Assembly: GCA_023053545.1 (NCBI GenBank)
Contig: JAKZAN010000005.1
Span: 744,001-808,000, forward strand
Length of the DNA: 64,000 nucleotides
Origin: Lepidurus packardi
Lineage: Eukaryota > Arthropoda > Branchiopoda > Notostraca > Triopsidae
Reading direction: 5' to 3'
The notes beneath the pieces are model-generated. The model had not been told where the DNA came from and ran no database searches. It worked only from the letters and a program-made list of their open reading frames with translations. Within the stretch, counting starts at the first letter, position 1. The number at the start of each line of letters is the position of its first letter. Below, piece after piece: positions 1 through 64,000 of the stretch. A program made the position numbers and the translations under genes.

Positions 1-838
1 CCGGTATAAACTGGTTCAAGCCGCTTTCATCCAGTCTTAACTGGTTTAAAGCTGTCTTAACTGGTTTAAACCGGTATAAACTGGTCTTAACTGGCTTAAA
101 CTGGTCTAAACTGGTTTAAAACCGGTTTAAACCAGTTTAGACCAGTTTATACCGGTTTAATCCGGTCTAAACTGGTTTAAACCGAATTTAAACTGGTGTA
201 AACTGATTTAAAAACAGGTTTAATCTGGTTAAAACTGGTATAAACCGGCTTAAACTAGTTGAAACCGATTTAAACTGGTCTTAACTGGTTTAAACCGGTT
301 TAAACTGGTTTAATCGGTTTAAACTAGTTAAAACTGGTTTAAACCGGTTTAGACTGGTAATAACTGGTTTAATCCGTTTCAGACTGGTCTAAACCGGTCT
401 AAACTGGTTTAAACGGTTTAAACTGGTATAAACTGGTTTAAACTTTTTTAACTGGTCTAAACTGGTTTAAACGGGTTTAAATGGTTTCGACTGGTAAGAA
501 CTGGTTTAATCCGGTTTAAACTGTGGTTTTTAACGGTCTAAACTGGTTTAAACCGGTTTTAACTGGTCTAAACTGGTTTAAACCGGTATAATCTGGTTTA
601 AACCGGTTTATACTTTTCTAGACTGGTTAAATAACCGGTTTAAACTTGTTTAAACCGGTATAATCTTGTTTAAACCGGTTTAAACTTGTTTAAAACGGTC
701 TAAACTGTTGTAAACCAGTTGAAAATGGCTTAAACCGGTTTAATCCGGTTTAAAATGGTTTAGAACGGTTTAGCCTGGTCTAAACTGGTTTAAAACTGCT
801 TTGAACCGGTTAAAAACGGATTAAACCGGTCTAAACTG
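1..838. repeat. Satellite A, block 1
   Basis: Degenerate tandem array of a 10-bp unit close to AAACTGGTTT or AAACCGGTTT; the second form is its own reverse complement. Most units read CTGG on this strand, but about 121-165 reads CCAG, a short inverted patch. Single-base insertions and units such as AACTGGTCTA are common. No coding potential. The array starts before the window and is interrupted on the right by LINE-A. Confidence 0.95.
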
Positions 839-841
839 GCG

Positions 842-1201
842 TGGCTCAACCCCAGTAGTGAGAAGAAATTTGGCTCCATCAAATACTCCTGCTCAAATCC
901 CGAGGAGAAAGACATGCTTATCAGCGAAGCTTGCCTCTTTGCATTCAGCCGCGTTGTGCAGATAGAAGAAAAAAAGATCAACCCACTATCCCAGTGCTAC
1001 AAGTGCCAAAAATACGGCCATACATCGCCGAATTGCAAAGAGAAAGAATCAACCTGTGCCAAATGCGCGCAGTGCCACGACACACGTACTTGCTCTAACC
1101 CATCCCAAAAATGCGCAAATTGTGGAGGAGACCACCCCGCCTTCCACTACAGTTGCCATATACGCGCCACCACACGTGACTTGGTGAACTCGTCCCGTTG
1201 A
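842..1201 (+). pseudogene. LINE-A ORF1, C-terminal part
   Basis: Nucleic-acid-binding ORF1 protein of a LINE. The frame opens at Trp of the family motif (K)WLNP (codon 842-844) and carries three Cys-rich knuckles: CX2CX4HX4C (CYKCQKYGHTSPNC), CAKCAQCHDTRTC and CANCGGDHPAFHYSC. The N-terminal half, including the family's C4 finger, is missing through 5' truncation. It ends at TGA 1199-1201, whose A is the first base of the ORF2 ATG. Compared with LINE-G ORF1, the C-terminal tail after the knuckles is shorter. Confidence 0.85.
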
Positions 1202-4200
1202 TGTTGAAACTCCAGCTAGTGGTACAGAACATAAGAAAAAGCTTTAACCAACTCACTGAACTGACCTGCGAAGCTGCAGACAGGAGAATCGACACGGTTG
1301 TAGCAATTGAACCACCGCAGAGTCTGACTTGCTCAAGCATCGGGGATTTCGACGTGATTAGCTCCTCCCTCGCATATGAAGGAGTATTACTCTTGCGGAA
1401 TAAAAACAGTCCCTTCTACGTCCTGGAGATAACGGAATTATACGTGGCACTCAGGTTGCCAATGCTACCGCCCGCCCCATGACTGCTATTATACTGTATA
1501 GGAGACACACCACAGAGATCACGTTGCTACTCACGGCCATTTGGGAAAAGCATGGACAAAACGGACCTATAGCTATCACAGGGGACTTCAATGCACATCA
1601 CTGGCTGTGGGAAAATAAAGCCCCTGACTCCGCGGGAACTAGCCTTCACAATTTTGTCATGGAACACGACCTCGCGCTATTAAACGCATGGAACACTCCA
1701 ACCTTTCACAACGAGCGTGGACACAAGTCCACCATAGACCTCACGTTTTTGTCTCCGGATATAAACATACAGGTTGAGTGGGCCATTCTGAACGAAGGTG
1801 AATATTACAACGAGTCTGAACACAAAGCAACAATCCTCTCTTTCGCAACCCCTACCTACCGCACAACAAAAAAAACCACGTGGTGCTACAATAGAGCAAA
1901 CTGGAGTGACCTACGCTCCCAGATGTCAGAAAGCTTACTAAAAGCGCGTTCGCTGTTCTCGAATCTCTCAAACCCCCACGCGATCGACACAGCTGTAAAA
2001 ACGCTTAACACGACCATTCAGGAAGCCATGATTAAACACATCCCAAAGAAAACTGCTAACATCCGGATCAATCCATGGTGGAATAGCGAACTTCATCGAC
2101 TACGCAAGGAAGCATCAGCAGCACTTCGCCTGTATCGCACACTTGGCGGTCCACGAAGAGAGGAAGATTGGAAAAGAAAAAGAAACCTCTATAGGCAGAA
2201 AACGAGGGATTGCAAGGAACGTTACTGGTCCACACAAATGGACTCTACTAATAACAGGACAATACGGAATTTAGATCGCCGCTTGCGAACCAACAACAAC
2301 AACCGACTAGACCAACTGAAACAAAACGACGGCAAAATCTTTCTAGATGCCTACTCAAAACTAAATTATGTAGCCATACACTTGCTAAACGGGGCTCCAA
2401 ATGAAGAACCGGTATACCCTCAAGATACAACTTGTTCCCATAAAACGAACAAGAAACTTAGAACCTCGTCATACGACGAACCTTTTACCACCGATTAAAT
2501 CACCGACATTCTGAATGGCCTTCACCCCAAAAAAGCAGCCGGAATAGACGACATTCAAGCCATAGTTCTAAAATACATCTGGAGAACGATTAGGTCATAT
2601 GTTGTCAACATTTTCAACGCTTCGCTTTCCCTCGGTTTTTACCCTAGAATATGGAAGACAGCAAAAGTTATCCCAATCCCCAAGCGCGGAAAACCGAACT
2701 ATGAGTCTATCAAGAGCTTTCGCCCATCTCCCTTCTACCAGTTCTAGGGAAAATCCTTGAAAAGGCCATAGCGAATCGCCTAAAATCCTTTCTAGAAGAC
2801 AAAAATGCGCTGTCTAACCAACAATGGGGATGCAGGTCAGCTAGATCCACGACCGACGCCCTCGTCAACTTCAGCAATTCAATTCTTCACAGCTTTGACA
2901 AGGGTAAAGTCCACACAGCGCTCCTACTCGACATCACTGGGGCTTTTGATAACGTAGACCACAACAAGCTTCTACAGGTACTTCGAAGGCTAAAGGCCCC
3001 GCGCACCCTATCAACATGGATTAATAGCTTCTTGAAACACCGGAGATTTTTCATAGTCTTCGGCGAGGACCAAAGCGACATGTTTTTAACCAAAAAAGGT
3101 GTGCCGCAGGGATCCCCCCTTTCCCCGCTATTATTCCTGACATACATCGATAGCGCCTTGAGTATTATTAAAAGGAAGCGTATACAAGTGCAAGCCTTTG
3201 TCGACGACCTCCTCATACACACATCCGGCACCTCAAGCGAAAAGAACATCAAGCTGCTCTCCAATAATCTCAATACCCTCGAGAAATGGGGGAAAAGACT
3301 CCATCTGGATTTCGCAAGAAACAAAACAGAACTGATCCACTTCTCCCAGAAACATAGTGAGGAAGCAACACCACTAAAATGGGATAACACCACTACCTTC
3401 CCAAAAGACGCCGTAAGATACCTGGGGGTTATCTATGATAGTCGTCTGACGTGGAACCACCACGTCAACCACCAAGCATCACATTCCAACATAGTACTTC
3501 AAAGAATTGCTAAACTGAGCAAAATATCAAAAGCTATCAAATGCAAACATCTTCACTCCCTTTTTCAAGCTTCAGTCTAATCAAAAATACGTTATGCTTA
3601 CCCCGCAAGGAGCAACATCTCCACGTCCAGGCTCAAACCCCTTACTCAAACCTATAGAAGGGGCCTGTTATCCATAACAGGTGCCCTACCATCGAGTCCT
3701 ACCGTAGCCTTGGAGGTGGAGGCTGGTCTATTTCCCTTTGACCTGGCTCTGAAAAAAACGCTGCTAAAATACTACGCCCAAGAAATTGGTGGAATTGGCC
3801 AAGCACTTGCGATAATCCGAAGCACAAGCGTTACACCACGTGCACAGAGAGAGCAAGACAGCTAGCAATACAAGCTTGGCCATCCCCGCCGGAATCGTTA
3901 AAGGCTGCTCTAAACATGTGTAACGAATGACCGAAATAAATCAACTCGTAACACACTTCGTATAAACTGCGCAATAGCCTCGATGTATTCTCTCTCACTC
4001 TCCAACGACAACCCCCTGTTCCCTCGTTCTCGCACGTTCTCCCTGGATACAAAACATGAACCACCAGAACCAAAACATCACCAAAACCCCACGAAACAAT
4101 AGAAATAGTGCACAACAGCCACGACCGAAACGGGGTGGAGCGAAAAATGGAGAAGAAGGAATTCCTCACGTCACACATGATCGATAGTTCACTAATGGAA

Positions 4201-4587
4201 CAATGGAAAGATCGTTGGAAGACATGCCCTAGCCCCCTACATGACCTGACCCCAGGCCCGTCAAACAGAGGAATTATACAGGCAAATATCCCCAGAACGG
4301 TTATCTCAAAAATAATACAACTGAGGACCACGCATTCCCCCACAAAGAGCTACCTAAAACGCATCACAAAAACGGATTCCGACCACTGCCCGTGCCAAGA
4401 TCAATCCAGACAAGACCTGGCACATCTCCTCTACCACTATCGAAGACTCAACAAAGAAAGGGCACTCCTTCTGCGACAGTTAAGCAAGTCAAAGATCCAT
4501 TTCAATACCCATGAAATCTTGGCCCAAGAAAAAGCCTTCCCTGCAATTGTATCCTTCTTCAAACAGGCAGTTGATTTATGCAAATAG
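1201..4587 (+). pseudogene. LINE-A ORF2, endonuclease-reverse transcriptase, broken
   Basis: The endonuclease is visible as EPP (about 1309), GDFNAHHWLW (about 1580) and GHKSTIDLTF (about 1720). The family's SDH motif reads SEH near 1815, a change at a catalytic Asp. Frames change near 1478; an in-frame TAA lies at 2496-2498, with another shift near 2735. The RT is recognised by LLDITGAFDNVDH (about 2925), GVPQGSPLSPLLF (about 3100) and FVDDLL (about 3195). A C-terminal Cys/His motif, CPCQDQ...DLAHLLYH, lies at about 4388-4440. Several independent lesions mean it makes no full-length protein. Confidence 0.88.
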
Positions 4588-4795
4588 TGTGGTCATTGTA
4601 ACCACCTCCTTTCCCTTACCTTCTACTTCACCCCCCCCCCCTCCTTCCCCACATGGGGTGGTACCATGATACCACCCCACCCTACCCTTGTACTTATATA
4701 ATTTTATACATTGACAATGTACAACCGTACGCGTAATACAGACCGAGGCAATAGCCTCGAGCCTACGCCGGTTTTATTTAAAAAAAAAAAAAAAA
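4588..4795 (+). other. LINE-A 3' UTR with terminal hairpin and poly(A)
   Basis: Contains a C-run (4631-4642), a perfect 6-bp hairpin CGAGGC-AATA-GCCTCG at 4744-4759, the motif GCCTACGCCGG from 4761, and the A-run. The same hairpin-plus-GCCTACGC arrangement recurs at the ends of LINE-C and LINE-E, so it is probably the tail recognised by the element's reverse transcriptase. Confidence 0.7.
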
Positions 4796-4944
4796 CTGGT
4801 CTAAACTGGTTTATTAACCGGTTTAAGCTTGTTTAAACCGGTCTACCCTGGTGTAAACCGGTTGAAAATGGTTTAAATAAGTTTAAACCGGTCTAAACTG
4901 GTTTAAACCGGTTTAAACTGTTTAAACCAGTTTAGACCGGTTTA
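4796..4944. repeat. Satellite A, block 2
   Basis: Continuation of satellite A after LINE-A. Units read CTGG up to about 4920, then flip to CCAG immediately before the non-satellite island, marking an inversion point of the array. Confidence 0.9.
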
Positions 4945-5158
4945 GGGTGCGTTCCAATCGCCGGCTGAACCCGGGTAGAAGTGGGTTTTCAACCCGGTTC
5001 CAGAACTCGCCTGTTTCAATTGTCCAAACTCGGGTTCAAAGCGGAGTTTGGGGAAGGGTTGTTCGACTCCACTTTGAAACAGGGTTGAACACAGCAGAAG
5101 CGAATTGGGGGACGTTTCGCGTCTGGGTGCTAGGTGGAGTCGTGGTTCCATGTAAACA
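4945..5158. other. GC-richer island at the satellite inversion point
   Basis: About 214 bp unlike the flanking satellite, with no convincing frame. It contains a perfect 8-bp hairpin pair CCAAACTC / GAGTTTGG at about 5023-5050 and a GGTTCAAAGC stretch resembling a Pol III B box. No terminal inverted repeats, poly(A) or target duplication were found, so it is neither an obvious SINE nor a MITE. Unidentified. Confidence 0.5.
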
Positions 5159-6134
5159 AAACAAACCAGTTTAAACCAGTTTAAACCAGTTTAAACTAGT
5201 TTAAACCGGTTTAAACCAGTTTAAACCGGTTTTTAAAAAGTTTATACCAGTTTAAACCGGTATAAATCAGTTTAAACCGGTTTAAACCGGTTTAAACCAG
5301 TTTAAACCGGCTTAAACCAGTTTATACCGGTTTTTAAACCAGTTTAGATCAGTTTATACCGGTATTAATCAGTTTATTTCGGTTTTTAAACCAGTTTAGA
5401 CCAGTCTTAACCAGTTTAAACCGGTTTAAACCAGTTAAGACCAGTTTAGACCGGTTTAAACCAGTTAAGACCAGTCTAAACCAGTTTAAACCAGGTTAAA
5501 CGGGTTTTTGAACCAGTTTTGACCAGTTTAAACCGGTGTAAATAATTTTAAACCGGTTTAAACCAGTTTAACCAGTTTAAACCGGTTTAAGCCAGTTCAG
5601 ACCGGTTTCAACCAGTTTAGACCAATTTAAACCAGTTTAAACCGGTTTATAAACAAGTTTAGACCAGTTTAAACCGGTTCAAACCATTTTCAACCGGTTT
5701 ACACCAGTTTAGACAGGTATAAACAAGTTTAAACCGGATATTAAACCAGTTTAGACCAGTTTAAACCGGTTTAAGCCAGTTAAGACCGGTTTAAAACCAG
5801 TTTAAACCAGTTTAAACCAGTTTAAGCTGGTTTATGAACCAGTTTAGACCAGTTTAAACCGGTTAACACCAGTTTAGACCGGTATAAACAAGTTTAAACC
5901 GGTTATTAAGCCAGTTAAGGCCGGTTTAAACCGGATTAAAACCAGTTAAGACCGGTTTAAACCAGCTTTAACCGGTTTATAAACCAGTTTAGACCAGTTT
6001 CAACCGGTTTTAACCAGTTTAGACCAGTTTAAACAAGTTTAGAGCGGTTTAAGCCAGTTTAAAACGGTATAAACCAGTTTAGACGGTTTTATCTGTTTAA
6101 TCGGTTTAATCGGCTAGATCGGTTAGATCGGTTT
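5159..6134. repeat. Satellite A, block 3 (inverted orientation)
   Basis: Same 10-bp family, now mostly AAACCAGTTT/AAACCGGTTT, the reverse complement of block 1. It decays towards ATCGGTTT variants just before the Gypsy LTR at 6135. Confidence 0.93.
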
Positions 6135-6416
6135 TGTAATGATATTATGCGACCTAGAAACACTTTAGTGTGTATGGCTTTGTTGTGACGGAATAATAAG
6201 ACCTTTCTTCTAGTGACAACAGAGCCATCACTTTTTACAATCCTGTTATTCAGTTACCGAAAGGTATAAAGGACAGCAGGGAAGTGATTCGGGTAGCCAG
6301 TGTGATTTTGAGAGTGAATACAGTTGAGAATAATCTCCAGAAGTCACTTGCGTTGTCGTTGTTACTACTGCTCATTAAGAAGCCTAAAACGTAAGTACAG
6401 CGTTTAAATAGTAACA
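6135..6416 (+). repeat. Gypsy-E 5' LTR
   Basis: Starts TGTAATGAT and ends GTAACA. It contains TATAAAGG at about 6266, a likely TATA box, and GTAAGT at 6391-6396, a consensus splice donor near its 3' end. It matches the 3' LTR at 13499-13780 in length with about nine substitutions. Confidence 0.93.
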
Positions 6417-6440
6417 TGACATTGGTGGCAGCGGAACAGA
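6417..6440 (+). promoter_or_regulatory. Gypsy-E primer-binding-site region
   Basis: The sequence TGACATTGGTGGCAGCGGA directly follows the 5' LTR, where the tRNA primer site belongs. The TGGTGGCAGCGG core is PBS-like; the tRNA was not identified. Confidence 0.5.
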
Positions 6441-6488
6441 ACCAGAAGCCCCGATACGCGGCAAGCAATAGTTATTTTTTATAACACA

Positions 6489-7510
6489 ATGGCTGAAGCC
6501 TCGTCCGCGCAAAACTATACGTTCTCCGAATAGCAGTTCGAAAAACTCTTCTTTCCCCTCCTTAATCACTCGTTACTAACGGAGTTGTCACGCTTCACGG
6601 GAATAAAACCCGGACCTATAGTACGGGATTTTCTAAACGAAGTAGATCGAAAAGCACATTTTGCGAAATGGGACGAAGATACAAAACTCCGCATGGCGGC
6701 ACAAAAACTCGCAGGTAAAACAGGAGAGTACTACGATGAGTTAAGGCACAGCAACCTTATTCAAACGTTTGTCGACTTCGAAACGTATCTGAAAGATCGT
6801 TTCGACGACAAACACTCGGAAACTGAATTACTCGAAGCCCTACAGAACTGTTCCCAAAGCAAGGATCAGCCGGTGAGAGAATTTGCTGACGACATCAGAC
6901 GACTGGCAAGGCAGCTGCAGGAGCATGGCCCGGGCCTCTCTCCTACAGTAGCAATACAAAAAGAACGCGAAGCAAATTTCGACCGCGGTATGAAGTCGAA
7001 TTTCATTCGCGGTCTCCTACCGCACTTAAAACGGTACGTGCTCGATAGGGAACCTTGACGTTCACGGAAGCCGTCACTCTTTCAGTAAAACAGGAGCGGA
7101 ACGAAAAGATCGTCCCAACCGCCGTCGCCGCTCAAAATCTGATAACACAACTACAAGAGACAGTCGCAGCGCTTAATCTTAAAGCTTCTAGGGAACGACG
7201 TCCCGCAAATGGTTCCCGCAGTCCATCTACAGAACGCCACCCGTTCAATATAGCGCGTTACCGTGGACGAAGCCCCTCAAATTACGATACCCAACAACCA
7301 CACAAAAGATTAGATAGGGAACAAAATTCATTTTCTCCCCACAGAAGTCCATCTTTCGGACCGCGGCACGTCCGTTTTCAAAAGCCCAGTTCACCTAGAC
7401 CCCCAGGACATAGGCCAAACATTACCTGCTATAGATGCGGAAAACTGGGACATACAGCACCCGTATGCAGGGCTCCCGCCCCTGTCCCTCGCCAGCCGTC
7501 AACAAACTAA
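6489..7510 (+). pseudogene. gag: Gypsy-E gag
   Basis: Structural protein of the retroelement particle. ATG 6489 opens the frame, but TAG at 6531-6533 ends it after 14 codons. The same frame then continues to about 7055, where a one-base loss (around GAACCTTGACG) moves it to the frame ending at 7510. The capsid-like part is helical and charged. The C-terminal part is Arg/Ser/Pro-rich and carries one CX2CX4HX4C knuckle, CYRCGKLGHTAPVC, at about 7426-7467. Two lesions make it non-functional. Confidence 0.82.
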
Positions 7511-7512
7511 CG

Positions 7513-7835
7513 GTGCCGGTTGTAAATAACAAAGTTCAACCGGCACTTCCACTAAACAATATAAAACCCTTTGACTCACCCGAAATCTTTAAAAATCGTA
7601 TACTCAGTAAAATTTTTATCGGAAAAACCCCTATTAGAGCCTAAGTAGACACAGGGGCTGGATTAACAGTTCTCCACTATCGAGCGTTAAAATTGCTCGA
7701 CCGAGCTTTGCGAACACACATGATCCCCACACATACAAGGTTAACGTCGGCAACCGGAGAGGCAATCCCAACGATGGGATGCTTCATACTACCATTAACA
7801 GTCGCGGACAAAACTATAAGCCTTAAATGTCAGGC
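7513..7835 (+). pseudogene. Gypsy-E aspartic protease
   Basis: The retroviral-type active site VDTGAGLTVL is read at about 7648, immediately after an in-frame TAA at 7642-7644. The domain continues to a TAG near 7833. The frame differs from both gag and the following RT, so the protease was once joined to its neighbours and has been cut off by indels. Confidence 0.75.
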
Positions 7836-10800
7836 CAAGTAGAGACACTTAATCAAATCAATTTAGCTCGAGAACAGTATTTTCCCGTTATCAACCCGCA
7901 ACTAGTGTACATACCTGCCAGATCTAAATGCATGATATATGGGGTGTCCAAAACGTGCCCCCTGTCTACCGGATACTTCCGACAAGCTTTATACCCCAGC
8001 CCACTGGAAATGCCCCCTCCCCCCACTAGCCTATACGCAGAAGATGCCATTGTCAACATCAATGCACATAGGATCCCCATTTGCGTCTATAATGAAGGGA
8101 ACAAGGTGGTCGAAATAAAACGCGGGACGGTACTAGGATCATTATCAGAAGCAGAAACGGTGTCTATAACGGCCGTACACGATGCACCTGCACTCGAGTT
8201 CGCCTTACCAAAAGACATTAACCTCGGAGATCTCCGGCCCTACCAACACCGCGACCTTTTAATACTCGTACTAGAGTTTCGCGATGTTTTTGCAAGAGAC
8301 GACAGCGAACTGGGCAGGACAACATTGGTTCAGCATACAATCGACATAGGCAACGCTCCACCCATTCACCAAAGGCCATACCGCGTCCCAATGTATGAAC
8401 GTGGCGTAATAGAGCAGCACGTCCAAGAAATGTTGAAAAAAAATGTCCTTCAACCGTCGAACTCTCCCTGGAGTGCACCCGTTATCCTAGTGAAAAAGAA
8501 AGATGCTTCGGAACGGTTCTGCGTAGACTTCAGGAAGTTAAACAACGTAACTAAAAAAGACGTCTACCCTTTACCTCGCATCGACGACACGCTAGACCTA
8601 CTTGGAAATGCGAAATTCTTCTCAACATTAGATTTAGCCAGCGGCTATTGGCAGGTAGAAGTGGCCCCGGAAGATAGGGAAAAAACGGCTTTTTCCACAT
8701 TCAATGGGCATTACGAATTCCAATGCCTACCATTCGGACTAACTAACGCCCCAGCAACGTACAACGTTTAATACAACGACTATTGCTTCCAATCTGCACG
8801 AATTTCGCCATGGTCTATTTGGATGACGTCATAGTATTCTCCAAATCCTTCCAAGACCATATCAGCCACCTTCGTACTGTATTAGGATTATTTTTCGAAA
8901 GCTGGTTTAAAACTCAAGCAAAAGAAATGCCATTTCGGGCAACAATCGGTCAAGTACTTGGGCCACATAGTATCGGTACACGAGTAGCCCCAGATCCCGA
9001 AAAAATTATAGCCGTCTAAAATTTCCCTAAACCCAGGTGCACCAAAGACGTCCGATCTTTCCTAGGTCTCTCAAACTACTACAGGCGGTTTATAAAAAAT
9101 TACACTATTATACAAACCCCCTTACTAAACTGACGAGCAAAAATAGTACATTTCGATGGGATGAACAAACTCACAATGCTTTTTCCACACTCAAACTGGC
9201 CCTAACAAAACATCCCGTACTAGCTTACCCGGACTTCAAGAAGCCTTTTACCATTTTCACCGATGCTTCTAATACAGCACTCGGAGTGGTTCTTGCACAA
9301 TTCCAGAATAATCGGGAGCTAGTAATCGCCTACGCCAGCCGTAAGCTCAACCCGGCGGAATCACGCTACGCTACAGTTGAAAGGGAAGCTTTAGCGGTCG
9401 TGTTCGCCGTAAAACACTTTCATGCGTATCTGTACGGACGGAAGTTCGAAGTCGTGACAGACCACAACCCGTTAAAATGGTTAATGGCAAATAAAGATCA
9501 TACTTCTAAACTTTCACGCTGGGCTTTGCGGCTACAAGAATATGATTTCACGATCAATCACCGGCCTGGTAAGAAACACGGAAATGCTGACGGCTTGTCC
9601 CGTACCCCGGTCGCCATAATTACAGACGAAAATTACTTTACGAAAGCAACTTTTGTCCTAGAACAACAGAAGGACCCAGCTTGTTCCAAATTGTTGCAAC
9701 TTTTATCAGGCAATTTGTCCCCAACAGTGCATAAAATGAGCTCACACTGGAAACAAAAATCACACGAATATCTGCTAAACTCTGACGGCATCCTCTGTCG
9801 CCTACGGCCCAGCATACACGATAGTAAAATCCTAGTTCCACTCCCAATTGTCCCCGATACTTTACGAACGATCATCCTATCAAGTCTACACGACCACAAA
9901 ACCGCATGACATCTGGCCATACAAAAAACATATAACAAAATCATACCCCGGTACTATTGGGTAGGCCTCTATAGGGACGTAAAGAAGTACATACGGTCCT
10001 GGCCATCTTGCAATAAACGCAAATCGCCTACAAAAACCCTTAGACTCCATTAATGCCCATGCCCATAGCAGAACGCCCCTTCGATAAAATCGCCGTCGAC
10101 GTCCTCGGACCGCTTCCGCGTACACCTCGGGGAAACAAATACATTATAGTTTTCACAGACTATTTAACTAAATGGTCAGAAGCTTACGCCATACCCGACC
10201 AAAAAGCCGAAACCGTTGCGAAGTTATATTGCGAAGAATTAATTACGAGACACGGAGCACCTCGACACCTCCTATCTGACCAAGGCCCTAATTTTATGGC
10301 CGAATTAATAAAAAATATCTGCGCCTTCCTAAATACCACCAAGCAAAGGACCACACCATACCATCCTCAATGCGACGGCCTAACAGAACGGTTCAATAAA
10401 ACTTTAGCTGACATGATCTCACATTATGTAAATGATACCCATACGGACTGGGGCGAGCACCTACCGTACCTACTCCTGGCGTACAGAACCTCAATGCAGT
10501 CCTCCACATTAGAATCACCATTCTAACTGCTTTATGGTAGGGACCCAGCCCTTCCGATAGGTTCCATATTGTCACCTAAATCAGCACAGGTACTCTCATA
10601 CCCCGACTACAAAGAAAAACTAACATCCCACCTCCATACTGCATGGAAAATCGCACAGTCGCATTTGAAAACAGCGCAAGACAAGCAAAAACAGTATTAT
10701 GACAGGACCGCGACTGAACGTCATTTTCGCGTGGGAGATAAAGTTTACATGACGAAGCCCGCAACGAAACCAGGTCTTTCCAGGAAATTGGACTATAGAT

Positions 10801-11213
10801 GGTCTGGCCCTTAGCGAATCACTGATAGACCCTCCCCGGTTACAGCGACACTAATCGATCTCACTTCCTGCAAAAAGCATACAGTACACCTAAACCGATT
10901 GAAACAGTGTTGGGAATACGACGAGTGTAGGGACCCGAAAGTAGGAACACGGGAAGAACCCCGGCCAATAAACCCCATACCGCCCCACCAACCTCCCCCA
11001 AAAGGCCCTCAAGCACTACTATACATCAATACACACCATCAAATTCCTCCGACAGCGCCACATATGCGGACATACTTCGCAGTCCTTCAAATCACCACAC
11101 CCCAATACCAGTTGATAACGACCCTAACCCGCATTTTGTCACCCCAACAGCGTCGCCTAGCCAAGAAACAAGACCCCCTCAAACCTATTCTCTACGAGAT
11201 AGACGAACAATAA
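7827..11213 (+). pseudogene. pol: Gypsy-E pol: RT, RNase H and integrase
   Basis: RT: NSPWSAPVILVKKKD, FSTLDLASGYWQ and LPFGLTNAPATY end at a frameshift near 8765. YLDDVIVF (about 8816) is in the next frame. RNase H (about 9037-9610) has FTDAS, REALAVV, VTDHNPLKW and NADGLSR. The integrase zinc finger is damaged: TGA interrupts the HX-H part at 9907-9909, and the first Cys of CXXC reads Trp (WPSCNK, about 9999). The D,D,E core is present as AVDVLGP, LSDQGPNF and GLTERFNK (10095-10400). In-frame stops follow at 10524-10526 and 10812-10814, before a proline-rich tail. Confidence 0.88.
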
Positions 11214-11235
11214 AAAAACCCTCCCGATTTCAACC

Positions 11236-11240
<5 letters not shown>

Positions 11241-11266
<26 letters not shown>

Positions 11267-11326
11267 TCTGTTATTCTCTTCTCTTTTATTTTTTTACATG
11301 TGCATAATCTTAATGTTCCACTTAGG
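11241..11326 (+). promoter_or_regulatory. A26 run, pyrimidine tract and candidate env splice acceptor
   Basis: A run of 26 A (11241-11266) is followed by a T/C-rich tract and TTCCACTTAG at 11316-11325. The next bases are G and the ATG of the env frame. With the GTAAGT donor at 6391 in the 5' LTR, this could form a spliced envelope transcript. Inferred from sequence only. Confidence 0.45.
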
Positions 11327-13450
11327 ATGCTCGTATCACTAATTTTCGCCTCGCTACGGCTGTTACTCGTTGCGCCGACCACGGTGACTGTGTGCAATTG
11401 TACGTCCTTGTCAAAAACCTATGTCGTAGACTTGGGATTGGTCACAGAATGCACGACAGCACCTAGGACTACAGCTCCTGTCCATGTTACGTATCAACTT
11501 CTCGTGGCTCGCCAACCCACGACCACCTTTAAAGGATATGCCTGCAGCGCGTGGAGCCGCGAAAAAACCATCAATTCATTCTTTTTCGGAGGAACCGACA
11601 CAATTCTCGCAACTAACAAACATGAGATGTCCCCTGACGAATGTTGGTATCCGTTAAAACCCTATCCTGTCATGGCAATAAGATGTCCAGCCTTAGTAAG
11701 AAATCGTGGGTTTTCGATCAAGAACCAATAGGAACGCGAAATGGATGACGGAACAAAACTTTGCGTCAAGAAGTTGCCTACTCGAAGAAATCCTTCTTAC
11801 TTCTGAGTGCCCAGACTGTCACTTGTCTTCTCCCTTCGGTAAATTAAACAGCGTAGCAACTGATGAATTCGCGGTGTCCAATAAAATTACTGTCGTATGG
11901 CGTTACGAGCCACTACCAGATCCCTGTCGCTATGATTATGTGCATGAACCAGCGCCGGGTCTCCTTCTGCACGATAACACGAAGAACCAGGCTCAAGTCC
12001 GCGACCCACACAAGCAACTCGAGTATGTACTGAACACCACCAGCGCAGACGTGTGTGGGGTACGAGCACTTCCCGTAATCAACTCCGCCGGCCATTTCAT
12101 CGTATTGTCACGCAATTTTTCTACTCACAGAAAAATAAATACGTAACTAGAGTTCGGAAAGTCGTGTATATTTTGACTAATTTTCCCAATTATCACTCTC
12201 TGACTGTCCCCACCAACCACGCTCACTATCCCCTTAGTACTAACTTCTGGCTCTCTCTACCACCCACCAAAAACATACCCCTTTTATAGGAAAAGAGTAT
12301 AACCTCAGGTCAAGAATGTAGGAAGAGTGACCCAAGGTTACTAAAAAAATAAGCAGGAAAGGTGAAGGTTAAGTAGTTAAAGGAAGGAAAGATTGAAGTG
12401 AAGGACAAGGACAAATACCACCACCATTACAACAATTTCGTCACAGTATTAAACACCACGGCTGCCAAGCCCCGCCAAGCCCCAAGTGTCGCTAACTACC
12501 GGTGTTTCTCTGACATCGGAGGAGCCCTCTCTGCACATTTCCAATTAATAGAAGACGATTCGGTAGCAAGGGACAAAATACTCGCTTCGGAACTTCATTT
12601 CGTGGACTGCTTACACAAACGCCTTCTCCGAAGCCATTTGACGCTCGCGGCAGAATTCTCGGGCATCCTTACCGCTAGAGCCTTAAATTTAGGTACGTGC
12701 CAGAAGGTCGCGATGGTGGGCGGAATGGCAATCATCTCTCAATGCGCCTCTATGCAGATCCATTTCGACGCGGTACAAACCCCTTGCGGCTATCAACCGA
12801 AATTCGGTAACTATACAATAGCCAAAGACGGTTGGTCCCTCTACCCATTCCGGGCCTGCTACTGGGCTAATAACATGGCAAATTTCAACGGGAAGGCCTA
12901 CCGGTATACTAATAACTCGTGGTCAACCATATCTGCAGATGCCACTTTTCCCACTACAAACTGGAACGACTCCTTCCGTTTCGTCGCAGAAGCTTCACTG
13001 TCCACGTCCCTGAACACCTTATTGCACCCAAGCGACCAAGCCCAAGAAAACCTTAACGTCCTAACCGATCTCCTGTCGGTCCTGCAGGAACCAGGGACGC
13101 ACCACATACAAAACGCAATAGTCGACGTTAAGTCCCGAGACAAGTGGAACTTCGCAGTCGACTGGTCGTACGGAATCCGCGCTTCCTTTATAGGAAGCGG
13201 CCTTGCCATCCTCCCATTCGTGGCCATCCTCTGCCTGATCCGTAAATGTGCAAGCATCGACCCAACACGACGCACTTGGCGAAGAACCTGGATGTACCGT
13301 CAAGTAAGAAGCAACAACATCCCGCTCCAAGAAGTCAACAGCACGCCAACCCCTGAAGAACTCCAACAACCAATCACGAGCAACCGATCAGCAACTGACA
13401 ATGGGGGCGAAAGATCACAATTGGCGAACCTCCTTAATCGCGTGGACTAG
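11327..13450 (+). pseudogene. env: Gypsy-E envelope-like glycoprotein, broken
   Basis: An envelope-like protein follows pol. A hydrophobic signal peptide begins at ATG 11327 (MLVSLIFASLRLLLV). Cys-rich segments are spread over three frames: to 11731, then 11706-12146, then 12398-13450. The last frame (350 codons) has paired cysteines, potential N-glycosylation sites (NYT, NNS), a membrane span at about 13184-13246 (IGSGLAILPFVAILCLI) and a basic cytoplasmic tail. The signal peptide, ectodomain and single C-terminal anchor fit a class of fusion glycoprotein captured by arthropod LTR elements; the viral source cannot be named by eye. Frameshifts near 11720 and between 12146 and 12398 inactivate it. 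Confidence 0.7.
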
Positions 13451-13482
13451 ACGCCGGTTTACGCGAGGTCGCGTCACTTTTC

Positions 13483-13495
13483 GGAAGAAGGGGAG
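13483..13495 (+). promoter_or_regulatory. Gypsy-E polypurine tract
   Basis: GGAAGAAGGGGAG lies three bases before the 3' LTR, the expected plus-strand primer. Confidence 0.7.
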
Positions 13496-13498
13496 TAA

Positions 13499-13780
13499 TG
13501 TAATGATATTATGCGACCTAGAAACACTTAAGTGTTTATGGCTTTGTTGTTACGGAAGAATAAGACCTTTCTTCTAGTGACAACAGAGCCATCACTTTTT
13601 ACAATCCTGTTGTTCAGTTACCGATAGGTATAAAGGACAGCAGGGAAGTGATTCGGGTATCCAGTGTGATTTTGAGAGTGAATACAGTTGAGAATAATCT
13701 CCAGAAGTCACTTGCGTTGTCGTTGTTACTACTGCTCATTAAGAAGTCTAAAACGTAAGTACAGCGTTTAAATTGTAACA
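13499..13780 (+). repeat. Gypsy-E 3' LTR
   Basis: 282 bp, TGTAATGAT to TGTAACA, aligned end to end with 6135-6416. Differences include CTTTAGTGTGT against CTTAAGTGTTT and TTGTGACGGAAT against TTGTTACGGAAG. Confidence 0.93.
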
Positions 13781-14042
13781 TCACAGTTTAATCGGTTTAA
13801 ACCGGTTTAAACAAGTTAAGTCCGGTTTAAACCAGTTTAAACCAGTTTAAACCAGTTTAAACCAGTTTAGACCAGTTTAAACCAGTTTAAACCGGTTGTT
13901 AAACCAGTTTAGACCAGTTTAAATCGGTATGAATCAGTTTAAACCGGTTTAAACTGGTCTAGACTGGTTAAAAACCGGTGTAAACTGGTCTAAACTGGTT
14001 TTAACCGGTTTAAACCGGTTTAAACCTGGTTTAAACTGATTT
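13781..14042. repeat. Satellite A, block 4
   Basis: Satellite resumes after the Gypsy element in CCAG orientation and flips to CTGG at about 13945. It ends abruptly at the mitochondrial sequence near 14043. Confidence 0.9.
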
Positions 14043-14222
14043 TACTAAATCTAAATAAAGCCCCTCCAACAACCCCCCCCCCCCAACCCTAAGAAAAACA
14101 TAGGATTCATTATTTTAATATCCTCATCCAAAAAATTTGACAAAACACTAAATATGGGAAATATTAATATAGAAAAATAAGCTAATCGAAGGGAAAAAAT
14201 AGCAGTTAAAACTGTAGAAATA
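14043..14222 (-). pseudogene. nad5: NUMT: nad5 C-terminal fragment
   Basis: Read on the minus strand with the invertebrate mitochondrial code, this resembles the C-terminal region of NADH dehydrogenase subunit 5 ([33 protein letters not shown]). It is fused in frame to nad4 sequence at about 14222, so the rest of nad5, trnH and the nad4 C-terminus are missing. A C-run at 14081-14092 replaces what was probably a short run of Gly codons. The subunit call is less certain than for nad4. Confidence 0.62.
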
Positions 14223-14442
14223 ATTAATAAAACTAAAAGAAAGCTAATCCTAGATAATCTAGGGAATATTCTAAGTATTCCACGAATTAATAACAAACTT
14301 CGTGAATTAATTCGCTCATATGATATATTTGCTAAACAAAATATACCAGAAGAAGCTAGCCCATGAGCAATCATTATAATTAAAACACCATTTCATCCTC
14401 AAAAATAAAAACTATAAATCCCCCCAAGAACTAATCCTATAT
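14223..14442 (-). pseudogene. nad4: NUMT: nad4 middle fragment
   Basis: The minus strand gives [19 protein letters not shown] and [11 protein letters not shown], typical of the second half of ND4, a membrane subunit of respiratory complex I. The frame is cut at 14442 by the Copia insertion and continues at 18866 on the far side. It is a nuclear copy because it is flanked by satellite and split by retrotransposons. Confidence 0.88.
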
Positions 14443-14640
14443 TGTTGTGTTGAGTCCGAAATTTGGACACAACACTTCCTTGTTCTCTTTTGTTTCTGTC
14501 AGCTTTCCCCTTTGTTTCCTTTTCTGTTTTTTCCCTTTCTACCTTCCGTTGTAACCTGGGCAGTCTTCCTCAATACTTCCAACAATACAGTTGTGTTTTC
14601 GTTTCACAGAAAGAGTGTTTTCGATCAAATATTTACAACA
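14443..14640 (+). repeat. Copia 5' LTR
   Basis: TGTTGTGTTGAG to TTTACAACA, 198 bp. An internal inverted pair, TGTTGTGT and ACACAACA, lies at its start (14443-14472). Confidence 0.96.
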
Positions 14641-14655
14641 GGTTATGGGCCCAGA
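14641..14655 (+). promoter_or_regulatory. Copia primer-binding site
   Basis: GGTTATGGGCCCAGA directly abuts the 5' LTR. Its position, and its similarity to the internal initiator-Met tRNA site used by insect copia-type elements, suggest a half-tRNA primer. Confidence 0.65.
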
Positions 14656-14741
14656 GAAACCCTTGCCAGTGAAGTTCCCCTTTTACGTGCTAACGCTTGG
14701 ACTTTCGCGTTTCAAGAGTGATTGAATCTCTGTCCAGAAAT

Positions 14742-17700
14742 ATGGCAGAAGCAAAGTTTCGAATCGAACCTTTGACTAAGGACAATTATGACACGTGGAA
14801 GCTTCAAGCCGAAGCTTTACTGGTAAAGACTGACGGTTGGCAGTATGTGGACGGTTCAAGTGTAAAACCGGAGCCAACTGAAAATGCTGCTACAATTCGA
14901 GCTTGGGAAGTAGGGGACAAAAAGGCAAAAGCGGACCTGATCCTGTGTATAGGTGCGTCCGAACTCAAACAAGTGAAAAACTGCAAGACAGCCAGCGAGT
15001 TGTGGCTAAAGCTTGAAGGCATTTATCAATCGAAAGGTCCGACGAGAAAAGCCACCTTGTTGAAGCGCCTCACCCTGGCTAAGCTGAAAGAAGCCGAAAA
15101 CGTGAAGAAACACTTGGATGAGTTTTTCGACACGGTTGATAAATTGCAAGAAATGGACATTGAAGTTAACGATGATCTGTTGTCCATAATGCTTCTGTAC
15201 AGTTTACCCTGTGCCTTCGACAATTTTCGCTGCGCGATTGAATCACGAGATGAATTACCAAAGCCCGAGGCTCTGAGGATAAAAATACTGGAGGAATCTC
15301 AAGCGAGGAGTAGTCAAGAGGAGGAAGACTCAACGAAAGCCATGTTCGCTAAGCGAGGTAATCGCATGGAGCGTGGCAAAGTAAACCAGAGCGAGAAGCA
15401 AGTCAAAGGAGCCAAGTTTAAATGCTATCGTTGTAAGAAACCTGGTCACAGGGCGGCCGAGTGTCTAGCGCCAAAGCCCGTCACAGATGATCAAGAGGAT
15501 TCCAACGCAGCTGTTGAATACGCCCTTCACAACGTTTCGAGTCTGCCTGAAAAGAAGTTTTGGTGCCTTGATAGTGGAGCGACTTCCCACATGACTTCAG
15601 AAACTGGCCGTTTTCTGAACATGAAGCCACTCCGCAAAGCTCTGCACCTGCCAAACAATCAGACTGCGGAAATAACTGGTGTAGGCGACGTGAAGCTTGC
15701 AATCGGCGATGGTGTTAACGCGACGTTGTTTCAAGCTCTCCATGTCCCGGAGTTAAAGACGAACCTTATGTCGGTTGGAAAGATCGTGGACAAAGGCTAC
15801 GAAGTTGTCTTTAAGCGAGACGCAGCCTACGTTATGGACGAAAATCGCGAAGCAATCTTGGTAGCACACAGAAAGGGAAATCTCTACTTAGTGGAAAGAG
15901 CAAACCTTTTGTCTGAAACGCAGAGCAAATCCAACATCATGAAGTGGCATGAGCGACTTGGCCATTTGAACGGGACACAGTTGCGACAAATGGCGATTCA
16001 GAAAAAGGCCTGGGGACTGACTTTTAATAGCCGAGACCTCCTTGACATGTGCGAGACATGTGTGAAGGGAAAACAGACCCAAACTCCCTTCCCAACCAAG
16101 GATCCTAACAACGACCAGCGTTCACCGGATCTCTTGGAAATCGTGCACGCCGATATTTGCGGTCCAATGCGAACAGAGTCCATTGGAGGATCTCTGTATT
16201 TTGCAGTTTTTGTCGACGATAAGTCCCGTTGGACTGAGGTTCGCTTTTTGCAGAGGAAGAGCGATGTTTTCGCCGCTTTCAAAATGTACAAAGCTGCAGT
16301 AGAAAAGCAAACGGGTAAGAAGATTAAATTCCTGCAAACAGATAATGGCAAAGAGTTTTGAAACAAAGAGTTCAACGCGTATCTCTCGCTGGAAGGCATA
16401 CAGCGTAGAACAACAGTTCCGTACACGCCTCAGCAAAACGGTATTGCTGAACGCAAGAATAGAACTTTGCTCGACGCTGCTCGCTGTATGATGATACAAT
16501 CGAACTTACCACCGAGATTCTGGGCTGAAGCCATTTCCACTGCAAATTACGTGAGAAATCGTTGCCCATCGCGAGCGCTATGTGGGGAAACAGCCTACAG
16601 AGTGTGGACCGGAAAGAAGCCAACTGTTGCGCATTGTCAGCAGTTTGGATGTTTAGCACTCGCGCTCGATAAAAGTCCCACTAAGGACAAATTTGCACCC
16701 AGAAGTAAGGAATGCGTATTCGTAGGATACTCGTCTGAAGCGAAAGCTTATCGACTTTGGTCACTGACGGAGCGGAAAATCATAGTCAGTAGAGACGTCA
16801 AATTCCTTAACAAATTTCAAACCGAAGGAAGATATGAAGAGATTCTACAAGATGACCAGTGCGCCACTCCTGAAGCTTTCAACGAAGAGAAGAGCATTGA
16901 GCGCGAAGAGGAAGAGATCGATTTGGAGATTCCAGTAGCCCCGAATAACGAAAGAGCCCGGACTGATAGAGCCCGGACTGATAGCTCCAGCACGAACCCT
17001 GAATCGTTGGTTACGATTAAAAAAAGGAAGATGCCTGGTAGGCCACGTCTAGCAAGAACTGGGAAACCAGGCAGGCCAACGAAGATCTATAAGTTTGCAT
17101 CAGTCCCAGCGGAGTCGCAAGCTACTGATGAATCTTCAACTGAACAACAAGTCAATCTAGTTACGTCCAGTGATCCGCTTAACCTTAAAGAAGCTCTGAA
17201 CGGAGATAATAGCAAGGAGTGGAAAGCAGCAATGCTCGAAGAATTCAAGGCCCACATGGTCAACGGCACGTGGGATTTAGTTAATCGGCAAATCAGTCGG
17301 AAACCGCTCGGAAACCGATTCGTTCTGAAGACGAAGTTCCGTGCAGACGGCCAGATTGAAAGAAGAAAAGCTAAGCTTGTAGCTAAAGGATACTCGCAAC
17401 TCGAAGGAGTGGATTATCAAGAAAATTTTACACCCGTCGCTAGAATAGGCTCTATCCGAACCCTAATGGCACTTGCGGTCAAAAAGGGCTTAATTGTTCA
17501 CCAAATGGATGTGGTGACGGCGTTCTTGAACGGGAAGATTAAAGAAGAAGTGTATATGGAAGTTCCTGATGAACTGGAGCCGCTTCTGGAAGAATATGTT
17601 TCGAAGGCTAACAGTGAAGTCTCCAACCCTCAACTTTTAAATATTGCCCGAGATTGGCTGCAAAAGCTGAAAGGCGGCAATAAAGTTTGCAAATTGAACA

Positions 17701-18638
17701 AGGCCCTGTATGGTCTGCGACAATCAGGACGCCAGTGGTATTTGCGTTTGGATGAAGAGCTCAAGAAGTTGGGCTTTTCCCCTTTAAAGACTGACAACTG
17801 TATCTACACAAAGACGGTCAACGAAACCATCCAGGTAGTAGCAATTTATGTAGACGACATACTTATTGCAACTAATGACTCGGACGAGATGCAGAAGATC
17901 AAGTTGAATCTTAGCAACAGTTTCCAAATGACAAATCTGGGTAAGATCCATTACTGCTTGGGGATAGAGTTCGAGCAAGACGTTAAAAGGAGAACCATTA
18001 CCATAAAACAGCAGAAGTACGTTGAGTCGTTGTTGCAACGTTTTGAAATGTCCGATTGCAACCCGGTCAGTACACCCATGAACCCTAGCGAAGTTTTGAG
18101 AAAGCCACAGCAAGAAAAAGGGGTGAAAATGGAGTACCCTTACCAGAACCTGATTGGTTGCCTAATGTACCTCGCCGTCTCAACTAGACCGGACATATCA
18201 TATGCGGTAAGTGTGTTGAGCCAGTTCAACACCTGTTATGGAGAAGAGCACTGGCGTGCAGCAAAAAGGGTGTTGCGGTATTTGAAAGGAACCCAAAACT
18301 TTGGATTGACATATGACGGACGAGACGAAGATGGACTCCAGGGGTTTGTAGATGCAGATTGGGCCAATTGTCCTGATAACAGGAGATCATACACGGGTTA
18401 CGTGTTTAAATTGGCCGGTGCTGCCATAAGTTGGGAGGCTCGGAAACAGAGAACTGCAGCGTTATCGTCGACGGAAGCGGAATACATGGCTCTATCAGAA
18501 GCGTCGAAAGAAGCCATTTATTTGCGGAATTTTCTGGCTGAGTTGGATACACCCCAGGGACCGGTCCCCTTGCATAATGATAATCGTGGGGCTTGGAGAC
18601 GTGAGTCAAGTTCACGAAGAAAACATGTGAGTAAGTGA
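14742..18638 (+). pseudogene. gag-pol: Copia gag-pol polyprotein with one internal stop
   Basis: A single frame of about 1,298 codons encodes everything needed for transposition. Start chosen at MAEAKFRIEPLTKDNYDTW. Order: gag; one knuckle CYRCKKPGHRAAEC (about 15423); protease CLDSGATSHM (about 15562); integrase HX-H...CETC finger (15946-16065) and D,D,E (VHADICGP, TDNGKEF, NGIAERKN); RT (FTPVARIGSIRTL, HQMDVVTAFLNG, YVDDILIAT at about 17848); RNase H (FVDADWA, SSTEAEYMAL). TGA at 16359-16361, inside the integrase after DNGKEF, is the only internal stop. The end (about 18575-18638) looks shortened: after NDNRGA the usual RNase H tail is missing. Confidence 0.93.
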
Positions 18639-18662
18639 AGTGACACAAATTTCGAGGGGGGG

Positions 18663-18860
18663 TGTTGTGTTGAGTCCGAAATTTGGACACAACACTTCCT
18701 TGTTCTCTTTTGTTTCTGTCAGCTTTCCCCTTTGTTTCCTTTTCTGTTTTTTCCCTTTCTACCTTCCGTTGTAACCTGGGCAGTCTTCCTCAATACTTCC
18801 AACAATACAGTTGTGTTATCGTTTCACAGAAAGAGTGTTTTCGATCAAATATTTACAACA
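18663..18860 (+). repeat. Copia 3' LTR
   Basis: 198 bp, identical to 14443-14640 except one T/A difference near 18818. It is preceded by the purine tract GAGGGGGGG, the likely plus-strand primer. Confidence 0.96.
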
Positions 18861-18865
18861 TATAT

Positions 18866-19699
18866 GAGCCATCGAAGAATAAGCAATCAGCGACTTAATA
18901 TCTCTCTGACACAAACAAATAAGTCTAGTTAATAAAGCCCCTATTATTCTAACTCTGACAATAAATGGCGCTCATGTAATAAGAAATAAGAAATATCCAT
19001 GTATATTACTCGCATTAACCCATACCCCCCTAACTTCAATAAAATCCCGGCTAAAATCATAGAACCAGCAATAGGGGCCTCCACATGAGCCCTAGGTAAC
19101 CATAAATGAAAAAACTAAATAGGCATTTTAACTAAAAAGGCTAATATTAACGAAGCAAAAAATAATGAATTTGAAAAATACGAGAAATACCCTATATAGC
19201 ATATGTTTAATGTGCCTAAATCTGAGCCTATGATAAAAAAACAAATCAACAAAGGCAAAGATGCAACTAAAGTATAGAATAAAAAATATAAGCCTGCTTG
19301 TAATCGCTCAGGTTGATAACCCCATCCTAAAATAAGTAAATAAGAAGGGATCAAAGATTATTCAAATATAATATAAAAAAATAAATATTCTCTAATCAAA
19401 AAACTTAATTCTAAGAATAACAAAAGGAAAAACACCACAAATAAAAATATATTATTATTAAATGTATATTGAAGCTTCTAACTTCTTATTAATATTAAGA
19501 ATAATAATCAAACCAATAATAAAACAAGAATATAAGACACAGCATTAAATGATATCTCTAAAAAAAACAACCCGTGTATATTTATACCTATCAGCCATCA
19601 ATATAAACACAATATCAGAATTCTTAAAATTACATTCACTCAACACCGAACTAAAATCACAGGGATCAAAAACAATGTTATTAATAAAATTTTTAACAT
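18866..19699 (-). pseudogene. nad4: NUMT: nad4 N-terminal part
   Basis: Starts at ATG 19699-19697 (MLKILL), overlapping the nad4L stop as ATGTTAA, the usual 7-bp arrangement. [23 protein letters not shown] reads out at about 19015-19090, and the preceding membrane helices span 19115-19354. Internal frameshifts and stops occur, for example around 19355-19400. With 14223-14442 it makes up most of ND4, lacking the C-terminus. Confidence 0.88.
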
Positions 19700-19922
19700 T
19701 GTAAAATAGTAAATGAATTAAAATAATCACTCCCGTGAGAGCGTACAATTGAAACTAATACAGCTAACCCCAATGCTGCTTCACAAACCATGAGAAGTAA
19801 ATATACTAAAATAAAATAAAATTCATAACCCAATAAAACAAATATGTTAGATATAAAAAAAAAATTGCCCTAATATTATACTTTCTAGTCGTATTAAAAC
19901 AGCCAAGAGATGTCGATGATAA
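19693..19922 (-). pseudogene. nad4L: NUMT: nad4L C-terminal part
   Basis: The minus strand reads HRHLLAVL, then [19 protein letters not shown], ending at TAA 19695-19693. This is NADH dehydrogenase subunit 4L. The gene is split after the Tyr codon by LINE-F. Its first 26 codons lie at 28907-28985, and the frame matches exactly when one copy of the 5-bp duplication is removed. Confidence 0.88.
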
Positions 19923-20503
19923 GCCTGATTATTGCCTGTGGTTAATTTGTTACAATTCTCATAAGTGCTGGTCTGCCTGTGGTTGTTTTGCTGACGGGGC
20001 CTGCCTATGGAGGGGGCGGTCCCCGAACAAACTCGAAAGAAAACAATGGAAAACGTTTGCTCTCAAGCGCATGAACAGGCTACCAAAACTACAGAAATTG
20101 TTCGTTCCCAAACGCAAGACAGGCCAACATGGTTCGATGTATCACCTGTCAAAACACGTTTGTAAAAGATCATCCTGCTGCGAAGAACTGCAAGAGTTGT
20201 CGCCAGCAAAAAACGGCCGTATCGAGCGGTGAACCTCTGCGAAAACGTTCGGAGTCAGATCCATCATTACCTCTTCAATTGCAGGAATTTCAAAAGGGTC
20301 TAAAAGAAAGAGTCAGCTGTCTGGAAGCTAAGGTCGATACCTTACTTCCCCTAGCGGAATTAGTCCCAATTCTGATAGACGAAATTCGACTTCTGAGAGA
20401 GGAGCTGGCCAAACGTCCTCAAGCTCCTCATGAGCAAGTGACCAGGCACTGGCCTAATCAAGCACCAGCCACCCCTCAATTAGGCAAGGATAATCAAGAT
20501 GAT

Positions 20504-20668
20504 TGTAACATCGTGCTAAGCAGCCAACAGAGGGCAGCACGGGAATGAGGATGGTAAATACACGGACATAACAGAGAGCAGGAGTGTGATAAAAAGCTCC
20601 CCGATTATCGTCGAGTAAACGACCCATCGGTGTGTTAAATTATTATATTTGAGTAAACAAATATTACA
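20504..20668 (+). repeat. Gypsy-M 5' LTR
   Basis: TGTAACATCGTGC to AAATATTACA, 165 bp; TG/CA ends with the inverted pair TGTAA/TTACA. Confidence 0.97.
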
Positions 20669-20685
20669 TTGGCGACGAGGATAAA
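20669..20685 (+). promoter_or_regulatory. Gypsy-M primer-binding site
   Basis: TTGGCGACGAGGATAAA follows the LTR directly; TGGCGACGAGGAT is a recurrent Gypsy PBS form. Confidence 0.65.
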
Positions 20686-20731
20686 CTGGGAAGGCCATCA
20701 GTCAGGTAAATAACGAGGACTAAATCTGGAC

Positions 20732-21976
20732 ATGGCATTGGCATTACCTCTTTTCGAAAAATTCCACGTGGGGAGTGATCCGCAGACGGCTGGAGTTAGG
20801 TGGCCTAAATGGGTGGCTGAGTTCGAAAACCTAATGATTGCCCTAGATATTGTTCCAGAACACATTGGGAACGTAGCAGAGAAATTCGAGGCCGATAGAA
20901 GACGATTAGCTCTCATGCGCTATTACGCAGGTGCAGAGGTTGCAGCCATATGCGACACAACTCCTGGAAATCCTGAAGAAAAGAATACATATACCAAAAT
21001 GAAGCCATTATTACATGCGTATTTCGTCCCGAAGAAGAATATAGAATTGGAGGTCTACAAGTTCCGTCAGACTTCCCAAGAAGAAGGAGAAAGCATGGAC
21101 GCCTTCGCTACCAGACTGCGCGAGCACGCTGCCCGATGTGAATTCATGGATCAAGACCAACAGATCAAGTTGCAGATCATTTAAGGATGCCGATCAAGCA
21201 CTTTTCGCAAAGTATGTCTTCGTGATCAGTTGTCGTTATCCAAAATGCTAGAACACGCAAGATCGTCAGAGGCAGCAACAAAGTACGATGATAGTCTCCG
21301 CAAATCATCAACCAACTCAACGCAAGCTCTCAAGACACAAGTACCATCAAGACAAGAAAAGGCTCGAACAACGAGCAGGGGCACCTGTAGAAACTGTGGC
21401 GAACCGTGGCCACATAGTAGAACGACACCGTGCAAGATGCAAGGAAAATGTCGCAATTGTGGAAGGAGCTGGCCACACCCACCCGACAAACCATGCCCCG
21501 CAAAAGGAAGAGTCTGCTCTAGCTGTGGGAAAGTAAACCATTTCGCACAACAATGCCGGAAGAAAACTCAGCAAAGCGGACGCAAAGAAGTCAAGCAGCT
21601 AACTGAAGAGCGGTCATCAAGTGACGAATCCGTATTAGCTGTAAGAAACAAGCCAGACCCAAGACCAACTGCAGAAATCAAGCTATGTGGGTCAAGTATC
21701 AAGATGATGATCGATACCGGTTCGACGTGCAACCTAGTCGACACTGGAGTATATAGCAAGCTGGCCCATGCCCCGCCCCTCACGCCAAACCGAAGCACAG
21801 TTAGGGCATACGGCAGTAAAGAAATTGGAATTGAAGGATCTTTCACAGCGCGATTGAAGTCGAAACACGCCTCAATCCAAACAACAGTATTTGTAAGCTC
21901 CGATCATCAGGCAGACTGTCTACTAGGATACGAGACAGCAAAAGCGCTGGGTTTAGTCCACATCTCCACGCAGTAA
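20732..21976 (+). pseudogene. gag: Gypsy-M gag and protease
   Basis: ATG 20732 (MALALPLFEKFHVGS) begins a capsid-like gag with the motif QEEGESMDAFATRLR. TAA at 21182-21184 interrupts it; the frame then continues unchanged to 21976. Nucleocapsid: two CX2CGXXWPH repeats (CRNCGEPWPH, CRNCGRSWPH) followed by a classical knuckle CSSCGKVNHFAQQC (about 21514). Protease: MMIDTGSTCNLV at about 21703. A single nonsense change disables an otherwise clean gag-protease. The frame change to pol lies at 21976-21979. Confidence 0.88.
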
Positions 21977-21978
21977 CA

Positions 21979-24792
21979 ATGGATCCCGGATATCAGTACC
22001 TGAGAGACATGTTTCCCCAACTGTTCCAAGGTATTGGAAAACTCCGGAATCACCAAGTCAAACTACACATAGACCCTTCGGTACCTGCGGTCACTAGAAA
22101 GCACCGACGTGTGGGTTTTCACCTTCGCAAAGCGATGTCGGAGGAAATCGACCGACTTCATCTAAAAGAAGACATCATCGAGCAAGTCCTAGACGGTCCG
22201 ACACCATGGGTTTCGCCGTGTATTATGGTGCCGAAACCAAAGCAGCCTGGAAAGTTTAGAGTATGTGTCGATATGCGCGCACCGAACTTGGCAATTTTAA
22301 GGACCTAGCATGTAATCCCAACTGTAGAGGACCTAATCGTTGACCTGAACGGCGCACGGTTCTTTACAAAGCTGGATATGAACCAGGGATATCATCAGCT
22401 CGAATTACATCCGCAATCACGCTACATCACGACTTTCGCTACGCACCAGGGCCTGTTCAGGTATAAAAGGCTCAACTTTGGAGTCAATTGCGCGTCGGAA
22501 ATTTTTGACGACATCATCCGTCAAATCGTAAATGGCATCTCAGGAGTAGTCAACCGTAGTGACGACATCCTCGTCACTGGGAAAACCAAGAACGAGCATG
22601 ACAGAAACCTTAAAGAAGTGCTCCAACGTCTCGCCAAAAAACAGCTTACACTAAATTTTGACAAATGTGAGTTTGGGAAGACGAGCATCACATTTTATGG
22701 TTTGAACTTTAGCGCCGATGGTCTGGCACCTGACAAGATAAAAGTAAAGGCAATCGACGAAGCGGAACAACCACAAAGCCCGGAAGAAGTTGCAAGCTTT
22801 CTTGGAATGATAACGTTCTCTAATAGATTCATTCCAGACGCAGCCACAGTTGCGGAACCATTGCGCAAGCTCACACGGCAAGGCTCTACATGGACGTGGG
22901 ACACTCAAGAAGAAGGCGCATTCCAAGAGTTGAAAAGACGTCTACGAGAAGCTACGACACTAGCCTATTATAACGTGGACAAGCAAACCACCATAATCGT
23001 AGATGCTAGTCCAAAGGGCCTAGGAGCCATATTAGTACAGGTATCCAAAGATGGACACGAAACTCCAATTGCTTTTGCTAGCCGCCGATTAACAGACATC
23101 GAGTCACGCTACTCTCAAACGGAACGAGAAGCGTTAGCCATCACGTGGGCCATCCTCCATTTTCATTTATATGTGGCAGGAAAAGGTTTCAAGATCATAA
23201 CCGATCACAAGCCACTAGTTCCCATCTTCAATAAAGCTCTAATACAAGCACCCGCACGAATCGAGAGATGGCTGTTGAAATTACAGCAGTATGACTTCGT
23301 TGTAGAGTACCGCCCCGGGAAAAATAACCCGGCAGATTTTATGTCCAGGCATCCAACCAAGGAATCAAAAGTCTCATCACGCGAAGAAATACTGGCGGAA
23401 AACTACATTGACTCTGTATGTCTCCGCTCGCAACCGAAGCATGTCTCTCTCCACGAAATTGCCGCTGCTACAGCCAACGACCAGCCGCTTCAGATTATAA
23501 TTAAAAGCCTAAAAAGGATTAAACGCGGTGGAGCAACTGAGCTAAACGAAGCTGAAGAAAAACGACTCAAAGTACTGAAGCAGTGCGCAGACCAGATGAC
23601 GATTCTAAACTCCAAGGACGGTGAATTCCTCCTTAAAGGGACCAAGATTGTTATTCCCGACATCCTGACGCACCGAATCGTAGACATCGCGCACCAAAGT
23701 CATCTGGGTATGGTGAAAACGAAAGGCTTACTCCGAGAAAAAGTCTGGTTCCCAAATTTGGATCAACTGGTTGAAAACAAAATCAGCAATTGTATTCCAT
23801 GTCAAGCTTGCACGAACACGAATCAACCAGAACCCCTCCTAATGTCGAGCTTACCTGCCAAACCGTGGACCGAAGTTAGCGCTGATTTCGCAGAGATGCC
23901 GAACGGGGATTACCTTCTAGTTGTTTATGACGACTATTCACGCTACCCCGTTGTCAGTAAGGTCACAACGACGTCAACAGCAGCCGTGACACCGAAGCTA
24001 GAAGAAATATTTGCGTTATTCGGCATACCAGAAGTTGTCAAGACCGATAACGGTCCGCCGTTCAACGGTGCAGAATTTGCTCAGTTTGCGATAAGCATGA
24101 ATTTCCATCATCGCAAAGTCACGCCACTTTGGCCCCAGGCAAATGGCGGAGTTGAAAGATTTATGAGAACCTTAAAAAAGGCTCTTCGCTGTGCAGTTGC
24201 CGAGGGAGCCAACTGGCGACATCGAATCTCAAACTTCCTATTAGACTACCGTGCCTCACCTCATCCTAGCTCAGGTGCATCGCCCGGTTCCATGCTATTC
24301 GGAAGACCAATGCGAACAAGGCTTCCACAAGTCCGCGCAGCTCTATCCGAGGATGAAATCCGCAACAAGGACACGGCCTACAAGAACAAGATAAAGAACT
24401 ACGCTGACAAGAAGTCGAAGCATCGCGTCTTCGAAGTGGGCGATACCGTTCTATTAAGACGCGACAGAATCTCGAACAAACTGCAGACTCCGTATGAGAC
24501 ACGTCCATTCATGGTCACCAAGATAAACGGTACTATGGTCACTGCGGTGAACGAACATCGTTGCGTCACCAGGAACATAAGCTTCTTCCGGAAAATAAGT
24601 GGTGGCATTCCTGCAGGTGAACCAAATCCAAATGAAGAGATGGAAGAGGAACCTAGTACCACCATTTTTGAAACTCAACCTCCGCGCGCGGATATACCAA
24701 CTGAAGACCAACCTCCAGACGCCGGTAATGTCAGACGAAGCGGTCGAGAGCATCACCGACCTCGAAGATACGAAGATTTCGTGTTATATTAA
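21979..24792 (+). pseudogene. pol: Gypsy-M pol with one internal stop
   Basis: RT begins at ATG 21979. TAG at 22306-22308 is the only internal stop; the same frame continues from 22309 to 24792. FTKLDMNQGYHQ is clear. The catalytic YXDD position reads RSDDILVTG (about 22555), with Ser for Leu. RNase H: IIVDASPKGLG, REALAI, TDHKPLV, NPADFMSRH. Integrase: HX-H...CIPCQAC finger (about 23683-23810), then D,D,E (SADFAEMP, KTDNGPPF, NGGVERFM). The C-terminal tail is acidic and Pro-rich. Nearly complete but not translatable as it stands. Confidence 0.9.
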
Positions 24793-24916
24793 TAATCCTC
24801 ACTTTTGTATTGTTTAAATAATTTAAGTTCTGGTCATCCGCTTAAAGAAAGTGTGAATCACAATTTTGATCTGTTTGTATGATGGTCTCAAGCGGAAACC
24901 AGTCACAATTATTCTA

Positions 24917-24919
<3 letters not shown>

Positions 24920-24951
<32 letters not shown>
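24920..24951 (+). other. A32 run before the Gypsy-M 3' LTR
   Basis: Thirty-two A followed by TAGCAT and then the LTR at 24958. A conventional G-rich polypurine tract is not seen, so the A-run may serve that role or may be an expansion after insertion. Confidence 0.7.
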
Positions 24952-24953
<2 letters not shown>

Positions 24954-24957
24954 GCAT

Positions 24958-25122
24958 TGTAACATCGTGCTAAGCAGCCAACAGAGGGCAGCACGGGAAT
25001 GAGGATGGTAAATACACGGACATAACAGAGAGCAGGAGTGTGATAAAAAGCTCCCCGATTATCGTCGAGTAAACGACCCATCGGTGTGTTAAATTATTAT
25101 ATTTGAGTAAACAAATATTACA
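24958..25122 (+). repeat. Gypsy-M 3' LTR
   Basis: 165 bp, identical by eye to 20504-20668; followed by the ATGAT duplication. Confidence 0.97.
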
Positions 25123-25968
25123 ATGATTATGGAGAGTTGGAAACGCTCTTTATACAGCAAGAAGATGTTGAAAAGAGAGCCAGCAAGGTTCCCCGTAAGG
25201 GTTTACTTAAAATGATTGACGACGACTTCAGGGCTGCTAAGATCCCAAATCCTGTACTGGCACACCAAACACAAAGCGGGAATATCAAACTCGTCTTTAA
25301 GAGTCACGACGAAAAGCTTGAAGCGGAACCGTTACTCAAGAAAGTAGTCTTACCCCAAACTTGGCCCGGTAAGAATGATCTCAAGAAAATTGAACTTAAG
25401 CGTAGTAGTACACCAACTACCTAGGGACCAGAATTACCAAGAAATTTGTCAACATCTGTCCGAAAAAAATTCAAGTCTGAACGTCGTATTCAATGCAGAA
25501 AAAGTTAAATGGCTAAATCCCAGCAGTAAGAAGGCCTATGGGTCTCTATTGGTCTCGTGCGACTGCATTGAGAAGAAGGCAAATCTGCTGCGGGCTGGAA
25601 TGCTCTTTGCCTTTAATAGGCGAATTAAAGTAGAAGACAACAACCCCCCTCAATATCATCAATGCTTTCACTGTCAAGCATACGGCCACGTAGCCACGGT
25701 ATGCCGAGATAAAGAACCAACTTGTGGAAAATGTGCCCAAAAACATGACACAAGGAAATGCTTGGAGGATACCAAAAAATGTGTGAATTGCAAAGGTGAA
25801 CATTTTGCTTTTGACGCAAGTTGTCCTATTAGACAGAAAGAGAAGAAGGAGAGAGAACAAAAATCGCACAATGCGCGCTCAGGCGCTGGTAACTATCCTA
25901 GCTTATCCACGAACCAGCGTGTAGAAAAATCGTCGAACGCGGTTGCACCTATCTCTCAGCAGGATTGA

Positions 25969-28853
25969 CATAACTCCAGGGCAAAGCCTTCCAGATTAAA
26001 GACCAAGAACCGGGATCTAAAATGTATGTTCTTTAACTCTGATTCTCTTTTAAACAAAATTGAAGAAACGAGACTACTTGCACAATCTGAAGAGCCAGAC
26101 ATTATAGCAATTGTGGAGGTTAAACCTAAAAACTGCAGGTTCAAACCTACAGCTGCTGAATTATCAATCTGTGGATACAACACGCTTGACATCAATTTGG
26201 ATAGTGACCTTGGGCGTGGCGTTATTTGTTATAGTAAAAACAATTTGAGAGTGTACCCCGTACCCCAACGTGAATCTGTGCCCCAAGAAATGTTATGGTT
26301 ACGAATCAGTCATTTAAATGGAATGAATATGATCTTCGGTGTGTGTTATAGAAGTCCTTACAGCACCGCAGAAAATGATAAGGAGATTTGCGCTGAAATT
26401 TCGGAAATGACAGCTTCCCCAAATCAAAATATAGTCATAGTGGGTGACTTCAATCTCCCTAAAGCTAATTGGCAACACCGTTATACACACTCGCAACAAA
26501 TTAATCCTGAAAACGTATTTCTTAATTGTTTCAACAGTAACTTCCTTGACCAATTAATTGAAGAACCCACTCGAGTCCGTGGAACAAACAAACCGAGCTT
26601 GCTCGATCTTCTACTTGTAAGTAACCCCGAGGTTGTGACATATGTTGAAGTCCAGTCGCCAATCGGAAAATCGGATCATGCTGTAATAACTTTTATCCTG
26701 CAAACTAACCGACTGGAAAAGAAGAATATACAATGGCCGAACTACTATAAAGGCAACTACCAGGAGATAAGAAGAGTCCTTTCCAAAGTCAACTGGGATC
26801 AAGTATTTCAAGACTTAGAATCCATGGATGATCTGTACAGCAAGTTCCTGCGCACAGTAAAATTTGTGGAATATTGCTTCATACCGCCTAGACTACGTAG
26901 TAGTAGAGCAGCAGTTTCTAGGGAAACATTGAAATTAATAGCCGAAAAAAGGGATGCCTGGAATGCCTTCAAATCAAACAAAGATGACTCTTCATTGGAG
27001 TTAAATTACCGACGCTTCCGCAATAAAGTGCGCAAAGCCACCAGACAGGAAGTAAACAGAAGAGAAAGTCTACTGGCAAAAAATTTAAAAGACAATCCCA
27101 AAATCTTCTGGAAACATGTCAATGCGAAAAGAAAGAACGGAACCATTATACCTCCATTACTAGATGAAACCACGAGACTTACTGTTTCTGAACCGATTGA
27201 AAAGGAAAATGTACTAAACCGACACTTCTCTGTTGTATTTACGCGCGAAATAGATATAACAGAGGTTGATTCTTGTGTCTCGGAAGATCCTTTTCCCCCA
27301 CTCAATATTTGCGCGTCAATGGTTTTAGAAAAACTTAACAGGTTGGATACATCCAAGTCCCCTGGCCCGGACATGTTACACCCTAAAGTCCTCAAGGAAG
27401 CTGCTGCTGTCCTAGTCAAACCGCTTACTTTCATTTATCGAAAATCCATTTCCTCTGGCCAACTCCCGACAATATGGAATAGTGCTGTTGTTACCCCAAT
27501 CTTTAAATCCGGGAAACGTGACTTACCCTCGAATTATGGGCCTATTAGTTTAACTTGTGTAACGTGCAAAATCCTCGAATCAATTATTGCTGACCACATT
27601 TTGACCGAATTTAGACACAGAAAAATATTATCAGATAAACAGTTCGCATTTTTACCTGGACGCTCCGCTGAAAGTCAACTTTTACTTGCTGTCGAGAACT
27701 GGAAAAAGAATGCGGATAAGGGGCTTCAAACTGATGTTATATATCTGGACCTTAAAAAGGCGTTCGACAAAGTACCCCATGGTAGACTTATTCAAAAATT
27801 GGTAGACTACGGTCTCGGTCCTAGTACCTCACCCACCCTGACTAAATGGATTAAAAGTTTCTTAACGAATCGGACGCAATCAGTTTGTGTTGAAGGTGAA
27901 GTCAGTGACTTAGTGATAGATGTTCTAAGCGGAGTTCCCCAGGGCTCGGTTCTGGGTCCGTTACTATTTAACATATATATTTATGACCTAACAGACAAAA
28001 TTGAGTCGACAGTCTTTCTTTACGCGGATGATACCAAAATTAGTAACGTAATTAACTGCCCGGAGGATATGATTAAGCTCCAAGATGACATTAAAAGTAT
28101 TGAGCTTTGGATGGAGAAATGGCTGATGGAATTGAACATCCCAAAGTGTCACCAACTGACGATTGGAAATGAATCTGTCACAAGTAGTTATGTCCTGGGT
28201 GGCGAAGTAATTACCAAGACCGATTGTGAACGGGATCTTGGAGTCCTGATTGACACAAAACTTAATTTTCACCAACATTATGCGAGCATTGCGGCTAAAG
28301 CAACGAGAGTGGCTGGACTAATTAGACGAAACTTCACCTGTGTGGATAAAACAATGTTGTCCATGCTGTATAAAACGCTCGTTAGACCTATTCTTGAGTA
28401 CGGCCACTGTGTAACGCGCCCGTTCTTCAACAGGGACCTAGAAGCCCTAGAAAAAGTTCAAAGGAGAATAACCAAATTTCCTGGAAATCTTCGTCACCTC
28501 TCCTATACAGAAAGACTCAAAGCCCTGAACCTGCCAACTCTGGCATATAGGTTTCTACGGGGTGACCTGATAGAAGCGTTTAAATTGTGTCACGCCTATT
28601 ATGAAAATGTGTCCGCCGAACAATATTGTGTTTCAACCAAAGCAATTGTCGTGGCCATATCCTAAAACTCAAGACAGAACGATTCTTCAAAGATGTAGGC
28701 CGCTGGACCTTCCAAAACCGAATCGTAGATGAATGGAATAGCCTACCAGAAAAAGTGATCAAATTCTCCTCCACACAGACATTTAAAAAATCACTAGATG
28801 AGCATTTTGGCTCAAAAATGTTTGACCCGTTACAATTTCGTAGAGATAAATAG
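25969..28853 (+). pseudogene. LINE-F ORF2, CR1/L2-type endonuclease-RT
   Basis: The frame opens directly after the ORF1 TGA and is the same frame as ORF1; the first ATG in good context is 26026. Endonuclease: IVEVK, GVCYRSP, VGDFNLPKANW (about 26440), SLLDLLLV, GKSDHAVITF (SDH intact, about 26668). RT: SKSPGPDMLHP, VIYLDLKKAFDKVPH (about 27740), SGVPQGSVLGPLLFN (about 27930), LYADDTKIS (YADD intact, about 28018). The CR1/L2 tail RGHILKLK...NRIVDEWNSLPE ends at 28853, one frameshift (about 28640) away from the rest. Otherwise open for about 880 codons. Confidence 0.9.
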
Positions 28854-28901
28854 TTACAAAGAGGCTTTATAAAGCCTTATATGTTGCAATAAATAATAAT
28901 A
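28854..28901 (+). other. LINE-F 3' hairpin and (AAT)n tail
   Basis: Perfect 16-nt palindrome AGGCTTTATAAAGCCT (28862-28877), then an ATAAT-rich tail. Hairpin plus short tandem repeat is the usual CR1/L2 end, unlike the poly(A) tails of the other LINEs here. Confidence 0.8.
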
Positions 28902-28906
28902 ATAAG

Positions 28907-28985
28907 AAATAAATACCACCAAACTTCCTAATATGATAATCGATCCTAAATATAACCATATTGGTAAAATAAAACTATTTAACAT
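28907..28985 (-). pseudogene. nad4L: NUMT: nad4L N-terminal part
   Basis: The minus strand from ATG 28985 reads MLNSFILPMWLYLGS..LGSLVVFIS, then meets LINE-F. It continues as YHRHLLAVL at 19922 and downwards. Confidence 0.85.
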
Positions 28986-28995
28986 TATTCAATTC

Positions 28996-29060
28996 ACCTT
29001 AATAATTTAAAAAAAATATTGGTCTTGTAAATTAAAAATAAGATTAATTCTTCTTAGGTA
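28996..29060 (+). tRNA. trnT: NUMT copy of mitochondrial trnT (UGU)
   Basis: Anticodon TGT in the loop CTTGTAA, with an acceptor ACCTTAA/CTTAGGT that has mismatches. It sits next to trnP as in the ancestral arthropod order. Confidence 0.75.
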
Positions 29061-29061
29061 T

Positions 29062-29124
29062 CAAGAAAATAACTATTTACACCGTAAGCTTCCAAAGCTT
29101 GTATTCTTTTTAAACTACTTCTTG
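29062..29124 (-). tRNA. trnP: NUMT copy of mitochondrial trnP (UGG)
   Basis: The minus strand begins CAAGAAG and ends TTTCTTG (7-bp acceptor with one G-T); anticodon loop TTTGGAA. Confidence 0.8.
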
Positions 29125-29135
29125 CTATTTTAATA

Positions 29136-29638
29136 ATGTTAATATACAATCTACTATCAATTTTTTTTATTAATAAACTCCTTTTTATTTATAACACTCA
29201 CTCACCTTTATCCATAGGGCTAAGCTTAATAGTACAAAGACTTTTAATTTTTTTAATATCAGGGAGATTATTTTTAAATTATTCATTTTCATATAACCTT
29301 TTTTAATTTTTTTAGGGGGTTTACTAGTGCTATTTATTTATATTTCTAGATTAGCATCAAACGAATTATTTAAGTTTAATCCTTATATATTCATTATAAT
29401 TGCCATGTCTAGAATATTAATAATAATGATAATCTATTTAAATAGAGAAAATTCATGAAATAATCTATTAATTCATAAATGAATAATCTTAATAAACTAT
29501 AAATCTCTCCTTACTAAAATCTATAGACCAATATTATTTCAAATAGCACTATTTCTCATCTTCTATCTTCTATTATGTTTATTAGTTGTAGTTACTATTA
29601 CTAAATTTGATAGAAGACCTCTCCGTTTACAAAAATAA
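29136..29638 (+). pseudogene. nad6: NUMT: nad6
   Basis: NADH dehydrogenase subunit 6. ATG 29136 opens, reading MLMYNLLS with the mitochondrial code and SGSLFLNYSFSY further on. A one-base indel in a T-run near 29302 shifts the frame, which then runs to TAA 29636-29638. The stop overlaps the cob ATG by one base. It is nearly full length; its 3' part also lies in the inverted copy at 50286-50569. Confidence 0.88.
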
Positions 29639-30766
29639 TGCTAACTATACGAAAATCCCATCCTTTAATTAAAATCATTAATAACGCACTAATTGACTTA
29701 CCAGCGCCATCAAATTTCAACATTTGATGAAATTTTGGCTCTCTACTAGGTTTATGCTTAATAATTCAAATCCTCACAGCAATACACTTGCAATACACTT
29801 CTCTGCTCATTTAGATATGGCTTTCTCTAGTGTAGCTCACATTTGTCGCGATGTTAACTATGGCTGACTTTTACGAACTTTACACGCAAATGGGGCCTCT
29901 TTCTTCTTTATTTGTTTATATCTTCATATTGGACGTAGTATATACTATGGATCTTATTTATTCTCTCTGAAATGATTTGTGAGAATTATACTTTTATTAT
30001 TAGTCATAGGAACCGCTTCTATGGGCTATGTATTACCATGAGGACAAATATCTTTTTGGGGGCAACAGTAATTACAAATTTAGTATCAGCCATTCCTTAT
30101 GTAGGAAGCAGTATTGTCCAGTGAATTTGAGGTGGATTTGCAGTTGACAACCCCGCATTAACTCGATTTTTACAATCCACTTTTTACTCCCTTTCACCAT
30201 TTCAGGAGTTACTGTAATTCACTTATTATTTTTGCATCAAACAGGATCAAACAACCCTATTGGAGTAGCCAGAAATACAGATGAAATCCTATTTCATCCT
30301 TATTTCAGAGTCAAAGATGTAGTAGGGTTTATAATTATACTAATAGCTTTAGTAATTCTTAGTTTATTAGAACCATATCTATTGGGGGATCCAGACAACT
30401 TCACCCCAGCAAACCCCTTAGTTACTCCATGCCATATTCAACCTGAATGATACTTTTTTTTTGCGTACACCATTCTTCGATCTATACCTAATAAATTGGG
30501 GGGGGGTTGTTGCTTTATTAATATCCATCCTAATTTTAAGCACACTACCTATTTTCCATTTTAGAAAATTTCGGGGGTTAGAATTTTACCCTATTAATCA
30601 AATCTATTTTTGGCTATTAGTAACCACTGTAATCTCATTAACTTGAATTGGCGCACGACCTGTAGAAGAACCCTTTATTTTAATATTACAAATCTTAACT
30701 GTAATATACTTCTCTTACTACTTTGTTAAACCCCTATTACTCAAATTATGAGATAATCTAATTTAA
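29638..30766 (+). pseudogene. cob: NUMT: cob (left-arm copy)
   Basis: Cytochrome b of complex III. ATG 29638 ([12 protein letters not shown]) to TAA 30764-30766. [22 protein letters not shown], the NPIGVA segment and the PLLLKLWDNLI end are readable. Damage includes a small duplication/deletion at AATACACTTGCAATACACTT (about 29780), frameshifts near 30050 and 30190, and a G-run at 30499-30508. Confidence 0.92.
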
Positions 30767-30836
30767 AATTATTTGGCTGAAAGGAAACCACTTGTCTTGA
30801 AAACAAAATACAAAGGTTCAAATCCTTTAATAATTT
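30766..30836 (+). tRNA. trnS2: NUMT copy of mitochondrial trnS2 (UGA)
   Basis: Perfect acceptor AAATTAT/ATAATTT; anticodon TGA in the loop TCTTGAAA. It follows cob as expected. Confidence 0.85.
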
Positions 30837-30856
30837 ATATTTCTTAACACAATGAA

Positions 30857-30925
30857 TTAAAATAACATTATATACATCGAAAAAAATAACAAATAATTTA
30901 AAGAAATAGGGAGAAATGACTTTCA
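30857..30925 (-). pseudogene. nad1: NUMT: nad1 last 22 codons
   Basis: The minus strand from the TGA(Trp) codon at 30925 reads WKSFLPISLNYLLFF..., stopping at TAA 30859-30857. This is the nad1 C-terminus. The rest of nad1 is replaced by LINE-G sequence. Confidence 0.78.
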
Positions 30926-32321
30926 CCACATAAGGGCCTATTACTTGCCATGTTTTTTTTTAGCACGAGAGCTTGTATGTGGTCCGCACCAGCTGCCTTG
31001 TTGGGAGGTAGACCGTCGAGGATAGTAGTGATCTCTTCCCTGGAGGAAGCTTCCTCGTAGGGAGACAGACTTGCTCTGTTGGTAGTGCGGCGGAAACGAG
31101 ATGAGTGATGGATATCATGGGATGAATCTACAGGTTTGCCATTCAACAAGTGTTTTGCTACATAGTTGAGCTTTGATGTAGGGTCGGGGAAAGGTTTCCC
31201 ATGATCTTGACAGAGATGCTGTAGCCGGTTGTTGTTATGCGAACGTAGGTGACGGTCGAAGTTCCACAGAATTCTGTTACTCGGATCTTCCATTTGTGCT
31301 GCCCAATATCGTCCTTTCAACTCACGAGTTTTCGCCCGATAGATATTTCGCTTCCTTTTCCATTCATCTTCCCTTTGTAAGTATCTTATGGCACGATAAA
31401 GTCGAAGAGCGGCTGCGGATTCTTTTCGAAGGTGATATAGTTCGCTATTCCACCAGGGATTTTTCCGTTTGTCGTCTGACCTGGTTGGTATGTGCTTATT
31501 CATAGCCTCGCGGATGATAGTAGTGAGCGAGTTGACTGCAATATCAATTTCCTGTGGGTTTTGTGGATTCGATATCATTGAGTGCATCTTAATTAAGCTA
31601 GACGACAGGTGGGAATAAAGGTCTTTCCAGTTTGCTTTTGCGTATGACCAAGAGGTTTTCGGTACGCGGGTTATAAGATTTTTGAAAGACAGGACTATTG
31701 CCTTATTAACTGATTCATTATAATAAGAATCTTCGCTAAGAATGGACCAATTAACTTGCGTGCGTAAGGTAGGTTATATCCACGTTAAGTCTATAGTGGA
31801 CTTGTGACCACGTTCGTTATGAAACGTGGGTTTGTTCCAGTTGTTTAGCAAGACCAAGTCTTGTTCAGATGCAAAATCGTACAGTTGTGATCCAGCGGTG
31901 TCGGGAGTCCTATCTTCCGTAGCCAGTGATGGGCGTTGAAATCACCAGTGATTACAATACGATCCATGTGTCCATGCTTTTTCTGTATGTCAGAGAGAAG
32001 TGATGTGGTTTTGGTGGTGTGTCTTCTGTATAATGCGATTACCAGTATGGGGAGGGAGCCTGTGATGGAGAGCTTGAGAGCCACATACAACTGAGATATC
32101 TCCAAAACGTAGAAAGGACTGTTCGTCTTGCGAAGGAGAAGCACACCTTCGTATTCGAGTGCGGGGCTAATTAGTTCAAAGCCCCCCATCCTTGGGTATG
32201 GCAAGTTTTTCGGAGGTTCCATGACTGCTATTGTGTCAATATTCTTGATTGAGGCCTCCCATATGAGTTCCGTAAGTTGATTGTAATTCTTCCTTACATT
32301 TTGTACCCGAAGCTCCGTCAT
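30926..32321 (-). pseudogene. LINE-G ORF2 (left copy), truncated
   Basis: Starts MTELRVQNVRKNYNQ at 32321. Endonuclease motifs MEPP and VITGDFNAHHWL are present. A one-base loss after HHWL shifts the frame (stop at 31845), and a further in-frame stop follows STIDLTWI. The SDH motif reads SVN, so catalysis would be lost anyway. RT begins (PPNKAAGADHIQALVLKK) and is cut by the nad1 junction. One extra A in an A-run near 30955 distinguishes it from the right copy. Confidence 0.85.
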
Positions 32322-33748
32322 TCTGGGCGTCTTTTGGGGGTCTTTGAGCTGCGGTTAACTGTTTTCCATTCGTCTGCTCTCCGCTGTTCGGTGGGATTGA
32401 CTGCTGGTTTTTCAGCCTCTTTCTTTCTAATGGGGCAAGATTGGTCAAACGCGAAGTGGTCCCCTTTACAGTTGACGCATTTGCATTTGTTCCCAGTGCA
32501 GGTCCTGGTGTCGTGTTCTTCTCCGCATTTTGTGCAACTAGGTTGTTTACTGCGACAGTTTGCAGACATGTGGCCGTAAGCTTGGCATCTATAACATTGA
32601 AGGACGTTCGAGCGCCTGATTTCTTCCACTTGGATGATTCTGTTGTAAGCCAATAGAACCCCATCCTCTTTGATCTTCTGATTCTCTTCCGCCGTGGAGC
32701 ACGTATACATGATGGATCCAAAGGCTTTGGTGCTGGTTGGATTAAGCCACTTTGCCTTGTCTGCGAAGAACTTTATTTCCATGTCCGAATTCATGTCTGA
32801 AAGATGCGCACAGATTTGTTCTAAAGATTCATCTTTGGGAAGTTGATGGAAGATTAGACGAAGGTCGGGTTGTCTGGTGATCACTTTGACTGGGGCCATG
32901 CATTTCAGGGATGCAGCGTCGAGGATCGGTTCTGCCTTAGCTTTTTCTTCCTTGCTTTTGAAGGTCAGGATTAGTCTATTCGATTTCGTTTTCCTCGCGA
33001 AAATCGGCCTCGGGGCGTTGGGGCAAGTTTGTTGGAGGTCTCGTTCAATGGTTTGTAGCAGCTCCTTATTAGGGAGGAACATACCCCTTTTCTCCAAGTC
33101 CAATTGCTCCAGAACCATAGTTTCATCATGGACTGTTGAGGGCAGAATTTTTGTTGGGTTGGTGGTGGAGGTTGCGGGGGTTTCATCTCGAGGTTTGCTT
33201 AGCGTCTTCGACAATCTAACCGCTTGGGACCACGATTTGTGCTGATCTACTCCCCCAGATGGAGTCATGTGTGACTTCACCTCATCCCTGAGTCTCTGAA
33301 TCTCGTTGGCGAGTGAAGTGATCAGCTCTCGCAAGGAAATCTTTTCTACGCTTTCTTGCTTTAGTTGGGTTTCAAGGGACGAGATTTGGAGCACCATTTG
33401 ATCTTGGGTTCTCTTCATTGCAAGGAGTATGGTAGACGCATGGTCAGGGCGAAGTTGAGGCTCTTCCAGAGAATTTGCACGTTTTCTAATAGGCATTTCT
33501 TTTGGGTCGTTCGAGGGGGAGGCGGATCTTTTGGTTTGAGCATGGGCAAGAGAACTTCTCTTGTTACGGCAAGGTTTGCAGTTTTTCGCTGCAGGTACAT
33601 CTCTTTCAAAAAGAATGGCACAGGTGGCACAATAGATTTGGTTGGTCTGGGTACGGGCGAGTTCACTGTTGACCTCGGATTCTGTGGGACCTTGGCCTCC
33701 CTCGCAGCTGGGCGAGTTCATCGGCGAACATGACGCAATAGAGTCCAT
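32318..33748 (-). CDS. LINE-G ORF1 (left copy), intact
   Basis: 476 codons from MDSIASCSPMNSPS. N-terminal C4 finger CX2CX13CX2C at residues 40-60 (CATC...CKPC), a basic linker, a Leu-rich coiled coil (about 115-160), then the HQLPKD...KWLNPTSTKAFGS domain and three knuckles from residue 385 (CYRCQAYGHMSANC, CTKCGEEHDTRTC, CVNCKGDHFAFDQSC). The stop overlaps the ORF2 start as ATGA. It differs from the right copy by a few residues (for example VRLSK against VRMSK). The start is chosen at this Met because an upstream stop (TTTTTTAG) is present only in this arm. Confidence 0.85.
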   Translation of the reverse strand: MDSIASCSPMNSPSCEGGQGPTESEVNSELARTQTNQIYCATCAILFERDVPAAKNCKPCRNKRSSLAHAQTKRSASPSNDPKEMPIRKRANSLEEPQLRPDHASTILLAMKRTQDQMVLQISSLETQLKQESVEKISLRELITSLANEIQRLRDEVKSHMTPSGGVDQHKSWSQAVRLSKTLSKPRDETPATSTTNPTKILPSTVHDETMVLEQLDLEKRGMFLPNKELLQTIERDLQQTCPNAPRPIFARKTKSNRLILTFKSKEEKAKAEPILDAASLKCMAPVKVITRQPDLRLIFHQLPKDESLEQICAHLSDMNSDMEIKFFADKAKWLNPTSTKAFGSIMYTCSTAEENQKIKEDGVLLAYNRIIQVEEIRRSNVLQCYRCQAYGHMSANCRSKQPSCTKCGEEHDTRTCTGNKCKCVNCKGDHFAFDQSCPIRKKEAEKPAVNPTEQRRADEWKTVNRSSKTPKRRPE

Positions 33749-33945
33749 GAACGGCCCCCCGAATGTTGATTTCTTTTCTCCCCTTGTGAAAAACGGTGTG
33801 AAAAACGGGTTCAAACGAAACGAAAGCTTAACGAACGGATAACTGAGGATTTGCTAAAAAACTGGGTGCAAATACGGTAACAAACTTGTACGAAAAACTT
33901 CCCAAAATAGGTTCGGAAACGAGAGCACAGAAACTAACGTCCCCC

Positions 33946-34108
33946 TTATTTGTTGTCGCAGCAAGTGTCTCTAATAAATAATTAAATACAAATAATACTA
34001 TGAAAACATTAAAAAAATAAAAATAATAAACTTTACTATGTTTTCGAATGTGGGTTATTAAATAACCCTACTAAATATATTTCCATAAATAATGTATTTT
34101 TAAACTTA
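33946..34108. other. NUMT: AT-rich control-region-like stretch
   Basis: Non-coding, A/T-rich sequence between the LINE-G 5' end and trnI, the position of the mitochondrial control region in the ancestral order. The exact LINE boundary is uncertain by about 20 bp. Confidence 0.55.
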
Positions 34109-34173
34109 AATTGAGTGCCTGATCAAAAGGATTACCTTGATAGGGTAAATAATGTAATTTATTACCTCAATTA
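34109..34173 (+). tRNA. trnI: NUMT copy of mitochondrial trnI (GAU)
   Basis: Perfect acceptor AATTGAG/CTCAATT and anticodon stem TTACC/GGTAA around TTGATAG. Confidence 0.88.
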
Positions 34174-34207
34174 TTTGTGATAGAATTGCACTAACGCCTA
34201 GAAAATC
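34174..34207 (-). pseudogene. trnQ: NUMT: trnQ remnant
   Basis: Follows trnI. The minus strand starts within an anticodon-loop-like GATTTT at the LTR edge, and the other half of the tRNA is missing on the far side of the LTR. Identified mainly by position. Confidence 0.4.
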
Positions 34208-34408
34208 TGTAGTGACCTGACTCCCTGGTCAGGTTGGCCCCGCCCCGACAAGGCGGATATAAACAAACCAGGTACAATACAGGAGTGATAACCCTCAATC
34301 AAGAGCATCATCCTATCAAATATCTCAAGCTAAAATAACCATCCAAGTAACCAAACAGTGTCATCACCAACGATACCACAAGAATCAAAACCTCTTATGC
34401 TCTCTACA
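34208..34408 (+). repeat. Gypsy-Q LTR, left-arm copy
   Basis: 201 bp, TGTAGTGACC to CTCTCTACA, indistinguishable by eye from 36606-36806. Flanks AAATC and TTAAC do not form a target duplication. It contains TATAAA near 34259. Confidence 0.9.
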
Positions 34409-34414
34409 TTAACA

Positions 34415-34478
34415 AATAAAGTAAGCTAAAATTAAGCTAATGGGCTCATACCTCACTGATAGAACTACTCTCTTTACT
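34415..34478 (+). tRNA. trnM: NUMT copy of mitochondrial trnM (CAU), copy 1
   Basis: Anticodon loop CTCATAC; acceptor AATAAAG/CTTTACT with one mismatch shared with the right-arm copy but not with copy 2. Confidence 0.85.
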
Positions 34479-34479
34479 A

Positions 34480-34846
34480 ATTATAATTAATCCTCGATTT
34501 CCTGTTTTTTTCTTTATTATTACTAAGATTAATAATTGTAATATCTTCAAATTCATGATTCTCTGCTTGAATCGGGTTCGAGCTCAATCTAATAAGTTTT
34601 ATCCCGATTATAATAACCAAAAACAATCAACAATTAACAGAAGCAGGATTAAAATATTTTTTAATTCAAGCATTAGCCTCCGTTATTTTTATATTTAGAG
34701 CTTTATTCAGCCTTTTTTGTTTTATATACCCATCCTCTTTTATTATCATTATCTTAATAATAAGATTGTTATTAAAAATAGGAGCCTCCCCCTTTCATGC
34801 CTGGTTTCCGGTAGTATCTGAAGGACTTTCTTGAAATAAATTTGCA
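34480..34846 (+). pseudogene. nad2: NUMT: nad2 5' part, copy 1
   Basis: Starts ATT (IMINPRFPVFF). SSNSWFSAWIGFELNLMSF and KMGASPFHAWFPVVSEGLSW are readable in mitochondrial code, with small indels. It ends exactly where Gypsy-Q RNase H sequence begins. Confidence 0.9.
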
Positions 34847-36601
34847 GCGTGTAGCAGCAATTTCGGTGTAGCAGCGATCTTGTTGCAAGAGGAAAATGGC
34901 AAGGAAAGGGTCGTGGCGTATGCAAGTCGCTCGTTGACGGCCACGGAACAGCGTTATTCGCAGTTGGAAAGGGAGGGCCTCGCAGTCGTCTGGGCCTGTG
35001 AGCACTTTCATTTGTATGTTTTCGGAAAACCCATCACGTTTAGAACAGACCATAAGCCACTGGTAGGCTTATTCAACAAATCTCTTAACTGCGTGAACGC
35101 GCGTATTGAACGCTGGGCGCTACGTCTTTTGCCTTACAATGCGACAATTCAACACATAGCTGGAGCCACTAACCCCGCCGACTTCATGTCAAACAACCAA
35201 CAGTATCGGATCGGAACGCGGTAGCCAGCACCTGTGCTGATGCGTTCGTGAATCTCTTAAGTCAGAGCCTCCTGCCCACTGCCCTCAAGCTATCCGAGGT
35301 AGCAAAAGCAACGGAGCAAGACGAAGTACTACAGCTAGTCAAGCGAGCTATCGTCACAGGGAACTGGAGCCCTGTCAAGAAACGTAACGCAGTTTACTTT
35401 CAACGTAGAAACGAGTTAACGTTTGACGCTGACAACAACGTAATTTTAAAAGGACGCAAGATTTGTATTCCAGAAGAGCAGCAAGAGCGCATCATTCAGA
35501 TAGCACACGAAAGCTATATGGGCATGACTAAAACCAAGCAACGTCTGCGCCTACATGTCTGGTTTCCCGGCATGGACCGCATGGTCGAAACGATCATTAA
35601 AATCTGCCGTGAGTGCCAAATTTGCACTGAAGATCGCTCAAAAGAACCATTATGCCCCACACCATTACCTGATGAACCCTGGACGGACCTCAGTATGGAC
35701 CTTTTTAGTCTGCCGAACGGCGATAAAGCGTTTGTCATAATCGACAAGTATTCCCGATTCCCAGAGGTGGCGATTCTTGAACACACCAGCGCCAAAGACA
35801 TCATCAAGGTGCTAGATGCCAAATTCGCACGTTTTGGGATACCAGCAACTATCGCCTCAGACAATGGACCACCGTTCCAAAGTGAAGAGCTAAAACAGTA
35901 TCTTCAACGTATTGGTGTCGAACACCGCCGTATAACACCATACTGGCCCGCCGCTAACGGCGACGTTGAACGATTCATGAGGAATCTAAACAAACTGGTC
36001 AGATCCTCAGTTGCGGAGAACGTGGACTGGAAGGAGAAGTTGCAACCTTTCCTTCTAGCCTATCGTTCAGCACCTCACCGGATGACTGGGCACAGCCCAG
36101 CTAGCCTACTATTTGGAAGACAGGTGAAAACCAAGCTCCCTCAGCTTAGCAATGCACATCAGCAACCCCGAAAGGAAGAAGTGAAGAACCAGGACCGGAA
36201 AGCCAAAGAGAAAATGAAAGCCAATGCGGATCGGCATAACCATGCCAGGCAGAAGAGCTTCATCGTAGGGGGAAAAGTCCTCTTGAAAGACCAAAGGGCT
36301 ATCCCAAACAAAATGCTGCCAGGATATAACACCAACCCTACACAGTAATTGCAGCAAAAGGAACGATGATCACAGCCCAACGTGGAAGCGAACAAGTCAA
36401 GCGCAATGCCAGCTTATTCAAAAGATTTACCGGAAATGAAGAAAGTCAAAGAGTGGAACCGAGACAAACTGAAATTGAAGATTTAAGCCCAGTCCCGCAA
36501 GCGGTGATTGCTGAGCCAATAAGTGAAACCCCTCGCTGGACTCGGCAACGGGAAACTCGTCCCCCTACATACCTGAGTAATTATGTGACTAAAAAAAGGG
36601 A
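34847..36601 (+). pseudogene. pol: Gypsy-Q RNase H-integrase
   Basis: RNase H: VVAYASRSLTATEQRYSQLE, REGLAVVWA, RTDHKPLVGLF, NPADFMS. TAG at 35222-35224 and a frame change precede the integrase (35248-36348): HX-H...CRECQIC finger, then D,D,E (SMDLFSLP, ASDNGPPF, NGDVERFM). A third frame (36366-36601) gives the hydrophilic tail. Related to Gypsy-M by motif layout but clearly a different family. Confidence 0.88.
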
Positions 36602-36605
36602 GAGA

Positions 36606-36806
36606 TGTAGTGACCTGACTCCCTGGTCAGGTTGGCCCCGCCCCGACAAGGCGGATATAAACAAACCAGGTACAATACAGGAGTGATAACCCTCAATCAA
36701 GAGCATCATCCTATCAAATATCTCAAGCTAAAATAACCATCCAAGTAACCAAACAGTGTCATCACCAACGATACCACAAGAATCAAAACCTCTTATGCTC
36801 TCTACA
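36606..36806 (+). repeat. Gypsy-Q 3' LTR
   Basis: 201 bp, directly preceded by the purine tract AAAAAAAGGGAGAGA. Followed by trnM-nad2, as is the LTR at 34208. Confidence 0.93.
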
Positions 36807-36812
36807 TTAACA

Positions 36813-36876
36813 AATAAAGTAAGCTAAAATTAAGCTAATGGGCTCATACCCCACTGATAAAACTACTCTCTTTATT
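36813..36876 (+). tRNA. trnM: NUMT copy of mitochondrial trnM (CAU), copy 2
   Basis: Perfect acceptor AATAAAG/CTTTATT; it carries the apparently ancestral bases where copy 1 and the right-arm copy differ. Confidence 0.88.
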
Positions 36877-36877
36877 A

Positions 36878-37272
36878 ATTATAATTAATCCTCGATTTCT
36901 GTTTTTTTTCTTTATTATTACTAAGATTAGTAATTGTAATATCTTCAAATTCATGATTCTCTGCTTGAATCGGGTTCGAGCTCAATCTAATAAGTTTTAT
37001 CCCGATTATAATAACCAAAAACAATCAACAATTAACAGAAGCAGGATTAAAATATTTTTTAATTCAAGCAATAGCCTCCGTTATTTTTATATTTAGAGCT
37101 TTATTCAGCCTTTTTTGTTTTATATACCCATCCTCTTGTATTATCATTATCTTAATAATAAGATTGTTATTAAAAATAGGAGCCTCCCCCTTTCATGCCT
37201 GGTTTCCGGTAGTATCTGAAGGACTTTCTTGAAATAAATTTTTAATTTTGGCCACAATCCAAAAAATCAACC
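36878..37272 (+). pseudogene. nad2: NUMT: nad2 5' part, copy 2
   Basis: Same segment as copy 1 with about five or six substitutions over 370 bp, extended to LATIQKIN. It then reverses on itself in a fold-back. Confidence 0.88.
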
Positions 37273-37314
37273 AACAGTGGGTTGATCTTTTGAATTGTGG
37301 CCAAAATTAAAAAT
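37237..37314. repeat. nad2 fold-back palindrome
   Basis: 37237-37272 (nad2 sense) is followed after a few bases by its imperfect reverse complement, 37277-37314 (TTGGCCAC against GTGGCCAA and flanks). About 36-bp arms; an inverted end-join. Confidence 0.85.
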
Positions 37315-37360
37315 TAAGTCGTAACATAGCAGATGTACTGGAAAGTGCCTCTAGATAGTC
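37315..37360 (+). pseudogene. rrnS: NUMT: rrnS 3' end
   Basis: AAGTCGTAACATAGCAG and GTACTGGAAAGTG are the conserved 3' end of mitochondrial small-subunit rRNA. Only about 46 bp remain. Confidence 0.85.
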
Positions 37361-37428
37361 GGGCTATAGCTAAATAGTTGAAAAATTCATTTACACTGAA
37401 TTAATTTCTGTGCAATCCAGAATAGCTT
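37361..37428 (+). tRNA. trnV: NUMT copy of mitochondrial trnV (UAC)
   Basis: Acceptor GGGCTAT/ATAGCTT (two G-T pairs), anticodon arm ATTCA-TTTACAC-TGAAT and T-arm TTCTG/CAGAA. Adjacent to rrnS as expected; interrupted soon after by the LINE-C tail. Confidence 0.88.
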
Positions 37429-37591
37429 GAAAATGTAATTTTTTTTTTAATATTAATCGGCGTAGGCAATAGTCTATTGCCAATCTATATATTGGTCGCT
37501 TAATGTACAAAACTTAACAACATTGAGCTAAATTACAGGAGGGGGAGGGGAGGGAACAAGGTAGGGAAAGGGAGGGTATGTTGAAGGAAGT

Positions 37592-40500
37592 TTACTGTGG
37601 CGAAAATTTCGATGTTGCAGAGGCACGCTTGAATGCTAGCATAATTTTATGAACTGCTGAAAAAAGCTTGGGATTCGTCAAGCAGTTGGCTGAGTTGAAA
37701 TGAAGGCCCATCCGGCAGTGTTGCCTGATTAGTTGGGTTCTTTCTTTATTGAACAAGCGGCAATGTATCAGAATGTGATGCAGGTCTTGAATTGGGTTAT
37801 CTGGGCATGCGCAATGATTAGAGGTCGTTTTCTTCATCCTATACAAGTAACTAAGGGTGGGGAAATGTGTAAATCGGACTTGTATTATACAGCTTATTGC
37901 GCTTTTCGGGAGCTTTAAATTGCAGATGGGTTTTCCGTCAGGTACTATTCCTAGATGTAGTAGGTGATGGGCTGAGGAGGAGTTTTTCCAATCTTTGTTC
38001 CACTCTTCATATAAAGCTTTCCCAATAAGGAGTTTTGCCTCTCTTGGTGGTGTTGTTGGTTAGCCCAGTTTGTCTTCTAGGAGGTTTGATAAGCGCGCTC
38101 TGCATGTCGTATATCTCTGAGGCGTTTTGTTATTTTTTGTAGTAGGCGTTTCAACAAGTTGACGGGATGCCGCAAAACGGAGTGCCCTCTCTTTTGCTAG
38201 GAAAGACAGTGGCATTATGCCGGTTTCAATTTCCAGAGTTGAAGTAGAGGTCGTTCGTAACGCACCCGTGATGATAAGAAGGGCTTGTCGGTGTACGGTA
38301 TTAAGGAGTTTGAAAGCTGTTGTGGTAATGCTCGACCAAGCTGGGAATGCATAGAGGAGTTTCGAGTAAATTGTAGCTGTTGGTAAGCATTTGAGTTGTC
38401 GGCACAAAACTGATCTGTTCTTAGCAATTTTCCGAATACAATGTAGTGGCTTCAGTGATTCCGCGGATAGGTGTCTGACGTGAGCAGACCAATCAAGTTT
38501 GTGGTCTAAGATTAAGCCTAGGTAGCGTACAGATGGTTTCGGGCTTATGATGATTGAGTTCCAGGAGATAGGTGTCATATCCCGCAACTGCTTTCTGCTA
38601 AAGTGAATTAGTTCAGTCTTTTCGATGTTAAATTCGAGAGAGAATCGTTTGCTCCATTTGGAAAGGGCTTCTAGGGATTTTTTTATTAACTTGACATTGA
38701 CACGTCCTGATGATCCCGAAGTGTAAAGGAGAAGATCGTCGGCAAAGGCAATCAGTTTGACCCTCTTACCTTTGATGAGATCTAGTGCGCCATCTATGTA
38801 AATAAAAAAAAGTAGCGGAGAAAGTGGTGACCTTGTGGCACTCCTTTGCATATGGGAATTGGCGTGCTAGATGAGCCGTTGTGTGAGACGAATATAATTC
38901 GATCGGTCAGGAAGCTTTGGATGAGGCATGTATAAGTGGGATGGACTTTTTTCTTTTTAGCAATTTGTATGAGCTTTCCGTAGTCTACGTTGTCGAAGGC
39001 ACCTTTGATATCAAGGAGTAAGGCTGAGGTGATCTTGCGTTTGCTAAAACTACTCAAAACTGAATCGGTCAAAGTGATGAGAGCGTCTGTAGTTGAACGG
39101 TTAGGCCGGAAGCCCCATTGTGTGTTGGAGAGTAGGTTTCCTCCCTCTATGTGAGCTGAAAGCCTTTTTGATATGGCCTTCTCCAGTATTTTGCCTAGTA
39201 TTGGTAGTAGAGGTAGCCTAGTATTGGTAGTATTGGTAGTAGAGTAGAGTAGTATTGGTAGTAGAGCTATAGGGCGAAATTTTTTTATACATGTGTAGTT
39301 CTCCTTGTTGGGTTTGGGTAGGGCAAGAACTTTCGCATTTTTCCAGTGGGTTGGGAAGTAGCCGGTTAAAAGGATTGCATTATAAATTCTTAAAATTGTG
39401 GGGCCAACTGTTTGCCATGTGTTTTTCAAAATTATTGCTTGTATATCATCATGACCGGCGGCTTTCAGGGGAGGAATGTCCTTGAGGATAGCAGTAATTT
39501 CTTCCGGTGTGAAAGGATGGACTTGATGGTTCGTGTGTTTAGTAGGCCGAATGGGTGGTAAGGGAGTAGGTGTTTGATGATGTGCATTAAACAGTTCCGT
39601 GGCCATGAAATCTAGTTTTGACTTTATGTCGGTAAGTGGTTGCCCATCTTTGTTAAGAACTTCAAGGAATCGGTTGTGGATAGAGGATTGTCGAAGGGAT
39701 CTATTCCAGTTCCATAGTATTCTATTATCCGGAGTTTGAAGTTTAGCATTCCAATAGAGCTCACGGGCTTTGCGGACTTCCGCTCTGTACTGGTTCCTAG
39801 TACGTTTCCATATCTTTTCACTTTGTGGGTTTTGCGAGGCCCGGTGGAGTCTGTGTAAGTTGGCAGTTTGCTTTCGTAAGGACATCAGACTAGAGTTCCA
39901 CCAAGGGTTAGTTTTGTTCCCGGCTGCCCGTTTCGGGATGTTGCTCAGCATGGCACGTGTGATTAGACTGGTTAAGCAACCTACGGCTGAGTCAATGTCA
40001 CGTGGAGACTGTAAGTCAGTGAAAGCTGAGACATTTTGGAGGATGTCTACAGTCAAGTCTGTGTTCAGTTGTGGCCAATTTGCTTTGTTGTAGTTCCAAA
40101 TGTGAACAGAGGGTGGTTTACTATGTGAGAGAAAATCGATGGCTACAGCGGCGTGGTCCGATTCGTTTATAAAAGTGTCTTCGTTTACCAGGGAGTGCTT
40201 CACTTGTGATAGAGTCTGGGGCGTTGCGAAAGTCAAGTCTAATGTGGAACAGTGTCCTCTTTCGTTTTTAAAAGTTGGAGTGTCCCATTTGTTCAGTAAG
40301 TCAAAGTTGTGACTGTGCGCAAAGTCAGTCAAGATGTTGCCTGCCTCGTTTGGCTGTTTGTTCTCCCACCACCAGTGATGGGCGTTGAAGTCGCCTTTGA
40401 TTAGTATGTGCGGGCTCAGGTGTTTGCATCTATCCCATATAGTCCGGAGAAGTGTGTCGGTATCTGTCGTATGACACCTATGGATTCCAATCACTGTAAT

Positions 40501-40743
40501 AGGGGGGGCATGTGGAGAAGTGATTTGAAGGATGGCGTAGAGCTCATCAACACAATTGACTGTGACATTACTGTTCGATTTGGACAGGATTATGAGCCCT
40601 TTGTGTTCGGATTTGGGTACTGATACGTGGAATCCTTGGTGAGTCACAAAGTAGATCTTTTGGGGTGGTTCGAGGATCAAAACCGCCTCACAGCCTCTGT
40701 CATTCGCTTCCTTGACTGTTTCGAACATCTGATCCGGATTTTT
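37592..40743 (-). pseudogene. LINE-C ORF2, endonuclease-RT
   Basis: A long open stretch from about 40740 to 38794 covers the endonuclease (LEPP, IKGDFNAHHWWWEN, ERGHCSTLDLTFA, NESDHAAVAI with SDH intact) and RT (PLKAAGHDDIQAIILK, GFRPNRSTTDALI, LLLDIKGAFDNVDYGK). Between ALLPIL and LPILGKILEKA lies an in-frame repeat insertion (about 39196-39270). A one-base shift inside GVPQG (about 38830) moves RT to the frame holding SPLSPLLFFIYID and FADDLLLYTSG, ending at 38060. The C-terminal CACPDN...DLHHILIHC motif is at 37592-37846. Confidence 0.88.
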
Positions 40744-40781
40744 CCTTACATTGTGTACTAGGATGGAGGTTTGCGTAAGTT

Positions 40782-42091
40782 TTATTTGCGCGTTAGGTTC
40801 ACAGGGAGCGTTGCCTTAGGCCGAGATGGGCAGATGGGATCGAATGCGAAATGGGCATCCTTGCAGTTTGCGCATTTTTTTGTAGAACTTTTGCAGGACC
40901 TTGTGTCGTGTTGTTCTGCACATTTGGCACAACTTGGAGGTTTCTTACAGTTGGCTGCTGTGTGGCCAAACGCCTGGCAATGTAACATTGTAGAATGTCT
41001 GACGAACGCGAGTATGGACAACCCGGTTGAAAGCAAAGAGAGCTACTTCATTAAGAAGTTTCAGTTTTTCAGCTGAAGAGGAGCAGATGTATTGAATTGA
41101 GCAATAGGCTTTGGTGCTGTTTAAGTTCAACCATCGGGCGTTGCTTGGTTGGAAAGTTACAGAAGGGTCAGCGTTTTTTTCCGTCAAATGAGAGCAAACT
41201 TGATCTAGAGTTTGATCTCTAGGTAGTTGGTGAATGATGAGCCCTGTAGCTTGCGGTACGGTCTTGACGGGCCCTAATCTAGGCAGGGTAGCTGATTTTA
41301 GGCTTGATTCTGCTTTGGATTTATCTTCCTGGGTCTTGAAAGTTAAGGCCAGGTTGCCCTGTCTTGTTTTGCGGGCCAAAACTGGATTCGGGATGGAAGG
41401 GTTGACTTGGTGGAGGTCATTTTCAACAATTTGAAGTATTTCTCGTTGTGCTATCGTTTTGTTTCGCTTTTCGATGTCTTGCTGGTTAATAATCAAAGTT
41501 ACTTCCCGACAAGGGTCAGCGAGGGTTGGTGTTGGAAGTGTCTGGGTTGGTGGGTTGGAGGTTGGAGCTGCTTTTGTAGTTGAGGTGGAGCGTCGCTTCA
41601 CTACTTGAACCCACTCATTAGTAGAGTTATTGTTCTTAACTGTGGAGGAAGCTTTCGATCGTTCTTCCTATAGGTCTTGACGAAGTCCTATGACTTCCTC
41701 TTTTAAAGCCATTATCTCATGGGTCAGGATTTCGTTATTGTCTTTGAGCGACCTAAGCGTAGAGAGGATGAAGTCCATGGTGGACAATTGGGTAGTGCCT
41801 TCGATAGAGCAGGACCTCTTACGGAATGCTAGGTCGCTTGAAGGGGAGAGTAAAGGTCGTTTCTGAGCATGGCTTGGGTTGGATTTTTTTTCTCGGCACG
41901 CTTTGCAGTTCTTTTGCCGCAGGCTTATCCTTTTGAAATAGGTCTCCACACGATTGGCACTTCACTTGGGGCTGAGGTGTAACGGCCGGGATGGGCGAGT
42001 CTATTTCTATACTCTCTGAAACACAGGAAGGGCCAGCTTGTGAAGAGTGATTTCCCCCTTTTTTAGGCGAGTTTTCCGGTGTCCGTAACAT
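40782..42091 (-). pseudogene. LINE-C ORF1
   Basis: Starts MLRTPENSPKKGG. The first half of the C4 finger (CQSC) and its second half (CKAC) are in different frames (shift near 41900). A stop lies near 41668, after the coiled coil. A frame with VTLIINQQDIEKR, HQLPRD and RWLNLNSTKAYCS follows, then a shift near 40990 to the knuckles (CQAFGHTAANC, CAKCAEQHDTRSC, CANCKDAHFAFDPIC). Broken. Confidence 0.82.
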
Positions 42092-42297
42092 TACGTGCTG
42101 GGCTAAGCCCTGAATAACAAGTTTTAAGGGCTTCGTTCATGCACAAACAGATAACTAAACACAGCAGAAATAATCACTTTAAGTGCAGAAAGCACCGAAC
42201 TACACTTGGTATCAAAGTCAATCAAAAGGAACTACGATAAACAATGAAACACCGTACGAAAGCGAGAGCGCAGTTTGAGTGCGTCTTCACTTGCCCA

Positions 42298-42399
42298 GAT
42301 TAATATTAAATATGTGGAATCATTGGGCAATCCCTGTAGTTAAAATTATAGCTCTTATTGCACCCAGTATGGGTCATGGGCTTTGATCTACTAAATGAA
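42298..42399 (-). pseudogene. cox3: NUMT: cox3 N-terminal fragment
   Basis: The minus strand reads HLVDQSPWP...IAQWFHMFN, the start of cytochrome c oxidase subunit 3. It is joined directly to the cox1 end, with cox2, atp8 and atp6 missing between them. Confidence 0.82.
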
Positions 42400-43888
<1,489 letters not shown>

Positions 43889-43890
<2 letters not shown>

Positions 43891-43953
43891 TATAGTGGCT
43901 GATAAAAGTATTAGACTGTAAAACTAATTATGAGTTTAATAAACTCCTATATT
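43889..43953 (+). tRNA. trnY: NUMT copy of mitochondrial trnY (GUA)
   Basis: Perfect acceptor AATATAG/CTATATT; anticodon loop ACTGTAAAA. Opposite strand to cox1, as in the ancestral order. Confidence 0.87.
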
Positions 43954-43956
43954 AGT

Positions 43957-44016
43957 GATTTTATAGTTTAAAAAAATTTGAGAGTGCAAATCTTAAGATG
44001 CAATGCGGTTAAAATC
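43957..44016 (+). tRNA. trnC: NUMT copy of mitochondrial trnC (GCA)
   Basis: Perfect acceptor GATTTTA/TAAAATC; loop GTGCAAA with anticodon GCA. Confidence 0.85.
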
Positions 44017-44020
44017 TAAA

Positions 44021-44089
44021 AAAATTTAATAATTCAAGCTTTGAAGGCTTATAGTTTATTTAACCTAAGATTTTTTATTTATAATAAAC
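44021..44089 (-). tRNA. trnW: NUMT copy of mitochondrial trnW (UCA)
   Basis: The minus strand shows AAGCCTTCAAAGCTT, an anticodon arm with TCA. It lies between nad2 and trnC. The acceptor ends are approximate. Confidence 0.75.
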
Positions 44090-45443
44090 AAAATCAATTG
44101 CATAAGAGTAGACCTAAAATAGAAAAGAAGGATAAAAAATAGTGAAGTTTGTTAAGCCGTAGGTTAGTTTTTTATTTCATGTAATTTTTCTATATAGTAG
44201 ATTTCTGTTAAATGAAATTCGTAAATAATAATAAAGAGTAAATAAAGTGGAGGTAATTAAAATTTTTAATCTAAAAATTATTATTGAAGTACTAATATTT
44301 TTAATGATAAGTCATTTTGGTATAAATCCTAAAAAAGGGGGTAGTCCTCCAAGAGAGAGTATATTTAAGAATAGAAGTAATTTAATCATAGGGTTTAAAG
44401 AGTGACTGGAGTTAATTTGAATTAAAGAGATTAATTGGTATAAACTAAATAATTGGGTTACAGAGAATAGAATAATCACATAGACAAAAAAGTAGATTCA
44501 TATAACTGAATTATTAATTAAGGAGGCAAGTAATAATCAACCTATGTGATTAATTGATGAGAATGCTATTGTAGAACGTAATAGGTTTAAATTACCCCCC
44601 CCCCCCCAACCCCCCTACAACTCCTCTTAATATAGCTGCTAATAAAATAAATTTGTTATAAGTTAGCGATCTTGTTATTAATAACAGTGGGTTGATTTTT
44701 TGGATTGTGGCCAAAATTAAAAATTTATTTCAAGAAAGTCCTTCAGATACTACCGGAAACCAGGCATGAAAGGGGGAGGCTCCTATTTTTAATAACAATC
44801 TTATTATTAAGATAATGATAATAAAAGAGGATGGGTATATAAAACAAAAAAGGCTGAATAAAGCTCTAAATATAAAAATAACGGAGGCTAATGCTTGAAT
44901 TAAAAAATATTTTAATCCTGCTTCTGTTAATTGTTGATTGTTTTTGGTTATTATAATCGGGATAAAACTTATTAGATTGAGCTCGAACCCGATTCAAGCA
45001 GAGAATCATGAATTTGAAGATATTAAAATTATTAATCTTAGTAATGTTATGGGAGTAAATGCACGTTTGACACGAAGAACGAGGGGGAAAATACGTACTG
45101 TATTCAACACCTCAACTGTCGGTGTTACAACAATGACAGTGTAAATGATAATTAACAATGGGGGGTTGATTTCACGGGCACGCCTATCTCTTTTGCTCAC
45201 TTGACAAAACCTCTGTTCTCTAAGACCACTCTTTCTCTTCTCCTCCCTTGGATTCACCACTCCCGAACTCAACTCACTTTTCTACCTCGGGGGTTGACAT
45301 CGTACAAACAAGGTAATACAAAACAAAACAAGGGAAAACTGGTGCCCGTTTATCCCAAGCCTAGCGCTTACTAGTGCACATGTACCGGGGTACATAACAG
45401 TAATAATAAAGAAAAAAACAGGAAATCGAGGATTAATTATAAT
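44090..45443 (-). pseudogene. nad2: NUMT: nad2, near complete, split by a solo LTR
   Basis: Minus-strand NADH dehydrogenase subunit 2 from just after trnM (45443) to trnW. The 5' part equals the left-arm copies. It is the only copy that continues past LATIQKINP through LLAAMLSGVV to the C-terminus. A C-run lies at 44597-44611. A 355-bp LTR interrupts it at 45045-45399. Confidence 0.88.
45045..45399. repeat. Solo LTR (355 bp) with empty site in the other arm
   Basis: Ends are the perfect inverted pair TGTTATG/CATAACA, flanked by GTAA (45041-45044 and 45400-45403). The left arm has the uninterrupted sequence with a single GTAA, so this inserted after the inverted duplication formed or was lost from the other arm. 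No element interior is present. Family unknown; a 4-bp duplication suits Gypsy. GTAAATG and TACATAACA occur within it. Confidence 0.88.
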
Positions 45444-45444
45444 T

Positions 45445-45508
45445 AGTAAAGAGAGTAGTTCTATCAGTGAGGTATGAGCCCATTAGCTTAATTTTAGCTT
45501 ACTTTATT
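45445..45508 (-). tRNA. trnM: NUMT copy of mitochondrial trnM (right arm)
   Basis: Inverted counterpart of 34415-34478, sharing its acceptor mismatch. Confidence 0.85.
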
Positions 45509-45514
45509 TGTTAA

Positions 45515-45715
45515 TGTAGAGAGCATAAGAGGTTTTGATTCTTGTGGTATCGTTGGTGATGACACTGTTTGGTTACTTGGATGGTTATTTTAGCTTGAGA
45601 TATTTGATAGGATGATGCTCTTGATTGAGGGTTATCACTCCTGTATTGTACCTGGTTTGTTTATATCCGCCTTGTCGGGGCGGGGCCAACCTGACCAGGG
45701 AGTCAGGTCACTACA
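45515..45715 (-). repeat. Gypsy-Q LTR, right-arm copy
   Basis: 201 bp, reverse complement of 34208-34408. It lies between trnM and the trnQ remnant, with no element interior on either side. Confidence 0.92.
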
Positions 45716-45749
45716 GATTTTCTAGGCGTTAGTGCAATTCTATCACAAA
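45716..45749 (+). pseudogene. trnQ: NUMT: trnQ remnant (right arm)
   Basis: Inverted counterpart of 34174-34207. Confidence 0.38.
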
Positions 45750-45814
45750 TAATTGAGGTAATAAATTACATTATTTACCCTATCAAGGTAATCCTTTTGA
45801 TCAGGCACTCAATT
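45750..45814 (-). tRNA. trnI: NUMT copy of mitochondrial trnI (right arm)
   Basis: Inverted counterpart of 34109-34173; all stems intact. Confidence 0.88.
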
Positions 45815-45977
45815 TAAGTTTAAAAATACATTATTTATGGAAATATATTTAGTAGGGTTATTTAATAACCCACATTCGAAAACATAGTAAAGTTTATTAT
45901 TTTTATTTTTTTAATGTTTTCATAGTATTATTTGTATTTAATTATTTATTAGAGACACTTGCTGCGACAACAAATAA
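45815..45977. other. NUMT: AT-rich control-region-like stretch (right arm)
   Basis: Inverted counterpart of 33946-34108; non-coding. Confidence 0.55.
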
Positions 45978-46173
45978 GGGGGACGTTAGTTTCTGTGCTC
46001 TCGTTTCCGAACCTATTTTGGGAAGTTTTTCGTACAAGTTTGTTACCGTATTTGCACCCAGTTTTGAGCAAATCCTCAGTTATCCGTTCGTTAAGCTTTC
46101 GTTTCGTTTGAACCCGTTTTTCACACCGTTTTTCACAAGGGGAGAAAAGAAATCAACATTCGGGGGGCCGTTC

Positions 46174-47604
46174 ATGGACTCTATTGCGTCATGTTCGCCG
46201 ATGAACTCGCCCAGCTGCGAGGGAGGCCAAGGTCCCACAGAATCCGAGGTCAACAGTGAACTCGCCCGTACCCAGACCAACCAAATCTATTGTGCCACCT
46301 GTGCCATTCTTTTTGAAAGAGATGTACCTGCAGCGAAAAACTGCAAACCTTGCCGTAACAAGAGAAGTTCTCTTGCCCATGCTCAAACCAAAAGATCCGC
46401 CTCCCCCTCGAACGACCCAAAAGAAATGCCTATTAGAAAACGTGCAAATTCTCTGGAAGAGCCTCAACTTCGCCCTGACCATGCGTCTACCATACTCCTT
46501 GCAATGAAGAGAACCCAAGATCAAATGGTGCTCCAAATCTCGTCCCTTGAAACCCAACTAAAGCAAGAAAGCGTAGAAAAGATTTCCTTGCGAGAGCTGA
46601 TCACTTCACTCGCCAACGAGATTCAGAGACTCAGGGATGAGGTGAAGTCACACATGACTCCATCTGGGGGAGTAGATCAGCACAAATCGTGGTCCCAAGC
46701 GGTTAGAATGTCGAAGACGCTAAGCAAACCTCGAGATGAAACCCCCGCAACCTCCACCACCAACCCAACAAAAATTCTGCCCTCAACAGTCCATGATGAA
46801 ACTATGGTTCTGGAGCAATTGGACTTGGAGAAAAGGGGTATGTTCCTCCCTAATAAGGAGCTGCTACAAACCATTGAACGAGACCTCCGACAAACTTGCC
46901 CCAACGCCCCGAGGCCGATTTTCGCGAGGAAAACGAAATCGAATAGACTAATCCTGACCTTCAAAAGCAAGGAAGAAAAAGCTAAGGCAGAACCGATCCT
47001 CGACGCTGCATCCCTGAAATGCATGGCCCCAGTCAAAGTGATCACCAGACAACCCGACCTTCGTCTAATCTTCCATCAACTTCCCAAAGATGAATCTTTA
47101 GAACAAATCTGTGCGCATCTTTCAGACATGAATTCGGACATGGAAATAAAGTTCTTCGCAGACAAGGCAAAGTGGCTTAATCCAACCAGCACCAAAGCCT
47201 TTGGATCCATCATGTATACGTGCTCCACGGCGGAAGAGAATCAGAAGATCAAAGAGGATGGGGTTCTATTGGCTTACAACAGAATCATCCAAGTGGAAGA
47301 AATCAGGCGCTCGAACGTCCTTCAATGTTATAGATGCCAAGCTTACGGCCACATGTCTGCAAACTGTCGCAGTAAACAACCTAGTTGCACAAAATGCGGA
47401 GAAGAACACGACACCAGGACCTGCACTGGGAACAAATGCAAATGCGTCAACTGTAAAGGGGACCACTTCGCGTTTGACCAATCTTGCCCCATTAGAAAGA
47501 AAGAGGCTGAAAAACCAGCAGTCAATCCCACCGAACAGCGGAGAGCAGACGAATGGAAAACAGTTAACCGCAACTCAAAGACCCCCAAAAGACGCCCAGA
47601 ATGA
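46174..47604 (+). CDS. LINE-G ORF1 (right copy), intact
   Basis: 476 codons, C4 finger at residues 40-60, coiled coil, and three zinc knuckles from residue 385 (47326 on). In this arm the frame is open upstream to 46018, where the left arm has a stop, so the downstream Met is the safer start. ATGA at 47601-47604 is both its stop and the ORF2 start. Nucleic-acid-binding protein of the LINE particle; it may be expressed, but there is no complete ORF2 beside it. Confidence 0.87.
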   Translation: MDSIASCSPMNSPSCEGGQGPTESEVNSELARTQTNQIYCATCAILFERDVPAAKNCKPCRNKRSSLAHAQTKRSASPSNDPKEMPIRKRANSLEEPQLRPDHASTILLAMKRTQDQMVLQISSLETQLKQESVEKISLRELITSLANEIQRLRDEVKSHMTPSGGVDQHKSWSQAVRMSKTLSKPRDETPATSTTNPTKILPSTVHDETMVLEQLDLEKRGMFLPNKELLQTIERDLRQTCPNAPRPIFARKTKSNRLILTFKSKEEKAKAEPILDAASLKCMAPVKVITRQPDLRLIFHQLPKDESLEQICAHLSDMNSDMEIKFFADKAKWLNPTSTKAFGSIMYTCSTAEENQKIKEDGVLLAYNRIIQVEEIRRSNVLQCYRCQAYGHMSANCRSKQPSCTKCGEEHDTRTCTGNKCKCVNCKGDHFAFDQSCPIRKKEAEKPAVNPTEQRRADEWKTVNRNSKTPKRRPE

Positions 47605-48995
47605 CGGAGCTTCGGGTACAAAATGTAAGGAAGAATTACAATCAACTTACGGAACTCATATGGGAGGCCTCAATCAAGAATATTGACACAATAGCAGTCA
47701 TGGAACCTCCGAGAAACTTGCCATACCCAAGGATGGGGGGCTTTGAACTAATTAGCCCCGCACTCGAATACGAAGGTGTGCTTCTCCTTCGCAAGACGAA
47801 CAGTCCTTTCTACGTTTTGGAGATATCTCAGTTGTATGTGGCTCTCAAGCTCTCCATCACAGGCTCCCTCCCCATACTGGTAATCGCATTATACAGAAGA
47901 CACACCACCAAAACCACATCACTTCTCTCTGACATACAGAATAAGCATGGACACATGGATCGTATTGTAATCACTGGTGATTTCAACGCCCATCACTGGC
48001 TACGGAAGATAGGACTCCCGACACCGCTGGATCACAACTGTACGATTTTGCTTCTGAACAAGACTTGGTCTTGCTAAACAACTGGAACAAACCCACGTTT
48101 CATAACGAACGTGGTCACAAGTCCACTATAGACTTAACGTGGATATAACCTACCTTACGCACGCAAGTTAATTGGTCCATTCTTAGCGAAGATTCTTATT
48201 ATAATGAATCAGTTAATAAGGCAATAGTCCTGTCTTTCAAAAATCTTATAACCCGCGTACCGAAAACCTCTTGGTCATACGCAAAAGCAAACTGGAAAGA
48301 CCTTTATTCCCACCTGTCGTCTAGCTTAATTAAGATGCACTCAATGATATCGAATCCACAAAACCCACAGGAAATTGATATTGCAGTCAACTCGCTCACT
48401 ACTATCATCCGCGAGGCTATGAATAAGCACATACCAACCAGGTCAGACGACAAACGGAAAAATCCCTGGTGGAATCGCGAACTATATCACCTTCGAAAAG
48501 AATCCGCAGCCGCTCTTCGACTTTATCGTGCCATAAGATACTTACAAAGGGAAGATGAATGGAAAAGGAAGCGAAATATCTATCGGGCGAAAACTCGTGA
48601 GTTGAAAGGACGATATTGGGCAGCACAAATGGAAGATCCGAGTAACAGAATTCTGTGGAACTTCGACCGTCACCTACGTTCGCATAACAACAACCGGCTA
48701 CAGCATCTCTGTCAAGATCATGGGAAACCTTTCCCCGACCCTACATCAAAGCTCAACTATGTAGCAAAACACTTGTTGAATGGCAAACCTGTAGATTCAT
48801 CCCATGATATCCATCACTCATCTCGTTTCCGCCGCACTACCAACAGAGCAAGTCTGTCTCCCTACGAGGAAGCTTCCTCCAGGGAAGAGATCACTACTAT
48901 CCTCGACGGTCTACCTCCCAACAAGGCAGCTGGTGCGGACCACATACAAGCTCTCGTGCTAAAAAAAACATGGCAAGTAATAGGCCCTTATGTGG
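47601..48995 (+). pseudogene. LINE-G ORF2 (right copy), truncated
   Basis: Same lesions as the left copy: frame loss after GDFNAHHWL (stop at 48077), in-frame stop after LTWI (about 48147) and SVN in place of SDH (about 48209). From 48335 the frame is open through FPDPTSKLNYVAKHLL and PPNKAAGADHIQALVLKKTW, then runs into nad1. The frame accidentally stays open across the junction to 49180. Confidence 0.86.
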
Positions 48996-49064
48996 TGAAA
49001 GTCATTTCTCCCTATTTCTTTAAATTATTTGTTATTTTTTTCGATGTATATAATGTTATTTTAA
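48996..49064 (+). pseudogene. nad1: NUMT: nad1 last 22 codons (right arm)
   Basis: Inverted counterpart of 30857-30925 (WKSFLPISLNYLLFF). Confidence 0.78.
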
Positions 49065-49084
49065 TTCATTGTGTTAAGAAATAT

Positions 49085-49155
49085 AAATTATTAAAGGATT
49101 TGAACCTTTGTATTTTGTTTTCAAGACAAGTGCTTTCCTTTCAGCCAAATAATTT
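49085..49155 (-). tRNA. trnS2: NUMT copy of mitochondrial trnS2 (right arm)
   Basis: Inverted counterpart of 30766-30836; acceptor intact. Confidence 0.85.
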
Positions 49156-50286
49156 TAAATTAGATTATCTCATAATTTGAGTAATAGGGGTTTAACAAAG
49201 TAGTAAGAGAAGTATATTACAGTTAAGATTTGTAATATTAAAATAAAGGGTTCTTCTACAGGTCGTGCGCCAATTCAAGTTAATGAGATTACAGTGGTTA
49301 CTAATAGCCAAAAATAGATTTGATTAATAGGGTAAAATTCTAACCCCCGAAATTTTCTAAAATGGAAAATAGGTAGTGTGCTTAAAATTAGGATGGATAT
49401 TAATAAAGCAACAACCCCCCCCCCCAATTTATTAGGTATAGATCGAAGAATGGTGTACGCAAAAAAAAAGTATCATTCAGGTTGAATATGGCATGGAGTA
49501 ACTAAGGGGTTTGCTGGGGTGAAGTTGTCTGGATCCCCCAATAGATATGGTTCTAATAAACTAAGAATTACTAAAGCTATTAGTATAATTATAAACCCTA
49601 CTACATCTTTGACTCTGAAATAAGGATGAAATAGGATTTCATCTGTATTTCTGGCTACTCCAATAGGGTTGTTTGATCCTGTTTGATGCAAAAATAATAA
49701 GTGAATTACAGTAACTCCTGAAATGGTGAAAGGGAGTAAAAAGTGGATTGTAAAAAATCGAGTTAATGCGGGGTTGTTAACTGCAAATCCACCTCAAATT
49801 CACTGGACAATACTGCTTCCTACATAAGGAATGGCTGATACTAAATTTGTAATTACTGTTGCCCCCAAAAAGATATTTGTCCTCATGGTAATACATAGCC
49901 CATAGAAGCGGTTCCTATGACTAATAATAAAAGTATAATTCCCACAAATCATTTCAGAGAGAATAGATAAGATCCATAGTATATACTACGTCCAATATGA
50001 AGATATAAACAAATAAAGAAGAAAGAGGCCCCATTTGCGTGTAAAGTTCGTAAAAGTCAGCCATAGTTAACATCGCGACAAATGTGAGCTACACTAGAGA
50101 AAGCCATATCTAAATGAGCAGAGAAGTGTATTGCAAGTGTATTGCTGTGAGGATTTGAATTATTAAGCATAAACCTAGTAGAGAGCCAAAATTTCATCAA
50201 ATGTTGAAATTTGATGGCGCTGGTAAGTCAATTAGTGCGTTATTAATGATTTTAATTAAAGGATGGGATTTTCGTATAGTTAGCAT
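49155..50286 (-). pseudogene. cob: NUMT: cob (right-arm copy)
   Basis: Inverted counterpart of 29638-30766 with the same internal damage; C-run at about 49416-49425 on this strand. Confidence 0.92.
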
Positions 50287-50569
50287 TATTTTTGTAAACG
50301 GAGAGGTCTTCTATCAAATTTAGTAATAGTAACTACAACTAATAAACATAATAGAAGATAGAAGATGAGAAATAGTGTTATTTGAAATAATATTGGTCTA
50401 TAGATTTTAGTAAGGAGAGATTTATAGTTTATTAAGATTATTCATTTATGAATTAATAGATTATTTCATGAATTTTCTCTATTTAAATAGATTATCATTA
50501 TTATTAATATTCTAGACATGGCAATTGTAATGAATATATAAGGATTAAACTTAAATAATTCGTTTGATT
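50286..50569 (-). pseudogene. nad6: NUMT: nad6 C-terminal part (right arm)
   Basis: nad6 from ASNELFKFNPY to the stop. The homology with the left arm stops at 50569, where LINE-D RT sequence begins. Confidence 0.88.
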
Positions 50570-52781
50570 CGTAGATTTTGTATAGTTCTTTTCCTTGAAA
50601 AGTGTATGAGTTCAGTTTTTGTTTTAGAGAAAGTTAGTTTTACATGTTCACTCCACTTTTCTATGTCTTTTAGTGCTTTTTCGAGGGTTTTAATATTACC
50701 TTTTTCTGATTTGCCACTGATCAAAAGAAGTAAGACGTCCGCAAAAGCCTGAATTGTTAATCTTTTACTTTTGATAATTTTCAATGCATCGTCAATGTAG
50801 ATTAGAAAGAGGATAGGGGAGAGGGGCGAGCCTTGAGGAACGCCTTGTTTTAAATGGAAATTTTGACTTGTGTAAGGGCCGTATGTGCTATATCCTGTTC
50901 CATTATCTAAGAAGCTCTTAAGCCAGTTGATTAGGTTGATAGGGATCTTTTTCTTTCTTGCCTTTTGAAGTAAAACTGCATGGTTGACATTGTTAAACGC
51001 TCCATGAATGTCTAGTAGAAGGCCGTGGTAATTTTACCTTTGTCAAAACCATGAAGGATATTATCTGAGAAGTTTAGCATAGCATTTACAGTAGATCTTT
51101 GATTTCTAAATCCCCATTGGTATTCTGATAGGATATTTTTTTGTTCTAGGTAGTCTGTGATTATTTTGGCTATGCATGTTTCTAGGATTTTGCCAAGATG
51201 AGATAGTAGGGCGATGGGACGAAAATTATTGTGGGAGGAATAGTCATTTTTACCTGGTTTTGGTATTGGGAGAATTTTGGTCGATTTCCAGGCTTTAGGA
51301 AAATAAGATAATTTTATGGATGAATTAAATAGTGCAGTTACAGCATAACCAATGGATAGCCAAGTCTTTTTAATGAGTATTGGTTGTATATTGTCTTCGC
51401 CAGAGGCTTTGAAGTGGGGAAGGTTTTTAATTAATTCTGATAGTTGTTCGTAATCCAGAAGAGCGAAACTTGTTTGTCTAGTTATGTATAGATGGTCAAT
51501 TTTATGTACCTGTTTTTGTACAGTAATTTGAGGGATTGAGGTGATCGGAGCTGGTAGATCTAAAATTTTTTGAGTTAGAAAGTCTAATTTGTCAGTAATC
51601 TGTTTAAAAGATTTTCCTTTATCATCTAGTAGTTGGTCTAATGAGTTTTGGTTTGCGTTTGATCGAAATTTGTGATCTAATTTCCAGAGAATTCTAGAGT
51701 CGGGAGTGTTCATTTTTAGTTGCCAATAGTTCGCTCGAGTTTGACGACATTTCATAGTGTATAAGTTCCTAGCATCTTTCCAAGTTCTTTCATTGTTTTG
51801 GGTTGGTGACTTTTTATACAATTTTAGGTGTTGTGCTGTTAGTTTTCTAAGGAGGTTTAGATCTTTTGTCCACCAAGGATTTTCCTTTCTCGTTGAATTG
51901 ACTTTTGGGATATACTTGCTGGCTGTATCGGTAAGGAGTTTAGTTAAAAGTTGTGTGGAACACCTATTTCCTTGGGACTATTCAGAGAAAATAATTTGTT
52001 TTTATTATTTTCTATTAGTTCTGATAAGGTGTTGTTGATTAGTTCCCAGTTGGCCAGTTTATAGTTCCATTGTTCGGGTCTATATTCAACAAAATGGGCT
52101 TTGATTTTTAGGAGGATAGCTTTATGATCAGATTCGTTTAGAAAATCAGGGTTATCTAGAAGACGAAGGTGAAGAAGGTGGGAAATTTCAGAAGAAGCTA
52201 AAACTAAGTCTATTGTGGAGGATTCGCCTTTTCGTTCATGAATGTAGGGACATTCCATTTATATAGGAGGATTAAGTTTTTGGAAGTGATAAAATCGTAT
52301 AGCTGAAGGCCAGGTTTATCCATTTTTTTGCCTCCCAGTGCCAGTGATGGGCATTAAAATCGCCACAGATAATTATGTAATCATTTATCTTTTCTAATTC
52401 TTTCCAGATTTCAGTAAGTAGTGATGAGACTTCATTTGTATGTCTTCTGCAGATTGTAACAAGAATTATGGGGAGAGGGTTTTTGAATGAGATTTTGGTT
52501 AGAGAGTAAAGTTCTCGAGATATTAATATTTCAATGTGATGGGCTGAATTATCTTTGAAGCTAATAGTACCAATATATGAAGAGTCAGGTTTAGTGGTTT
52601 GGAAGTTTGAAATTGTTGTAAAGTTAAAATTAGTTGGAGGTTCGAGAATAAAAGCTGCGTGAGAGTTGTGGTTGTGTGCTTCACGCAGTGTTTCAAAAAG
52701 TTGATTCTTGTTTTTTCGGATATTATGAATTATAATATTGGTGGAATGAGAAGAAGAGGAATTACATTGAGTTTGAGACAT
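50570..52781 (-). pseudogene. LINE-D ORF2, endonuclease-RT, truncated
   Basis: Starts MSQTQCNSSSSHSTN. Endonuclease: LEPP, IICGDFNAHHWHWE (frame lost after it, near 52310), STIDLVLAS, NESDHKAILL. RT: ASGEDNIQPILIKK, GFRNQRSTVNAML, then a frame change near 51012. The FADD motif reads FADVLLL (about 50745), losing a catalytic Asp. Cut at the nad6 junction. Confidence 0.86.
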
Positions 52782-52810
52782 GAGGGGTTTTGGTTTTGCT
52801 TGTTTTGAGG

Positions 52811-54190
52811 TTAATTGGCGGCTTTTTTTATAGCTGCTATTATTGATGGGCACGAGTGGTCGAAGGCTGTATGGTTACCTCTGCAGTTGGAGCATTTTAA
52901 GCGGGAGTTTGTACATGATTTAATATCATGTTGGAGATCGGCGCATTTGCCGCATCGTGTAATCTTTTTGGGGCAAAAAAAGGAGAGGTGGCCAAATTCT
53001 AGACACTTATAACATTGGATAATTAAAGGAGGTCTAACATTTTCGACTTGAACTGTTGAGTTGAAGGCGATTAGGGCTCCGCCTGAAAGAAGCTTAGTTT
53101 TTTCTATCAGTGGTGAGCAGGTGTACCAAGCAGATCCGAATTTTTTAGTGCTGCCAGGGTTAATCCGTTTGAAGTGTTTGGTTTGAAAGTTAATGTTGAG
53201 ACTAGAGTTTTTGTCGCTGAGGTGAGAGCAGATGGCTTCAGGGGTTTCATCTGTGGGGAGTTGGTGAATCACAATCTGAAGGTTTGGTTTTCTGTTTACA
53301 GCTTTGACGGGTCCTAATTCGGAGAAGGAGGTTTCAGCCAAGATTTCGTTTGATTTTTGTATTTCTTCGCGGTTTTTGTAAGTAAGAATAAGTTTCTTTG
53401 TTTTTGTTTTCCGAACGAAAATGGGGATTGGGGCGTTTTGGTTGAGTTTTTTTATGTCTTTTTCCAAGATTGATAAGAGGTCTTTTTCTTGGGATGAATT
53501 TATTACCCTTTTCTTCGTCAAGTTGTTGGAGAATCAAGGTGACTTCTTCAATTTCTGGGTCTTCTTGGAAGGTTGAGTTTGATTTGGAGGTGGATTGTTG
53601 AGATGTGGTTGCAGAGTTGTAGCTTTGTTCTGTCGGTTTTGAGGTTCTGAGTTTGCCATTTTTTTTATAATCTGAGACCAAGCTGTTTCTTTAGGAGGTT
53701 CTTCTTTCTGATCGGTTATAGTTCTGGTGGAAGTGTGGGAGTTTCTTTCTTGTCTAGAGATTTCAAGATCCGATTTTAGGTCTGAGTTTTGTTGGATCAG
53801 GATGTTTAGGGAACGTTTCAGTTCAGTGTTTTCTTGTAGGAGTAGGTTTTGTTTTTCAACTACATTTAGGATTAAATCCGTTAAAGAGTCTAACCTTTTG
53901 GAGAGGAAGTCATCAATTGAGAATGATCTTTTTCGAGTAGTTTCTTCGCCTGGAGAGTTTGGTTTTTTGTGGGAATGGGAATTGTGGCGACATTCATGAC
54001 AATTTTTGACGTTTGGTCTGTCTTTTTCGAAAAGTATTCCACAGGAGTTACATTTCAGTAGGTTGGTTTGGGTTTCTTCTGTGTGAGTAGGATCAACAGA
54101 TGAAACAAGTTCAACGGAAAAAACAGGTTCAACGGATTCAACTGGTATAACAGGTATAAGCGGGTCATCGATTTCTATTTCTGATTCCAT
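52811..54190 (-). pseudogene. LINE-D ORF1
   Basis: Start chosen at MESEIEIDDPLIP (54190). C4 finger CX2CX13CX2C (CNSC...CHEC), a coiled coil (LNILIQQNSDLKSDLEI), a frameshift at about 53520-53535, then HQLPTDETPEAICSHL, FGSAWYTC and three knuckles (CYKCLEFGHLSFFC, CGKCADLQHDIKSC, CSNCRGNHTAFDHSC). One frameshift; otherwise well preserved. Confidence 0.85.
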
Positions 54191-54565
54191 TTCAAGGTTT
54201 GATGACGTCAGCAGTGCGATGGAAAGGTTTGGGGACGTATTCGGGATTGAAGATGAAGGAGCAAAATGAAATGAACAAACTGTAGTCTGATTGCAATGTA
54301 ACCAAAAGAGTAAAAAAATCAACACAACACAGTGTAACGATGTCAACACGCCTTAGAACACAAAGTTTCAAGAGTCTTCTGCCTAAATAGGAGGTGAGAA
54401 GACTTTTGTTACATGGTTGGAAGGTGGTGAGAAGTTCGATTTGTAACAATATTGCATAAAGAAGGCACTGACACTTTTGATTAAATAAGTTCAGTTTGTA
54501 ATTTGGGGTGTTTGGGAACTACACAGTTGAGACCTAAACACATCCAGCACGTTCAACTGCTCAGG

Positions 54566-54691
54566 CCGAACTCTTTATATTTCCTTTTCAGTACTATTTT
54601 ACTATCGCCAACTCAACTTTTCAATACTAATTACTTAATCAAAATATATTAAATTATTTTTCCTATAATAATAAGCAATAATTATATTTTC
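54566..54691 (-). pseudogene. rrnL: NUMT: rrnL 5' part
   Basis: The minus strand contains GCGATAGTAAAATAGTACTG and AAAAGGAAA, as near the 5' end of mitochondrial large-subunit rRNA. It follows trnV in the expected order. Confidence 0.65.
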
Positions 54692-54759
54692 AAACTATTC
54701 TGAATTGCACAGAAATTAATTCAGTGTAAATGAATTGCTCAACTATTTAGCTATAGCCC
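54692..54759 (-). tRNA. trnV: NUMT copy of mitochondrial trnV (second)
   Basis: Acceptor GGGCTAT/ATAGTTT and anticodon arm ATTCA-TTTACAC-TGAAT. A few differences from 37361-37428 (for example TTGAGC against TTGAAA). Confidence 0.85.
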
Positions 54760-54802
54760 GACTATCTAGAGGCACTTTCCAGTACATCTACTATGTTACG
54801 AC
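54760..54802 (-). pseudogene. rrnS: NUMT: rrnS 3' end (second)
   Basis: GTCGTAACATAGTAG and GTACTGGAAAGTG on the minus strand. It starts within two bases of the point where the copy at 37315 starts. Confidence 0.83.
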
Positions 54803-57018
54803 TTTTTTTTTTTTAAATTTATTTAACCCGCGTAGGCTGACGCCTTTTGCGGTGAACGGTCGAATTTGTACATCAACGCAGTACACAATATACACTAAAG
54901 TCAAAATACCAAATGCACTGAAGGGAGTATGTACAGGGTACATTTGGGGGGGAGGGGGATAATGAGGGGTGGTGGCTATTTACATATGCTTGGCCGCTTC
55001 CATAAATTTAATGATGGATGGGAATAGCTTTGGGTTTGACAAAATTTCTTGAGGGTTGAAGTGCACTTTGTGCCTGCTTAAATCCCTGAGCAACATGGCT
55101 CTTTCCCTGTTCAAATTGCGACAATGGAATAACAAGTGGGAGAGATTTTGGAAAGAACGATCTTGGCAAGAACACCTGGCCGATGTCCCTTTACCAGTGC
55201 GCAGTAGGTAGGACTTCGTCGGGAAATGAGTTGTTCGTATCTGGATCAGCTTACTGATGATCCGACGAATGAGTTTTACGTCCACGATACTGCGGCTGCA
55301 GGGTCCAACGTTAATATCCTTTAGGGGGCTCTCTACTTCTTCCCATCGGTGAGGAAGAGGACTGGGGATAGAGGGGACCCTTGAGGGACTCCTTTCCGGA
55401 TGTGATATGTGTCACTCCTGTCGGACCCGTGTGCCACAAACGCTAGTCGATCTTGGAGAAAACTTCTGGTCCATTCTAACAGTTTTGATGGGATTTTTAA
55501 TTTACGTAGTACTTCCACCAGTTTGACGTGATCGACATTATCGAACGCCCCTTTGATATCCAAAAGTAGAGCTGTGTGGACTTTACGTTTGTCGAAGCTT
55601 TCGAGTGCTGCGTTGCTGAGGGATAACAGGGCATCCGTCGTGGATCTCCCTGGTCTAAAACCCCATTGCGAGTCGGATAGGATATGGTGCTCTTCTAGAT
55701 AAGCTTGAAATCTTCTGGCGACAGCTTTCTCCAGCAGTTTACCCAGGGTGGGGAGCAGCGCAATTGGGCGGAAGCTCTTTATTGAATGGTGGTCCGGTTT
55801 TCCGGGTTTTGGAAGAGGGAGAACTTTTGCCGTTTTCCATGACTTCGGAAAATACCCGAGGGAGAGAGATGCGTTGAAGATGTTCAGTACCGGTCTATCA
55901 ATGACCCGCCATACTGCTTTGAGGACAGTTGATTGGATGTCGTCGACACCGGCTGCTTTGTTAGGCCGTAATTCTCGGAGTAAATCAGAGATTTCTTCCA
56001 TTGAGAATTCTGGCTTCAACGAACTGCGCGTGTTTGTTCGTCTCGACTAATGACTAGAAGTCTTCATGGGAACTGAGCTCGGTGGATCTCTGGTTGGTAC
56101 ACCTTCTAGCAATTTCTCTGCTATGTAGTTTAGCTTCAGTCTTCCATCTGGAAAAACACCACCATCTTCTTGACGAAGGAGATCCAGTCTGTTGCTGCTG
56201 GTTTCTTCTCTGAGCTTGCGATCCAAATTCCAAACTATTCGGTTATCGGGCGTGTCCATCTTCTTCGACAAGTACTCATCACGGCGCCGTCTTGTTACTG
56301 ATCGGTACTGGTTCCTAGCACTCTTCCAGACTTCTTCCAGTCTCCGTCCTCCAAATTGGCGGTAACTCCGGAGTGCTTTGGCCGCTTGTTTACGAAGGTC
56401 ATTCAGCTCTCTGTTCCACCATGGGTTTGCTCTGGCTTTTCCGCATTTTCTGGGTATGTGGGTTACCATTGCTCGTTGGATCGTGGAAGTCAACTTCTCT
56501 GTGGCAGCATCGATGGCTTCTGCGCCCAATAGGTCTGCAAACATACGGTGAGACTCAGTTAGTTCCGTTGCGATGTCTTTCCGAAGTATATCCCAGTTTG
56601 CTTTACTGTAGCACCACTTCAGCGTAGGGGCACCGGCTAATTCCCACAAAGGACAGCAGGATAGCTTCATGATCGGATTAATTGTAGAAGTTTTCGTCGT
56701 CAAGGAGCCTCCACTGCACTTGAGTTGCTAACTGGGCTGAGGTCCACGTGAGGTCAATTGAGGAGGAATGGCCTCTTTCGTTTCTGAAGGTGGGAAGGTT
56801 CCAGTTGTTTAGTAGCTGTAGGTTGTTATCCGTCACCCAGTCGTATAGTTGACATCCCGCCAAGTCTGGAGTTTTTGCTTCCCACAACCAGTGGTGGGCA
56901 TTGAAATCTACCGTTATTAAGTAACTGGAGCCAATTCGCTGACTTCTTCTCAAGACTTCCTCCAGGAGTGTTGCCATGACGGCAGTGTGGCGTCGGTAAA
57001 TTACTACGATAGCTAATT
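54803..57018 (-). mobile_element. LINE-E, 5'-truncated and internally deleted
   Basis: Tail at 54803-54814 (T-run on this strand) joined to rrnS. The 5' end, in the endonuclease, meets satellite B at about 57018. 3' UTR with the AGGC/GCCT hairpin and GCCTACGC (about 54830-54850). The RT core and thumb are deleted (see ORF2). Confidence 0.88.
54980..57018 (-). pseudogene. LINE-E ORF2 remnant with internal deletion
   Basis: Endonuclease from VIYRRHTAVMATLL, VDFNAHHWLWE and GHSSSIDLTW, a stop just before SDH (about 56678), then RNPWWNRELNDLRKQ. The frame shifts near 56047 into RT: NKAAGVDDIQSTVLK, GFRPGRSTTDAL, LLLDIKGAFDNVDH, GVPQGSPLSPVLF. Directly after VLFLTDG (about 55345) the sequence jumps to the C-terminal region (RRIISKLIQIRTTHFPTKSY, CSCQDR...LSHLLFHC), removing the FADD motif and about 200-250 residues. 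Confidence 0.88.
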
Positions 57019-60000
57019 CATGAATTACTGACTTAATTAATGAATTACGGATTTAATAAAATAATTACGGACTTAATTCATGAATTACTGACTTAACTAA
57101 TGAATAATTGACTTATTCATGAATTAATGACTTAATTCATGAATTAATGACTTAATTCATGAATTACTGACTTAATTCATGAATTACTGACTTAATTCAT
57201 GAGTTACTGACTTATTTCATGAATTACTGACTTAATTCATGAATTACTGACTAAATTAATGAATTACTGACTTAATTTATGAATTGCTGACTTAATTCAT
57301 GAATTACTGACTTAATTAATGAATTACAGACTTAATTCAAGAATTAATGACCTAAATCATGAAAGACTGACTTCATTAATGAATTTCCGACTTCATTAAT
57401 GAATTACTGACTTAATTCATGAATTAATTCATAAATTACTGACTTAATTCATGAATAACTGACTTAATTCAACAATTTCAGAACTACTGACTAAATTCAT
57501 GAATTACTGACGTAATTCATGAATTAATGACTTAGTTACTGAATTACGGATTTAATAAAATAACTACGGACTTAATTCATGAATTACTGACTTAACTAAT
57601 GAATAACTGACTTTATTCATGAATTAATGACTTAATTCATGAATTACTGACTTAACTAATGAATAACTGACTTTATTCATGAATTAATGACTTAATTCAT
57701 GAATTATTGACTAAATACATGAATTACTGACTTAATTCATGAATTACTGACTTAACTAATGAATAACTGACTTAATTCATGAATTACTGACTTAATTCAT
57801 GAATTACTGACTTAATTCATGAATTACTGACTAAATTAATGAATTACTTACTTAATTTATGAAATGCTGACTTATTTAATGAATTACAGACTAAATTAAA
57901 TTATTATGTAAATAATTAAATAATTACGGACTTAATTAATGAATTACTGACTTAATTAATGAATTACTGAATTAATTCATGAATTGCTGACTTAATTAAT
58001 GACTTGCTGACTTAATTCATGAACTACTGAATTAATTCATGAATTACTGACTTAATTAATGAATTACATACTAAATTAAATTATTACGGAATTAATTAAA
58101 TAATTACGGACTAAATTAATGAATTACTGATTTAATTAATGAATTACTGAATTAATTCATGAATTACTGACTTAATTCATGAATTACTGACATAATTCAT
58201 GAATTAATCATTTAATTAATGAATTACTGACTTAATTTATGAATTACTTACTTAATTCATGAATTACTGACTTAATTCATGAATCACTGACTTAACTATT
58301 GAATCACTGACTTAATTCATAAATTACTGACTTAATTAATGAATTACTGACTTAATTCATGAATTACTGACTTAATTCATGAATTGCAGACTTAATTCAT
58401 GAATTAATGACTTAATTCATGATTTACTGACTTAATTAATGATTTACGGATTTAAATAAATAATTACGGACTTAATTAATGATTTACGGATTCAATTAAA
58501 TAATTACGGATTTAATTCATGAAATATGACTTAATTCATGAATTGCTGACTTAATTCATGAATTACTGACTTAATTCATGAATTACTGACTAAATTAATG
58601 AATTACTTACTTAATTTATGAAATGCTGACTTATTTAATGAATTACAGACTAAATTAAATTATTATGGAAATAATTAAATAATTACGGACTTAATTAATG
58701 AATTACTGACTTAATTAATGAATTACTGAATTAATTCATGAATTACTGACTTAATTAATGACTTGCTGACTTAATTCATGAACTACTGAATTAATTCATG
58801 AATTACTGACTTAATTAATGAATTACATACTAAATTAAATTATTACGGAATTAATTAAATAATTACGGACTAAATTAATGAATTACTGATTTAATTAATG
58901 AATTACTGAATTAATTCATGAATTACTGACTTAATTCATGAATTACTGACATAATTCATGAATTAATCATTTAATTAATGAATTACTGACTTAATTTATG
59001 AATTACTTACTTAATTCATGAATTACTGACTTAATTCATGAATCACTGACTTAACTATTGAATCACTGACTTAATTCATAAATTACTGACTTAATTAATG
59101 AATTACTGACTTAATTCATGAATTACTGACTTAATTCATGAATTGCAGACTTAATTCATGAATTAATGACTTAATTCATGATTTACTGACTTAATTAATG
59201 ATTTACGGATTCAATTAAATAATTACGGATTTAATTCATGAAATATGACTTAATTCATGAATTGCTGACTTAATTCATGAATTACTGACTTAATTCATGA
59301 ATTACTGACTTAATTCATGAATTACTGACTTAATTCATGAATTACTGACTAAATTAATGAATTACTGACTTAATTTATGAAATGTTGACTTATTTAATGA
59401 ATTACAGACTATATTAAATTATTATGGAAATAATTAAATAATTACGGACTTAATTAATGAATTACTGACTTAATTCATGAATAACTGAATTAATTCATGA
59501 ATTTCTGACTTAATTAATGACTTGCTGACTTAATTCATGAATTACTGAAATAATTAATGAATTACTGACTTAATTCATGAATTACTGACATAATTCATGA
59601 ATTAATGATTTAATTAATGAATTACTGACTTAATTCATGAATTACTTACTTAATTCATGAATTACTGACTTAATTCATGAATCACTGACTTAACTATTGA
59701 ATCACTGACTTAATTCATAAATTACTGACTTAATTAATGAATTACTGACTTAATTCATGAATTACTGACTTAATTCATGAATTGCAGACTTAATTCATGA
59801 ATTAATGACTTAATTCATGATTTACTGACTTAATTAATGATTTACGGATTTAAATAAATAATTACGGACTTAATTAAGGATTTACGGATTCAATTAAATA
59901 ATTACGGATTTAATTCATGAAATATGACTTAATTCATGAATTGCTGACTTAATTCATGAATTACTGACTTAATTCATGAATTACTGACTTAATTCATGAA

Positions 60001-61549
60001 TTACTGACTTAATTCATGAATTACTGACTAAATTAATGAATTACTTACTTAATTTATGAAATGTTGACTTATTTAATGAATTACAGACTATATTAAATTA
60101 TTATGGAAATAATTAAATAATTACGGACTAAATTAATGAATTACTGACTTAATTCATGAATAACTGAATTAATTCATGAATTTCTGACTTAATTCATGAA
60201 TTACTGACATAATTCATGAATTAATGATTTAATTAATGAATTACTGACTTAATTCATGAATTTATTAGTTAATTCATGAATTACTGACTTAATTCATAAA
60301 TCACTGACTTAACTATTGAATCACTGACTTAATTCATAAATTACTGACTTAATTAATGAATTACTGACTTAATTCATGAATTACTGACTTAATTCATGAA
60401 TTGCAGACTTAATTCATGAATTAATGACTTAATTCATGATTTACTGACTTAATTAATGATTTACGGATTTAAATAAATAATTACGGACCTAATTAAGGAT
60501 TTACGGATTCAATTAAATAATTACGGATTTAATTCATGAAATATGACTTAATTCATGAACTGCTGACTTAATTCATGAATTACTGACTTAATTCATGAAT
60601 TACTGACTTAATTCATAAATTACTGACTTAATTCATGAATTACTGACTAAATTAATGAATTACTGACTTAATTTATGAAATGTTGACTTATTTAATGAAT
60701 TACAGACTAAATTAAATTATTATGGAAATAATTAAATAATTACGGACTTAATTAATGAATTACTGACTTAATTCATGAATAACTGAATTAATTCATCAAT
60801 TTCTGACTTAATTCATGAATTACTGACATAATTCATGAATTAATGATTTAATTAATGAATTACTGACTTAATTCATGAATTTATTAGTTAATTCATAAAT
60901 TACTGACTTAATTCATAAATTACTGACTTAATTCATGAAATACTGACTTAATTCATGAATTACTGACTTAATTAATAAATTACTGACTTAATTCTTGAAA
61001 TACTGACAATTCATGAAATACTGATTTTATTCATGATTTACTGACTTAGTTCATGAATTACTGATTTAATTCATGAATTACTGACTTAATTAATGAATTT
61101 CGGATTTAATAAAATAATTACGGACTTAATTCATGAATTACTGACTTAACTAATGAATAACTGACTTATTCATGAATTAATGACTTGATTCATGAAGTAA
61201 GGACTTAATTCATGAATTACTGACTTAACTAATGAATAACTGACTTATTCATGAATTAATGACTTGATTCATGAATTACTGACTTAATTCATGAATTACT
61301 GACTTAATGAGTTACTGACTTAATTCATGAATTACTGACTAAATTAATGAATTACTGACTTAATTTATGAATTGCTGACTTAATTCATGAACTACTGACT
61401 TAATTCAACAATTACTGACTTAATTAATGAATTACAGACTTAATTCAAGTATTAATGACCTAATTCATGAAATACTGACTTCATTAATGAATTTCCGACT
61501 TCATTAATGATTTACTGACTTAATTCATGAATTAATTCATAAATTACTG
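57019..61549 (+). repeat. Satellite B, forward array with higher-order repeats
   Basis: 20-bp unit GAATTACTGACTTAATTCAT with many point variants and occasional units of different length. Within 57.8-60.7 kb a higher-order pattern is marked by CTTATTTAAT at 57871, 58630, 59389, 60068 and 60687 (spacings 759, 759, 679, 619) and by CTTAACTATT at 58291, 59050, 59689 and 60308. No coding potential. Confidence 0.96.
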
Positions 61550-64000
61550 TCCGTAATTCATAAATTCAGTCCGTAATTCATTAATTCATAAATTCAGTCC
61601 GTAATTATTTAATTGACTCCGTAAATCATTAATGAAGTCCGTAATTACTTAACTAAGTCCGTAATAATTTAATTTAGTCCGTAATTCAATTATTAAGTCA
61701 GTAATTCATGAATTAAGTCAGTAATTCATGAATTAAGTCAGTAATTCATGTATTAAGTCAATAATTCATGAACTAAGTCATTAATTCATGAATAAAGTCA
61801 GTTATTCATTAGTTAAGTCAGTAATTCATGAATTAAGTCCGTAATTATTTTATTAAATCCGTAATTCAGTAACTAAGTCACTAATCCATGAATTAAGTCA
61901 GTAATTCATGAATTTAGTCAGTAATTTATGAATTAATTCATGAATTAAGTCAGTAAATCATTAATGAAGTCGGAAATTCATTAATGAAGTCAGTATTTCA
62001 TGAATTAGGTCATTAATACTTGAATTAAGTCTGTAATTCATTAATTAAGTCAGTAATTGTTGAATTAAGTCAGCAATTCATAAATTAAGTCAGTAATTCA
62101 TTAATTTAGTCAGTAATTCATGAATTAAGTCCGTAATTATTTTTATTAAATCCGTAATTATTTTATTAAATCCGTAATTCATTAATTAAGTCAGTATTTC
62201 ATGAATTATGTCAGTAATTTATGAATTAAGTAATAAATTCATGAATTAAGTCAGTAATTCATGAATTAAATCATTAATTCATGAATTATGTCAGTAATTC
62301 ATGAATTAAGTCAATAATTCATGAATTAATTCAGTAATTCATGAATTAAGTCAGCAATTCATTAATTAAGTCAGTAATTCATGAATAATTACTTAACTAA
62401 GTCCTTAATAATTGAATTTAGTCCGTAATTCATTAATTAAGTCAGTAATTCATGAATTAAGTCAGTAATTCAATAACTAAGTCAGTAACTCATTAATTAA
62501 GTCAGTAATTCATGAATTAAGTCAGTAATTCATGTATTAAGTCAATAATTCATGAACTAAGTCATTAATTCATGAATAAAGTCAGTTATTCATTAGTTAA
62601 GTCAGTAATTCATGAATTAAGTCAGTAATTCATGAATTTAGTCAGTAATTTATGAATTAATTCATGAATTAAGTCAGTAATTCATTAATGAAGTCGGAAA
62701 TTCATTAATGAAGTCAGTATTTCATGAATTAGGTCATTAATTCATTAATGAAGTCGGAAATTCATTAATGAAGTCAGTATTTCATGAATTAGGTCATTAA
62801 TACTTGAATTAAGTCTGTAATTCATTAATTAGGTCAGTAATTCATGAATTAAGACAGTAATTGTTGAATTAAGTCAGTTATTCATGAATTAAGTCAGTAA
62901 TTTATTAATTAATTCATGAATTAAGTCAGTAATTCATTAATGAAGTCGGAAATTCATTAATGAAGTCAGTATTTCATGAATTAGGTCATTAATTCTTGAA
63001 TTAAGTCAGTAATTCATTAATTTAGTCAGTAATTCATGAATTAAGTCAGTAACTCATTAATTAAGTCAGTAATTTATGAATTAAGTCAGTAATTCATGAA
63101 TCAAGTCCGTAATTATTTTATTAAATCCGTAATTCAGTAACTAAGTCACTAATCCATGAATTAAGTCAGTAATTCATGAATTTAGTCAGTAATTTATGAA
63201 TTAATTCATGAATTAAGTCAGTAAATCATTAATGAAGTCGGAAATTCATTAATGAAGTCAGTATTTCATGAATTAGGTCATTAATACTTGAATTAAGTCT
63301 GTAATTCATTAATTAAGTCAGTAATTGTTGAATTAAGTCAGTAGTTCATGAATTAAGTCAGCAATTCATAAATTAAGTCAGTAATTCATTAATTTAGTCA
63401 GTAATTCATGAATTAAGTCAGTAACTCATTAAGTCAGTAATTCATGAATTAAGTCAGTAATTCATGAATCAAGTCATTAATTCATGAATAAGTCAGTTAT
63501 TCATTAGTTAAGTCAGTAATTCATGAATTAAGTCCTTACTTCATGAATCAAGTCATTAATTCATGAATAAGTCAGTTATTCATTAGTTAAGTCAGTAATT
63601 CATGAATTAAGTCCGTAATTATTTTATTAAATCCGAAATTCATTAATTAAGTCAGTAATTCATGAATTAAATCAGTAATTCATGAACTAAGTCAGTAAAT
63701 CATGAATAAAATCAGTATTTCATGAATTGTCAGTATTTCAAGAATTAAGTCAGTAATTTATTAATTAAGTCAGTAATTCATGAATTAAGTCAGTATTTCA
63801 TGAATTAAGTCAGTAATTTATGAATTAAGTCAGTAATTCATTAATTAAATCATTAATTCATGAATTATGTCAGTAATTCATGAATTAAGTCAGAAATTGA
63901 TGAATTAATTCAGTTATTCATGAATTAAGTCAGTAATTCATTAATTAAGTCCGTAATTATTTAATTATTTCCATAATAATTTAATTTAGTCTGTAATTCA
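61550..64000 (-). repeat. Satellite B, inverted array
   Basis: Same unit read as its reverse complement (AATTCATGAATTAAGTCAGT) from about 61550 to the window end. The switch lies at ATTACTGTCCGTAATT. Blocks of several units repeat here too, for example AATGAAGTCGGAAATTC near 61964, 62690, 62749 and 62939. Confidence 0.95.

Follow-up and report, generated by a model that had tools for sequence, protein, structure and literature searches.

A young CR1/L2-type LINE family of Lepidurus packardi with an ORF1 probably captured from resident I/R1-like LINEs

The window analysed here is a stretch of 64,000 nucleotides from the genome of Lepidurus packardi. On a contig of 13.5 Mb, a LINE has been inserted into mitochondrial-derived DNA, in which cytochrome b is recognised at 29614-30561 (Table 1). 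This LINE is one copy of a family called X below. The flanking letters confirm the ATAAG duplications that a preliminary description of the window had placed on either side of the unit; at least five base pairs of this duplication can be made out, since its second repeat merges with the (AAT)n tail. The same description held that nad4L closes in frame without the insertion. A frame is indeed open across the joined empty site, and its label as nad4L is that description's. The placement of ORF1 and ORF2 likewise stood, except that the ORF1 start given at 20046 is the second methionine; an earlier ATG lies at 20007. The copy has decayed, with an in-frame stop within ORF1 and a frameshift close to the end of ORF2. 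Its first part is 97.9-99.5% identical to other genomic copies (100% over one 91-bp piece), and these copies align as a single contiguous stretch to 19931-20503 plus 25123-28908.

Table 1. Features of the family X insertion (window coordinates)
Feature	Position	Strand	Remarks
Target-site duplication, 5' copy	19919..19923	.	ATAAG; 5 bp is the visible minimum
Complete insertion	19924..28906	+	copy of family X, truncated at its 5' end and interrupted by an LTR element
Family X LINE, 5' part	19931..20503	+	end of 5' UTR and start of ORF1 (ATG 20007)
LTR retrotransposon, taken to be Gypsy-type	20504..25122	+	inserted in ORF1
LTRs of the inserted element	20504-20668 and 24958-25122		TG...CA ends
Family X LINE, remaining ORF1 through tail	25123..28906	+	contiguous match in other copies
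ORF1, second part	25123..25968	+	predicted RRM1 and RRM2, three CCHC knuckles, TGA 25966-25968
Interval expected to hold the exchange breakpoint	25882..26016	+	about 135 nt; coordinates from residue numbers
In-frame spacer	25969..26025	+	57 nt without ATG, ORF1 TGA to first ORF2 ATG
ORF2	26026..28853	+	endonuclease and RVT_1 reverse transcriptase, CR1/L2-like; frameshifted near its end here
3' UTR hairpin	28861..28878	+	z -1.81; 12 of 200 shuffles fold equally well; weak alone
(AAT)n tail	28888..28903	+	
Target-site duplication, 3' copy	28902..28906	.	ATAAG; overlaps the (AAT)n tail

The element that splits ORF1 has its LTRs within a 167-bp identical repeat (20502-20668 and 24956-25122) and is flanked by an ATGAT target duplication of its own (20499-20503 and 25123-25127). 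Its domains come in the order RVT_1, RNase H, integrase, which we take to be that of Gypsy elements. It is missing from all 23 family X copies fetched outside the window.

These copies were found by searching the whole genome (108,557,554 bases in 344 contigs) with the ORF1/ORF2 junction, window positions 25900-26050. There were 24 matches at 97-100% identity, spread over 15 contigs and in many cases differing in their flanks; the further junction copies whose existence had been proposed as a check are thus present, and X is a repeated family. In the stretches of 8 kb (one of 7.5 kb) fetched around the 23 junction copies outside the window, 16 copies are unbroken from 19931 to 28897-28912 in window numbering, without 20504-25122. 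Four are 5' truncated (L010, L020, L025, L026), and three are broken, L021 at 27635 and L028 and L029 at 26908. The longer copies include 5' sequence that the window copy lacks and start with (CAGACGTG)n ATTCCGTG... At the other end, AAT units are found in all 20 recognisable 3' ends among the 23 copies; L017 runs into A's, and L018 and L022 are short. A target-site duplication, ATAAG, was made out in the window copy, and none was clearly discerned in the other copies.

By the test used, which asks for 445 amino acids from the copy's own start, ORF1 is open in 14 of the 23 copies; ORF2 is open in 11, and both are open in seven. Between copies, pN/pS is 0.284 for ORF1 (91 pairs) and 0.258 for ORF2 (55 pairs), at a mean divergence of 0.68% and 0.45%, respectively. 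No stop occurs among the variant codons of the compared copies, as expected where open copies have been chosen. X is a young, recently active LINE family, and purifying selection acts on both of its ORFs; consequently, the two were selected together until recently.

In open copies, ORF1 consists of 445 codons followed by TGA. Two RRM folds are predicted in it, where a Type I ORF1 has at least one, and the three knuckles of such an ORF1 follow (CX2CX4HX4C, CX2CX3HX4C, CX2CX3HX6C). With the exception of C368, the knuckle ligands are invariant in all ten ORF1 rows compared, and a profile of the ten ORF1s matches HIV-1 nucleocapsid (E 1.7e-07). The N-terminal finger has just four cysteines (C45, C48, C62, C65), and Pfam gave no PHD match for the X ORF1 at E up to 5 or for the ten ORF1s at E up to 1. 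A Type IC ORF1, which carries a PHD, was rejected for X on these two grounds.

ORF2 presents a different affinity. It contains Exo_endo_phos_2, Exo_endo_phos and RVT_1, an endonuclease together with a reverse transcriptase (RT), and gave no RNase H match at E up to 5. L2 elements end in a hairpin and then a short-repeat tail rather than poly(A); X has such a tail, preceded by a weak hairpin. In an RT tree of 78 rows, which included 40 public proteins drawn from the best 120 of X's 183 hits, X pairs with the public protein P0005 (SH-aLRT 100), to which it is 52% identical over the length of P0005, within a CR1/L2-like set (99) that holds 39 of the 40 public ORF2s, none with a clade name. The references used were these public proteins, almost all unnamed and chosen by similarity. 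The names CR1/L2-like and I/R1-like thus rest partly on motifs taken to be typical of the clades, GVPQGSVLGP for the former and GVPQGSPLS and FADDLLL for the latter. When the CR1/L2-like protein P0044 was used as query against the genome, 41 of the 48 scored rows listed were X (32-42% identity), and the next seven were of the other type (25-27%); all seven, which were chosen by their RT, sit just behind an ORF1 match. X therefore appears to be the sole CR1/L2-type family in this genome, among the matches listed for this one query.

A genome search with ORF1 led elsewhere. At least 118 matches were obtained (95 of 458 candidates scored), of which 25 rows represent the 24 X copies, and the remaining 93 listed are at 57% identity or less. 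Eleven loci of this second kind, called donor-type here, were read: ten from the ORF1 search and L021, beside an X copy, so that the sample is ORF1-selected. Ten have an ORF2, whole or partial, which is that of L032 or 41-61% identical to it; L038 has no RT in the fetched stretch, which ends with its contig. The nine donor RT families form one group in the RT tree (100), nearest to four public proteins (fork support 81), two of which, P0126 and P0130, carry RNase H. None of the three donor ORF2s scanned for RNase H (L032, L035, L036; E up to 0.01) gave a match, and 'I/R1-like' therefore denotes affinity rather than membership of the I clade. The best match of donor ORF2 is LINE-1 ORF2p, and the endonuclease of silkworm TRAS1, of the R1 clade, is also matched, whereas X ORF2 has no match to TRAS1 at E 0.01. 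These affinities make a position of the donors outside the Jockey superfamily likely. The preliminary description had credited the other LINEs of the window with a different RT, and this is borne out by the three ORFs with an RT that were compared, which are 46-70%, 37-47% and 36-48% identical to I-like families versus 29%, 24% and 34% to X. The poly(A) tail that it also gave these LINEs was seen in three of eight donor-type 3' stretches (L032, L037, L041); no tail is visible at the end of the remaining five.

ORF1 and RT thus place X differently. Over residues 172-410, X ORF1 is 41-54% identical to the ORF1s of the resident I/R1-like LINEs, whereas its RT is 27-32% identical to the eight donor RTs compared, which are 49-66% identical to one another (28 pairs). 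The X RT sits outside the donor RT group, and by BLASTP, X ORF2 is 23-31% identical to donor ORF2s. RT is better conserved than ORF1 in 27 of the 28 donor pairs, and all eight X-donor pairs fall 23-28 points under the ORF1/RT identity line of those pairs (residual sd 3.6). Within ORF1, X is as near to two of the donors as these are to one another: over up to 239 columns, X-L032 is 54%, X-L039 53% and L032-L039 53%. The ORF1 of L036 is more distant, at 38-43% to all nine others, even though its RT is firmly inside the donor group. X ORF1 thus falls within the range of variation of the donor ORF1s, and transfer from an I-like to a CR1/L2-type LINE is the most likely direction. The ORF1 trees are unrooted, have no outgroup and give no strong fork around X, and the nesting of X consequently rests on the identities. 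ORF1 weakly rejects an L035+L036 pair (AU p 0.043), although the two pair in the RT tree (95); either the long branch of L036 is misleading, or the donor ORF1s may have been exchanged too. No donor 5' UTR was recognised, all 20 matches being X. Likewise, the scored candidates included no near-identical parent and no highly identical parent ending at the junction, which marks the exchange as old.

Exchange of ORF1 between LINE clades, one of the two origins offered in the preliminary description, is thus supported by a junction present in 24 copies, by pN/pS and by the conflict between ORF1 and RT identities. The most likely explanation is that a CR1/L2-type LINE captured a resident I-like ORF1 and that the hybrid then multiplied. 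In this process, a CR1/L2-type LINE lacking a functional ORF1 would have ended up behind an I-like ORF1, perhaps by 5'-truncated insertion between a resident ORF1 and ORF2 or perhaps by template switching; the first hybrid may have arisen by such cross-insertion, by a template switch or by DNA recombination. Transcripts spanning the resident 5' end through the CR1/L2 tail would then be copied by the CR1/L2 RT. The ORF1 protein, with its coiled coil, two RRMs and knuckles, probably coats and escorts the RNA, and the ORF2 protein would prime at the (AAT)n tail.

Several other readings have to be weighed against capture. The preliminary description's alternative, a one-off template-switch chimera, was rejected for the present-day element, since the family is repeated, and a nested insertion of CR1 in an older LINE was rejected in the same sense given the further full copies. 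The unit does hold one nested insertion, the LTR element, but 24 junction matches on 15 contigs and selection on both ORFs make it extremely improbable that an older LINE received a CR1/L2 copy, by insertion or by template switch, just at this one site. It is also very improbable that no exchange took place and that X and the donors owe a slowly evolving ORF1 to the shared ancestor of the I-like and CR1/L2-like groups. According to PMC4120745, ORF1s of Type I (RRM and CCHC) do occur in several clades; however, ORF1 identity between X and the donors far exceeds RT identity, while among the donors it is RT that is better conserved.

The reverse direction, in which I-like LINEs obtained their ORF1 from a CR1/L2 lineage of which X is what survives, would accord with PMC4120745, where mosquito L2 and CR1 elements have ORF1s containing two RRMs and three CCHC, and with the lack of a root in the ORF1 trees. 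It is nevertheless unlikely: this ORF1 is evidently old in I-like LINEs, as many diverged families carry it and their RTs form one group, whereas X is a single family, nearer to several donors than L036 is. Somewhat more weight, still well short of that given to resident capture, goes to an exchange in another host, with the completed hybrid reaching this genome by horizontal transfer. The matches listed include no other CR1/L2-type family and, outside X, no ORF1 above 57% identity, and X is very young. Against this, X ORF1 lies among the resident ORF1s, which makes a resident donor simpler, and a near-identical foreign copy was not found in protein searches and two contig scans.

Capture of an ORF1 has precedents. 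Metcalfe and Casane (2014; PMC4120745) described an ORF1 common to mosquito CR1 subgroup 3 and L2 subgroup 2, and proposed that a 5'-truncated LINE inserted between ORF1 and ORF2. Like X, these mosquito CR1/L2 elements show transfer of a whole ORF1, with two RRMs and three CCHC, between LINE lineages within a single host group; the mosquito exchange, however, is within the Jockey superfamily and involves an ORF1 with an N-terminal PHD, whereas the partner of X looks I/R1-like and the finger of X has four cysteines only. By domain count, X ORF1 is nearer to the Jockey-lineage subtype IB (two RRMs, three CCHC) of that paper. Esterase ORF1s are scattered over CR1, RTEX and Penelope, a pattern explained either by exchange, through recombination or cross-insertion, or by gain and loss (PMC3905857); this is another ORF1 type than that of X, and the passages cited do not show a single genome containing the donor families as well. 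Zebrafish ZfL2-1 / CR1-1_DR is of CR1/L2 type, as X is by affinity, and its target duplications peak near 5 bp (PMC4245944), close to the visible ATAAG of the window copy, but it has an esterase ORF1 (PMC3905857). Collections of elements have thus already led to the inference of ORF1 exchange inside a single superfamily (PMC4120745). X contributes a partner that seemingly falls outside the Jockey superfamily, and its donor group resides in the same genome.

X provides evidence that LINE retrotransposons can swap entire genes, and again shows that ORF1 is unusable for LINE classification. Since this genome contains the hybrid family together with donor-type ones, along with young copies that are open and a breakpoint interval narrowed to about 135 nt, the use by a LINE RT of another group's ORF1 protein becomes testable, as does the question of whether a borrowed packaging protein aids LINE survival.

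The junction itself is well conserved. ORF1 and ORF2 lie in one frame with a single TGA between them, as had been described, and the TGA and spacer are identical in all 23 outside copies, the window copy having one silent base change. Beyond the TGA, the ORF1 frame of open copies continues without a stop for 961 codons (974 in one case), of which codon 20 is the first ATG. Similarity to donor ORF1s stops at residue 417, or at most 423, of 445, and CR1/L2 similarity starts again at the residues LKC, directly ahead of that ATG. X ORF2 might be translated by either of two routes, reinitiation after 57 nt or readthrough of the UGA. A bolder proposal can be made, which we regard as tentative: that an isolated CR1/L2-type LINE took an unrelated resident I-like ORF1 across a superfamily border and with it acquired the single-UGA junction, that ORF2 is made partly by UGA readthrough as an ORF1-ORF2 fusion, because the CR1/L2-conserved LKC residues precede the first AUG, and that the hybrid outlived every other CR1/L2 family here. 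Silkworm SART1, of the R1 clade, has a UAAUG stop/start overlap (PMC2881922); X has instead UGA, 57 nt and an in-frame AUG. The parallel to SART1 lies in six of nine donor-type junctions, where stop and start overlap as UGAUG (L033), UAAUG (L036) or AUGA (L034, L037, L039, L040). The L021 and L032 junctions consist of an in-frame stop, one codon and ATG, and in L035, the ATG follows ten bases beyond the stop.

Copies of family X, the young LINE family that joins a CR1/L2-like ORF2 to an I/R1-like ORF1, recur on three contigs of the assembly. On G000:C103, they are spaced about 14 kb apart, and copies L014-L016 have a 5' flank and an ORF1 defect in common. On G000:C288, the spacing is about 12 kb, and L028 and L029 are broken by the same interruption, another element with an open frame of 624 codons. 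On G000:C128, 5'-shortened ORF2 copies recur. This recurrence is segmental duplication; consequently, family X copies are not all independent insertions.

Repeats similar to the satellite of the window flank copies L013, L019, and L027, and about 12 of 20 family X 3' flanks start in AATTTC-type or TTACGGACTGAATTAA-type repeats. Given these flanks, satellites may be favored by family X or may be a place where it accumulates.

Among the donor-type (I/R1-like) LINEs, the RT tree places L035 and L036 as sisters (support 95), whereas the ORF1 data weakly reject this pairing (AU p 0.043). This discord could reflect a further ORF1 exchange among I-like families or a long-branch effect. Donor-type families in this one genome also carry several kinds of stop-start overlap at the ORF1/ORF2 junction, a variety that provides a natural series for studies of coupled translation.

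Within the window, an LTR element sits inside an older LINE copy; its LTRs are identical across a 167-bp match, and thus its insertion was recent. In addition, a 5.2-kb stretch is present twice, inverted, with 99.6% identity, and both arms contain mitochondrial-derived DNA as well as the same LINE ORF1.

Positions of features in the window and in fetched stretches (L loci, counted within the stretch)
Feature	Location	Position	Detail
Interrupting element	L028	about 3920-6890	624-codon open frame
Stop-start overlap	L033	1500	UGAUG
Stop-start overlap	L034	1550	AUGA
Stop-start overlap	L036	1544	UAAUG
Stop-start overlap	L037	1218	AUGA
Stop-start overlap	L039	799	AUGA
Stop-start overlap	L040	1469	AUGA
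LTR element	window	20504-25122	
Inverted repeat arms	window	29356-34524; 45399-50568	opposite orientation
LINE ORF1 in arms	window	32321-33853; 45856-47601	minus; plus
AT-rich tandem satellite	window	57014-64000	unit ~20 bases, like TTAATTCATGAATTACTGAC
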